Shown: piece by piece, positions 1 through 36,025 of the stretch | How positions within the stretch are numbered: the stretch's first letter is position 1 | Layout: every line of letters begins with the position of its first letter | IMG/VR virus record: IMGVR_UViG_3300036715_000321 | Location: 1 to 36,025 of that record | DNA from: a virus | Reading direction: 5' to 3' (one strand) | Length of the DNA: 36,025 bases | Translations under genes and position numbers: made by a program | The notes under the pieces: model-generated | The model's input: only the letters and a program-made list of their open reading frames with translations | Databases searched by the model: none | Told to the model about the DNA's origin: nothing

Positions 1-897
1 AAAGCGGCTTTCGACGTTATCAAAGCCAAGATCAATGCAGCGCACCAGGCTAATGACAAGGCAGCACTGGCCGCCGCTGAAGAGGAGTACAGAATCCTAG
101 ACGAGGAAGATCGTGAGGGCTATGCGCAGAACATCATCGATAAAATGATGGGTGAATTCCAGAAGGGCGCACTGTGGGTCAAGAAGATGCAGGACTCTGC
201 TGTGAACGAATATCAAGTGTATTCTCCTATCGGGCGCATTCGCCACCTCTATGCAGCTATCACTAAAGATCGTCGTATTGTGTCGAAGCAGGTACGTCGC
301 GGTATGAATGCCCCTATCCAGGGTTTTGCTTCCGAGATCGCGGTGAAGGCCTCGCGCTTGGTTACGGTGTCCTACTACTCCAATATGCACGGTCTATCGA
401 AGATGTTGAACTTAGCTAAGTCTCGCTGGCCCATCAAGTTCAATCGTATTGTGCATGATGCGTCCTACTTTACAGTGCCCCTCGAGATGGCAATTCCCTT
501 CACGCATATGCTGCAGTGGGATATGACCTACGGCATCGCCAGGAAGTATGAGGAGCAGTTTGGTTTGAAGTTTGTGGTGGAACCCGAAATCGAGATTGAG
601 GTCGGTGTGAAGGACACACTAACCAAGAAACTCGATTGGTCACTAGACGACATGGCCACCAAGCTCATTGCCTCAGTGGACGAGGGCATAGCCTTGGGGC
701 TCTACAAAGATCGAACACGAAATGAGATGATCAACGCCATCTTCGCTCCTTGGAAGAACCTAGAGACTAGGGCGTTTTTGCAGACGCACTACCCCCTACT
801 AGGTGTTACTGATTTGGACGAACAGATTGACCAAGCCCTACGCTTAGTCTACAAGGCCCAGAAAGATGGCCCCAAACCTCAAGAGGAAACGAAGTGA
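1..897 (+). CDS. DNA polymerase, family A (3' part only)
   Basis: The reading frame is open from the first base, so this is the C-terminal ~298 residues of a gene that starts upstream. The segment RRGMNAPIQGFASEIA near base 300 matches the conserved stretch before the catalytic palm motif of family A (Pol I/T7-like) polymerases, and IVHDASYFTVP near base 450 is motif C with the metal-binding Asp. The usual HDE is HDA here, a variation I regard as tolerable. It would replicate phage DNA. The stop at 895-897 overlaps the GTG start of the next gene, and a primase follows within 1 kb, forming a replication module. The fingers and any exonuclease domain lie outside the window. Family assignment is secure; subfamily is not. 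Confidence 0.88.
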   Translation, partial: KAAFDVIKAKINAAHQANDKAALAAAEEEYRILDEEDREGYAQNIIDKMMGEFQKGALWVKKMQDSAVNEYQVYSPIGRIRHLYAAITKDRRIVSKQVRRGMNAPIQGFASEIAVKASRLVTVSYYSNMHGLSKMLNLAKSRWPIKFNRIVHDASYFTVPLEMAIPFTHMLQWDMTYGIARKYEEQFGLKFVVEPEIEIEVGVKDTLTKKLDWSLDDMATKLIASVDEGIALGLYKDRTRNEMINAIFAPWKNLETRAFLQTHYPLLGVTDLDEQIDQALRLVYKAQKDGPKPQEETK

Positions 898-1232
898 TAC
901 TGCGACTAATAGCGCCCAATGTGTGGGTGTCCTCCGAGCATGGGGCGCCTAGGGTTATTGCCTCATACTTCGATGTTTGTAGGGGGTGGTATGAGTTCTA
1001 CGTGGCTGAATACAAAATGAAGTCACGCCGTGTAACTACACTTGTAGTGCTTACGCGCGAGCTTTACCAGACTAAGATCTTTACCAACGTCCCAGAGAGC
1101 ACGTTAAGACTTATGGTACAGCAGCTAGCCCGCTCCCCAGACCCTACCAACCCCGTAGAGCTGGTCTACAACTTCGGTGGCACTGTGCGCGGCGAGGCTG
1201 TGCGTATTCTTAACACCAATCCCCTGCATTGA
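894..1232 (+). CDS. hypothetical protein
   Basis: A 112-residue protein starting at GTG 894, which overlaps the polymerase stop in a GTGA junction, a coupling typical of this genome. It is rich in aromatic and beta-branched residues with no recognised motif, no membrane segment and no signal peptide. It sits between DNA polymerase and another unknown gene and is probably cotranscribed with the replication module. I do not recognise the family and assign no function; that it is a gene rests on tight packing and protein-like composition. Confidence 0.65.
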   Translation: MILRLIAPNVWVSSEHGAPRVIASYFDVCRGWYEFYVAEYKMKSRRVTTLVVLTRELYQTKIFTNVPESTLRLMVQQLARSPDPTNPVELVYNFGGTVRGEAVRILNTNPLH

Positions 1233-1239
1233 GGTGACT

Positions 1240-1857
1240 ATGATAAGCGGTTATTTTGTATTGGGCGGTCCTCAGCTGCCGAGAGACTTGCCTCTATTTG
1301 CTAAGACTTACAAGGGTAACCATGTTGGTAATCGCAATCGAGGGCAGTGGGTTGTCGACAGCGGCCTATTCAAACAGACACTCAACATCCCGTCTCGCGG
1401 TAAGTCAATAGAACTCTTGTCATCTACTGACCATGAGTTGTTCGCTGCGAGTATGGCTACCTTGGACTCCGAGTACGGGGATGTGAATTACCGTTCCAAG
1501 CTCCAACATATACAGAACCAGTTCAGTGCGGATTTTATTGGTATGGTAAATAACATATCAACATCTACACATGGGTCATTGGCGATTATTTGTAATGATT
1601 TGCCCGTACACTTCTGGGGGCTCTATGCCACGGAGATCGAGTCGGCTTACCTGCTTTGGTCAACCAGTGTTGACAAGTGTTCCCTATTGCTAGAGCATAG
1701 CCCACTACATTATCTCCAGTATCGTATGCCGACCCTGCATCGCAACGCCCTATTCCTTCCCGGTGAGGTTATCTGCGCTAGGTGGTGGAGACTGTTGAAG
1801 AATCATTCATCTCATTTGTATGCCTACAATGCACTCGAAAGAAAACTCTTCAGCTGA
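1240..1857 (+). CDS. hypothetical protein
   Basis: A 205-residue protein. The ATG at 1240 is chosen because GAGGTG lies just upstream and the previous gene stops at 1232; the frame is open further upstream, but that would overlap the preceding gene by 56 bases. No catalytic motif is recognised. The protein has scattered Trp, His and Tyr residues and looks soluble and globular. Its end overlaps the primase start by 38 bases. Position between polymerase and primase suggests a replication-associated role, but this is only context. Confidence 0.65.
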   Translation: MISGYFVLGGPQLPRDLPLFAKTYKGNHVGNRNRGQWVVDSGLFKQTLNIPSRGKSIELLSSTDHELFAASMATLDSEYGDVNYRSKLQHIQNQFSADFIGMVNNISTSTHGSLAIICNDLPVHFWGLYATEIESAYLLWSTSVDKCSLLLEHSPLHYLQYRMPTLHRNALFLPGEVICARWWRLLKNHSSHLYAYNALERKLFS

Positions 1858-2848
1858 TCGACGCAAGCGCTATGATTGGGTTGTGTCCCAGCTAGCCCAG
1901 TACAGCGGTGTGAAGAAGGCTATTAACCCAACGTCCATCTTCGTTCTATGTCCGTTCCATTCTGAGGTGACCCCGTCAGGTCGTCTGTTCTATTCCCCTA
2001 ACAGTCGAAGCCCCGGGTACTTTCATTGCTATGGTTGCGGGGCCAAGGGGGCCTGGGACGAAGTTGCACCCAAGCTTGGGTTAAAGCCCTATACTTGGAC
2101 AAAGCCTACTGAGCAGTACGCATACAGGGCAGTAAGTGCAGTCATTGAGAAAACGGAAAAGAACTCTAACGGCCTAGAGTACGCAGAGCTCCCACGCAAC
2201 AAGTTGTGGCGTACGATCTCCACTAACCTGTTAGCTGACTTGGGTGGGAAGCTGTGCTTCTATGGGGGCTATGAAGCTGAGCGTATGGTTTGGCTCCCTG
2301 TGTACATCAAGAAGGTGCTTAGGGGTTACATAAGAGCCCAGATGCGTAAAGACCCGGATAAGCCTAGCTACCTTAACTCCAAAGGTAAGTGGAGTGAGAC
2401 CCACGGCTTGTTCCCTTACGATTACTCAGTATCCCTAATGAGGCAGCAAGGTATGCGTACGCTCGTGCTTGTCGAGGGGCCACGGGACGCTTTAAGACTT
2501 TTAAGTTTTGGCATTCCAGCTATCGCAATATTGGGTACGCATTCGTGGAGTCCCCAAAAGTCACGCTACCTTGAATTGTCAGGGGCCCACAATATAGTAG
2601 TGATGATGGACGGCGATGGGGCTGGTATCTCTGCCGAGGAATTGGTGCAGCCCGCACTACAGAGCATGTTCACCACATCCATATTCTCGTTGCATGGGGA
2701 AGACTCCCCCTATCACCAATTTAGTGACGATGAAGAACCAACCAAGGCGGCCAAGGCGGCTGGAGTGCCGTTATGGGACCCTGGCAATTGCCCGAAGACA
2801 AAGATCAGCCAGCTACTAAAACGCATCAAGAAGCTAGAACAAGCTTAG
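1820..2848 (+). CDS. DNA primase (zinc finger plus Toprim)
   Basis: A 342-residue primase that would make RNA primers for lagging-strand synthesis. The N-terminus carries a CHC2-like zinc-binding motif: C44-P-F-H47 and C70-Y-G-C73. The catalytic Toprim fold is marked by VEGPRDA with Glu219 and by DGDGAG with Asp264 and Asp266, the metal-binding acidic residues. It lacks the C-terminal RecA-like helicase domain of T7 gp4, so a separate helicase is expected elsewhere. It starts 38 bases inside the preceding gene; an alternative ATG lies three codons downstream. Its last 76 bases are overlapped by the next gene in another frame. Confidence 0.9.
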   Translation: MPTMHSKENSSADRRKRYDWVVSQLAQYSGVKKAINPTSIFVLCPFHSEVTPSGRLFYSPNSRSPGYFHCYGCGAKGAWDEVAPKLGLKPYTWTKPTEQYAYRAVSAVIEKTEKNSNGLEYAELPRNKLWRTISTNLLADLGGKLCFYGGYEAERMVWLPVYIKKVLRGYIRAQMRKDPDKPSYLNSKGKWSETHGLFPYDYSVSLMRQQGMRTLVLVEGPRDALRLLSFGIPAIAILGTHSWSPQKSRYLELSGAHNIVVMMDGDGAGISAEELVQPALQSMFTTSIFSLHGEDSPYHQFSDDEEPTKAAKAAGVPLWDPGNCPKTKISQLLKRIKKLEQA

Positions 2849-3182
2849 CTATCGAGCCCTACCGAACAGGTGAGCTAAAAGTTGATTACGTTAGAACACT
2901 GTGGGTCGATGGCGTACTATCCTACGAGCAAATGGAAAATCTAGCCGCAGTACCCGGATTCTCTAGACTAGAGCAAAGACGTGATTGGGCGCTTGTGCTG
3001 TTTACTACTAACCAAGACGGTATGGCCCCCAAAGCGGTTCTTGGCCCTAACGTCTTTGTTTTGAGAAGAACAAAGACGTTACTATGTTGGAGATCAACTT
3101 CAACCCACCACCCGAGCAGATGGCAAAGTTGCGCGAGTTCCAGTCACGTATGAAGACCCATGCTTTGCACGCACCAGTTTAA
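2773..3182 (+). CDS. hypothetical protein with apparent -1 frameshift
   Basis: GGAG at 2762-2765 precedes ATG 2773 by 7 bases, so this gene appears to start inside the primase and overlap its last 76 bases. The first frame continues to a stop at 3153, but after about base 3060 its translation turns Trp/Ser/Cys-rich and looks non-native. The frame one base back, which has a stop at 3048-3050 and is open after it, gives a natural acidic/helical tail (EKNKDVTMLEINFNPPPEQM and onward) ending at 3182. The switch lies near the T4 run at 3059-3062; one extra T would fuse the frames. This could be a real mutation, a sequencing error or programmed slippage, though no canonical slippery heptamer is seen. 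Function unknown. Confidence 0.55.
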
Positions 3183-3232
3183 TAACAACTGTAAATAAAG
3201 ATTTTCACCAATTCCTACCTTGTAAGGTTCCT

Positions 3233-3715
3233 ATGAAGTACATCTCCACGAAAACATACACCCAGATTGGCCCTGTTGCTTATCGTCAATGGCGAGCAGA
3301 TAGCCACTGTCGGTTTATTCACGGCTACGCGCTGTCTTTCCACTTCGAGTTTGAGTCCGATACTTTGGATGCTCGAAATTGGACACTGGACTTCGGGGGA
3401 CTTCGGGTCTTAAAAGAGAAGCTTGAAGACTGGTTTGACCACAAACTATTAGTCGCGCAGGACGACCCTCAGTACGCGGAACTCATTAAGCTGGGTGACC
3501 AGAAATTGGCTCAGATCACCGTCGTTGCAAAGACAGGCTGTGAGGGTATCGCAGAGTTCCTCTACGAGTACATCAACACCATCATGTTGCCCAGCTTTGG
3601 TGCTGGTGAAGCTGAACGAGTGTGGTGCTGCAGGGTTGAAGTGCGGGAAACCAACAGCAACATGGCGATGGTAGTTGGCCATCGTGAAGATAACCACCCG
3701 TGGGATGCCGTATGA
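3233..3715 (+). CDS. queD: QueD-like 6-carboxytetrahydropterin synthase
   Basis: A 160-residue member of the QueD/PTPS family, which converts dihydroneopterin triphosphate to 6-carboxy-tetrahydropterin, the second step of preQ0 synthesis after FolE. Visible signatures are SHCRFIHGY with H25, candidate catalytic C26 and H30; LDFGGL and FDHKLL; a Glu in KTGCEGIAEF; and the EVRETNSN strand near the end. The usual HxH zinc motif is H30-G-Y32, so one canonical zinc His is replaced by Tyr; H37 might substitute. Its TGA overlaps the QueE ATG (ATGA), consistent with coupled translation. Confidence in the family is high. Confidence 0.9.
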   Translation: MKYISTKTYTQIGPVAYRQWRADSHCRFIHGYALSFHFEFESDTLDARNWTLDFGGLRVLKEKLEDWFDHKLLVAQDDPQYAELIKLGDQKLAQITVVAKTGCEGIAEFLYEYINTIMLPSFGAGEAERVWCCRVEVRETNSNMAMVVGHREDNHPWDAV

Positions 3716-4524
3716 CCTATCCATCAATCGTTATGCACCAAGACCGGCCTGTTACATCAGCCTCCTTCCGAGACCAGGACGCACTTTGGGTTACCTCTGT
3801 GTTTCGCACAATTCAGAGCGAGGGCCCCTACGCAGGACACCCAGCTATGTTCGTACGTCTCGCTGGTTGCAATTATGGAGATAAGAAAAATTGGTGTGCC
3901 TTCTGCGATACAGACTTCCGTATCGACTCTGCCAGTCACTATAGTGCCGAGTCACTACTGGCTAAGATGACGGCCGAGGGGTGGCAGCTTAATGACGTCG
4001 TGGTGTTCACTGGAGGTGAACCCACTCTCCAGCATTACCTGTTAGACGTCATCGTCGCGTTGCGATCACGGAATCGCCATGCTACTGTACAGCTGGAGAC
4101 CAACGGTACGCAGGCATCGTTCTTCGTCAAAGCCAACACACCTGAATATCGCGACCACTGCCACATGTCTGTTGTATGTAGCCCGAAGGCGGGACCAAAG
4201 GGCTATGTTGAATTGTCTCCAACGGTGTTGGTAGAAGTCGAAGCTCTCAAATTTGTAGTAAGCGCAGATGAAGGCCCCCATCATGAAATTCCTGAGTGGG
4301 CCTTAGATATTCGCCGTGGTGCGCGCAACGTACTCTGCGACGTCTACGTGTCGCCTATGGCCCAATACCTTCGTGCTTATGACGGTGAGGTGTCCTCTAT
4401 TTGGGATGACACTCTTATCGACAAGCCACGCACCTCAGCTAACTACTCATACGCTGCAGCGTACGCCCTCAAGCATAACCTGCGGCTTTCCCTGCAAGGT
4501 CATTTGTTCTGCGCATTGCCGTGA
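3712..4524 (+). CDS. queE: QueE-like 7-carboxy-7-deazaguanine synthase (radical SAM)
   Basis: A 270-residue radical SAM enzyme expected to rearrange carboxytetrahydropterin into 7-carboxy-7-deazaguanine. RTIQSEGPYAG near residue 32 is a hallmark N-terminal motif, followed by C53, C62 and C65, which would ligate the 4Fe-4S cluster, and by GGEP at 101-104 for SAM binding. The cluster motif is C-x8-C-x2-C rather than the radical SAM standard C-x3-C-x2-C; QueE enzymes are known to vary here. ATG 3712 is chosen because it forms an ATGA overlap with queD, although a GTG lies four codons upstream. It ends in a GTGA overlap with the next gene. Confidence 0.92.
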   Translation: MTYPSIVMHQDRPVTSASFRDQDALWVTSVFRTIQSEGPYAGHPAMFVRLAGCNYGDKKNWCAFCDTDFRIDSASHYSAESLLAKMTAEGWQLNDVVVFTGGEPTLQHYLLDVIVALRSRNRHATVQLETNGTQASFFVKANTPEYRDHCHMSVVCSPKAGPKGYVELSPTVLVEVEALKFVVSADEGPHHEIPEWALDIRRGARNVLCDVYVSPMAQYLRAYDGEVSSIWDDTLIDKPRTSANYSYAAAYALKHNLRLSLQGHLFCALP

Positions 4525-5033
4525 TTGACATACCTAAAAGAGTAATGAGCTACCAAGAGCTTCTTGACCATGCGCAGACGATGGCGCGCTTCATTCACCA
4601 AGGGTTTCCAAATCACCAACTGGTAGCGGTGGCGAGAGGTGGGGTTACCGTAGCTCATCGTATCGCGTACTTGTTAGGTAAGCCGTTAGGCTTCTTCGTG
4701 CCAGCACAACCACAGACACCAATCTTCCTGCAGAACCCCGTTGACGTGCCGCCTCTCTTTATCGAAGACCTTATCGCCAAAGGGCGAACGCTTCAGTTAC
4801 TAGACCAAGTGTCTCACAGTTACCCATTCCACAAAGATTGGCAGCTTATGTGTGTGGTGAAGGATAAGAATGCTCAGCTGCCCACGCATCTTGTAAATAG
4901 GGTGAACACTGTTCTAGTTCCAGACGAGTGGATTGTGTTTCCCTATGAAGATGAAGATCGTGTTCAGGTTGCCGACTGGGGACTGTTCAGAGAAGGAACC
5001 AGCGCAAATGCCAAACCAAAGGAAGACCTATGA
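4521..5033 (+). CDS. phosphoribosyltransferase family protein
   Basis: A 170-residue type I phosphoribosyltransferase-like protein. LVAVARGGV near residue 34 and LFIEDLIAKGRTL near residue 77 match the phosphate-binding loop and PRPP-binding region of purine PRTases; the usual DD before the TGxT loop is ED here. It would transfer a base to PRPP. It is wedged between queE and queC with 4-base overlaps on both sides, so it is almost certainly coexpressed with preQ0 synthesis. One inference is that it salvages the guanine released when DpdA exchanges bases. A role with preQ0 itself or a regulatory role is also possible. The GTG start forms the overlap; an ATG at 4545 is an alternative. Confidence 0.8.
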   Translation: MIDIPKRVMSYQELLDHAQTMARFIHQGFPNHQLVAVARGGVTVAHRIAYLLGKPLGFFVPAQPQTPIFLQNPVDVPPLFIEDLIAKGRTLQLLDQVSHSYPFHKDWQLMCVVKDKNAQLPTHLVNRVNTVLVPDEWIVFPYEDEDRVQVADWGLFREGTSANAKPKEDL

Positions 5034-5818
5034 GTAAGATACTTATCTTGTACAGCGGCGGCTTAGACTCATTGATAATGAAGCGGTACGCTGAGGTGCA
5101 TAACCCGGACGACGAAGTCCACTGTGTGTGGTATGACATAGGTCAGCCGTACGCTGACAAAGAACGCGCTGCTCTCCCATACTACGTAGAGCAGGTTAAG
5201 TTGGGCTTTACCATGAAGGAGTATGGTAAGTCTGCGGATAAATCGCTGTCAGGCAATATCTTCATTCCTGGTCGTAACCTGGCATTGGCAACATTGGCCG
5301 CCTGTACCTACTTACCCAGTGAACTGTGGTTAGGTGCCCTGCGCGGCGAGACTCACGCTGAGGCCACTGACAAGAACTTTGTGTTTGCTTCCAATTCCTC
5401 CAGACTGTTGACTTACGTGTTACGTCCGTTCCTGCCCGAGGATGCCCCCTCCACACGAGTACGCCTTCCTCTCGCAGAACACGGCCTGAACAAGTTAACA
5501 GCCACCAAGTGGGCATTGGACAATGGTATTAGTAAAGAGACGCTAATGGCTACCAGCAGCTGCCTGTCAGGTGTCTCAGGTAACTGTGGTGAATGTATTG
5601 TGTGTTTGCGTCGTTGGGGTATCTTCAAGCAGTTGGGCTTTGAGGAACAATACAACACCCATCCCCTCTCAGTGCCACACAACCTAGAGATTATCGAGAA
5701 GTTAAAGAATGGAACCAATTATGACCGACAAGTTGAAATCCTCCCCGCCCTCGGATTCCCCGTCAACCAACCCTTCGAGGGACCCGAAGCCGCTTCTATC
5801 GCTCACCTCGGCTTCTAA
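5030..5818 (+). CDS. queC: QueC-like 7-cyano-7-deazaguanine (preQ0) synthase
   Basis: A 262-residue ATP-dependent enzyme that would turn 7-carboxy-7-deazaguanine into preQ0. SGGLDS at residues 9-14 is the PP-loop for ATP, FIPGRN near 78-83 is a QueC signature, and C178, C186, C189 and C192 form the zinc site of the family. Length matches stand-alone QueC; there is no glutamine amidotransferase domain like that of the archaeosine-type fusion found in some phages, so preQ0 rather than G+ is the expected product. It starts with an ATGA overlap. Its last 110 bases are also read in another frame as the start of the next gene. Confidence 0.93.
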   Translation: MSKILILYSGGLDSLIMKRYAEVHNPDDEVHCVWYDIGQPYADKERAALPYYVEQVKLGFTMKEYGKSADKSLSGNIFIPGRNLALATLAACTYLPSELWLGALRGETHAEATDKNFVFASNSSRLLTYVLRPFLPEDAPSTRVRLPLAEHGLNKLTATKWALDNGISKETLMATSSCLSGVSGNCGECIVCLRRWGIFKQLGFEEQYNTHPLSVPHNLEIIEKLKNGTNYDRQVEILPALGFPVNQPFEGPEAASIAHLGF

Positions 5819-6251
5819 GGTACTTGTCTTTGATATTGATGGTTGCGTGTTTGACTCAGAGCATCGACTCCACCACTTGCTCGAAGGCCGCTTAGATGAC
5901 TACGACGAGGCTCATGTACATGACGTAGCAATCCCACAAGGCGTAGCGGTGTACAGAGCTATTGTCAATAGCTCAACCTGGACTATTCCTATTTTTGTAA
6001 CCGGACGCTCTGAGCGTGCGAGGGAATACACCATCAAACAGTTACGTTCCCTGTTCGACTTCGAGTTCTTTTTACTCATGAGACCCGATGGCGATACAAC
6101 CCATGACATGCTGCTCAAACCTAGGCTGTTGGCTGATGCTTGTGTGTTACCCGAGAACATCTTCATCGTGTTCGAGGACCGCGCTTCAATGGTAAAAGAG
6201 TGGCGTCGACTAGGCGTCGTTTGTTACCAGACTGCTACTGGAGATTTCTAA
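5709..6251 (+). CDS. HAD-superfamily / PNKP-like phosphatase
   Basis: A 180-residue protein with HAD motifs: FDIDGCVFD (nucleophile and acid Asp residues) near residue 41, FVTGRSERAREYT (motif II), LMRPDGD with a downstream Lys, and IFIVFEDRASMVKEW, where DDR is usual. The order resembles the 3'-phosphatase domain of T4 polynucleotide kinase, so a nucleotide or polynucleotide phosphatase is likely. Its first ~36 residues are Ser/Pro-rich and overlap queC by 110 bases; no start codon is seen between the queC stop and the catalytic motif, so the overlap seems genuine (ATG 5721 is an alternative). It ends in a TAATG junction with dpdA. Whether it acts in the deazaguanine pathway is unknown. Confidence 0.8.
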   Translation: MEPIMTDKLKSSPPSDSPSTNPSRDPKPLLSLTSASKVLVFDIDGCVFDSEHRLHHLLEGRLDDYDEAHVHDVAIPQGVAVYRAIVNSSTWTIPIFVTGRSERAREYTIKQLRSLFDFEFFLLMRPDGDTTHDMLLKPRLLADACVLPENIFIVFEDRASMVKEWRRLGVVCYQTATGDF

Positions 6252-7552
6252 TGAGCATAGCTTCACGGGTACGGTATGTGCCCGCAGCGGGGGAGGGGTT
6301 GATTTACCCCTCTACACTCTACACCAAGTACCAGACAAACGAGAACACTGGCATGCAGCACTCGTCCATGATTACAAAGATCAAGTTGCCTGATCGTAAT
6401 GTGATCTTTGCTCGTGGGGGCTCCAAAGCCTGTCGGCCCTATCTCACCAAGATGGACTTTGACGAGGTGGTGGATGTTAACAGCGTTGCGTCTCATGGCT
6501 GCTCTACTGTTCTGGTGAATGCGTGGGCAGCGCCAAAGTATTACAAGAAACTCCCCTTTAAGAATTTCGTCAACGTCATTTGTGACTCTGGTGGATTTCA
6601 GTTGGTGAAGGGGATTGTAGATGGTATTGACTTGGAGGCCATTGCTGATTACTACAACCGCAATGCTACTATAGGCATGGCAGTTGATATTCCGACTTTC
6701 GCTGCGGTAGAGCCCCACTACTTCGATAGGGTTACGAAGATCATGAAGGCTAACGATGACTTCATGCTGCAGAGACTAGAGTCCCATGTTGATCTAGCTA
6801 TGGTGTCTCATGGCACCACTTTAGCCATGCGCTTAAAACGTCTCAAGGCGCTAGAACGTAAATGCGACACTCTGGCCATCGCTGCGTTGAAGGTCCCCAC
6901 CGACCCCAGCCACAAGACTACTGACATTTTCCTAAATGCGGTATCCCTATTGGTTGGCGTTATTCATGCATACCCAGACAAGAAGTATTACCACTGCTTG
7001 GGTGAGACTTCTAACTTCTGGTTGTTCATTTACGCTTACATGGTTGGTGCGGGCTTGGTAAAGCACGATATTGGTGGTGACTCTGTTACTCACCTCCGAA
7101 ACGGAATGGTTGGGGCAATGAAGACGTCCACAATAGGTGAGGGCTTCAAGATCGATCGCGCTAACACTATACCCCTACCCTTGCCCTGTGGTTGCCCTAT
7201 TTGTCGTACACTTACCGACTCTCGCATCATGTTGAACTCGTACCTGCTTAGTGCTCACAACCTGTGGGCGCTCAACACGTTGAAAAACAACCTGTGTGAC
7301 TCAGTGGGGGGATACTTCAAAGGAACCCAGAAGCTGTCGGCTATCGTAAAGACCTACCTGCCACAACCCATGCACGAAGTCGCGTTCTCTGCTGCGCGCT
7401 ATCTTGATAAGGTTGCGCAGAGTGGGTATTATGAGTATCGTTTGCCTAAGTCCACATCCCTTTTCAAGACGGAAGCCATGCAGGACAAGCACAAGCAACG
7501 TTTTGACAAGATCATGCACTTCTACGAGACCTATCATGGCCGCAAGTTCTAA
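6251..7552 (+). CDS. dpdA: DpdA-like DNA deazaguanine transglycosylase
   Basis: A 433-residue member of the tRNA-guanine transglycosylase superfamily. CDSGGFQ at 111-117 is the base-acceptor motif (Asp112), and C313, C315, C318 and H336 reproduce the TGT zinc site. Next to a preQ0 biosynthesis operon in a phage, the best reading is a DpdA that exchanges guanine for a 7-deazaguanine in DNA rather than in tRNA. It is divergent from bacterial Tgt. ATG 6251 is chosen because it forms a TAATG junction with the previous stop; the open frame extends upstream only as a shadow. The modification would protect phage DNA from restriction enzymes. Confidence 0.88.
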   Translation: MSIASRVRYVPAAGEGLIYPSTLYTKYQTNENTGMQHSSMITKIKLPDRNVIFARGGSKACRPYLTKMDFDEVVDVNSVASHGCSTVLVNAWAAPKYYKKLPFKNFVNVICDSGGFQLVKGIVDGIDLEAIADYYNRNATIGMAVDIPTFAAVEPHYFDRVTKIMKANDDFMLQRLESHVDLAMVSHGTTLAMRLKRLKALERKCDTLAIAALKVPTDPSHKTTDIFLNAVSLLVGVIHAYPDKKYYHCLGETSNFWLFIYAYMVGAGLVKHDIGGDSVTHLRNGMVGAMKTSTIGEGFKIDRANTIPLPLPCGCPICRTLTDSRIMLNSYLLSAHNLWALNTLKNNLCDSVGGYFKGTQKLSAIVKTYLPQPMHEVAFSAARYLDKVAQSGYYEYRLPKSTSLFKTEAMQDKHKQRFDKIMHFYETYHGRKF

Positions 7553-7913
7553 GACCCAGCCCATCAAAGCGGAATACGCTAAGCTGGCAAAACCCATCGT
7601 CAATGTTAAAGGCGTTATCTTCTCGCAAGCGGACTACTTGTGCCTGGAAGCGTGGCGCGATGCGGGCTACCCTAGTAGTTGTATTGTGAGGGATACACCG
7701 TATTGGCTGATGGTTCACAACATCCCAATTACAGACGCCGTTGAGGTCGCGGGTGTGTGGCGTAAGGGTGTTACTGAGCAGCCTATTGAGCGTAAACCTA
7801 TTCGCAGATACCTGCTTGCCGAAACAGCACCAACTATCGGAGCACTTGAATACGTCGATTGTGTAAATATGATTTTACCAAATGCCGCACTCCTAGCAAA
7901 GGAACCAGCATGA
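7536..7913 (+). CDS. hypothetical protein
   Basis: A 125-residue protein whose ATG at 7536 overlaps the end of dpdA by 17 bases. It contains aromatic-rich segments (DYLCLEAWRDAGYP, DTPYWLMVHNIP) and no recognised catalytic motif or membrane helix. It ends in an ATGA overlap with a 38-residue gene. The close coupling to dpdA suggests cotranscription with the DNA modification genes and makes it a candidate accessory factor, which is inference only. Confidence 0.7.
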   Translation: MAASSKTQPIKAEYAKLAKPIVNVKGVIFSQADYLCLEAWRDAGYPSSCIVRDTPYWLMVHNIPITDAVEVAGVWRKGVTEQPIERKPIRRYLLAETAPTIGALEYVDCVNMILPNAALLAKEPA

Positions 7914-8026
7914 CAGTCTACGTGTGCCACACTAGGGATATTGAGTCCTTGAAGGCTTCCATCGTTGCTTTAACCGCAAAGCCCCCTGGCCTCGATTGTG
8001 GTGACGTTTTGCAACTGGAGGATTAG
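7910..8026 (+). CDS. small hypothetical protein (38 aa)
   Basis: A short ORF starting in an ATGA overlap with the preceding stop (7911-7913) and ending at TAG 8024-8026, just three bases before the next ATG. The peptide begins MTVYVCHTRDIESLKASIV and has two cysteines, without a recognised motif. The evidence is the perfect gap filling and start/stop coupling rather than homology, so it is called at moderate confidence. Confidence 0.5.
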   Translation: MTVYVCHTRDIESLKASIVALTAKPPGLDCGDVLQLED

Positions 8027-8028
8027 CC

Positions 8029-8238
8029 ATGAGAAAACGCAAAGAGCCCAAGCTGGTATGCCCTGACTGTGGGACAGATCAAGTTGTTGTAGTAGCAGAG
8101 CAGTCGTTTATGGTAAATACGGGTGAGCATTATTGCCACAGTATGAAGACCCAAGACTCAGATGCCACGTCTCGGTGTTTGGAGTGCGGCTGGGCTGGAC
8201 AACGTCAAAATCTAAAGGTGCAGCAATGTTCGGATTGA
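8029..8238 (+). CDS. small zinc-ribbon protein
   Basis: A 69-residue basic protein with a two-knuckle zinc ribbon: CPDCG near residue 11 and CLECGW near residue 50, each with a C-x2-C pair. Such proteins usually bind nucleic acid or stabilise a complex. The gene starts two bases after the previous stop and overlaps the next gene by 13 bases. It lies in the block of small genes between dpdA and the glycosyltransferase, so a link to DNA modification is possible but not shown. Confidence 0.75.
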   Translation: MRKRKEPKLVCPDCGTDQVVVVAEQSFMVNTGEHYCHSMKTQDSDATSRCLECGWAGQRQNLKVQQCSD

Positions 8239-8483
8239 CTCAAAGAGCACAGCGATGGAAAGCCGAACAGAAACTAGCCGAAACACTCTTCGGCTTCCTG
8301 GCATCTACCTCGAAGACCCAGCTCGCAGAAGCCCGGCGCACGATACAAGAAGTCATAGCATGCAACGATGCGCAAATCGCCGAACTCCAGCGCAAAGTCG
8401 CCACCCTAGAAAGTCAACTTTCCACAGCGCAGATCCAAATATCCTCACTGATAGACGAGAAAAGAAGCACATGCTCTTCCTGA
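8226..8483 (+). CDS. coiled-coil hypothetical protein
   Basis: An 85-residue protein starting at ATG 8226, preceded by AAGGTG. The middle and C-terminal parts are helical with heptad-like spacing (AEARRTIQEVIACNDAQIAE, then LQRKVATLESQLS), indicating a coiled coil of about 50 residues. No enzyme motif is seen. It overlaps its neighbours by 13 bases on both sides. It may be a scaffolding or oligomerising partner; its function is unknown. Confidence 0.65.
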   Translation: MFGLTQRAQRWKAEQKLAETLFGFLASTSKTQLAEARRTIQEVIACNDAQIAELQRKVATLESQLSTAQIQISSLIDEKRSTCSS

Positions 8484-9172
8484 CCACTACCCACCCTAAA
8501 CGCAGTGCTATGCAGCATGCTGTGATCTCTCGCGCCATGGGCTTTGCTGCCGGTAACGAATTCGTAATTCAGCATTACGGTGACATTGACGAGATGCCTT
8601 TACGGGCGTTTGCGGAGTACACCGGTAACCTCATTCAGTTCAATCGTCAGCCTAATGATCGCAGTGTGTGCCACACCAAGCGTGCGTTCACGCCAATCGC
8701 CTCACATGCACGTTGGCTTAACTTCGATGACGACATATTTCTCAACAAGGAGGCTTACACTAATCACGCGGGCCATACTGACTGTCTATCCACTGGGGTT
8801 GTAGATCGTACGAATGGCAGGGGCTACGCCGCCTGGACTTTGGAGTCGTTTACGCAGGACACGTTTCCTTACGATGACTCCTTAGCTGGCTACTTTCGTT
8901 TTGCCGACCAACGTACCTTGCCTGGTCTTAAGACCCAGCTGTATTCCTTACCTATGTCTTCCCTAGGTGATGCCATATGGAAGCCCGTAGAGGATGTGTA
9001 CCATCAGCACGGCGTTCGTGGTTACGACATAGCCCTGTTTAACTCCTACCGCACAGCCGCAAGCGCCTACCGGCTTTCCCACATTACGGGAATGGAGAGT
9101 ATGCACCTGGGTACAGAGAACACGTTTCTAAACGAAGATTGGAAAGCCCATGTTCAAGCCCCAGTTGTCTGA
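8471..9172 (+). CDS. putative glycosyltransferase (GT-A-like)
   Basis: A 233-residue protein with a GT-A-like layout: an N-terminal beta-strand LFLTTTHPKR followed by a helix, and ARWLNFDDDIFLN with D86-D88, which fits the DxD metal/nucleotide-sugar site. The rest is rich in Tyr, Phe and His with no known domain. It would transfer a sugar from a nucleotide sugar to an unknown acceptor. ATG 8471 is chosen because AGAAG lies upstream and the overlap with the previous gene is short. It overlaps the following DUF2264 gene by 23 bases, so the two carbohydrate genes are probably translated together. Sited between dpdA and folE, it may glycosylate a modified base, host polysaccharide or virion protein. 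Confidence 0.6.
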   Translation: MLFLTTTHPKRSAMQHAVISRAMGFAAGNEFVIQHYGDIDEMPLRAFAEYTGNLIQFNRQPNDRSVCHTKRAFTPIASHARWLNFDDDIFLNKEAYTNHAGHTDCLSTGVVDRTNGRGYAAWTLESFTQDTFPYDDSLAGYFRFADQRTLPGLKTQLYSLPMSSLGDAIWKPVEDVYHQHGVRGYDIALFNSYRTAASAYRLSHITGMESMHLGTENTFLNEDWKAHVQAPVV

Positions 9173-10199
9173 TTTTCTCCAACTTAGTCTGGAGGCGAGC
9201 GCCTCCATGCGAACACACCCCAAACCTTTGCTACCACAAGAGGTTATGGAGCACACAAGTCGTGGCTTCCTTACGGCTCTCCCGATAACGTTAGACATAA
9301 CGAACATTGTCCCTGGTCTTCTGGCTATGCTTAGGGATTCTGCAAACCCAGACCCCGCCAAGTGTAATCAGGTATCGTGTGAAGTATGTACGATGTGCAT
9401 TGCACTAGACCTTATCGATTGGCAACCAACACCGGAGTTCATAAGTTGGCTGGAATACCTACTGACTTTACCGCTGGTGGACAACAACTGGCAATGGTTT
9501 GGGGCCATCATGTCAGCGTACGTTAAGAAGTATGGTGGAACTGCAGACTACACTCCATACCTAAAGCAGCTAGATCGCTTCTATGTGACTCGTGGTTGGT
9601 ACTTAGACGGCAATAAGTACGATATGTACTCTGGATGGGTAATGCAGTTCATGCCCCACTTCTTCTCACGGCTCGTACCGTCGTGGGCTGAATACTTCTT
9701 ACGAGATCATGACTTATTTCTGAGGGACTGGGCTTGCTTGTTTGACGAGCACGGGGGTAACACTCAATGGGGTCGTTCACCGATATACAAGTACGCGGCT
9801 AGCAATCCATTCGTAGCGTGCTGGTTTAATCCAGCTTACGATTCTGCTACTACCTATTCCAACCTTGTCTATCTTAACATACAGTCCTACGGTAAAGGCT
9901 CTAGTATGCGCATGGGGGCTTATGAGGAAGGTGATTGTGAGGTGGATTCCTATTCCTGTAAATACAGTTCACTGTGGAGCAGTAGCACACTGTTGGCTTC
10001 CATGCTTCCCGCTGATTCTAAATTCTTCACTGGTGAGCAGGTAGAGGGCTGGTGGTCTAATGTTGCTCATGTAGAGCGACAGGGCTTTCCATCTTTGCAT
10101 ATAGTAAACGGCGTCCCGAGTAATCAGTACATCCACTTCGGTGAGCCCGTCCCCACAACACATCCACAATTAGACAAAAGGTATATTTTCAATGACTAA
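9150..10199 (+). CDS. DUF2264-family protein
   Basis: A 349-residue protein matching the DUF2264 pattern as I know it: VDNNWQWFGAIMS near residue 110, FYVTRGWYLDGNKYDMYSGW near 147, and DEHGGNTQWGRSPIYKYAA near 197. Members of this family are predicted alpha/alpha-toroid enzymes acting on carbohydrates, and some are linked to glycoside hydrolysis. Here only the core domain is present, without a long C-terminal extension. It overlaps the glycosyltransferase gene by 23 bases and precedes folE across a 70-base gap. In phages such an enzyme could trim a polysaccharide or process a sugar on modified DNA; neither is demonstrated. Confidence 0.75.
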   Translation: MFKPQLSDFLQLSLEASASMRTHPKPLLPQEVMEHTSRGFLTALPITLDITNIVPGLLAMLRDSANPDPAKCNQVSCEVCTMCIALDLIDWQPTPEFISWLEYLLTLPLVDNNWQWFGAIMSAYVKKYGGTADYTPYLKQLDRFYVTRGWYLDGNKYDMYSGWVMQFMPHFFSRLVPSWAEYFLRDHDLFLRDWACLFDEHGGNTQWGRSPIYKYAASNPFVACWFNPAYDSATTYSNLVYLNIQSYGKGSSMRMGAYEEGDCEVDSYSCKYSSLWSSSTLLASMLPADSKFFTGEQVEGWWSNVAHVERQGFPSLHIVNGVPSNQYIHFGEPVPTTHPQLDKRYIFND

Positions 10200-10269
10200 A
10201 ACAATGTTAGCATCGGCGCATTGATGGTGCTCACTTATCTTAACAGCAGACTAACAGAGGATTACAAAC
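10200..10269 (+). promoter_or_regulatory. intergenic leader upstream of folE
   Basis: This 70-base gap is one of the few in the otherwise overlapping modification cluster. It contains an imperfect hairpin (AGCATC pairing with GATGGTGCT, with a bulge) near 10208-10230, and AGAGGA ahead of the folE ATG. It might hold a transcript end, processing site or promoter, but no clear -10/-35 pair is seen. Confidence 0.25.
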
Positions 10270-10929
10270 ATGTCGAAACAAGACCCCGCGCTCGGACAAA
10301 AAGTGCATGAGCATTTGTTAGCTATTGGTGTGGAAACCCCCACTGTCGCCTCTGCTCTCGGTCGCCCTGCGGCTGACAAGATTGACGACCTCACCTCCCT
10401 GTTCACACAGATATGGTCTGTGGTGGGATTGGACCTTACAGATGACAGCCTGCAGGAGACTCCACTGCGCATGGCTAAGATGTATGTCAACGAGATTTAC
10501 TACGGACTCAATTACGACCTGTTCCCTAAGTGCACCACAGTGGACAACAAGATGGAGTACAGGGAAATGATTGTGGAGAAGAACGTTACCGTTCAATCGA
10601 ACTGTGAGCATCACGGCGTTGTAATTTCTGGCAAGGCCCATGTGTCTTACATCCCTAACCAGAAGGTGTTGGGTTTGTCGAAGATTAACCGCATCGTCGA
10701 GTTCTTCTCTAAGCGCCCACAAATCCAAGAGCGCCTTACGGAACAGATCTATCACGCTCTGTCCTGCATCCTTGAGACTGCCGATGTAGCGGTAATCGTC
10801 GAAGCCGAACACTACTGCGTAAAGTCCCGAGGTATTAAAGATACGGGTTCCTCCACTGTAACCTCTCGTGTTGGCGGTGCCTTCCTTCAACCAGCAACTC
10901 GTCAAGAGTTTCTTGCCCATATCAAGTAA
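10270..10929 (+). CDS. folE: GTP cyclohydrolase I
   Basis: A 219-residue GTP cyclohydrolase I that would open GTP to dihydroneopterin triphosphate, the first step toward preQ0. Signatures include SNCEHHGV with C112 and H115 and HYCVKSRGI with C183, the three zinc ligands; SYIPNQKVLGLSKI; and FSKRPQIQERLTEQI. Length fits the FolE type. It is separated from queD, queE and queC by about 5 kb that includes the glycosyl genes, yet completes the pathway in this window. It begins after a 70-base leader with AGAGGA as ribosome binding site and ends in a TAATG junction with the next gene. Confidence 0.95.
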   Translation: MSKQDPALGQKVHEHLLAIGVETPTVASALGRPAADKIDDLTSLFTQIWSVVGLDLTDDSLQETPLRMAKMYVNEIYYGLNYDLFPKCTTVDNKMEYREMIVEKNVTVQSNCEHHGVVISGKAHVSYIPNQKVLGLSKINRIVEFFSKRPQIQERLTEQIYHALSCILETADVAVIVEAEHYCVKSRGIKDTGSSTVTSRVGGAFLQPATRQEFLAHIK

Positions 10930-11405
10930 TGATTCCATACCTAACCAAAACCCAACTAGACGGTGTGCTAAACAACGTCACCCAACACTCCATACCCCAC
11001 AACATAGAATGCTACAACGCATCTTTGGAATTACCCATAGCCACGGAGCCAACGTTATTGGGCGTAGACAATTTTCCATCGGCAGAGCTAGCCCAATTCT
11101 CCGCCACACTACACAACCTTACTAACCTCCTCAGCGGTGAGGGTGGGGTTGTGGGTGAACTACTTCACATCGAATCAGTGGGTGACTTTACGGGGGACTC
11201 TGCTCAAGACCTTCTAGTACGGCTCTCCGCCATACTTGCTAATCTTCATATATCACTTCGTTCCGAGGCCATGAAGTTCGGTATTCCATTGGAGGAGGTT
11301 GTTGAGGCCTGTATTGGTGGCCAGCTTAACACGCAGCCTTCCCGCATCAACAGTGCCATCAAGACACTGCTGTTTGGCCTCGCTACAACCGAAGGCGGTG
11401 TTTGA
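10929..11405 (+). CDS. hypothetical protein, possibly MazG-like
   Basis: A 158-residue protein coupled to folE by a TAATG junction. The C-terminal half is helical: LVRLSAILANLHISLRSEA followed by MKFGIPLEEVVEAC faintly recalls the second half of all-alpha NTP pyrophosphohydrolases (MazG-like), which have GI(D/P)LEE after a metal-binding helix. The expected ExxE...ExxD metal motif is not clear, so this is only a weak suggestion. Nucleotide pool control would suit its place before a HAD hydrolase and thyA. Confidence 0.6.
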   Translation: MIPYLTKTQLDGVLNNVTQHSIPHNIECYNASLELPIATEPTLLGVDNFPSAELAQFSATLHNLTNLLSGEGGVVGELLHIESVGDFTGDSAQDLLVRLSAILANLHISLRSEAMKFGIPLEEVVEACIGGQLNTQPSRINSAIKTLLFGLATTEGGV

Positions 11406-11794
11406 TGGACATTGCTATTGACTTCGACGGCACCTGCGTGACCCACGCTTACCCCGCTGTAGGTGATGACATTGGTGCTGAGGTTACGCTGCGCGCTTTA
11501 GTGGAAAACGGCCACAACCTTATCCTTTGGACGATGCGCTCTGGTAAGGCTTTGGGTTCCGCTGTCGGTTGGTTTACCGCAAAGCAAATCCCCCTCTTCG
11601 GTATCCAGCGTAATCCCACGCAGGACGCATGGACAACCAGCCCCAAGTGCTATGCTCATATGTACATTGATGACGCTGCGCTAGGTTGCCCGCTAGTGTA
11701 CCCAGAAGACCGCACTCGACCCTATGTAGATTGGGTAGCAGTCACCCGCCTCCTCATCGCACAAAACATTATTCAACCAAATGACTACGCATGA
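11405..11794 (+). CDS. HAD-superfamily hydrolase
   Basis: A 129-residue minimal HAD hydrolase of a type common in phages. Motif I is [10 protein letters not shown] at residues 4-13 with both catalytic Asp residues, motif II is LILWTMRS, and motif IV is MYIDDAALG. There is no cap domain. It would be a phosphatase, perhaps on a nucleotide. ATG 11405 shares one base with the previous stop (TGATG), and the gene ends in an ATGA overlap with thyA, placing it in the nucleotide metabolism block. Substrate is unknown. Confidence 0.85.
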
Positions 11795-12612
11795 ATTCAG
11801 TTAATGACGTTTACGAGATTGCCTTAGCCCAGATTCTTACCAAGGGCGAGAGGAAGACTGACCGTACTGGCACAGGTACCCTCAGTTTGTTTGGTATGCA
11901 CATGCGTTGGGACCTTAGTAAAGGGTTCCCCTTGGTCACTACCAAACAAGTCTTCACCCGCCCCATGATCGAAGAGCTATTGTGGTTCCTTAGAGGCTCG
12001 ACAAACAATAACGAGCTTGTCGCCAAGAACGTCCACATATGGGATGCGTGGGCGGCAGCAAACGGCGAGCTCGGACCTATCTACGGCAAGCAGTGGCGTT
12101 CGTGGGAAGGGGTAGGTGGTCAGTCTATTGACCAGATAGCGCAGGCAATTTCCCTTATCAAGAAGACACCCGACAGTCGTCGTATCTTGGTTAGTGCGTG
12201 GAACGTTTCGGACTTGCCCAAGATGGCACTCATGCCGTGCCATGCATTGTTTCAGTTCTATGTATCGCCACAGGACGAAAATGGTCGCGCCAAACTAAGC
12301 TGCCAACTTTATCAGCGTAGCGCTGACTTCTGCCTTGGCGTTCCGTTCAACATAGCTAGTTATTCTCTGCTCACCCATATGATCGCACAACAATGTGGAT
12401 TGGACGTTGGTGACTTTATCTGGACAGGTGGTGACTGCCATATCTACTCTAACCACATTGAGCAGGTGAAGTTGCAACTGTCTCGTAACCCTTACCCAAT
12501 GCCTACTCTTAGATTGACAGAGGCGGACAGCATTGACGAGTACAGTCTTGGGGACGTGGTGTTTGAGAATTACCAGTATCACCCATCTATTAAAGCACCG
12601 GTTGCTGTTTAG
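11791..12612 (+). CDS. thyA: thymidylate synthase
   Basis: A 273-residue folate-dependent thymidylate synthase making dTMP from dUMP. Catalytic C150 is in [15 protein letters not shown]176 in [10 protein letters not shown] binds phosphate; N187 in PFNIASY is the Asn that selects dUMP, so a dCMP hydroxymethylase is unlikely. [10 protein letters not shown] completes the active-site region. Length is near the E. coli enzyme (264). It starts in an ATGA overlap with the HAD gene. It should boost dTTP for phage replication. Confidence 0.96.
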
Positions 12613-12619
12613 AAAAATC

Positions 12620-12880
12620 ATGACTATTGAACGCACACGGACATTCCATCAGCCGGGGCTAGGCGAAGTGGTTCTTACCATTAAGCTCCCTGACGAGGGT
12701 TCTGCTTTCCTAGGCTACATAACGGACGCAAGCCTGGATTGTACGTCCATCTTAATTCCACCGGCTCTACTTACACACGTCCTAGAATCCGTACTTAGCC
12801 TAACTAACGGCCAACGTAGTCGTGAAGGCTTTGCGCCGCTGTTTCTCACATATGAAGTAGACGAAGAGGATGACGAATAA
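12620..12880 (+). CDS. hypothetical protein
   Basis: An 86-residue protein starting seven bases after the thyA stop. It appears to be a small alpha/beta domain with a very acidic tail (YEVDEEDDE). No motif is recognised. The last 11 bases overlap the next gene. It belongs to a run of three short unknown genes between thyA and the GT32-like glycosyltransferase. Confidence 0.6.
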   Translation: MTIERTRTFHQPGLGEVVLTIKLPDEGSAFLGYITDASLDCTSILIPPALLTHVLESVLSLTNGQRSREGFAPLFLTYEVDEEDDE

Positions 12881-13187
12881 CAAACTTCGGGAGTTTAATT
12901 TTATGGATCTGCTAATGGGCACAGATACTCTTTTCACCCAGATCAATAGTAATCTGCAATACATGGACCTGCCAATCAATCGCCGAGATGCCTCGCGAGG
13001 ACACAACCTCAAGTGGCTGCTCCAGAACCTAGGTGCGCGTAATTCCAACCACACCAAGTACCCCGAGACGATTGCCTTGCTCGCCCGTGCCGGTCGTGCC
13101 TCTCACCTACTGAGGGCGTGCGACGTTCCTCAAAGTCGAAGGGTGGAGGTTAAACATGCAACCCAGGGAGAAGGCCAACGGGCCTAA
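12870..13187 (+). CDS. hypothetical protein
   Basis: A 105-residue, moderately basic protein. ATG 12870 overlaps the previous gene by 11 bases; ATG 12903 is an alternative start. No known domain. The final residues overlap the next small gene by 32 bases, and the last ~15 codons read less like protein. Gene status rests on packing and on the good N-terminal composition. Confidence 0.5.
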   Translation: MTNNKLREFNFMDLLMGTDTLFTQINSNLQYMDLPINRRDASRGHNLKWLLQNLGARNSNHTKYPETIALLARAGRASHLLRACDVPQSRRVEVKHATQGEGQRA

Positions 13188-13323
13188 CATTGTAGACGAC
13201 ATTGAAGTAGACGATATCAACCTGACCCACGAAGAGTTTGATTCTCTGTTCGCGCCCACTCAACCCTCCCAGCCCACGGAGTTTATGGAGTCCGCATTCG
13301 ACAGCAAACTCTTCCTCGATTAG
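13156..13323 (+). CDS. small acidic hypothetical protein (55 aa)
   Basis: A short gene with an excellent ribosome binding site: GGAGG a few bases before ATG 13156. The 55-residue product is strongly acidic (VDDIEVDDINLTHEEFDSLF) and lacks Cys, so it could be a DNA mimic or an adaptor, but nothing specific supports either. It ends four bases before the GT32-like gene. Confidence 0.6.
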   Translation: MQPREKANGPNIVDDIEVDDINLTHEEFDSLFAPTQPSQPTEFMESAFDSKLFLD

Positions 13324-13327
13324 TACC

Positions 13328-14014
13328 ATGATACCGAAGACCATCTATCAAACCTATTGCTCGCATATAGCACTCCCCTCAATCATAGAGGACTCTATAA
13401 AGGCTATGCGCTTACGCAACCCTGCGTGGACCTATCAGCGTTGGGACGATGTCGGTGTTCACGCATTTATGCGTTACCACAGTTGGCCCGCGTTATGGGA
13501 GCAGTATAGTCGGCTCACTACACCCATAACACGCATTGACCTATTCAAGTATCTGCTCATGTACATTTCCGGTGGCTTCTACTTGGATATTAAGAGTGTT
13601 GCGACCCGCCCGCTAGATGAAGTCCTATTACCAGATGACTCATTCATTGTCTCTGGCTGGAAGGACCCACTGTCAGACCTGTGTTTCAATGCCACCGAGT
13701 ACATGCAATGGTTTATTTGTTCTGAGCCAGGGCACCCGTATCTTAAATCGACGTTGGAAGTTGCCATTGAGAAAATCAAAGCCTACGACGAAACTGTAAA
13801 TGGAGTAGGTAAGAACGCGGTGTTGGCTTTAACAGGGCCACACGTATTCACGACGGGTATAGTGCGAATCGAAGATGCTCACCCACACAGACATGCGCTA
13901 TACATGACTGACCTGGGGCTGAATTACACAATCTTCGATAGCCTCACTGAACATGAGACGCTATTCAGCACTCACTATTCTCGTAATACGCTACCCTTAG
14001 TAGCACCATTTTGA
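13328..14014 (+). CDS. GT32-like glycosyltransferase (OCH1/DXD family)
   Basis: A 228-residue protein with the layout of the glycosyltransferase sugar-binding DXD family (GT32). The N-terminus IPKTIYQTY is the family signature, NPAWTYQRWDD follows, and TRIDLFKYLLMYISGGFYLD leads to D87-I-K-S, where the second Asp of DxD is Lys, a variant I believe occurs in bacterial members. It would transfer a sugar from a nucleotide donor. It is the second glycosyltransferase-like gene in this window and lies before the RNA-rich region. The acceptor could be modified DNA, cell surface glycan or virion protein. Confidence 0.8.
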   Translation: MIPKTIYQTYCSHIALPSIIEDSIKAMRLRNPAWTYQRWDDVGVHAFMRYHSWPALWEQYSRLTTPITRIDLFKYLLMYISGGFYLDIKSVATRPLDEVLLPDDSFIVSGWKDPLSDLCFNATEYMQWFICSEPGHPYLKSTLEVAIEKIKAYDETVNGVGKNAVLALTGPHVFTTGIVRIEDAHPHRHALYMTDLGLNYTIFDSLTEHETLFSTHYSRNTLPLVAPF

Positions 14015-14019
14015 TGTTG

Positions 14020-14173
14020 CGGGCCTAGTTGCCCGGATATGTTGGGGAACGTTCTTGGAATTTGTCTCCCGCGCATGTACTTTTTGCCTCCCTGAAACCA
14101 TGCGCAAAGTGCCGGACCATCATGTCTGGCGACCAACACGTCCCCCTGTGAACTAACACAGGGCAACCTTTTT
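14020..14173 (+). ncRNA. candidate structured noncoding RNA
   Basis: No gene fits here, but strong base pairing is visible. CGGGC/GCCCG forms a hairpin at 14020-14035. A long-range stem pairs 14044-14058 with 14133-14145 (GGGG/CCCC, ACGT/ACGT, TTGG/CCAA with a bulge and a small internal loop). It encloses GCGCATG/CATGCGC (14071-14077 with 14099-14105) and GCCGGAC/GTCTGGC (14111-14117 with 14124-14130). A terminator hairpin with a T5 run follows. This looks like a folded, terminated small RNA just upstream of a tRNA. It resembles no RNA family I know. Structure was judged by eye only. Confidence 0.5.
14144..14173 (+). terminator. Rho-independent terminator
   Basis: CCCTGTG (14144-14150), loop AACTAA, CACAGGG (14157-14163), then CAACC and five T residues (14169-14173). 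The 7-bp GC-rich stem followed by T residues is a good intrinsic terminator. It ends the candidate RNA and separates upstream genes from the tRNA. Confidence 0.7.
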
Positions 14174-14198
14174 ATGCAGAGAGTTTCTAGGAAACAGT

Positions 14199-14275
14199 GG
14201 GACGTTAGCCAAGTTGGTTACGGCCCTCGACTCATAATCGAGATATCGCTGGTTCGAGCCCAGCACGTCCCACCA
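14199..14275 (+). tRNA. tRNA with CAU anticodon (Met or Ile2)
   Basis: A complete cloverleaf: acceptor GGGACGT/ACGTCCC, D stem GCC/GGC, anticodon stem CTCGA/TCGAG with loop CTCATAA (anticodon CAT), T stem GCTGG/CCAGC with loop TTCGAGC, discriminator A and an encoded CCA end, 77 bases in total. The G1-C72 pair rules out an initiator tRNA. CAU can be elongator Met or, after lysidine modification, Ile for AUA codons; the T arm GCTGG/CCAGC resembles E. coli tRNA-Ile2 more than tRNA-Met, so Ile2 is slightly preferred. Confidence 0.95.
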
Positions 14276-14290
14276 TTTTGAAAGAGCGTT

Positions 14291-14494
14291 ATGCAAGAAC
14301 TAGCACCACATCAACAGCGTGTCGTAGCAGAGAAGCAAGAGCTCGATGCCCGCCTGGGGGCTCTCACCAAGTTCTTCGGTACTCCCACTTTTAACGGGCT
14401 CGATAGTTCCGAAGTCATTCGTCTTCGTCGCCAACACCACTTCATGACGGGCTACTTGGAAGTGTTGGGTGATCGCATTGCTGCGTTCTCGTGA
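14291..14494 (+). CDS. small helical phage protein (crAss001_48-related type)
   Basis: A 67-residue helical protein with the pattern HQQRVVAEKQELDARLGAL, then FF, then LDSSEVIRLRRQHHFM and a final GYLEVLGDRIAAF. This arrangement is shared by a widespread small phage protein family called crAss001_48-related, function unknown. It begins 16 bases after the tRNA and ends in a GTGA overlap with the next frame. Family recognition is from memory of the pattern. Confidence 0.75.
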   Translation: MQELAPHQQRVVAEKQELDARLGALTKFFGTPTFNGLDSSEVIRLRRQHHFMTGYLEVLGDRIAAFS

Positions 14495-14778
14495 GTGCGT
14501 ACAATATCCCTCCGGGTACTATTCACCCAGACGACGGGCAATGCCTTTCTACCAGGGTAGCAGACAACCCAGGCTTCCTTCTTGTGGGTGAGATAGGTAC
14601 CCTGAATACGGATTTCCAAATAGTAGGTAGCATGACAAGTGGTACACCCAGTACCCTAACCTCCACCAGAAACTTGGTTTCTATACTGGCGGCAAGGGAA
14701 CCTTCCAAGAGTGCCCGCCAACTGTCACCGCCTAAGACTAAGCCGTATTACAGGAAGTTTGCAAAGAGCCGTTATTAA
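14491..14778 (+). CDS. hypothetical protein, frame uncertain
   Basis: A GTG start at 14491 overlaps the previous stop, and the frame reads 95 residues. The N-terminus (YNIPPGTIHPDDGQC) is protein-like, but the later part is Ser/Thr/Arg-rich and looks like a shadow. From 14631 the frame one base back reads naturally (HDKWYTQYPNLHQKLGFYTG and onward) to a TAA at about 14733; that frame has stops upstream at about 14598 and 14628. The region may be a decayed or frameshifted gene. No function is assigned. Confidence 0.4.
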   Translation: MSAYNIPPGTIHPDDGQCLSTRVADNPGFLLVGEIGTLNTDFQIVGSMTSGTPSTLTSTRNLVSILAAREPSKSARQLSPPKTKPYYRKFAKSRY

Positions 14779-14780
14779 GT

Positions 14781-14882
14781 TTTGGGCTAGGGTGTGTATG
14801 TGGGTTAGCTCCGCATACAAGACTAACCTCAGGGTATAGCTAACAAAGGCAACACTGCTTCATGTGAGCACTCTAGCCCAAA
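14781..14882 (+). ncRNA. candidate structured RNA with pseudoknot
   Basis: A 10-bp perfect stem closes this intergenic element: TTTGGGCTAG (14781-14790) with CTAGCCCAAA (14873-14882). Inside, TGTATGTGG (14795-14803) pairs with CCGCATACA (14811-14819) around a 7-base loop GTTAGCT. That loop is exactly complementary to AGCTAAC at 14838-14844, giving a possible pseudoknot, and an overlapping GGTTAG can alternatively pair with CTAACC at 14823-14828. A small TGCT/AGCA hairpin follows. The element ends just before AGGGAG and the ATG of the next gene, so it may be a cis-regulatory leader, a stable RNA or a processing site. No known family is recognised. Confidence 0.5.
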
Positions 14883-14898
14883 TCCTATAGGGAGTAAC

Positions 14899-15228
14899 AT
14901 GACAAAGTATAGCGTTTACATGGTGCCCCACAACGACAAGCCACTTTACTGGTGTAGCCCAGGGGAAACACCAATTCCAATCATAGAGCACCCTTTCGTT
15001 TTCCACTCCACATCCACTAATGAGGCTATCGCCGACGCCAACCACATGCTGATGCTCTTTTTACAACGCACAGCCTCCACTTTGGATTACGGGGAGCACC
15101 TGTTCGTAACATGCCGACTTTGGGTTGTGGAGAAGCTAGTGGTTGACGGAAAGCATATTAGCGTTGTTAGCACTAGGCTTGGGGATATTCGCACCAATAG
15201 GTTAGGGCTCACTGTCCATAAACTATAG
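14899..15228 (+). CDS. hypothetical protein
   Basis: A 109-residue protein with a good ribosome binding site (AGGGAG ahead of ATG 14899). It looks like an alpha/beta fold: MTKYSVYMVPHNDKPLYWCS, a helix with NEAIADANHML, and beta-strands in the second half. No motif is recognised. It directly follows the structured RNA candidate, which may control its translation. Confidence 0.65.
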   Translation: MTKYSVYMVPHNDKPLYWCSPGETPIPIIEHPFVFHSTSTNEAIADANHMLMLFLQRTASTLDYGEHLFVTCRLWVVEKLVVDGKHISVVSTRLGDIRTNRLGLTVHKL

Positions 15229-15250
15229 ATAGAAATTTCAAGGAGGCGCT

Positions 15251-15529
15251 ATGCTGCATAACAGAGTGACCACATTCTTTTCCCGATTGGTGCGCAGACC
15301 TACACTACAGGACATTATGCGGTTCGAGTTGGAAGAGACTCAATTAAAGCGCGTCTCTGCACTAGACAACACGGAATACTCCAAGGCTATAGCCTCTTAC
15401 TATGACGGTAAGATTGCTCGATATAGCGCCGAACTCCTCGCTATGCAGATACGTGACCTACAAGCGGACGCTAACAATCAGAAGGTCACTGTTCCCAAAA
15501 CCGGTTGTGCTGGCGATGACCCCCTCTAA
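15251..15529 (+). CDS. hypothetical protein
   Basis: A 92-residue protein with an excellent ribosome binding site (AAGGAGG before ATG 15251). Mostly helical: RPTLQDIMRFELEETQLKRV, then YYDGKIARYSAELLAMQIRD. This resembles short phage helical proteins of unknown role. It overlaps the next gene by 14 bases. Confidence 0.65.
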   Translation: MLHNRVTTFFSRLVRRPTLQDIMRFELEETQLKRVSALDNTEYSKAIASYYDGKIARYSAELLAMQIRDLQADANNQKVTVPKTGCAGDDPL

Positions 15530-15746
15530 GCCCTCTTGGGCCTATCAGCTTGGCTATGAGTCTTACGGTAATAGCATGGAGTTGGAAGAGAATCCATTCA
15601 TAACACTCAAAGAAAAACCCAAGCGCGACGACTGGGAAGAGGGTTGGAAGAAAGCCAAGTACGACGACCCTCTTTCCCCAATCGATGATGACGTAGACGA
15701 GGCTGATGACCCCAGTCTAAGTACGGGTTTCGAGCCAGCCGATTAG
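15516..15746 (+). CDS. Rmf/CrpP-like small protein
   Basis: A 76-residue protein with the pattern AYQLGYESYGNS, then ENPF, then DDWEEGWKKAK, which matches the ribosome modulation factor/CrpP fold (A-x3-GY ... NPF ... W-x2-GW-x2-A). The acidic tail (DDDVDEADD) is extra. Rmf inactivates ribosomes by dimerisation in stationary phase; phage copies of this fold are common and mostly uncharacterised. It may bind ribosomes or nucleic acid. ATG 15516 is chosen for its 14-base overlap with the preceding gene. Confidence 0.65.
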   Translation: MTPSKPSWAYQLGYESYGNSMELEENPFITLKEKPKRDDWEEGWKKAKYDDPLSPIDDDVDEADDPSLSTGFEPAD

Positions 15747-15777
15747 TTAACACAGTCCATGTAAGATAGCGTATACT
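15747..15777 (+). promoter_or_regulatory. weak sigma70-like promoter candidate
   Basis: TATACT at 15772-15777 is a good -10 hexamer, with TTAACA at 15747-15752 as a possible -35, but the 19-base spacing is longer than optimal. It lies at the start of a 164-base gene-free stretch leading to the topoisomerase-like gene. Confidence 0.25.
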
Positions 15778-15822
15778 GGATGCGCTCCTATTTGCGCGAG
15801 TAGTTTATCTGCTCAGTACACT

Positions 15823-15846
15823 GGGACGGTCAACATTGACCGTCCC
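15823..15846 (+). terminator. terminator-like hairpin
   Basis: GGGACGGTCA pairs perfectly with TGACCGTCCC around a 4-base ACAT loop. The stem is strong, but the sequence after it (CTTGTCACG) has no T run, so it may be a stalling, processing or protein-binding hairpin rather than an intrinsic terminator. Confidence 0.45.
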
Positions 15847-15861
15847 CTTGTCACGTCCATT

Positions 15862-15902
15862 CTGTGCAGTACAAGTTTCAATTTCATTTTGTCTTTGCAC
15901 AG
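15862..15902 (+). promoter_or_regulatory. hairpin overlapping the ribosome binding site
   Basis: CTGTGCA (15862-15868) is exactly complementary to TGCACAG (15896-15902). The right arm covers part of AGGA (15901-15904), the ribosome binding site for ATG 15911. The 27-base loop is T-rich. The fold could dampen translation of the topoisomerase-like gene until opened. Confidence 0.4.
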
Positions 15903-15910
15903 GAATCACA

Positions 15911-17542
15911 ATGAAACTCTACATGCTAACCGCGTCACGTTTAGCTGACCTGCTACAGATCCTAGGCGCACTTATTGCCGATTATATGGAAAACCCGAAG
16001 GCTCCCATGTCTCGGGATTTGAAGCCCTTCGTCAAGAACGTACTTCAATGGAAGTCACTTCCCTCGCTTCCAGCTGCTGTCGACACGGCCATAAAAGGTG
16101 GCGACAAGTTATCCGCGTTGTTTGAGTTGTCTGCTGATATTAAGCAGGCGTACTCTAGCTATCACCAGGATAAGGACTTCGACACCACTGAGCTGAATAT
16201 GCTCAAACAGATCCGTAGCTACTTGGCTACGGACTCAGATACTGCGCTCAAGTACATCTGTAAGAACGCAGGTGTCTTCAATTCCCCCGAACTTGCCAAG
16301 ATCTTTCTACCCGCCGCTGTCGGTTCCGACCATAAGGCACTGCGCCGTTCTGTAAAGACGTTAGTGGGGCGTGACGGAACGTTCCTCACTGCCGATGAGA
16401 TGGCACTACTTAAAGATACTAACGCCAAAGGCCTTGCTGACTATCAAGCGCAACGTAAATCCCACAACGCGGACTACGCATCGTCACTTGTCCAATACGT
16501 GCGCTCGCAAAACAAATCCAAGGTACCTTACCAAGCAGCTTTCGACACGCTTACCAAACAGGGTTTCACGCACTCTATGGTTCCGGGCTTCATTGGTCTA
16601 ATAGACGATAAGGGGCGCTGGTACACCTCCAAAGGCGAGGCTATTGCCAATATACCCAACCTCGTGACCTACAGCCACGTTGTTATGAATGACGGCAAAG
16701 ACCCGGATGCGCAGTGGTCGTTTAAGGCCTACAAGCATGACGGTAGCGGGGTGGCCTATGGGTACACCGCAACCTTCCAAGCGCTGCAACGCAAAGCTAA
16801 GTCCGAGCACGTTAAAGAGCTAGCACTCAACATTGACAAGATTCGCGCGAAGTGGTTGGTGAAAGTTAAGAAATTCAACATTGCTGACCCCGATTCAGTG
16901 GCTGCGGTAGTTTTAGAAATCCTGTTCAGCTACGCAGCACGTATCGGTACTGCTCCCGGTCGCGGTGCGGGTACGTTACTTGTTAAGAATGCATCCGTAA
17001 CTAGCACGGGTATCAATCTTGCGTACTTGGGCAAAGATTCTATACCCACCAAACACATCATTAAGTCAGCAGACCCCATCCATAAGTATCTTGTTAAAGA
17101 CCTTACTGAACTTATGAGTGGCAAGACCAAAAACGATTTCCTTTACACCTACGATGTGAAGTCACGCAAGCTGCGCGTGACTCCTGCTATGGTGAATAAG
17201 GCGTTCCACACCTTCGGCGCCCCTAGCACTGTTACCGTCCACAAGCTACGTACCTTCCGTGGCACCGCACTATTCCTGCAACTGTCAGAAGCAGATGAAT
17301 CGCGTCGGGGGCCCGCTACGCAGAAGGACGCTATTCAGCGCTGGAAAGAGATGACTGAGAAGGTTGGTAAGCTGCTAAATCACAAACGTGGTGTAGGCAC
17401 GGACAACGAGAAAGTGACTGGTGTAACTGCCGCTACCAGCTACATCGCGCTCGAGGCACAAATGGACCTTTTCGACCGTTGGGGGTTCCGTCCACCAGTG
17501 GCTTTGGAGAAGGCCGCAAAGAACGAGAAGTCAGATGACTAA
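15911..17542 (+). CDS. topoisomerase IB / tyrosine-recombinase-like enzyme
   Basis: A 543-residue protein whose C-terminal half has the catalytic order of type IB topoisomerases and tyrosine recombinases. SYAARIGTAPGRGAG contains candidate catalytic R344; AYLGKDSIPTKH gives a Lys on the beta-hairpin; HKLRTFRGTA (444-453) matches the second Arg region (R447); LNHKRGVG supplies a His; and TAATSYIALEAQ contains candidate nucleophile Y511. YSHVVMNDGKDPDAQW near 258 resembles the DNA-clamp part of viral TopIB. It would relax supercoils by a 3'-phosphotyrosine intermediate. The ~250-residue N-terminus is unrecognised. The start is supported by AGGA upstream; the leader is hairpin-rich. Confidence 0.75.
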   Translation: MKLYMLTASRLADLLQILGALIADYMENPKAPMSRDLKPFVKNVLQWKSLPSLPAAVDTAIKGGDKLSALFELSADIKQAYSSYHQDKDFDTTELNMLKQIRSYLATDSDTALKYICKNAGVFNSPELAKIFLPAAVGSDHKALRRSVKTLVGRDGTFLTADEMALLKDTNAKGLADYQAQRKSHNADYASSLVQYVRSQNKSKVPYQAAFDTLTKQGFTHSMVPGFIGLIDDKGRWYTSKGEAIANIPNLVTYSHVVMNDGKDPDAQWSFKAYKHDGSGVAYGYTATFQALQRKAKSEHVKELALNIDKIRAKWLVKVKKFNIADPDSVAAVVLEILFSYAARIGTAPGRGAGTLLVKNASVTSTGINLAYLGKDSIPTKHIIKSADPIHKYLVKDLTELMSGKTKNDFLYTYDVKSRKLRVTPAMVNKAFHTFGAPSTVTVHKLRTFRGTALFLQLSEADESRRGPATQKDAIQRWKEMTEKVGKLLNHKRGVGTDNEKVTGVTAATSYIALEAQMDLFDRWGFRPPVALEKAAKNEKSDD

Positions 17543-17551
17543 AGGACCTAT

Positions 17552-18751
17552 ATGCCAATAGTTGATCGTCGCAGCCCACTTCATGCAAATAATGCACGAT
17601 CGTCTGACGTTGCCCAACGCATGACGGAGCACATAGTGCCAATGCAGCAGGAGAAGACGCTAGCTGCTTTTCGGGTGCAGGGTAATCAAGCAGTGCTATA
17701 CTCCAAGTTGTTCTCGGGTAAGCAGTGCACTTGTAAATCCCCTAACGTGGAAGCGGTTACCTTGTCTCCTGACGGCAAGGCCTCTCCAGGCGCCATTAAC
17801 CGCATACTAACAGGTAATTCCAATTTTGGAGTTTCTGCATACAACCCACACAGCCCACTCGATGACGAATTTGATTCCCTTACTGCTACACCCACTAGTC
17901 CTGCTAACGATGTTTTTCGGTGGGAGGGCAACAATTCAAATCGTGTCGGCGTTAATCAGATTGAATCGACCCCTGTACTAGGGGACAACGGTCAGTTCTC
18001 TCCTGACATGGAAGATCTGTTCTCTAATTTCGACTTGTCATCTATGGGGATTACGGATATTTCTTGCCCCATCTGCTTCGGTTCTGGTTATGTCGGTGGT
18101 TACCAGGCGTTTCGTGGTTTCCGTCGTGTTATGGTACCGTCAGACATGCAGACGTCTAGTATCTACATGCTACCTAAGTTGACACTAACCCCAGGCACCC
18201 ATACCTGCTCGTTGGTGTTGCCCAAGGGCGTGTTGTCCCTGGATGTAGTTCGGACCTTCGACGAGGCCCAAGTCACTCTTTCCAAATTTTATGTGGACGG
18301 TGTTGACATGACTAATCGGTCGTGGTTGCCATACTTCAATGGGCAGCTGCACACCATTACCATACAAACCACACAACCACTAACCCACTTCGAGATACAA
18401 GGTGCCGTCTCAAACGAGCCTGTGTATTTTGAATTTCCCAAGCGAGCCAACTCGTCAGACATATCACTGCTGGAACAAGCAGAGCCGTTTCAGGTTCTCC
18501 TGTCTCCGGACTGTCCGGATATAAATACGCTAGACGTTATCGCAGAGGGCCAGCTTGGTAAGCTTCTCGTTGTACAGGGTGTAAACGACTGGTACACTAA
18601 GCAGCGACGTATGTTGGGTACCGAATGCCAAGTACGTGTAGCTCAACCCCAAGAGTTATTTCGTATATTGCCCCAGCGTAAGACTATGGGGCAGAAGGCA
18701 ACTATAACCAGCCCCGTAACTAAATCCAAACCTTCTGGCTTTTCTTTCTAG
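17552..18751 (+). CDS. hypothetical protein with CxC/CxxC motif, likely virion
   Basis: A 399-residue protein beginning ten bases after the previous stop, with AAAGGA upstream. QCTCKSP near residue 58 and SCPICFGSGYVGGYQ near residue 171 give two Cys pairs separated by ~110 residues, which could form a zinc knuckle. The rest is rich in beta-strand residues, Ser/Thr and Asn, resembling phage structural proteins (baseplate, tail or adaptor). No specific family is recognised. It is followed by other large unknown genes that look like virion components. Confidence 0.7.
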   Translation: MPIVDRRSPLHANNARSSDVAQRMTEHIVPMQQEKTLAAFRVQGNQAVLYSKLFSGKQCTCKSPNVEAVTLSPDGKASPGAINRILTGNSNFGVSAYNPHSPLDDEFDSLTATPTSPANDVFRWEGNNSNRVGVNQIESTPVLGDNGQFSPDMEDLFSNFDLSSMGITDISCPICFGSGYVGGYQAFRGFRRVMVPSDMQTSSIYMLPKLTLTPGTHTCSLVLPKGVLSLDVVRTFDEAQVTLSKFYVDGVDMTNRSWLPYFNGQLHTITIQTTQPLTHFEIQGAVSNEPVYFEFPKRANSSDISLLEQAEPFQVLLSPDCPDINTLDVIAEGQLGKLLVVQGVNDWYTKQRRMLGTECQVRVAQPQELFRILPQRKTMGQKATITSPVTKSKPSGFSF

Positions 18752-18776
18752 AGACACATTGAACAAGGATACTGAC

Positions 18777-19943
18777 ATGCAAGAACCAAGACCCTTTCGG
18801 TCTCTCGAAGAAGTCCGAAAATACCTAGCCGAGCGGATTTCGCAATTCCGTGACGACCAGCAGATGGTTGAAAAGACCATCCAGCATCTGGCTAAGGTCA
18901 AAGTCTCCGCCGCCCCTGGCATCCAGATTATGGACTTTTCTGGCAATAAGGGCGCAAAGAAACGTACGCTGAATGTAGACTTCCCTGTGGTAAAGGTCCC
19001 CAATGTGGCCGAGCTCCAGAAATCCTACAAAATGGCGGAGCGTATGAGCGAGCAGTACAAGTCACTGCTGCTCAATGAAACCAACTTGAAGATGAACTTC
19101 AAGGGCGCTACCAACAAGCACTTCAACGACATGCTGGGGTCTTTCACTAAGTTGAAGAGCGACATGGAGGGCACCATGCGTAAGCTCTTCAGCGTGCTCC
19201 ACGAAGTCGCGCAGAAACACGCACCCAAGGAGTACTTGGGCTTTGTCGAGACTATCGCGAAGGAGCTGGGTTCCAACGAGTACCTAGAATTCCAATCCCT
19301 TGACACTATGACCTATGTGGCGCTGGCCAAAGATGGTACTCTCATATTCGCAGGATACATCATACTCCACAATGCAGTGTCAGATGAGGGCCGTGTTGCG
19401 CCACACGTTTACATTACGGTTAAGTGGACTGTCGGTGGTGATGTTGAAATCTTTGTCGAGCACGAGTTTATTGCTCCTACGTTGCTGGATTCTGGTACCG
19501 TTGTAACTAATCTACACCAGGCAGCTAAAGCCATTAGCAACCAATTGGCCTTGGAAGGTTTTTCGTCACAGATTGGTAACCTTCCAGTTGCCCTGCAGAT
19601 GAATGAGCCTGCGGGCGGTCTTCGTCGTGAGGCGTTCTCGGCGTCTGAGCACATCAGCGATGTGTTTGCGGAGAAACACGAACTGTGTTTCACACTGAAG
19701 AAAGTTACCCCCGAGCAGCGTAACGAGATAAAGAGCCAGTTGTTCCAAGAAGTCAAAGCACTGTTGAAAAAGAAACGTGGTACTAAGGTACGTATGCGTG
19801 ACGAGGGCGCCAACGTCATATTCACATTCTCCGATATAGACCAATCGCAGGGTATCACTCCAACCGATCTGGAGTTCCTTGCCGACCGCTACAAGCTCAG
19901 CGATTCCCAGTTGCGGAAGATTGTCAACAACATTAACGGGTAG
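18777..19943 (+). CDS. hypothetical protein, possibly virion
   Basis: A 388-residue protein. ATG 18777 is chosen because AAGGA lies ~8 bases upstream; an upstream in-frame TTG at 18759 lacks this. The N-terminus is helical (ERISQFRDDQQMVEKTIQHL), the centre alternates helices and strands, and the C-terminus has a basic patch (LLKKKRGTKVRMR). No motif is recognised. It lies in a run of similarly large unknown genes, with only four bases to the next gene. Confidence 0.7.
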   Translation: MQEPRPFRSLEEVRKYLAERISQFRDDQQMVEKTIQHLAKVKVSAAPGIQIMDFSGNKGAKKRTLNVDFPVVKVPNVAELQKSYKMAERMSEQYKSLLLNETNLKMNFKGATNKHFNDMLGSFTKLKSDMEGTMRKLFSVLHEVAQKHAPKEYLGFVETIAKELGSNEYLEFQSLDTMTYVALAKDGTLIFAGYIILHNAVSDEGRVAPHVYITVKWTVGGDVEIFVEHEFIAPTLLDSGTVVTNLHQAAKAISNQLALEGFSSQIGNLPVALQMNEPAGGLRREAFSASEHISDVFAEKHELCFTLKKVTPEQRNEIKSQLFQEVKALLKKKRGTKVRMRDEGANVIFTFSDIDQSQGITPTDLEFLADRYKLSDSQLRKIVNNING

Positions 19944-19947
19944 ATGA

Positions 19948-20457
19948 ATGTCAAAGATCCACGGATTCAGGATAATACCACCCCAGTCGGTGGAACCTGA
20001 CGTACTACAGTACTATAACAAGCTGGCTGAAAACGAAAGCCTGAAGATGCAGCCCTTAATGCACTTCAAAGAGTTGTCGTACGCCGTAGTACACACCGAG
20101 CGTCGCGTCGACTTTAGCGTGTTTCATGCTTCCCGCTGTATTGGCTATGTATCGTTCGGCAAGGTTGACGAACCCGTGCTTAGCGAGATTGTGCCTGATC
20201 TTGTAAAGCCGCACGCACAGATCATTCACGAGTACCAGCGTCATGGCATTACCCGTACGTTCTACTTAACTATGATTGAGAACGGGTACAGTTTGGTCAC
20301 TGAATCTCACACTTATGCGGCGTCCATACTGTGGGCCAATATTTCTCGAGTGGCTAAGGCACCTATTCACAACTGGGATAGGCATGCGTTACAGTGGGTC
20401 CCACACATAACAGACAAGACACTCAAAGTTCTTACTACTAAGAAAATACCTATATGA
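19948..20457 (+). CDS. hypothetical protein, weakly GNAT-like
   Basis: A 169-residue protein starting four bases after the previous stop. The C-terminal section (PHAQIIHEYQRHGITRTFYL, then NGYSLVTESHTYAASILWAN) resembles the end of phage GNAT-type acetyltransferases, where a helix is followed by a lesion such as Y(x)S(D/E)xxxSxxAxxLW. The acetyl-CoA loop (R/Q-x2-G-x-G/A) is not clear, so the match is weak. It ends in an ATGA overlap with the Nudix gene. Confidence 0.6.
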   Translation: MSKIHGFRIIPPQSVEPDVLQYYNKLAENESLKMQPLMHFKELSYAVVHTERRVDFSVFHASRCIGYVSFGKVDEPVLSEIVPDLVKPHAQIIHEYQRHGITRTFYLTMIENGYSLVTESHTYAASILWANISRVAKAPIHNWDRHALQWVPHITDKTLKVLTTKKIPI

Positions 20458-21002
20458 CACCTAATCAAGCCTATGGTAAGTGCCCTGACTGTGGGGAGTA
20501 CGGTATATCAACAGAACGTCGGGTATTGGGCAACAGCCAGTGCTCTAACGGTCACTCCTTCCCACGCTCAGTGGTAAAAGCCTCTCCTCGCACTGAAGGC
20601 GGTTCTGGTGCTGGCATTCTTTTCCATTGCCCCGAGACGCAAGCATTTCTGCTACTCAAGCGCGGCCCTAACGGTGATCAGTCGGGTACATGGTGCTGCC
20701 CCGGTGGCGGCGTAGAAGACTACGAGACCGTAGAAGAAGGTGCGCGTCGGGAATGCGAAGAGGAGATGGAGTACTCCAGAAAGAACCCCCTCCAGCTTAT
20801 TCACATGCACCGCGACTATCAGCCGGACACGGGCTACACATTTCACAACTTCGTCGCTATCGTACCCCAGGAGTTTCTTCCCACCCTAAACGACGAACAT
20901 ACGGACTACAAGTGGATTACTATGGACAAGTTCCCGAACGACCTACATCCTGGACTTGCACGCAGCATCACTGCGTTCAAGCGGCGCAATGGAACAGAGT
21001 GA
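20454..21002 (+). CDS. Nudix hydrolase with N-terminal zinc ribbon
   Basis: A 182-residue Nudix hydrolase. The Nudix box runs from G85 (GGVEDYETVEEGARRECEEE), matching G-x5-E-x7-RE-x2-EE with E100, E103 and E104 as metal ligands. Before it is a small zinc-ribbon-like module with C10, C13, C30 and H34. Nudix enzymes cleave nucleoside diphosphates linked to X; in phages targets include NAD-like compounds, ADP-ribose, capped RNA and damaged nucleotides. The zinc module is reminiscent of NADH pyrophosphatases. It starts in an ATGA overlap and overlaps the next gene by 14 bases. Confidence 0.9.
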   Translation: MTPNQAYGKCPDCGEYGISTERRVLGNSQCSNGHSFPRSVVKASPRTEGGSGAGILFHCPETQAFLLLKRGPNGDQSGTWCCPGGGVEDYETVEEGARRECEEEMEYSRKNPLQLIHMHRDYQPDTGYTFHNFVAIVPQEFLPTLNDEHTDYKWITMDKFPNDLHPGLARSITAFKRRNGTE

Positions 21003-22017
21003 CATAGTTGCTCTTCTGCGGTCCTACGGATTTACTGATCTGCAGCTACTTACGTTTGACCCGCTCACCAACACATCTAACTACAAGTACGGGGAGTCAG
21101 ATACCCGTAAACTGAAGTCTTTGGGTGAGGCTACCGTAACGTCCAACGGTAAGGTAGCTGTGTACCGTCTCAGTGACGTTGGGAAGTTAGGGTACTGCCC
21201 ATCGAAGTCCTTGGTGAGATTTATCTTTAAAGGTAAAGCTCGTCCTAATAAGCTGTCATTCGACTCTGCGGGTCACCGTATACCAACGCCACCAGAACTC
21301 GAACAGGCTTTTTATAAGGCACAGGCGAGTCCTGCATACCAAAAGGCCTTCGTAAAGAAGGTGTGGCTGTGGGCTAACCAGCACTTCTTCTCCTCGAAGA
21401 TGCGGCTACCTATTATTTACGTGGGTACTGTGTATCCACCAAACCCGAAGCTATCTAACGCCACTGGTGTAATGTCAGTAAGCCCATACGGTAAGCCCCC
21501 ACAGCTGTATGTCAACTCCAAGGGTTTTAATGCCACGGAGCAGATAATAGTCGGTACTATAGTGCATGAGATGTGCCATCAAGCTACTCACGAGATTGAC
21601 AAAGAGACGGCTGCCGAGTCCGTAGTCGACGCTGGGCACGGACCAGGCTGGCAGAAGTGGATGCGCCATTGCAACTTGGTACCTAACCGGCATGATTTTG
21701 AAGACCAGTTGGATTATGGTGATTCTACTGGTCGGTTATTGAAAAAGATTGCCCAGAATAAATTGCTTGGCCCTAAGGTGACACCCGACAGCTTTAGAGG
21801 ACTCAAGCAAGTAGACCCACGAAAACTTACATCCGCCGACGTCGTGTTGTTCGACCACGATGGGTATTTGGTGAGAGCTTACTTGCCAGCACAGACCCCG
21901 GTCATGACTTTCCAAGTGCTAAACCCCAAGGGCTTTGTAACCACGTACCTGGATGTGCGGGACCCCTCTGCCCACAAGTTCTACCTAGCACCGATTCAAA
22001 AGAAGGCACTTGAATGA
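20989..22017 (+). CDS. SprT-like metalloprotease
   Basis: A 342-residue protein with a zinc metalloprotease motif IVHEMCHQATHE: H193, E194 and H197, with a third ligand likely H217 in AGHGPGWQKWMR. That spacing and GHGxxW are typical of SprT/Spartan-like proteases, which in cells cut DNA-protein crosslinks; phage versions are common and uncharacterised. The N-terminal ~180 and C-terminal ~90 residues are unrecognised. ATG 20989 is chosen over an upstream ATG because of the shorter overlap with the Nudix gene. It ends in an ATGA overlap. Confidence 0.85.
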   Translation: MEQSDIVALLRSYGFTDLQLLTFDPLTNTSNYKYGESDTRKLKSLGEATVTSNGKVAVYRLSDVGKLGYCPSKSLVRFIFKGKARPNKLSFDSAGHRIPTPPELEQAFYKAQASPAYQKAFVKKVWLWANQHFFSSKMRLPIIYVGTVYPPNPKLSNATGVMSVSPYGKPPQLYVNSKGFNATEQIIVGTIVHEMCHQATHEIDKETAAESVVDAGHGPGWQKWMRHCNLVPNRHDFEDQLDYGDSTGRLLKKIAQNKLLGPKVTPDSFRGLKQVDPRKLTSADVVLFDHDGYLVRAYLPAQTPVMTFQVLNPKGFVTTYLDVRDPSAHKFYLAPIQKKALE

Positions 22018-23465
22018 ACACCTTTGTATTCTCCAAAGACGCCTCTGATTTTACGGCAACGCAGGATTTAGGATTGTCTATAGGTGAGACGATTACGTCT
22101 ATCGTTGTTGGTGTTTGTACCCCTACAGATGCACGCACCCCAACGCTTACTATACTTACAGGGACACAGAACCCTATAGGTTTTCGTCTGTCGTCTGGGT
22201 TAGCCAATACTACCTACGGGTTCCCGCTTACCATTACCACAACATTACGTGTAATGGTTGTGACCTTCGCGGTAGTTGTGCAGTCTTCAACCTTTGACCC
22301 GTACCCTGGGGCTGAGCCTGGATCTTATCAAGACCTAGTTGGTTCTCTCCAGCCCGGTAAGACTGGATTGGCCTCTACGGTATTTCAATTCGATGCTTCC
22401 TTCGACCCAGCGGGTGGTTATGTGCTGTGGGACTTGTTAGATAGCAACGGTACCATCTATTCGTCTGGCAACGCGTTCGAGTATAAGATCGTATCGTCGG
22501 GGATGTACAACACTGTAACTGCGAGATCGCTTATAAATGTTCCCTCCAATATTCCTCCCACAGTTGATGCTCCTTATCAGCTACGATACACTCTACGGGT
22601 GGGCAATGCCGTTAGCTACTCTTACGAAAGTCTTGTCGTCATCGGACTTGTCGACGTCCCCACAGGAGCCCAAGACAGCGTAGAGGTAGCTGGTGACCAT
22701 GCGCAGTTGACGCTGGTTACGGAGCAGCTGTACCCCAACTACGTACTGGAGCTTATGGCGGGTAACGACGTCGTAGCTTCCATGCCTGTTGATAATCCAG
22801 ACAAGGTGAGTAACGGTTATTTCGTCGGCGGGGTAGTTGATACATCTGTACTTCCTGTGTCGTTACTCCCCTACACCGTGCTCTGGAAGTTCTGGACAGT
22901 ACCATCGCGCACCTTCCGTGAGTCTGCCTCTTTGTGGGTGGTGAATGCCTCCATCATCCAGGCAGTCGATGACATTAAGTCCAAACTTAATAAGGCGCAC
23001 CAGACTCTGTTTGGTTCACCCGACTCGCAGTTCACTACGTTGAACTTAATGCCTTGCTTACGGCGGGGCATGGACGCATTTAATGCTGCCTACGGCCAGT
23101 TCACAGACTTCGATATGACCAACGCAAAGGGCCCTATCCGAGAGTTCTGGTTACTATATTCCGAGAAGTTGGCATTAGAAGCACAGTATCTGCTTAACGC
23201 GGAGAAGGCGTTCAACTTTCAGGGCGCAGCGATCTCCCTGGACGTTGACCAGACGCAGTTCATCGACACCATGATCGGCAAGATTCAATCACAGCTTGAC
23301 CAAGAAGCTAAACCGTTCAAACAGTCGCTGATAATCAAGGGAGTCATTCAAGGCGACGGCTCCCAGCGCCCACTCAATGGTACCCGCAGTTCTTTGGGCG
23401 CTGTAGGTATTACACTAACCCCAGTGTCCTATTTGAATGCGGGTGCTTATTACGGGAGTCTATAA
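22014..23465 (+). CDS. putative virion structural protein
   Basis: A 483-residue protein in an ATGA overlap with the SprT-like gene. The first ~300 residues are beta-rich with repeated strand/turn patterns (Thr, Val, Gly; PTVDAPYQLRYTLRVGNAV), suggesting Ig-like or tail-associated domains. From about 315 a helical region follows (VDDIKSKLNKAHQTLFG, then EKLALEAQYLLNAEKAF). The C-terminus ends in a Tyr/Gly-rich strand. This architecture fits a baseplate or tail component; no precise family is recognised. TAATG joins it to the next gene. Confidence 0.65.
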   Translation: MNTFVFSKDASDFTATQDLGLSIGETITSIVVGVCTPTDARTPTLTILTGTQNPIGFRLSSGLANTTYGFPLTITTTLRVMVVTFAVVVQSSTFDPYPGAEPGSYQDLVGSLQPGKTGLASTVFQFDASFDPAGGYVLWDLLDSNGTIYSSGNAFEYKIVSSGMYNTVTARSLINVPSNIPPTVDAPYQLRYTLRVGNAVSYSYESLVVIGLVDVPTGAQDSVEVAGDHAQLTLVTEQLYPNYVLELMAGNDVVASMPVDNPDKVSNGYFVGGVVDTSVLPVSLLPYTVLWKFWTVPSRTFRESASLWVVNASIIQAVDDIKSKLNKAHQTLFGSPDSQFTTLNLMPCLRRGMDAFNAAYGQFTDFDMTNAKGPIREFWLLYSEKLALEAQYLLNAEKAFNFQGAAISLDVDQTQFIDTMIGKIQSQLDQEAKPFKQSLIIKGVIQGDGSQRPLNGTRSSLGAVGITLTPVSYLNAGAYYGSL

Positions 23466-23833
23466 TGGGTGCGTTAGGAAAATTACTGAGATCTATAGAG
23501 GGTAACCGTGTAGCGTTCACCTGTCCGGGCTGCGGTAGTGGGCATGTATTGTCCGTAGACGTCAATGCGAGCCCACACTGGACTTTCAATTGGGACTTGG
23601 AAAAGCCTACGTTCGCCCCCTCCATACTTACCAATGGTACCCAATTTACGGAGAAGGGCTGGCAAGAGTACCGGGATTGGGAGAAGTCGGGATACCCTGA
23701 CCGAAAGGGGCAGCTGTTCGACAGTGAAGCTACGGTGTGCCATGCTTTTGTAACTGCGGGCTACATAGAATTCCTAACAGACTCTACGCACCATTTATCT
23801 GGTAGAACAGTACCTCTACCAGAATTTGATTAA
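23465..23833 (+). CDS. DUF6527-like phage protein
   Basis: A 122-residue protein matching a common phage family: FTCPGCGSGHVLSV, WTFNWDLEKPTFAPSIL, VCHAFVTAGYIEFLTDSTHH and GRTVPLPEF. The Cys pair and Cys/His residues suggest a zinc site. The family is close to DUF6527, proposed elsewhere to include metallopeptidases, and its phage members are often mislabelled ammonia monooxygenase. The active residues and substrate are not known to me. It begins at a TAATG junction. Confidence 0.75.
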   Translation: MGALGKLLRSIEGNRVAFTCPGCGSGHVLSVDVNASPHWTFNWDLEKPTFAPSILTNGTQFTEKGWQEYRDWEKSGYPDRKGQLFDSEATVCHAFVTAGYIEFLTDSTHHLSGRTVPLPEFD

Positions 23834-23905
23834 GCCCGCCACTAACGCGGTGTCACAAAGACGTTACACATAAGATACCTACCCTCAATTTCATGGGAAC
23901 ATCTA

Positions 23906-24280
23906 ATGAACCAAGATACCACACGTAGCAGACGACTATCAGATGCTAAGATGGCCGCACACGACCGCCGGCTTGCTCAGTGGGTGTCTTTGGTCAAAGG
24001 TACATTAACCATCTTTTCCTATGTATGGGATTGGGTGGACGAGCGTGACGTAGACAAGCACTTTATAGCCACAGTCACCATGTACTTTATGGTGTACCTT
24101 ATCCAGTGGGCGGAGCACTATGCGGCACTTAATGTGGCGCGCCCCGGATGGGAAGTGGCCGCTGTTATTGCCGCAGTCAACGCGCCTTACATGGCAATGC
24201 AGGCAGTGGTACTGAAGTTTTATTTTGATTACCGGACTCCTGTTAGTTACGGTGGGAGCAGACCCAATGTCATTCCATAG
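23906..24280 (+). CDS. small membrane protein (possible holin)
   Basis: A 124-residue protein with a charged N-terminus (TTRSRRLSDAKMAAHDRRL) and two hydrophobic helices: FIATVTMYFMVYLIQWAEHY around residue 55 and VAAVIAAVNAPYMAMQAVVL around residue 85. Size and topology fit a holin or phage inner-membrane protein, but there is no sequence-specific holin signature. It follows a 72-base gap and overlaps the HNH gene by 14 bases. Confidence 0.7.
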   Translation: MNQDTTRSRRLSDAKMAAHDRRLAQWVSLVKGTLTIFSYVWDWVDERDVDKHFIATVTMYFMVYLIQWAEHYAALNVARPGWEVAAVIAAVNAPYMAMQAVVLKFYFDYRTPVSYGGSRPNVIP

Positions 24281-24557
24281 ACCATTTGTTAGGAAGTCAT
24301 CGTCTGGTACAGCTCGTATCGTACGTGATTCCTATTCAAATGCGAATTCAAAAGTCCAATGGTGGACTATACGCAAAGAAGTATTTACGCGCGATGGCGG
24401 GTTATGCCAGGCCATTAAGGGTGGGAGAAAGTGTTTGACGAAGGGCACTGACGTTCACCACATAATTCCGCTCTCTAGGGGCGGAACTACCAGCAAAGCA
24501 AATCTTATGACAGTCTGCGACGACTGTCATAAGGATCGCCATTCACACATGGGGTAG
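24267..24557 (+). CDS. HNH endonuclease
   Basis: A 96-residue HNH nuclease. The beta-beta-alpha metal fold is visible: C47 and C56, then VHHIIPLSRGG with H64/H65, N79 in KANLMTVC, and C84-x2-C87 with H92. The Cys pairs bind structural zinc and the HNH residues cut DNA. It is small and free-standing. Phage HNH proteins of this size often aid DNA packaging with terminase or act as homing nucleases; no terminase is visible here, so the role is open. GGGAG lies before ATG 24267. Confidence 0.9.
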   Translation: MSFHRPFVRKSSSGTARIVRDSYSNANSKVQWWTIRKEVFTRDGGLCQAIKGGRKCLTKGTDVHHIIPLSRGGTTSKANLMTVCDDCHKDRHSHMG

Positions 24558-24559
24558 AG

Positions 24560-24676
24560 ATGACGATCAACGCCATTACCAAGACCCCATCCCAAACAAG
24601 TGCCCATAAAGGTACGGATGGCGATCTTGAAAAGGGAGCTTTTCATTGCGGGCAATTCCGCCCAAGAGAGCACTAA
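24560..24676 (+). CDS. small hypothetical protein (38 aa)
   Basis: A 38-residue ORF filling the gap between the HNH and hemerythrin genes: ATG two bases after the HNH stop, TAA two bases before the hemerythrin ATG. The product (MTINAITKTPSQTSAHKG and onward) is polar with one Cys. The call rests on spacing only. Confidence 0.45.
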   Translation: MTINAITKTPSQTSAHKGTDGDLEKGAFHCGQFRPREH

Positions 24677-24678
24677 TC

Positions 24679-25107
24679 ATGACACCCTCGATGATAGAAG
24701 CTGGTTGGTCCGACCAGTATGTAATAGGTTATGAAGCACTTGACACTCAGCACGAAGAGTTGTTTGACCTATGCGACACCATATTCCAAGCCCAAACTGA
24801 CGACGAAGTACGTGAGAGGTTTGCGGATTTTCGTACACTGTTGAAGTGGCACTTTGACCAAGAAGATATGCTCATGGCTTTCATATGCTATCCTAAGATG
24901 GAAGAGCACATGCAAATGCACAACGATATGGTTAATAGGTTGGATGCACTTAACGTGCACGGCATATCCGACATTCCTGCCTTCACAGAATTTGTTAAAG
25001 TCTGGATACTTGGACACATTCAATTACACGATATGGAGATTGCTGATTTCCGTAGCCGTTATATCGAATACACAACACAGTTGGGTCGTTTGGCGGCTCA
25101 CGCGTAA
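24679..25107 (+). CDS. bacteriohemerythrin
   Basis: A 142-residue hemerythrin-like four-helix protein that would bind O2 at a non-heme di-iron centre. All seven iron ligands are visible with canonical spacing: H25 (DTQHEEL), H58 and E62 (KWHFDQED), H77 and H81 (EEHMQMH), H113 and D118 (GHIQLHD). W10 and the start of helix A also fit. ATG 24679 is chosen because it directly follows the 38-residue ORF. It is a stand-alone domain, as in bacteriohemerythrins that deliver or sense oxygen. Such genes are unusual in phages; it may act as an auxiliary metabolic gene for oxygen supply, iron storage or redox sensing. Confidence 0.93.
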   Translation: MTPSMIEAGWSDQYVIGYEALDTQHEELFDLCDTIFQAQTDDEVRERFADFRTLLKWHFDQEDMLMAFICYPKMEEHMQMHNDMVNRLDALNVHGISDIPAFTEFVKVWILGHIQLHDMEIADFRSRYIEYTTQLGRLAAHA

Positions 25108-25116
25108 AGGAAGAAC

Positions 25117-25314
25117 ATGAAACTCCAAGCAAAGACTCGCCTGAAAGCTACTGAAGAGAACCCGCTGGAAGATGGCGTAGCTTTCGATACGTTGACTGAT
25201 GGTGACCCCTCTACAGACACACCTGAAGTACAGCAAGTGACGCACGATGATGGTGGTGTTGAGAAGGCAGACCCAGATCAGAATTTGCTGATCGACGACA
25301 TTTCCGTCGGCTAA
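25117..25314 (+). CDS. small acidic hypothetical protein
   Basis: A 65-residue acidic protein (many Asp/Glu, few aromatics), likely disordered: TLTDGDPSTDTPEVQQVTHD in the middle. AAGGAAG precedes ATG 25117, nine bases after the hemerythrin stop. No motif is recognised. It could be a virion linker or scaffold peptide, but that is a guess. Confidence 0.6.
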   Translation: MKLQAKTRLKATEENPLEDGVAFDTLTDGDPSTDTPEVQQVTHDDGGVEKADPDQNLLIDDISVG

Positions 25315-25316
25315 TT

Positions 25317-25958
25317 ATGGGTAAAATTCCAAACCCCCTTAACTTCCCCAAGGTGTTCAACCCATTTGCGTTGGACCTTTGGTTCGCCGCATGTGCTACT
25401 GTGGACCCTAAGTCAAAGGGTGCTTGGAATATGGTGCTGCGAGATTTCAGGCACCGTTGCGCGAAGGCTGATCTCGATCCACACTTCCAAGGTGATTGGG
25501 ATTCTGCTATCCAGCACTTTCTCGCGGTGCGACGTAGGCACTTTGTACGCTACGCCGACATGACAAAGTTGGTGCAGGGTGTTAAAGTAATTCGCTCCGT
25601 TAGTCGTACGGTGGATTTCACGGATTTCGGTTTCCAGTTAACTGTGTCAGCACAGTGCCACATAGAAGACCCTACGTGGGTAAAGAAGCTGTTTAGGTTT
25701 ACGTCCAATCTACGCTTCTCGCCTATTCGAGATAGACAGCGTCGGTATGTACATCGCATAGACCCCGGATTGGAAGTTTTTGTCTATAACGAAATGATTT
25801 CTAGTACTAACGTATGGCACATAGGTTACACCATCAGTTGCCCGCTTATGCCAGATACCAAGGGCCAGGATCGTAAGAATTTTGTGCTCAACACTCTTTG
25901 GGCGCCTATACGTAGTCGCATGAAACCCAAGAAGGCTGACACCAGTCGCTACCTATGA
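25317..25958 (+). CDS. hypothetical protein
   Basis: A 213-residue basic protein with many aromatic and Arg residues. It contains a Trp/Phe-rich N-terminus (NPFALDLWFAACATV) and strands such as VDFTDFGFQLTVSAQCHIED. No motif is recognised. It overlaps the next gene by four bases (ATGA). Located before the large helicase, it may be a virion or DNA-binding component. Confidence 0.65.
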   Translation: MGKIPNPLNFPKVFNPFALDLWFAACATVDPKSKGAWNMVLRDFRHRCAKADLDPHFQGDWDSAIQHFLAVRRRHFVRYADMTKLVQGVKVIRSVSRTVDFTDFGFQLTVSAQCHIEDPTWVKKLFRFTSNLRFSPIRDRQRRYVHRIDPGLEVFVYNEMISSTNVWHIGYTISCPLMPDTKGQDRKNFVLNTLWAPIRSRMKPKKADTSRYL

Positions 25959-26323
25959 GCAATCTACCTACTATCGCCGAAGTACGACGTAAGCATGCGT
26001 ATATGATGCACACGTATTCGTTCATGTTCAAGATTCGTGAGTATAGCGCGCGAACAGCAGCAGTGTCATTACCCCAAGCCGTATCGCGCGCTAAAGGTAT
26101 GTACGTTAAGAACGTGCTAGGTCACGCACCTAACACCACTGCATTTAGGATTGCCATACGCCAAATGCAGGACGTTGCTATCGCCATACATCTCGACCCG
26201 TTGGCCCGCCAGCGTTTCTCTGAGTTGTACCGAGAACAGTACCAACTCAGCATTACAGATTTACCTACTCAAGTTGAATTCGTCCAACTTGAAGACATTG
26301 TAAATAAGTTATCTAACACCTGA
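25955..26323 (+). CDS. hypothetical protein
   Basis: A 122-residue, largely helical, basic protein starting in an ATGA overlap. Its segments PTIAEVRRKHAYMMHTYSFM and QVEFVQLEDIVNKLS are amphipathic. No family is recognised. It ends ten bases before the helicase ATG and is probably cotranscribed with it. Confidence 0.65.
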   Translation: MSNLPTIAEVRRKHAYMMHTYSFMFKIREYSARTAAVSLPQAVSRAKGMYVKNVLGHAPNTTAFRIAIRQMQDVAIAIHLDPLARQRFSELYREQYQLSITDLPTQVEFVQLEDIVNKLSNT

Positions 26324-26333
26324 GGAAAACCCA

Positions 26334-29300
26334 ATGCAAATTACCGCAGCGGAGATCAAGCGACCCCAGTCGAATCTCCTACCAGATACCAAATACTCAT
26401 TGCCCGCGCTGGAATTGCGAACGGGCTTTCTTGGCGTCTTCCGTCGTGCGTACAAAGGCGAGGGTCGAAAATCCTTGTTCCGTGTTGCCATGGCCGCGTT
26501 CATGGATACCGCCCATATGTCCACTGGACGTGCGCCTCGCCCCAAATCGCAGGAAGAACGCACAGCACGGCGCAACTACATCAAGGAAATTAACCTCTGG
26601 GCTGAGGCACGTGCCAAGCAGAACCTACAACAGTACACGAAGCTTTCCAAGGTAAACGACGGCGATAAGTCGCACTTTACCTTGGACCTGCCTATCGCCA
26701 TTATCCGAAGCGTACCTGACCTTTTAAGTATGTTGCGGTTCTTTACGCCTGTACTTCCTAACGAGGAACAGTTGACCGTCATCGACGCCGCGTTGTCACA
26801 CGAACTTGGAGTCGACAGTGCGGGTAAGCAGGTACTGTCTATCGCTGACTTCTACACGGCTGGTAAAGTTCTGGCCAATGCGCATCTTGGGTCTGATGCA
26901 CAGGCTCTGTTCTCTACGTGCTTAAAGGGTGTTCGTGTAACACGCACAGGCTCAGGTTCACTGTTGGCCCTAGTATTCAATGTGCCTGCACGTACAGCAG
27001 AGTATCTGACCTCTATGGATTGGTTGGAGATTCGTGCCATTGATCTTTACCCGCTGTTTAGCGGTTGGGTGGAGGCCGAGTACGTGCCCGTGGACTACTC
27101 CAAGACCACCACATCAATCTCCAAGATCGCAGCCACTTTGCCCCAACACCAAGAGGCTGACGAGCGCATTGACCAGTACGGGATAGGCATTACGTATTCT
27201 GGCGAACCTATTTTCCTGCCTAAGACGTGCAATCGTACTAATGACTACGAGTCCAAGTTTGCAGCGGCGTCCGTTGCTAATGAAGGCGCGTTTGCACTCC
27301 GCACTCCAGAGAAGCCGGATACTCCTGCCTTGCCCTCGAACATTCCAATCTTAGTGGATTGGGTTAACTTCAAGTTCGCATATACGGACACTATGGGAAA
27401 GATCAAGGTTCAGATGCTGGAGCATGTACGTAAGTGCAATCCATCTATGGCTATGAACTTGTTGCACAACGATATGCCTGTGACCTACGTTAAAGGTCTC
27501 ATGGGTTATGCACGCCAGTGCAGTATGGGCACACGTATTTTCCCGGAGTCTGGGGATGGCAATGGTGCGGAAGTCGATGCGTTCTTCGAGTCCTTCCTAA
27601 AGCACCAAGAACTAGCAACCCCCGGCTATAGCCCACGTTACGTTGACATTACTATGGGCACCGACTTCCCCGAATTGATGCCCTTGGTGAGGTGGGTATC
27701 TGCGCTTTACCGGGCTATGCTTACCAACCTCGATGCTCTGTATGAACGTTACGCTGTAACCACTATTACAGATCAGTTGGGTATGATTGCGGTTATTGGT
27801 GCGTATGGTGACAAGTTGGAGGAGACGCGCGCCGCGGCCAACACCTTGAACAAGAAGGCAGCTAATCAAGGTGTTGACCCCAACTGGACACCCCCACCGC
27901 TGCCGCTGCTTACCAAAGGCTTCGCGGAAGAAGGTAAGGGCGTGCAGCCCCACCAGTTGAAGATCTTGAACATTGCTAAGGAGCGCCCAGACAATATGAT
28001 TCTGGACGTTGCTGCTGGAGGTGGTAAATCCCTATTGGCCGTTACCGACGTACTAAAGGAGATTGCTGCGGGTGAATCTGCTCCTTACCTTATCATGTGC
28101 CCTGCGACACTCATTGCTAACTACGTTAGCGAGATCGTGGAGTTTACTGATGGTAAGCTAAACGTAATTCCAATTACTTCCTACAACATCCGCACATCTG
28201 GCTACAAGCGCTACCAGGAAATCCTGAAAGCTGCTCCTCTGAATACCGTGCTGGTTGTTGATTACGACGCCCTGAAGTTCCGGTCCCGCGCAGCAGGCTA
28301 CGGTACGGCTACGGTGCGCGTTTATCCTGTGATTGACATGATTCGTCAGTTCAATCCTGGGTACGCCTACTTAGACGAAGCCCACATACTGAAGAACCCT
28401 AACTCTGCTCGGGCAGCCGCCGTTATGTATTTGGTTGCAGACATTCCCAAGAAGCGGCTGGCTTCGGGTACTTTGACCCCGGATTCACCTTCCGACTTGG
28501 CAGGTGAGTTGGCTATTCTTGACCCAACCATTCTAGGCTCACGCGACAAATTCAATGAGAAGTACGGTGAGTCTACTGCTGGTGGGCGTGTAACTAAGTG
28601 GAAAGAGACTGGAAACAACGCCGTGTCTCGTGTTATCCCAAGGGTCATGAACAGTATAGTGTGGGCTAAGGCTGAGCGTAAAGAATGGGCCTACGCACTA
28701 CCCAATCGTGAAGACCGCTTCTTGGCTGTCCAGCTCACAGACAACCAGAAGACCATGTACGACGCTTTGTTTGATGACATGATTCAGCAGATTCGTAAGC
28801 GCGCTGAGACCGATAAGAATGCTCGTCGTTTGTTGGATGGTTTGCTTGGTAAGTCGGCTGCTGCAGAAGATGAAGATGCCTTCGGGGATCTGAGTGACAC
28901 GGATGAAGTAGAAGACGACGGCGAAGAGGGCGCTGATATTGGGCCAGCCCTGCAGCCCTACCTCGCTGACATTGAACGTTTCGTTACTGACCCTGCGTCG
29001 CACCCCTATTCACGCAATGGTTTCGTCAAACAAGACGGCACCCACGTTGCAGCGCTCACGGGCGATGATTTGAAGTCTGGTAAAGCGCTAGCCTTGCAGC
29101 AGTGTATGGAAGAGTGGTTCAAGTCCGGCAAGACCTCGAAGATATTAATTTTCGTGAACTACAACGCATCTGCCGACTCGCTGTTCAATGCTATGTCTCC
29201 TGAGCTGCAGGAATGTGGTTTGCGGTACTCTACTTCACAGAAGACTGAGCACGTTAACAAGTTCAAGACAGACCCCAATATTAAGTGGATGATTGGTATT

Positions 29301-30995
29301 CGGAAATCGCTGGAGACCGGTTTGAACTTGCAGGCTGCTGGTTACCTTATCCGTATCGAAGGGGTATGGACACCAGGTGAGCAGGAACAAGGTGACTCGC
29401 GTGTGGCACGTCCGTTCTTTGGTGCCGGTGGCGATAAACGCAGTGGTATTCTTTTTGATACCATTGTAGCTGACCGAACTATAGACGTTACCAAAGCCGC
29501 GCGTCTGCGTGCCAAGATTGTGGCTAATGCTAAATTCTTGCACCCAACAGACCCAGTCTACCAGTCGATCGAATCCATCCCCGTTATACAAATGACGTTG
29601 GATTCCATTATGACGCAGAACGACTTCAATAACGAATTGCGCCAGTATCACACGTCAATCGAGCAACTTAATACCGTTATTAAGGCTGAGTACGCTGAGT
29701 ACAAGGCCAAGGTTGAAGCCACGGGTGGTAGTAAGTTTACGCAGATTCCAGCGGCACCGATTCCTCCCGGTTGTGCTATATTATCTTCTGTGCCGTATGC
29801 ACAGGGCACCGAACTCTACTCAGCCTCCGAGCTGGGTTTGGTTCGTGTTGACAACTACTTGGGCATGGATTTGACTGACGAGGAAGACGTTGAAGGTGAC
29901 GACGAGGGAGGGGAGTCTGCTGAAACCCTCTCCCAGAAGCAGAAGATTATGGGTAAGCGTTGCCATTGTGAAAGCGGTGACGGTATTATTGTTGGTGCTA
30001 CTGGCGGTGATCACATTCACCGGGTGCATGTGAGGTTGGATGATGGGACTACCGCGGTTGGTCTTCCGGCGACAACCGTGTTTATCGTTACTCGCACCGA
30101 GACCAACGGTGAAGACATGAGGTTAAAGTTAGCGCAAGCTGCAGGCCTACCTATGGTTGGCAGGATCACAGCCCCAAGTGGTAACGTGCGGGAAACCAAG
30201 ATCACCAAGCGCGAGCAAATGGAGATTGAGAAGGAACAGGAACGTCTTGCTGAGGAAGAGCGCAAACGCTCTCGTCCTGCGCAGTTGTCTATTGGTTTGG
30301 ATCTTTCCATCGTGAACGGCTACATGCGGGTTGGTTATGTTATAGGTAAGGAGGTACGTGCAGTTAAGGCTCTGGAATCCCTGGGCTTCAAGAAAGAACC
30401 GCAGTACGTTGGTACTCGCATTCGTTCATACAAGCATCTTATCAACCAGGCTAGCTTGTGGGCGAAGGCGGGCTTCAACACATCCTCCGATACGGACGAC
30501 GATACGTTTGCTGTGTTGGCCGATGAGCTGGCGAAGGGTGGGCTTACTACCCATCACCACTTTCTAAAGACGTTGGCTCGTGCTAACTTTAGCAACTACA
30601 TGCGTAAGGCATGGAAGGCAACCGCAGACAAGCGAATGTTACAGTTGTTTGCTTTGGTAACTGACGGCGGTGATCGTGATCCTGCAGCAATCAAGGAGGC
30701 ACAGCGTACTGGTGTTACGCAGTACGGTCAAGCGTATCTGTGCTTGCCATACGGTGGTGGTCATCCTGCGACACGTTTGGCTATTGCTTCCAAGTACAAG
30801 TCTCCATCAACAAGATGGTTGCTTAGTGACCCAGCGCTCAGCGTGTATGTGGCGAATATCCAAGGCGTCCATAAAATACTGAAGAGCCTGCAAGACGCCG
30901 GTATCGCAGTCAACAACATCGCAGAGCTCAACAAGCAAGCAAAGTCGGTGAAGAAGATTAATCCAAAGACCGACAACACCGTCGATGTGAAGTAA
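26334..30995 (+). CDS. SNF2-like DEAH helicase, 1553 residues
   Basis: A very large superfamily 2 helicase. The ATPase core is central: AAGGGKSLLA near 560 (Walker A), YLDEAH near 680 (Walker B), SGTLTPDSP near 710 (motif III), TGLNLQAAGYLIRIEG near 995 and QGDSRVARP near 1020 (motif VI). The motif order and the Q-x-D-SR-x-R end resemble SNF2-type translocases. About 550 unassigned residues precede the core and ~500 follow it; acidic linkers lie near 850 and 1180. It could remodel or translocate DNA in replication, recombination or packaging, or be carried in the virion like DarB-type proteins. It is followed by a terminator and head genes. Confidence 0.88.
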   Translation: MQITAAEIKRPQSNLLPDTKYSLPALELRTGFLGVFRRAYKGEGRKSLFRVAMAAFMDTAHMSTGRAPRPKSQEERTARRNYIKEINLWAEARAKQNLQQYTKLSKVNDGDKSHFTLDLPIAIIRSVPDLLSMLRFFTPVLPNEEQLTVIDAALSHELGVDSAGKQVLSIADFYTAGKVLANAHLGSDAQALFSTCLKGVRVTRTGSGSLLALVFNVPARTAEYLTSMDWLEIRAIDLYPLFSGWVEAEYVPVDYSKTTTSISKIAATLPQHQEADERIDQYGIGITYSGEPIFLPKTCNRTNDYESKFAAASVANEGAFALRTPEKPDTPALPSNIPILVDWVNFKFAYTDTMGKIKVQMLEHVRKCNPSMAMNLLHNDMPVTYVKGLMGYARQCSMGTRIFPESGDGNGAEVDAFFESFLKHQELATPGYSPRYVDITMGTDFPELMPLVRWVSALYRAMLTNLDALYERYAVTTITDQLGMIAVIGAYGDKLEETRAAANTLNKKAANQGVDPNWTPPPLPLLTKGFAEEGKGVQPHQLKILNIAKERPDNMILDVAAGGGKSLLAVTDVLKEIAAGESAPYLIMCPATLIANYVSEIVEFTDGKLNVIPITSYNIRTSGYKRYQEILKAAPLNTVLVVDYDALKFRSRAAGYGTATVRVYPVIDMIRQFNPGYAYLDEAHILKNPNSARAAAVMYLVADIPKKRLASGTLTPDSPSDLAGELAILDPTILGSRDKFNEKYGESTAGGRVTKWKETGNNAVSRVIPRVMNSIVWAKAERKEWAYALPNREDRFLAVQLTDNQKTMYDALFDDMIQQIRKRAETDKNARRLLDGLLGKSAAAEDEDAFGDLSDTDEVEDDGEEGADIGPALQPYLADIERFVTDPASHPYSRNGFVKQDGTHVAALTGDDLKSGKALALQQCMEEWFKSGKTSKILIFVNYNASADSLFNAMSPELQECGLRYSTSQKTEHVNKFKTDPNIKWMIGIRKSLETGLNLQAAGYLIRIEGVWTPGEQEQGDSRVARPFFGAGGDKRSGILFDTIVADRTIDVTKAARLRAKIVANAKFLHPTDPVYQSIESIPVIQMTLDSIMTQNDFNNELRQYHTSIEQLNTVIKAEYAEYKAKVEATGGSKFTQIPAAPIPPGCAILSSVPYAQGTELYSASELGLVRVDNYLGMDLTDEEDVEGDDEGGESAETLSQKQKIMGKRCHCESGDGIIVGATGGDHIHRVHVRLDDGTTAVGLPATTVFIVTRTETNGEDMRLKLAQAAGLPMVGRITAPSGNVRETKITKREQMEIEKEQERLAEEERKRSRPAQLSIGLDLSIVNGYMRVGYVIGKEVRAVKALESLGFKKEPQYVGTRIRSYKHLINQASLWAKAGFNTSSDTDDDTFAVLADELAKGGLTTHHHFLKTLARANFSNYMRKAWKATADKRMLQLFALVTDGGDRDPAAIKEAQRTGVTQYGQAYLCLPYGGGHPATRLAIASKYKSPSTRWLLSDPALSVYVANIQGVHKILKSLQDAGIAVNNIAELNKQAKSVKKINPKTDNTVDVK

Positions 30996-31000
30996 AGAGG

Positions 31001-31023
31001 TTGGGGCCAATCGCCCCAATTTC
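31001..31023 (+). terminator. Rho-independent terminator after the helicase
   Basis: TTGGGGC (31001-31007), loop CAATC, GCCCCAA (31013-31019), then TTTC. A 7-bp stem ending in a short T run, six bases after the helicase stop, fits an intrinsic or partial terminator and separates the helicase from the head genes. Confidence 0.65.
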
Positions 31024-31062
31024 ATGTAGTCATTTATCAATTGTCCCAGTAAAGGAATTATT

Positions 31063-31503
31063 ATGTTCGGTCCTCTTAAAGAACTCATTCGTGCATCTGG
31101 CATTTCTCTGTCCGAGGGCGATGCGTTGCCTTTGGCTGACCATCAAGCCGTTCGTGATTACCTGTTTCACAACGGTATGCCCGCCGACGCCGATGGCGAG
31201 CTGGTCTACACCCTTCGCAACACCCTTGGCGGCGACGCCTTCTCAATCAATGAATCCGCATCCCTCTTCGGTGACGTAGGTGCTGAGGCCCAAGCCGACA
31301 CGTCGACAGTTGATGCCTCTGCCGCCCAGGAAGCAGCTGACGCTGAAAAGGCTTCCGCAGAAGCACAACTTGTGGCTGATGCCGCGGCCGCCCAACAAGC
31401 CGCAGATGCTGCCGCTGCGCAGACGGCTATGGATGACGCTTCCACTGCCCCAGCTGCCGACGACGCAGGTACCAAGTCCGCACCTAGCGCCACTGGAGAA
31501 TAA
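31063..31503 (+). CDS. Ala-rich hypothetical protein
   Basis: A 146-residue protein. The first ~70 residues form a small ordered domain (MFGPLKELIRASGISLSEGD, then LADHQAVRDYLFHNGM). The last ~75 are Ala/Asp/Gln-rich and helical, with repeats such as AAAAQQAADAAAAQ. This fits a scaffolding, linker or prohead core component and matches its place before decoration-like and prohead protease genes. AAAGGA lies before ATG 31063. No homologue is recognised. Confidence 0.65.
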   Translation: MFGPLKELIRASGISLSEGDALPLADHQAVRDYLFHNGMPADADGELVYTLRNTLGGDAFSINESASLFGDVGAEAQADTSTVDASAAQEAADAEKASAEAQLVADAAAAQQAADAAAAQTAMDDASTAPAADDAGTKSAPSATGE

Positions 31504-31505
31504 CA

Positions 31506-31874
31506 ATGCCGTCTTCTGTGGGCAACGCAAGTGGCTTAGGCCAAGGCTCCTACATCAAGTCTGCCCTTGGCCATATTACCGTCAATGGTAAGATTGGCCA
31601 GGAGGTCCGTATACCTAATACAGACCTCTTTCTCAAGGCTGGGCAGATGTTGCAGGGCGTATATGTGCAAGTTACAGGTGCCACCCCTTCGGTGGACTTC
31701 CAAACCACACTGGCACCTATCGATATTGCAAAGGACTCCAACCAAGACACCGGTGGCCATTGGGCGACAGCACAAACAGTAACCACCACGGCTATTACAA
31801 AAATCACCAACCCAACAACGGTATTGCGCGTTAAGTTCACTACTGCCGCCGTTGTGTACATCGTAGCAGCATAA
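31506..31874 (+). CDS. putative head decoration protein
   Basis: A 122-residue Gly/Thr/Ala-rich beta protein (GSYIKSALGHITVNGKIGQE, then TTTAITKITNPTTVLRVKF). The size, Thr-rich strands and site just before the prohead protease resemble capsid decoration or head-stabilising proteins. No sequence-specific motif supports this, so it is inference from composition and context. It starts two bases after the previous stop. Confidence 0.6.
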   Translation: MPSSVGNASGLGQGSYIKSALGHITVNGKIGQEVRIPNTDLFLKAGQMLQGVYVQVTGATPSVDFQTTLAPIDIAKDSNQDTGGHWATAQTVTTTAITKITNPTTVLRVKFTTAAVVYIVAA

Positions 31875-31875
31875 C

Positions 31876-32631
31876 ATGGCACTGCAATTCCCTAAAGCGT
31901 ACTACGACCGATCGCATGGTCGTCCTCCTATTCAGGGTCTTGCGGTTTCGCAGGAACCTGCCGTGGATCTTGAACAGGCACCAGAGCAAATCGCAAAGTT
32001 GGACTTCGCAAACTGGTTGCCTTTCGCAGCAAAGACTTACCACATAAGTCCGCGTATTGAGGATTACATTCTCAAACCGATGCCCATATGCCCCTCAGAC
32101 ATCCCCAACCGCAACGGTGTGGGCTTCCCCCTGTCTGAGTTGCTTAAATATCAACCACCTCCTATAGCACGTCAAGTGTACAAGGCGTGGACTGGCTGCC
32201 CTGTTCACCTAGAACACGACAACGAAGATCACACCAAAGCCTACGGTGTTATATTTGACACTGTGCTGACACCTATTACCGGATACGGCGATGATCGGTT
32301 CTGGAAGGTGATGGGGCTTATAGGTATTGATAAGGTAAAGCACCCAGATATTGCCCAGGAAGTGCTGACGGGGAAGATTAACACGGGCTCGATGGGGGCT
32401 ATGGCCGATTACTTTACGTGTTCTGTGTGTGGTAAGGAAGCCCACGAGAACAACTACAAGAATTGTGCCCACATATCGTCTACCAAGGACGTCAACTGGC
32501 GCATCGTGGATTTCAATGGCGAGAAACACATGGCATACCTTAATGCCCATGAACTATCCCCGATCGAGTTCTCGTTGGTTTCCACTCCCGCGTGGACTGT
32601 AGCCCTTTCTGATTATCATTTTTCTTGGTAG
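31876..32631 (+). CDS. prohead maturation protease-like protein
   Basis: A 251-residue protein resembling phage head maturation proteases. It has PVHLEHDNEDHTKAYGVIFD with H111/H114, a strand segment FWKVMGLIGIDKV, and INTGSMGAMADYFTCSVCG with candidate nucleophile S172 followed by a CSVCG...CAHI zinc-like motif. The end, HELSPIEFSLVSTPAWTV, is the usual SPxEFSLVxxPA strand. Such enzymes degrade scaffold and trim capsid proteins. Its last 17 codons are duplicated in diverged form at 33825-33881, downstream of a homing endonuclease, indicating that the original 3' end was displaced by the insertion. Confidence 0.65.
   Translation: MALQFPKAYYDRSHGRPPIQGLAVSQEPAVDLEQAPEQIAKLDFANWLPFAAKTYHISPRIEDYILKPMPICPSDIPNRNGVGFPLSELLKYQPPPIARQVYKAWTGCPVHLEHDNEDHTKAYGVIFDTVLTPITGYGDDRFWKVMGLIGIDKVKHPDIAQEVLTGKINTGSMGAMADYFTCSVCGKEAHENNYKNCAHISSTKDVNWRIVDFNGEKHMAYLNAHELSPIEFSLVSTPAWTVALSDYHFSW
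32617..32631 (+). repeat. direct repeat, upstream copy
   Basis: CATTTTTCTTGGTAG encodes the last residues HFSW and the stop of the protease. An identical 15-base copy is at 33867-33881, and the two flank the homing endonuclease gene. Confidence 0.85.
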
Positions 32632-32710
32632 GTTTAGTTAATGGACGAACGGGAGTAATTACCCTGGCCTGCTCACTCGGGCCTAGTCCACCATTTCTAG
32701 TGAGAGAGCA
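32632..32710 (+). other. spacer upstream of the homing endonuclease
   Basis: A 79-base gap with GGCC/GGCC pairing around TGCTCACTC at about 32667-32684 and GAGAGAG before the endonuclease ATG. It lies inside the inserted segment between the two protease ends. No promoter is clear. Confidence 0.3.
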
Positions 32711-33820
32711 ATGAAAGTTTCCAATAGTAGTAATAGAGATGTATTTATCCCAACATTTCTCTATGTTAAGCGTTGTAATCATTGCGGTTTACGCTACTTC
32801 GGTAAGACTACACGAGACGACCCGCACACATACCTAGGAAGCGGGGTTTATTGGCGGAAGCACTGTAGTAAGTACGGGTGGGAGCACGTAACTACGGTAA
32901 AGGTTAAACTATTTACGTCCAAGCTCGCTATCGCAAAGTCGGCATTGGAATTTAGTGTTAAGCACGATATAGTAAACGCTAGACTACCTAGTGGTAAGAA
33001 GGCGTGGGCTAACATGAAGCATGAAGACGGACTTGATGGTGGCTCAGTTCCAGGCACACTGCATAAACGTGCACGTAATAAGATGAGTAGTGCCAAGCAA
33101 GGCTTAAAATACTACTATGACCAAGAAACGCAAGTAGGTTATAGACTACTTCCCAACGATTCGCGTATCCTAGAGTTGGGATTGAGCAGGGGTAGACCAG
33201 ACGCAACACTGGATCGATTAAGTGTACTTCATCTAGGTAAACCGAAACCACTAGATGCAGTGGCTAAGATGGCTAAATCGCGCAAAGGACAACGTCCATA
33301 TAATGACGGTGTTAATTTTTTCCTAATGCGTAAGGGTGATAAGCGCATAGTAGAATGGGGATTGCGCCCAGGCTACCCGGAAGAACGTGCAGCACAGACT
33401 CGCGGCAAACTTAATGGTATGTATGGGCTAACCCATACCCAAGAAGTGCGAGATGTATTGTCTACTTACGCTAGAGAACAGTGTGGGCGCATGAATGCAA
33501 TGGACTCACCAGAAGCCAGAGCTAAAATGAGTGCTATACGTAAACTCAACAATCCGTCACGTGGAAAGAAGCCGTACAACGATGGTGTTAATTCATTCTT
33601 CCTGGACCCTAAAGATCCTAAGATTAAAAAGCGCAAACTAATTCCCGGTGTTGTGCGCTGCTGGTTTTATTTTCGAGATAGGTTAAACTCATATCACTAT
33701 AGAATGAAGAAAGACGATCCTAAAATCAAGAAACTTAAACTTGTTATGTGCAAAGATCAATCTACTTGTGGTAAGTTTCGACCAGGCCACCGAGATTATT
33801 CCGGAGAGGTAATTCTATGA
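32711..33820 (+). CDS. GIY-YIG-type homing endonuclease
   Basis: A 369-residue free-standing endonuclease. The N-terminus FLYVKRCNHCGLRYFGKTT followed by YLGSGVYWRKHCSKYG fits the GIY-YIG nuclease layout of phage Seg-like enzymes. The rest has modular DNA-binding repeats: PYNDGVN twice (near residues 196 and 290), DPKIKK-x-KL twice near 300 and 340, and THTQEVRDVLS/SPEARAKMSAI NUMOD3-like helices. It is Lys-rich and more A/T-rich than neighbours, which supports transfer. It lies between a protease 3' end and a diverged duplicate of that end, the typical signature of an intron-less homing gene that replaces part of its target. Residual GIY-YIG catalytic residues are not individually verified. 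Confidence 0.85.
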   Translation: MKVSNSSNRDVFIPTFLYVKRCNHCGLRYFGKTTRDDPHTYLGSGVYWRKHCSKYGWEHVTTVKVKLFTSKLAIAKSALEFSVKHDIVNARLPSGKKAWANMKHEDGLDGGSVPGTLHKRARNKMSSAKQGLKYYYDQETQVGYRLLPNDSRILELGLSRGRPDATLDRLSVLHLGKPKPLDAVAKMAKSRKGQRPYNDGVNFFLMRKGDKRIVEWGLRPGYPEERAAQTRGKLNGMYGLTHTQEVRDVLSTYAREQCGRMNAMDSPEARAKMSAIRKLNNPSRGKKPYNDGVNSFFLDPKDPKIKKRKLIPGVVRCWFYFRDRLNSYHYRMKKDDPKIKKLKLVMCKDQSTCGKFRPGHRDYSGEVIL

Positions 33821-33881
33821 AATAGTTGGTAAAGACCCTGCGTGGGCTATGGCGTTGTCAGATAAGCATTTTTCTTGGTAG
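33813..33881 (+). pseudogene. displaced 3' end of the prohead protease gene
   Basis: This stretch, starting in the last codons of the endonuclease, reads FYEIVGKDPAWAMALSDKHF and ends SW and TAG in an open frame without a start codon. It aligns with the protease end VSTPAWTVALSDYHFSW: PAW, ALSD and HFSW are shared. It is best seen as the original C-terminus of the protease, cut off when the endonuclease inserted and supplied a substitute end. The next gene starts one base after its stop, as expected of the ancestral arrangement. Confidence 0.8.
33867..33881 (+). repeat. direct repeat, downstream copy
   Basis: The second CATTTTTCTTGGTAG copy, identical to that at 32617-32631, at the right end of the inserted endonuclease segment. 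Confidence 0.85.
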
Positions 33882-33882
33882 C

Positions 33883-34295
33883 ATGACGCCACAATATCAA
33901 GAGTTCCTACATACAGATACAGTGCGTGGGGATTGCCAACGTGCGGTGTTGGCCTCCCTGCTTGATCTGCTTATTGGGGAAGTCCCACACTTCGCGCAAC
34001 TTTCAGCCGACTCCCCCCCCCCGATAGGGCTTATATGTTCTGGGGCGCTGCGCATGACTTCTGTGAGTTGCACGGTTACGACTACAAGCCCTACGTACTT
34101 CTTGCGTATCATCTTGAAGATGGCGTTGACCTATATCACCAGATATCCGGCCCCTCTCCGAGAGGTAGTGATCTACATCACGCTGTAGTTGGACTTAACG
34201 GTAAAGTTTTCTTTGACCCTCATCCTAGCCGAGCAGATTTAGCCGGTGACCCCTCCAAGTGGAAACACTCAATCCTTGTTGAGATAGAGAGCTAA
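33883..34295 (+). CDS. papain-fold-like phage protein broken at a C10 tract
   Basis: The ATG at 33883 opens a frame (MTPQYQEFLHTDTVRGDCQR, then ASLLDLLIGEVPHF) that goes wrong at a run of ten C at 34013-34022 and continues naturally in the frame one base back (DRAYMFWGAAHDFCELHGYD) to the stop at 34295. Removing one C fuses the two parts to ~137 residues. The restored protein has GDCxRA (candidate Cys18), SPRG...HHAVV (His) and DPHPS (Asp), the order of C39/papain-like enzymes, and matches a phage family seen widely. Read as it stands the first frame runs to 34188 with an unlikely tail. The tract could be a phase-variation switch, a natural mutation or a sequencing error. Confidence 0.7.
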
Positions 34296-34297
34296 TT

Positions 34298-34402
34298 ATG
34301 CCAGCAATTATTGGCTACAATTCTAAGGGCGTTTATAGAACCCAGAGCGCGATCTCCGCTCGGTGGTATAAGTTAGCTGGAGTGTGGATGATATTGTCAT
34401 AA
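34298..34402 (+). CDS. small hypothetical protein (34 aa)
   Basis: A 34-residue ORF beginning two bases after the previous stop: MPAIIGYNSKGVYRTQSAIS and onward. It is basic with aromatic residues. It fills the gap before the next gene's ribosome binding site GGAGG. There is no homology evidence. Confidence 0.45.
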   Translation: MPAIIGYNSKGVYRTQSAISARWYKLAGVWMILS

Positions 34403-34422
34403 TTTTATTAGTGGAGGGGTTA

Positions 34423-34980
34423 ATGGCAGCCCCTCCTAAGGGAGGACTTACAACGATGCTGCTTTCAAATCTTCACGAAACGGTTCCCGCCGGATTAACT
34501 GTAGCCCTCTACAAAGGCACCAGACCGGGTATGTCTGGTGTTATGAATAGAGTTGGTCGTTACCTAGATGACGGTAATTACTCCCACTCTGAGCTTATCA
34601 TACGTGGGCTTAGCTACTCCTCCTCCTTTGAAGACAAGGGAGTACGCGCAAAAGTAATTAACTACTCCTCTGTGGGTTGCTGGGACTTTATACCTATAGC
34701 AGACCCCGCCGGAGAGTTAGCCGCTGGCGCCTTGACGTGGTTCTACACACACATGGGCCAACCATATGACCTTTTGGGCAACCTGCATTTTGTATTTGGT
34801 TTTGTGCGCAACAGTGATGGTAGATGGTTTTGTAGTGAGTCCACCGCGGCGGCGCTAGGTTTCCACGAACCTCATCGTTACGGGCCATCTGGTCTGGCCG
34901 CAGCTATTGGTGATCGTTTCGGGTCACCCATTATTAGAATTCCAAAACTCAGAGAATATGACACACAAACCACATCCTAA
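34423..34980 (+). CDS. permuted papain-like (YiiX/NlpC-P60-type) amidase
   Basis: A 185-residue member of a phage family with a permuted papain-fold hydrolase look: VALYKGTRPGMSGVMNRVG, then NYSHSELI with H55, WDFIPI, the MGQPYDLLGN segment, and WFCSES with candidate nucleophile C137. The His-before-Cys order is the permuted YiiX/NlpC arrangement. It may be an amidase or peptidase acting on cell wall or lipid substrates. GGAGG precedes ATG 34423, which is why this start is preferred. It overlaps the following peptidase gene by 23 bases. Confidence 0.75.
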   Translation: MAAPPKGGLTTMLLSNLHETVPAGLTVALYKGTRPGMSGVMNRVGRYLDDGNYSHSELIIRGLSYSSSFEDKGVRAKVINYSSVGCWDFIPIADPAGELAAGALTWFYTHMGQPYDLLGNLHFVFGFVRNSDGRWFCSESTAAALGFHEPHRYGPSGLAAAIGDRFGSPIIRIPKLREYDTQTTS

Positions 34981-35758
34981 AGCCGTATCCCGTCAATTGT
35001 CTTGGAAGCGCCAGGACGTAGACGAGCGTGACCATCAAGTTAAGACCAGCCCGTACTTTACATTGGTACACCACAAAGACCTGCCACACTCTGTGGATCT
35101 GCGGCCTGGTTGCCCTCCTGTTTATGACCAGGGTAACCTAGGTTCGTGTACAGCTAATGCACTAGTTGGGGCATTAGAGTATTTGGAGAATACTGCACAT
35201 GACCTGGAAGTTGAGAATGCCTTTGCACCTCTAAGTCGGCTATTCGTTTACTACAACGAACGTGTGGTAGAAGGGACGGTCAAGCAGGACGCTGGGGCAC
35301 AATTGCGTGATGGTATTAAGGTACTAGCGAAGACCGGTGCTTGTAAGGAAGACCTATTCCCTTACAACATACATGCGTTTACTAAGCATCCAGCCCCTGA
35401 TGCGTATACAGATGCTACGCATAGAAAAATTACTGCGTACGCTGCGGTCGAGCAATCGCTAAGCGGGTTGAAGCAAGCATTGGCCTCTGGTTATCCGGTT
35501 GCGTTCGGCTTCGAAGTCTTTACCTCTTTTGAGACCGAGGCAGTTGCGGAAACCGGAATTCAGCTACTACCACAACCACACGAACACCACATGGGTGGGC
35601 ACGCTGTACTGATGGTAGGTTACGACGACGCAGATCAAACTTTCCTAGTACGTAACTCTTGGTCTGCGGAATGGGGCATCTCGGGTTATTTCAAGATGCC
35701 CTACGCTTACGCGGTCGATAGCAAACTAGCGAGCGACTTCTGGGTGATAAATAAGTGA
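34958..35758 (+). CDS. C1A papain-like cysteine peptidase
   Basis: A 266-residue papain-family peptidase. Gln and Cys of the active site are in YDQGNLGSCTANA (C64), His in MGGHAVLMVGYD (H215) and Asn in VRNSWSAEWG (N233), all in the right order; the WG-x-x-GYFKMP tail matches C1 peptidases. There is no signal peptide, and the ~50-residue N-terminus is too short for a full propeptide. It could process phage or host proteins in the cell, or travel with the virion. It overlaps the previous gene by 23 bases and ends a trio of Cys-His hydrolase-like genes. Confidence 0.9.
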   Translation: MTHKPHPKAVSRQLSWKRQDVDERDHQVKTSPYFTLVHHKDLPHSVDLRPGCPPVYDQGNLGSCTANALVGALEYLENTAHDLEVENAFAPLSRLFVYYNERVVEGTVKQDAGAQLRDGIKVLAKTGACKEDLFPYNIHAFTKHPAPDAYTDATHRKITAYAAVEQSLSGLKQALASGYPVAFGFEVFTSFETEAVAETGIQLLPQPHEHHMGGHAVLMVGYDDADQTFLVRNSWSAEWGISGYFKMPYAYAVDSKLASDFWVINK

Positions 35759-36019
35759 GGTTACTGGCTAACGTACCACCCCCCGAGTAACATAGGCGGA
35801 CGAGCACGTAGCGCATAGTCTTACAGGCGATTCTTATCTCCCTGTGCTGTTTTTTCTTTCGCGGCAAGTACAACACCGAAGAACTTCTGGGCTTTACATC
35901 GACTGGAGGTGTTATTCCCCAGTCGGGTAGTTCGCAGAACTACATCGCAGTTAGTAGATTTTTCCTTGGCGATTCCATGTACAAGCCAAGCTAAGCAGAA
36001 TGTGACGAGGAGAGTTGTC
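35759..36019 (+). other. gene-poor stretch before the next gene
   Basis: These 261 bases hold no convincing + strand gene. GTTACT at 35760-35765 can pair with AGTAAC at 35786-35791 around a C-rich loop. A + frame from about 35815 reads plausibly to a TAA near 35995 but has no ATG, GTG or TTG start. A small reverse-strand ORF is listed separately. The stretch likely holds transcription signals for the gene at 36020. Confidence 0.4.
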
Positions 36020-36021
36020 AT
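35821..36021 (-). CDS. doubtful small secreted or membrane protein
   Basis: A 66-residue reverse-strand ORF beginning with a signal-peptide-like stretch (MTTLLVTFCLAWLVHGIA) and ending in a charged tail. It would be the only minus-strand gene in the window, its ATG overlaps the strong + start at 36020, and its ribosome binding site lies outside the window. It may be chance. Confidence 0.2.
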   Translation of the reverse strand: MTTLLVTFCLAWLVHGIAKEKSTNCDVVLRTTRLGNNTSSRCKAQKFFGVVLAAKEKTAQGDKNRL

Positions 36022-36025
36022 GGGG
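36020..36025 (+). CDS. start of the next gene (truncated by window end)
   Basis: ATG at 36020 is preceded five bases earlier by GAGGAGAG (36007-36014), one of the strongest ribosome binding sites seen here. Only two codons are in the window, so the product is unknown. Confidence 0.5.

Follow-up and report, generated by a model that had tools for sequence, protein, structure and literature searches.

A terminator-ended structured RNA candidate and a second, covarying RNA family at one locus of a Motura-like jumbo phage

Genes and features at the locus

The window, i.e., the whole stretch of DNA that was analysed, is a 36,025-base virus record that represents part of a Motura-like jumbo phage. 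It is placed among the Motura/BcepSauron jumbo phages because of its topoisomerase, head-tail connector, and helicase genes, which group it with Achromobacter Motura, Burkholderia BcepSauron, and approximately 30 IMG/VR contigs. Frames at 3233–7552 and 10270–10929, read from their translations, resemble queuosine-precursor genes (QueD, QueE, QueC, DpdA-like, and FolE-like) and thus suggest 7-deazaguanine DNA modification in this phage. A papain-type protease gene (PF00112) is located at 34907–35758.

The stretch under study, termed RNA A here (14020–14173, 154 bases), has the stop codon of a glycosyltransferase gene on its 5′ side and a tRNA-Met gene on its 3′ side, all on the plus strand. The glycosyltransferase gene, of the DXD sugar-binding type (13328–14014; Pfam PF04488, E 1.3e-7, above gathering), terminates with a TGA at 14012–14014, and the structure of RNA A starts 2–6 nt past it; since this stop codon directly precedes RNA A, the glycosyltransferase transcript is likely its source or host. 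The tRNA-Met (CAT; 14199–14275) is a separate neighbour, 25 nt past the terminator of RNA A, and 14291–14494 holds a small crAss001_48-family gene (PF21825).

The initial annotation regarded these 154 bases as free of genes and ending in a Rho-independent terminator, and both points hold: no same-strand gene lies within 14020–14173, the glycosyltransferase gene ending at 14014 and the tRNA-Met starting at 14199, and a terminator at 14144–14173 passes strict criteria. Neither ARAGORN nor RF00005 matched a tRNA or tmRNA within 14020–14173, the only call being 14199–14275, and no promoter-like site was seen just upstream. Nor did the stretch match any family of Rfam 15, even at E ≤ 5 with permissive filters; the initial annotation, too, had recognised no family in it.

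Fold of RNA A and its counterpart in a relative

Folding against shuffled controls, proposed as a check when the stretch was first annotated, gave a minimum free energy (MFE) of −56.2 kcal/mol vs −42.3 ± 3.6 for the shuffles (z −3.84), with none of 200 shuffles as good. In a 150-nt scan of the whole window, the site has a low energy given its composition without being extreme, 24451–24650 and 15776–15925 being stronger. Since other stretches fold better, energy alone is modest evidence and no proof of RNA A function; as judged from the sequences, it is the comparison with the relative G002, not folding energy, that carries the main weight for RNA A being functional.

Of the four helices and the long-range closing stem described initially, the multi-hairpin fold and the closing stem are seen, whereas the hairpins number five: a 5′ hairpin, three hairpins within the closing stem, and the terminator. 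The 5′ hairpin (CGGGC-CUAGUU-GCCCG) spans 14020–14035. The closing stem P1 (14035–14143) pairs GGAUAUGUUGG (14035–14045) with CCAACACGUCC (14134–14143 in the MFE fold) at 9–10 of 11 positions and surrounds the weak hairpin P2 (GGGAACGUUC...UGUCUCCC, 14045–14070), the inner part of which has a low pairing probability; P3 (GCGCAUG...CAUGCGC, 14071–14105) with the exposed loop GCCUCCCUG; and P4 (UGCCGGAC-CAUCAU-GUCUGGCG, 14110–14131). The intrinsic terminator (CCCUGUG-AACUAA-CACAGGG followed by CAACCUUUUU, 14144–14173) consists of a hairpin of seven pairs at 14144–14163 and the tail CAACCTTTTT. It is one of only two on the plus strand of the window that pass strict criteria and provides RNA A with the G+C-rich hairpin and 3′ U-run by which small RNAs ended by an intrinsic terminator are recognised. 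When the fold begins just past the stop codon (14015–14175), an optional outermost helix of 5 bp is predicted for the window sequence between GUUGC (14016–14020) and GCAAC (14164–14168). The UAGUU of loop 1 is complementary to the AACUA of the terminator loop, and a kissing contact between the two loops is possible in the modelled fold.

Among the relatives that were read (G002, G003, G004, G026, G030, and three further contigs), noncoding sequence at the RNA A site occurs only in G002 (IMGVR_UViG_3300004095_000016; locus L095), where bases 111–360 are noncoding and are flanked by what looks like the end of the glycosyltransferase gene and by a gene homologous to 14491–14778 of the window. The G002 site lacks both the tRNA and the crAss001_48-type gene; RNA A is, therefore, not their appendage. 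The tRNA as a part of RNA A, and RNA A as a tRNA leader, were rejected on the same ground.

In each of the two genomes, exactly three hairpins carry a hexaloop on a stem of at least 5 bp, and their order is the same. The corresponding loops (window/G002) are CUAGUU/UUAGUC, CAUCAU/CAUCGC, and AACUAA/AAUUAA, giving the consensus YUAGUY, CAUCNN, and AAYUAA-terminator, while the stem sequences are completely different. The G002 hairpins comprise UUACC-UUAGUC-GGUAA (L095 ~270–285), GCUAGU-CAUCGC-GCUAGU, in which the CAUC of the P4 loop is kept and the stem is replaced, and the terminator CUGAUG-AAUUAA-CAUCAG followed by CUACUUUUUU; the last two hexaloops are spaced by 33 nt in the window and 32 nt in G002. 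Relative to its terminator, the G002 closing stem UGUUCAAUAG/CUAUUGACA is positioned as P1 is, loop 1 is complementary to the terminator loop in both genomes (UAGU with ACUA or AUUA), and both expose a CUCCCU that is unpaired. However, the topology differs: the closing stem encloses the first hairpin in G002 but not in the window, and P2 and P3 of the window have no clear G002 counterpart.

None of 5000 G002 shuffles was as good in a test of the ordered hexaloops, and the value with loop letters permuted was 1e-4; this test was set up after the resemblance was noticed, so its p-values flatter the match. A three-hexaloop descriptor matched only the window and G002 in about 3 Mb of sequence, redundancy included. 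The best unfiltered match in 84 kb of a covariance model made from the window RNA A alone was the syntenic G002 site, with 16.8 bits (E 0.016 for 84 kb; 5.7e-5 for a local search); under default filters, the same single-sequence model gave no match in 35 related records. Searches of some 50,700 phage records and 72,500 plasmid records gave no DNA-level homologue of RNA A, and IMG/VR scans with the glycosyltransferase, the topoisomerase, the small protein of 14491–14778, and a gapped motif found the site to be common only to G002. The search for homologues in related phages that the initial annotation had called for has thus returned changed stems and kept loops at a syntenic site, albeit in two members whose topology is not identical, and two members are insufficient for a firm consensus or an independent covariation statistic. 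On this comparison, RNA A is a new structured jumbo-phage RNA with two members and a putative function.

RNA B, a second RNA at the same locus

Another structured RNA, RNA B (14776–14887, plus strand; model match 14780–14887; fold z −3.96), is located about 600 bases downstream of the RNA A end. Its closing stem P1 (14776–14794/14869–14887) has arms of 19 nt that are 84% complementary, its P2 loop is GUUAGCU (14804–14810), and its P4 is CAC-UGCUUCAU-GUG (14853–14866). In G002, RNA B (L095 128–223) is situated just upstream of RNA A, and the two copies share GGGUUAGC[G/U]CC and ACACUGCUUYAUGUG on different stems. No family of Rfam 15 corresponds to RNA B, for which only sub-threshold microRNA-type matches were returned, and a search of the open PMC literature for its motif letters retrieved no relevant paper.

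A gapped pattern derived from the window and G002 copies, searched against 85,000 genomes, retrieved eight stretches, of which five belong to Betaproteobacteria; all eight fold alike, and three are identical to one another, in unrelated assemblies. The assemblies holding this identical sequence (L109, L110, and L111) are named Aeriscardovia, Vreelandella, and Clostridia, and a shared contaminant or phage DNA is the likely cause of the identity. The covariance model R2 revealed a second tandem copy in a prophage of Achromobacter dolens LMG 26840 and matches in six other genomes among 399 of Curvibacter's family, one of which (L135) was rejected. The members comprise window 14776–14887, L095 128–223, L110, L114 (two copies), L120–L123, L127, L131–L134, and L136–L138. 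As weak matches lacking one or both loops, L117–L119, L129, and L135 were discarded, and L130 was likewise excluded from the model.

Across 15 distinct sequences, 90% of the cells are paired in a structure of P1, P2, P4, and a loop kiss, and 16 of 22 pairs have changed on both sides. The covariation of 0.633, in an alignment fitted to the model and so leaning towards that structure, compares with 0.148 ± 0.024 for shuffles (0/500) and at most 0.164 for slid controls; in the first MAFFT alignment, made before model fitting, 13 of 18 pairs covaried. The P2 loop GUURGCG is predicted to kiss the P4 loop UGCNNYAU, and this contact covaries, A-U becoming G-C in the two members where it changed.

Most bacterial copies outside the first set have a G+C-rich terminator directly after the closing stem, and the neighbours are mostly phage genes, such as terminases, a P22-type portal, an S24 repressor, and RusA; the Curvibacter copy adjoins gyrA and is of putative phage origin. 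At L144 6926–7102 (genome G782), with portal and terminase adjacent in a P22-like phage, RNA B ends 5 nt before a tRNA-Met, which parallels the 25 nt between RNA A and tRNA-Met in the window. Further searches, the large ones under stricter filters, found no other members in 42 more Achromobacter genomes, 368 other genomes of the class, or 27 jumbo relatives, and RNA B is a rare family. No RNA A was found near the RNA B copies of bacterial genomes.

From its sequences and their predicted fold, RNA B is a new RNA family absent from Rfam 15 that occurs in jumbo phages and in phages and prophages of Burkholderiales. It is better supported than RNA A and is the firmer discovery of the two. The two RNAs have in common the locus, the relative G002, a closing stem, hairpins, and a possible loop-loop kiss; many bacterial RNA B copies also have a terminator right after the stem, and one copy is 5 nt from a tRNA-Met. 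However, RNA A has neither the GUURGCG nor the UGCNNYAU loop, and model R2 matches only 14780–14887 in the window; hence, RNA A was rejected as a member of the RNA B family.

To our knowledge, catalogues contain hardly any noncoding RNA genes from jumbo phages. The present locus yields RNA A, a clear and testable candidate with a named 3′ end, together with a new covarying family that is common to jumbo phages and unrelated Burkholderiales prophages. Movement of a structured RNA between unrelated phages makes it likely that they benefit from it, and among the carriers of RNA B are named bacteria with prophages that may be inducible in the laboratory.

Possible nature of RNA A and other structured stretches of the window

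Structured, terminator-ended, free of coding sequence, and with its loops conserved at a syntenic site, the stretch 14020–14173 is read here, with middling confidence, as a phage noncoding RNA gene that has a defined 3′ end near 14173 and loops kept as a working surface. RNA B, found at the same locus and built on the same plan of a closing stem, hairpins, and an often adjacent terminator, is counted in support of RNA A as an RNA gene. Probably, RNA A is a discrete small RNA that is cut from, or ends, the glycosyltransferase transcript and acts in trans. Transcription through the glycosyltransferase gene, or from a promoter inside it, would enter the compact multi-hairpin domain and stop at the intrinsic terminator, leaving a 3′ end near 14173. 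Selection would hold the YUAGUY, CAUCNN, and AAYUAA loops while the stems drift; in both genomes, UAGU of loop 1 would pair with AYUA of the terminator loop in a kiss that closes the molecule, and a protein or RNA partner in trans could reach CAUC and the exposed CUCCCU. From this arrangement, we infer that RNA A is released on its own as a small RNA, that the two loops kiss, and any role in trans.

Bacterial small RNAs derived from 3′ UTRs start after the stop codon and use the terminator of the gene itself; RNA A, which resembles them in layout, also starts after a stop codon and would use the terminator of the glycosyltransferase gene. RNA C and RNA D of phage T4 are stable small RNAs of its tRNA cluster that are cut from the tRNA precursor. 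By description, RNA A is akin to them as a structured phage RNA of 100–150 nt beside tRNA genes, whereas it ends at its own terminator and is present without a tRNA in G002.

Since RNA A starts after the stop codon, shows no promoter-like site, and ends at a terminator, it is most simply explained as the tail of the glycosyltransferase transcript, which would be excised as a small RNA or remain a 3′ UTR. That it is merely the 3′ UTR of this mRNA, in which a stabilising structure and a terminator act in cis and never form a separate RNA, is possible, although we doubt it. The immediate succession of stop codon, structure, and terminator, with no promoter between, agrees with such a role, as does the end of the same gene type upstream in G002; however, a plain terminator needs one hairpin, yet three loops are kept on changing stems, and the link is indirect in G002, where RNA B sits between the gene and RNA A. 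It is also unlikely that RNA A is a riboswitch-like, cis-acting leader or attenuator that controls the tRNA and downstream genes by termination. As in many riboswitches, a P1-closed junction directly precedes the terminator, and the U-tract of G002 runs right up to the start codon of the reading frame that follows. Nevertheless, no antiterminator was found in the window RNA A: masking the terminator costs 9.9 kcal/mol and leaves the other helices as before, and the lack of a competing helix freed in this way argues against attenuation. Masking in G002 costs 3.8 kcal/mol, and one extra helix forms. Moreover, the next gene differs, i.e., a tRNA in the window vs a protein gene in G002, and neither a conserved regulated gene nor an Rfam riboswitch match was found.

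A conserved unit that works as DNA, for instance as a recombination or replication site with the RNA fold as a by-product, is very improbable: inverted repeats fold on either strand, and the minus strand also folds well, but the T-run makes the terminator strand-specific and the G-U pairs in the plus-strand stems favour RNA. The already disfavoured reading of ordinary spacer folded by chance is the least credible of all. Other stretches of the window do fold even better for their composition; against chance stand the shuffle results (0/200 for the fold, 0/5000 for the ordered loops) and the unique descriptor match at the syntenic site, where these loops sit on other stems, and the initial judgement that the complementarity is too regular for spacer is borne out.

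Returning to RNA A as a noncoding RNA gene, the proposal of a regulatory or decoy RNA fared less well and is only partly supported. A decoy of the CsrA/RsmE type was rejected as GGA motifs are not conserved (none in the G002 copy), a polymerase decoy of the 6S type was rejected for want of an RF00013 match, and no idea of target pairing or protein binding reached significance. The strongest predicted partner of the loop CCUCCCU is the ribosome-binding site in front of the 15251 gene, at −17.2 kcal/mol, a value that 17% of shuffled loops match; the sequences suggest, as a lead, a pairing of the exposed CUCCCU with ribosome-binding sites. More speculatively, and with little probability, RNA A and RNA B may be two classes of one strategy, in which kiss-locked small RNAs beside tRNA or structural genes capture or mimic a component of RNA handling or defence in the Burkholderiales host.

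Elsewhere in the window, a very stable structure at 24500–24645 (z −7.56) overlaps both the 3′ end of an apparent HNH endonuclease ORF and the spacer that leads up to the gene at 24646, and may be a mobile-element RNA or an intron remnant. A very stable spacer at 15760–15909 (z −5.57), just before the topoisomerase gene, combines GGGACGGUCAACAUUGACCGUCCC, a hairpin resembling a terminator, with the inverted repeat CUGUGCA...UGCACAG, which surrounds the probable start region. A CAATTTTATG-like motif precedes the topoisomerase gene in most relatives (L099–L106), is very rare elsewhere in these G+C-rich genomes, and is a candidate phage promoter. Within the small genes before the topoisomerase, a 20-nt repeat beginning GAGTTGGAAGAG is present in three copies (15326, 15579, and 15641).

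What the first reader, a model, noticed from the sequence alone, without database searches (positions are those of the whole stretch)
24679..25107. Phage-encoded bacteriohemerythrin with all seven iron ligands
H25, H58, E62, H77, H81, H113 and D118 are present at canonical spacing, so it should bind O2. Oxygen carriers are rarely reported in phages. It sits between an HNH gene with a tiny ORF and small unknown genes, not in a metabolic block, and may help oxygen-dependent host metabolism, or sense O2 or NO.
Basis: partly seen in the sequence, partly recalled or inferred. Interest (0 to 1): 0.7.

Follow-up and report, generated by a model that had tools for sequence, protein, structure and literature searches.

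The report
Oxygen-binding hemerythrin in a jumbo phage
A large phage, related to the giant phages Motura and BcepSaruman, carries an intact gene for hemerythrin, an iron-based oxygen-binding protein not described in the phage papers and collections searched here; similar genes turned up in other large phages, so some phages may manage their host's oxygen.

Summary
The ORF at 24679-25107 (+) encodes a 142-residue single-domain hemerythrin with all seven di-iron ligands (H25, H58, E62, H77, H81, H113, D118). It passes the TIGR02481 and PF01814 cut-offs, and its AlphaFold model (pLDDT 94) matches DcrH-Hr and Methylococcus hemerythrin (Z 17). The window is a fragment of a phage collinear with jumbo phages Motura and BcepSaruman. 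The gene sits in a tightly packed run of virion/late genes, with phage-like codon usage, but no other record of the group searched has it above cut-off (21 searched). It is therefore a lineage-specific cargo gene, not an assembly error.

'Rare in phages' is partly right. PHROGs, BFVD, INPHARED and the literature searched hold no genuine phage case. A ligand-motif scan of IMG/VR found about 50 hemerythrin stretches; 11 of the contigs carry a terminase, one contig has four copies, and one lineage shows dN/dS 0.05-0.12. So hemerythrins recur in large phages.

O2 binding is well supported by sequence and fold but untested. The role is inferred: O2 buffering or delivery first, protection of O2-labile iron-sulfur enzymes second. 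The three closest relatives searched encode a ribonucleotide reductase about 1-2 kb upstream of the equivalent slot.

The parts
24679..25107 (+). hemerythrin gene, 142 aa, single domain
   Evidence: TIGR02481 1.9e-21, PF01814 9.4e-12; AF2 model pLDDT 93.7, four-helix bundle, Z 17.1 to DcrH-Hr and McHr
24751..24753 (+). codon of ligand H25
   Evidence: translation; invariant in 54 bacterial and 40 viral hemerythrins
24850..24864 (+). codons of ligands H58 and E62 (HFDQE)
24907..24921 (+). codons of ligands H77 and H81 (HMQMH)
25015..25032 (+). codons of ligands H113 and D118 (HIQLHD)
   Evidence: aligned to the HIMKED segment of DcrH-Hr
24560..24676 (+). 38-aa mini-ORF ending 2 bases before the hemerythrin ATG; possible translational coupling
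   Evidence: no homologue found; inference
24267..24557 (+). HNH endonuclease conserved at this place in the phage group
   Evidence: PF01844 1.7e-11 (run on 24276-24554); 46% to BcepSaruman gp91, 41% to Motura gp179
25117..25314 (+). small acidic protein with the group's N-terminal MxLxAxxRLxA motif, 9 bases after the hemerythrin stop
   Evidence: homologues at the same place in L013, L014, L016, L019, L020; motif
25317..25958 (+). conserved unknown, homologue of BcepSaruman gp89 and Motura gp181
   Evidence: 29% identity, E about 1e-19
25955..26323 (+). small unknown shared with the nearest relatives
26334..30995 (+). large SNF2-type helicase conserved in the group
   Evidence: PF00176 3.1e-19; 32% to gp88/gp182
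31876..32631 (+). homologue of the annotated head maturation protease
   Evidence: 56% to BcepSaruman gp85, 57% to Motura gp185
22014..23465 (+). head-tail connector protein
   Evidence: phrog_17327 2.5e-57; 42-43% to BcepSaruman/Motura
23465..24280 (+). DUF6527 protein and a 124-aa protein lying between connector and HNH
   Evidence: PF20137 4.1e-13; w23906 homologues in L013, L014, L016, L020

Best explanation
A jumbo phage of the Motura/BcepSaruman group has acquired a single-domain, soluble hemerythrin and expresses it with its virion/late genes. The protein folds as a four-helix bundle that holds a di-iron centre through five His, one Glu and one Asp, and binds O2 reversibly in a hydrophobic pocket. 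In the infected cell it most likely buffers or delivers O2, so that O2-dependent steps (respiration and di-iron class I ribonucleotide reductase) keep running during the burst of DNA synthesis in a host at low or fluctuating O2. Shown here: identity, ligand set, predicted fold, phage origin, position in a packed gene run, absence from relatives, recurrence in other phages. Inferred: iron loading, reversible O2 binding, expression time, and the O2-supply role.
For: Family and fold: (all 14 top structural matches are hemerythrins; Z 14.8 for the last of them against 11.1 for the next row). All seven ligands are present. W109, I110 and I114 align with W, L and I of the DcrH-Hr segment around its last His ligand; that these line the O2 pocket is from general knowledge. 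No transmembrane, kinase or chemoreceptor part is fused. Phage origin: homologues in the same order in BcepSaruman and Motura; codon index 0.79, within the 0.73-0.84 of most other genes. The three nearest relatives searched carry a ribonucleotide reductase small subunit (PF00268) just upstream of the same gene run, with nrdA beside it in the two read clearly. In another phage contig (G792) three hemerythrins lie near a 2OG-Fe(II) oxygenase, an O2-using enzyme. One phage lineage keeps its hemerythrin under purifying selection, dN/dS 0.05-0.12. O2 delivery by a bacteriohemerythrin is proposed for methanotrophs (PMC12607906).
Against: No spectrum or iron analysis exists. The window itself shows no ribonucleotide reductase or oxygenase. 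Among Hr-bearing phage contigs none had PF00268 and only two had PF13640, so a general link to O2-using enzymes is not shown. A small protein stores little O2 unless it is very abundant. The gene is missing from every searched relative, so it is dispensable in the group. The window protein itself could not be tested for selection because no close homologue was found.
Confidence: 0.45

Rival explanations
1. O2 scavenger that protects O2-labile phage or host iron-sulfur enzymes. It would lower free O2 near enzymes such as the phage's own radical-SAM enzyme (3700-4524, in the queuosine/7-deazaguanine cluster).
For: Campylobacter HerA/HerB protect Por and Oor iron-sulfur enzymes (PMC4257069). The window encodes a radical-SAM protein beside QueD- and QueC-like genes.
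Against: The radical-SAM gene is 20 kb away. Relatives were not tested for having the cluster without hemerythrin. Protection needs O2 turnover or high abundance.
Confidence: 0.25
2. O2 or NO sensor or NO sink: the single-domain protein signals through a partner, or removes NO during infection of denitrifying hosts.
For: Bacterial hemerythrin genes lie near O2-sensing, denitrification and chemotaxis genes in Methylomonas (PMC12607906); DcrH-Hr, the best structural match, is a receptor domain.
Against: No fused output domain and no regulator next to it. The ligand set is that of O2-binding hemerythrin; NO-repair proteins of the YtfE/RIC type have another arrangement (from general knowledge).
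Confidence: 0.12
3. Virion component or packaged protein: because it lies among head genes it may be carried in the capsid, for example for iron or oxidative protection of the DNA.
For: It sits in a packed run from head-tail connector to head protease; the neighbour w25117 bears the N-terminal motif common in this group.
Against: The hemerythrin lacks that N-terminal motif and is absent in relatives, so it is not needed for the head.
Confidence: 0.08
4. Neutral passenger: a captured host gene with no benefit to the phage.
For: Present in only one member of the group searched; the slot between HNH and w25117 varies in length and content.
Against: All ligands and the fold are intact and codon use is phage-like; no cellular sequence above 35% identity was found, so it is not a fresh capture from the genomes sampled.
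Confidence: 0.1

Closest known systems
Bacteriohemerythrin McHr of Methylococcus capsulatus (PDB 4xpx)
   Same: Single domain, same fold (Z 17.1, 122 residues aligned), same ligand pattern
   Different: 20% identity; cellular gene thought to serve methane oxidation; here in a phage late-gene run
DcrH-Hr of Desulfovibrio (PDB 2avk, 2awc)
   Same: Same fold (Z 17.1) and ligands; 22% identity over 124 residues
   Different: DcrH-Hr is a domain of a chemotaxis receptor (general knowledge); here the domain stands alone
Myohemerythrin of Themiste (PDB 2mhr)
   Same: Same fold (Z 16.0), seven ligands
   Different: Animal protein; 20% identity
Other IMG/VR hemerythrins found here (L100-L143, L149-L154), e.g. 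lineage L118/L124/L132
   Same: Mostly stand-alone hemerythrins, several on contigs of over 100 kb; five ligands fixed, H113 and D118 nearly so
   Different: 16-25% identity to the window protein in the alignment used; other phage lineages and other gene neighbours
Motura and BcepSaruman/BcepSauron phages
   Same: Same phage group: collinear connector, HNH, helicase, protease
   Different: No hemerythrin found in their genomes

Membership tests
Hemerythrin domain family (TIGR02481 / PF01814) | Score above the curated cut-offs | tested here: met
   76.4 vs 51.75 bits; 46 vs 25.3 bits
Hemerythrin domain family (TIGR02481 / PF01814) | Seven di-iron ligands H, H-xxx-E, H-xxx-H, H-xxxx-D | tested here: met
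Hemerythrin domain family (TIGR02481 / PF01814) | Four-helix bundle of hemerythrin type | tested here: met
   AF2 pLDDT 93.7; 14 hemerythrin structures lead with Z 14.8-17.1
Hemerythrin domain family (TIGR02481 / PF01814) | Binds two irons and O2 reversibly | not testable with these tools
   needs purified protein
Bacteriohemerythrin subfamily NF033749 | Score above 84 bits | tested here: not met
   63 bits, E=2.9e-17: related, but outside this curated subfamily
Classical hemerythrin subfamily TIGR00058 | Score above 131.85 bits | tested here: not met
   50.1 bits
Motura/BcepSaruman jumbo phage group | Collinear connector, HNH, w25317, helicase, protease homologues | tested here: met
Motura/BcepSaruman jumbo phage group | Genome of 200 kb or more | not testable with these tools
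   the record is a 36-kb fragment; group relatives reach 217-264 kb

The most novel reading that the evidence does not exclude
Hemerythrins form a recurrent, so far undescribed class of genes in large phages, acquired several times and kept by selection, by which phages buffer or steer O2 inside the infected cell (for example towards di-iron ribonucleotide reductase or 2OG oxygenases).
Probability: 0.4. Interest if true: 0.75.

Novelty: new member of a known kind. Interest (0 to 1): 0.55.

Why it matters
Phages are known to carry genes for photosynthesis and even a methane monooxygenase subunit (PMC7674155), but not, in the sources searched, O2-binding proteins. If phage hemerythrins bind O2, control of intracellular O2 becomes a new way for a phage to shape its host, testable with a small, coloured and easily purified protein. 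The recurrence in several large-phage lineages makes it more than a curiosity.

Tried and rejected
Exact-peptide scans with the single protein found nothing in viral contigs and no relative in genomes. Wide alignment A3 was too diverged for a pattern search; A5 gave no viral hit. A mistyped pattern with the Met codon in the wrong place cost one scan and was redone. INPHARED 'Acinetobacter phage MD-2021a' hits were rejected: the contig carries fur, pilT, argB and other chromosomal genes. Record MT837110 is an unverified 7.7-kb scaffold and was not used. Assembly chimera was rejected: tight gene spacing, conserved flanks, phage-like codon use. A common operon partner for phage hemerythrins was sought in 104 neighbour proteins and not found. 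The tree pairs the window protein with L135 (99/82), but branches are long, the bootstrap had not settled, and L135 may be host DNA at a prophage edge, so I draw no origin from it. Promoter-like sites near the gene are as frequent as in shuffles, and the terminator-like ones point to no clear transcript end at the gene. Some pattern hits are probably bacterial: in L149 the hemerythrin lies in a 793-aa frame that looks like a chemoreceptor, and hits at contig ends such as L102 or L117 may be host flanks. BFVD gave no match with E below 0.001 among viral structures.

Full report
Observation. The frame from 24679 to 25107 encodes 142 residues with H25, H58, E62, H77, H81, H113 and D118. It passes TIGR02481 (76.4 bits against 51.75) and PF01814 (46 against 25.3), but not the narrower NF033749 bacteriohemerythrin model (63 against 84) or TIGR00058. 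I therefore call it a single-domain hemerythrin rather than a member of those subfamilies. It matches no PHROG.

Structure. An AlphaFold2 model from an alignment of 44 window, viral and bacterial sequences has pLDDT 93.7 and four helices, 19-37, 41-68, 74-90 and 99-141. Against PDB the first 14 rows by VIA-align are hemerythrins, from Z 17.1 for DcrH-Hr and Methylococcus hemerythrin down to 14.8, with unrelated bundles starting at 11.1. Foldseek agrees. BFVD has no match with E below 0.001. The alignment to DcrH-Hr places W109, I110, H113, I114 and D118 on W, L, H, I and D of its last ligand helix; that this segment lines the O2 pocket is from general knowledge.

The phage. G000 is a 36,025-base virus record. 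The head-tail connector (22014) is 42-43% identical to those of Burkholderia phages BcepSaruman/BcepSauron (263 kb) and Achromobacter phage Motura (221 kb). Connector, HNH, w25317, SNF2 helicase, head protease and the two proteins w17552 and w18759 all have homologues in those genomes, mostly in the same order. A protease profile found 31 IMG/VR loci of the group. In these, HNH, w25117, w25317 and helicase keep their order where present, while the stretch between HNH and w25117 varies. In the window the hemerythrin fills that stretch: it starts 2 bases after a 38-aa ORF and ends 9 bases before w25117. Its codon index (0.79) is typical of the phage genes. A PF01814 search of 21 records of the group, including the whole BcepSaruman and Motura genomes, found no hemerythrin over the cut-off and only one weak partial match. 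The gene is thus a lineage-specific addition in a conserved virion/late-gene run.

Cellular relatives. About 800 genomes sampled in Burkholderiales and Pseudomonadota gave best matches of 35% identity or less, E down to 9e-16. The source lineage is therefore unknown, and a recent capture from the sampled genomes is unlikely.

Other phages. INPHARED has no genuine case: the only annotated hits are chromosomal contigs apparently mislabelled as phage. A DNA pattern for HFxxE...YP....HxxxH, which recovers most known hemerythrins in the loci at hand, was scanned over IMG/VR with one added codon. It gave 44 stretches, and a second version added six. All score as hemerythrin with a profile built from bacterial sequences. 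The residues not fixed by the pattern are also kept: H25 in 40 of 40, H113 in 36, D118 in 37. Eleven contigs also hold a terminase of phrog_2, seven a tail sheath. G774 has four hemerythrins, G792 three, and G787, G788 and G801 two each. Recognisable neighbours are ordinary phage genes such as polynucleotide kinase, RNA ligase, clamp loader, PhoH, HNH and endolysin, with no partner common to them. Three contigs (L118, L124, L132) share hemerythrin and neighbours at 80-85% DNA identity with dN/dS 0.05-0.12, so the gene is maintained there. The tree scatters viral among bacterial sequences: 17 label changes, at least 4 forced by supported branches. This points to several acquisitions, though long branches limit it. 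Some of the 50 stretches are bacterial or lie at prophage edges, so the number is an upper estimate for true phage genes in this scan, while the pattern misses diverged members.

Function. The complete ligand set, the fold and the absence of any fused output domain favour reversible O2 binding by a soluble carrier. Two roles are on record for bacterial hemerythrins: O2 delivery, proposed for methanotrophs (PMC12607906), and protection of iron-sulfur enzymes, shown in Campylobacter (PMC4257069). For O2 supply speaks that the three closest relatives searched (G805-G807) carry a ribonucleotide reductase small subunit upstream of w23906; nrdA lies next to it in the two whose region could be read clearly. 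In the window that place holds DUF6527, and the hemerythrin lies about 1 kb further on. That class I enzymes need O2 is established knowledge; the exact subclass was not tested. A second hint is the 2OG-Fe(II) oxygenase beside the tandem hemerythrins of G792. Against it, no Hr-bearing contig had PF00268. I rank O2 buffering or delivery first (0.45 including the untested steps) and protection second (0.25).

Literature. Searches for hemerythrin with phage, jumbo phage, bacteriophage genome, auxiliary metabolic gene and AMGs showed no report of a phage hemerythrin among the titles and passages seen. One paper on integrated elements of Thaumarchaeota lists a hemerythrin HHE family among shared genes (PMC6563490), and a study of hemerythrin evolution does not mention viruses (PMC4919030). 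Only open-licence papers were searchable, so an unseen report is possible.

Verdict. The protein is a new member of a known family; its setting, and the recurrence of such genes in large phages, are the new part. Interest 0.55.

Noticed in passing
window 25117-25314; L002, L003, L012-L042: Many otherwise unlike proteins of this jumbo-phage group start with a motif like MxIQAAxRLxA: 20 matching start sites (about 12 annotated genes) in 41 kb of Motura and 126 in 513 kb of group loci, against 15 in 392 kb of other viral loci and 15 in 201 kb of bacterial loci. It may be a capsid-targeting or protease-cleaved leader.
   Followed up: partly
window 3233-5818 and 10270-10929: QueD-like (PTPS), radical-SAM (QueE-like), QueC and GTP cyclohydrolase I genes: a 7-deazaguanine pathway, perhaps for DNA modification. 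The TGT/DpdA-like look of the ORF at 6140-7552 is by eye only; it had no Pfam match.
   Followed up: partly
L146 6158-9604, L147 5462-8912, G805 50785-51579: Closest relatives of the window phage carry class I ribonucleotide reductase genes between connector and w23906, a place where the window has DUF6527.
   Followed up: partly
L128 2633-4395 (contig G792): Two hemerythrin genes overlapping by 4 bases, a third on the contig, next to a 2OG-Fe(II) oxygenase.
   Followed up: partly
L107, L126, L137 (contig G774, 111.8 kb): Four different hemerythrin genes on one viral contig; no terminase or sheath match found, so its nature is open.
   Followed up: no
window 15836-17542 and 34907-35758: A type IB (eukaryotic-like) topoisomerase and a papain-family cysteine protease in the phage.
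   Followed up: no
L043 (CAKLQH020000030): Records labelled Acinetobacter phage MD-2021a hold chromosomal genes (fur, pilT, argB) and look mislabelled.
   Followed up: yes

Follow-up and report, generated by a model that had tools for sequence, protein, structure and literature searches.

A phage homing endonuclease that appears to carry a replacement end for the prohead protease gene it interrupts

Background

By the general account, free-standing homing endonucleases are confined to intergenic sites, since insertion elsewhere would disrupt genes (PMC13405050, PMC2988022). The window analysed here, i.e., the whole 36,025-nt viral fragment of IMG/VR record IMGVR_UViG_3300036715_000321, contains an endonuclease ORF placed between a prohead protease gene and a second, diverged copy of that gene's 3' end. 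We consider it very probable that this is a free-standing GIY-YIG homing element that carried a replacement C-terminus into the protease gene and left the native end stranded.

Results and discussion

A duplicated gene end around an endonuclease

All features of the locus lie on the plus strand. The prohead (head maturation) protease gene (31876..32631; phrog_18299, E=8.4e-77; 62-70% identical to L009-L017 over nearly the full length) is followed by a 79-base non-coding spacer (32632..32710), the ORF of a 369-aa homing endonuclease (32711..33820), a start-less protease 3' end (33830..33881, KDPAWAMALSDKHFSW and stop) and the next gene of the native operon (33883..34295, MTPQYQEF..., a homologue of L017 3764-4159). 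The duplication takes the form of a 45-nt direct repeat (32587-32631 and 33837-33881, spacing 1250) whose copies are identical at 35/45 positions, against a maximum of 28/45 when the downstream 400 nt were shuffled 2,000 times, and the final 15 bases (CATTTTTCTTGGTAG, stop included) are common to both. It spans 15 codons with the stop, or 17 if counted from the putative junction. The upstream copy encodes PAWTVALSDYHFSW and forms the end of the protease ORF, whereas the downstream copy encodes PAWAMALSDKHFSW, sits behind the endonuclease and, in the read ...IVGKDPAWAMALSDKHFSW that ends at its stop, is out of frame with the endonuclease and lacks a start. In a stop-anchored comparison with partners swapped in from 30 other endonuclease loci the window scored 68 and the top swapped pair 18. 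The initial annotation had pointed to the diverged repeat with its exact 15-base end, and to a next gene starting one base after the second copy; both were confirmed, the ATG of that gene being at 33883, one base past the second stop. Diverged duplicated 3' ends of the target gene flanking an endonuclease ORF are the arrangement that characterizes the mORF-type elements discussed below.

The endonuclease

In Pfam, the window protein matched NUMOD3 alone (E=5.1e-6, above the gathering score; motif at aa 266-287), i.e., a DNA-binding NUMOD-type module, and in PHROGs it matched the homing endonuclease family phrog_314 (E=8.6e-6). The cut-off of the Pfam GIY-YIG profile was not reached by the window protein, and its homologue L121 matches that profile at E=0.039, below the cut-off. 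A full-length structural model was discarded owing to its low confidence (pLDDT 39.7) and a model of the N-terminal domain, built from an 18-sequence alignment, was used instead (nuclease domain aa 13-115, pLDDT 90.8). Its three top PDB matches are the I-TevI catalytic domain (1mk0/1ln0), with the GIY-YIG domains of UvrC and Slx1 ranking lower; the Foldseek values for the I-TevI matches are weak (TM 0.57-0.66, probability 0.57-0.82, E 0.3-0.8). Based on this ranking and on the motif LY(I/V)...Y(F/L)GKT, and despite the weak E-values, the model supports a divergent, I-TevI-like GIY-YIG nuclease fold for the N-terminal domain.

Native and imported copies

Family proteases were gathered from viral contigs and phage records for comparison of their ends. 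The proteases of relatives have a single end with the pattern [ILV]V-x-[DE]-PAW, D or E preceding PAW in 20 of 21. The downstream copy in the window reads KDPAW and scores 33.3 bits with the family profile, while the upstream copy reads STPAW, without the D/E, and scores 23.9 bits; the downstream copy, in turn, has an uncommon M. In L017 (~66% identical protein), the gene order is helicase, two small genes, protease with one end (SLVADPAWVVCLSDTHFNW and stop), MTPQ gene and C1 peptidase, with no endonuclease. The window keeps this order except for the endonuclease between the protease and the MTPQ gene and a 198-aa ORF (34384-34980) between the MTPQ gene and the C1 peptidase, which is not in L017. 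The MTPQ gene itself, intact in L017, has its frame broken in the window at ~34005-34035 (C run ~34010-34021), by either a sequencing error or a true pseudogene.

Over 51 nt, the downstream copy is nearer than the upstream one to all six compared relatives, with small margins (31/51 versus 27/51 nt for L017). Given the conserved D before PAW and the native position, adjoining the following gene as in L017, the downstream copy is best taken as the displaced native end, and its better fit to the family supports the upstream copy as the replacement brought by the element, an assignment that draws on a few residues and on position, with the nearest empty relative at ~66% protein identity. This is what the initial annotation had expected of uninterrupted relatives: the protease end of L017 is closer to the downstream copy, and none of those compared matched the upstream copy while lacking homology to the downstream one.

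Joining 32579 to 33830 yields an in-frame, family-typical end (FSLVKDPAWAMALSDKHFSW / PIEFSLVKDPAWAMALSDKHFSW, then stop) and the empty-site sequence ...TTCTCGTTGGTTAAAGACCCTGCG..., so that excision of 32580-33829 restores an end of the regular family type, the end of the upstream-copy type being VSTPAWTVALSDYHFSW and stop. From the native/imported assignment and this family-like join, the element would extend over ~32580-33829 (1250 nt: replacement C-terminus, spacer, endonuclease and 9 nt), its first 52 bases (32580..32631, STPAWTVALSDYHFSW and stop) being the replacement protease end. The putative insertion point is marked by GTTGGT at the left junction (32574..32579); since GTTGGT is found again at the right junction (33825-33830), the right edge is uncertain by ~5 nt. 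The protease gene would accordingly be a hybrid, native to ~32579 and imported beyond. Searches of viral contigs, of genome contigs and by junction pattern revealed no further instance of the exact element.

A possible home-and-rescue mechanism

We postulate that a jumbo-phage-type prohead protease gene was invaded, 16 codons short of its stop, by an element of ~1.25 kb arranged as replacement C-terminus with stop, spacer and endonuclease. The remaining 5' portion of the gene would read in frame into the replacement C-terminus, and thus a full-length protease would still be made, with the native C-terminus left stranded behind the endonuclease. The earlier suggestion that the target gene stays functional is borne out as far as an in-frame end is concerned; the retained activity of the protease we infer from it. 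Following known homing biology, during a mixed infection the nuclease would cut the empty protease gene, and repair off the occupied genome would install the nuclease along with the replacement end. Since the target site is divided between the two ends of the element and the replacement has a different DNA sequence, a genome carrying the element should be immune to its nuclease. The replacement carries several synonymous changes (P, A, L and S codons), which fit descent from a diverged donor and would make recutting harder as well.

Recurrence of the 3'-end form

We screened 102 nonredundant endonuclease ORFs by comparing the real end of the upstream gene with the DNA behind the endonuclease, with swapped partners as the control. 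Unanchored repeat scoring around endonucleases was dropped, since its background had a long tail (the controls reached 92, the window 72), and replaced by M-anchored and stop-anchored tests with swapped partners. In this larger set, both the window (68; swap maximum 22) and L139 (63; swap maximum 38) exceed every swap. The upstream gene in L139 ends with NAVPVINDEEIIAIRHMRR and stop, and directly behind the endonuclease the DNA reads NAVPVISDEEINDIARMRR and stop. A related arrangement in L183, in a gene of the same family, scores 32, with swaps that include L139 and hence are not independent. Both target genes belong to phrog_27048, and four relatives of this family (PhiW-14, ACP17, C48C1 and BUCT-ZZ01) have one such end in the fetched stretch. 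On sequence grounds, the 3'-end design is found again at a second gene, in L139 and L183. Candidate gene-end duplications in L122/L123, L128, L076 and L058 were rejected. L139 also contains, at 1082-1510, a tmRNA recognized by Rfam (beta_tmRNA E=3.5e-18; permuted tmRNA E=2.5e-15) and missed by ARAGORN.

A mirror form with replaced gene starts

In Vibrio phage SRILMA (L054, 2440-3350) an endonuclease precedes an RNase H/exonuclease gene, and the 93-96% identical phages Va1, pv27 and phiKT1024 (L116/L117/L118), which have no endonuclease, provide the exact empty site. In Va1 this site reads ..AGGAGGTGTCCAATTATACTTACCGATTAC|TCATCAATT.., with an apparent ATT start of MILTDYSSI; SRILMA is the same as Va1 from the ribosome site to GATTAC and then continues in frame into the endonuclease, behind which a new ribosome site and ATGATTTTAACCGACTACTCATCG.. 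encode MILTDYSS again in different codons. The insertion thus lies after RNase H codon 6 and comes with a recoded replacement start, and most of the divergence between SRILMA and Va1 falls within the first ~120 nt of the working gene. Judged by this comparison, SRILMA, the clearest of the mirror cases, is a near-strain-level empty-site demonstration of an element that splits a gene and supplies a recoded end. In the empty relatives the RNase H start seems to be an unannotated ATT, and the annotated starts look too short.

Start duplications above all swapped controls are also present in L101 and L064/L102, while those of L071/L072/L097 and L077/L091 are weaker, 1 and 5 of 101 swaps, respectively, reaching them in the larger set. 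In all of these loci, a remnant start lies before the endonuclease and a nearly identical gene start directly after it (e.g., MKIAIIDKLG / MKIAICDSLG). These are likely to be further elements that replace 5' ends.

Alternative explanations

The exact 15-base 3' end common to both copies in the window would suit a gene end that was simply duplicated in tandem in a single lineage at the insertion of the endonuclease, both copies then diverging with no donor involved. We regard this as improbable: several of the differences are synonymous, the upstream copy is without the conserved D of the family, and the mirror case shows the pattern of a donor tract, its working copy being recoded and diverged for the first ~120 nt whereas the remnant of the native start does not differ from the empty relatives.

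Slightly less probable again is a mobile group I intron, from which 32580-33829 would be spliced out to give FSLVKDPAWAMALSDKHFSW, the upstream copy being merely a read-through end. The joined reading frame is indeed perfect and the ends are those expected of a group I intron (a U preceding it and a G at its last position), but Rfam with relaxed filters gave no match up to E=5, and folding was no better than that of shuffles (spacer z=-0.11, with flanks z=-0.82), i.e., a conserved intron core RNA was found neither by Rfam nor by folding against shuffles. Moreover, the endonuclease ORF leaves just 131+9 = 140 nt of the element, not enough to hold an intron core, and 52 of them are the duplicated coding end; that the removed intron should start with a copy of the exon is also left unexplained. 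A pseudoknot-like pairing of the upstream copy with the spacer, spotted by hand, was dropped, as folding does not beat shuffles.

A misassembly of two phage strains, or a resemblance by chance, is hardly credible, even for a metagenomic contig with a second doubtful spot nearby (the C run that breaks the next gene), since the longest exact word shared by the copies, 15 nt, falls below the usual k-mer length of assemblers, L139/L183 show this anatomy independently, and the mirror form is seen in sequenced isolates.

Comparison with known systems

The closest precedent for a carried replacement end comes from fungal mitochondria, where mORFs make hybrid genes (Glomus atp6, atp9, cox2 and nad3, Allomyces atp6, Rhizopus atp9 and Mortierella cox2) (PMC3630166). 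As in the window, a replacement C-terminus is fused to the host gene and a diverged native C-terminus lies behind the nuclease, and in Glomus atp9 even the sizes are nearly those of the window (51-nt inserted end, GIY-YIG ORF, 52-nt native end) (PMC3630166). The window differs in coming from a bacteriophage rather than a mitochondrion, in its target, a capsid protease, and in unrelated target sequences; phages, unlike the fungal mORFs, also show the 5'-end version. The initial annotation had likened the strategy to that of tRNA-targeting integrases, which holds for the restored gene end, while the fungal mORF is the nearer parallel (PMC3630166). Gene-end integrases (icd, tRNA genes, HE-PICI in cap E) likewise restore the end of their target with incoming DNA, but they are site-specific recombinases that use an identity block as crossover, whereas the window has an endonuclease and diverged copies (PMC10111431).

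Among phages, the T4 Seg family resembles the window in having GIY-YIG genes outside introns, between conserved phage genes; those genes are, however, intergenic, and their nucleases cut at a distance of hundreds to thousands of bp (PMC2988022). The window element lies inside the protease coding sequence, not between intact genes with their coding sequence untouched, and would repair the end of its target. In Aeromonas phage Aeh1, the free-standing endonuclease mobE also interrupts an important gene, nrdA, whose function is kept, but nrdA works as two separate pieces and a replacement end is not described (PMC3653736). An engineered counterpart is the home-and-rescue drive HomeR, in which, as we understand the design, a nuclease element homes into an essential gene and carries a rescue that keeps this gene working, the system being CRISPR-based and artificial (PMC7968924). 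The openly accessible literature searched yielded no phage example of an element that supplies a replacement gene end.

On balance, we lean towards the view that phages host a class of free-standing GIY-YIG elements that act as natural home-and-rescue drives, each inserting inside a conserved gene, near its start or stop, and carrying a recoded substitute for the end it cuts off. If so, endonucleases with neither intron nor intein can occupy coding sequences, and past homing would leave a genome-wide signature in the form of recoded gene ends. Together with L139/L183 and the mirror cases, the window points to another way out for phage endonucleases, i.e., carrying the missing gene end. Such elements would also explain puzzling repeats of gene ends and wrongly called starts next to phage endonucleases, bring a trick of fungal mitochondria into phages, where homing is testable in days, and offer a natural parallel to engineered rescue drives, including the evolution of resistance and recoding.

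A second kind of mobile element may occupy the same protease gene: the GCPVH/EHDN motif of a related protease gene in L038 (1462-3447) is the site of an in-frame insert that resembles an intein (C..HNC ends). Its two-part protease match was rejected as a split gene end, the insert being intein-like.
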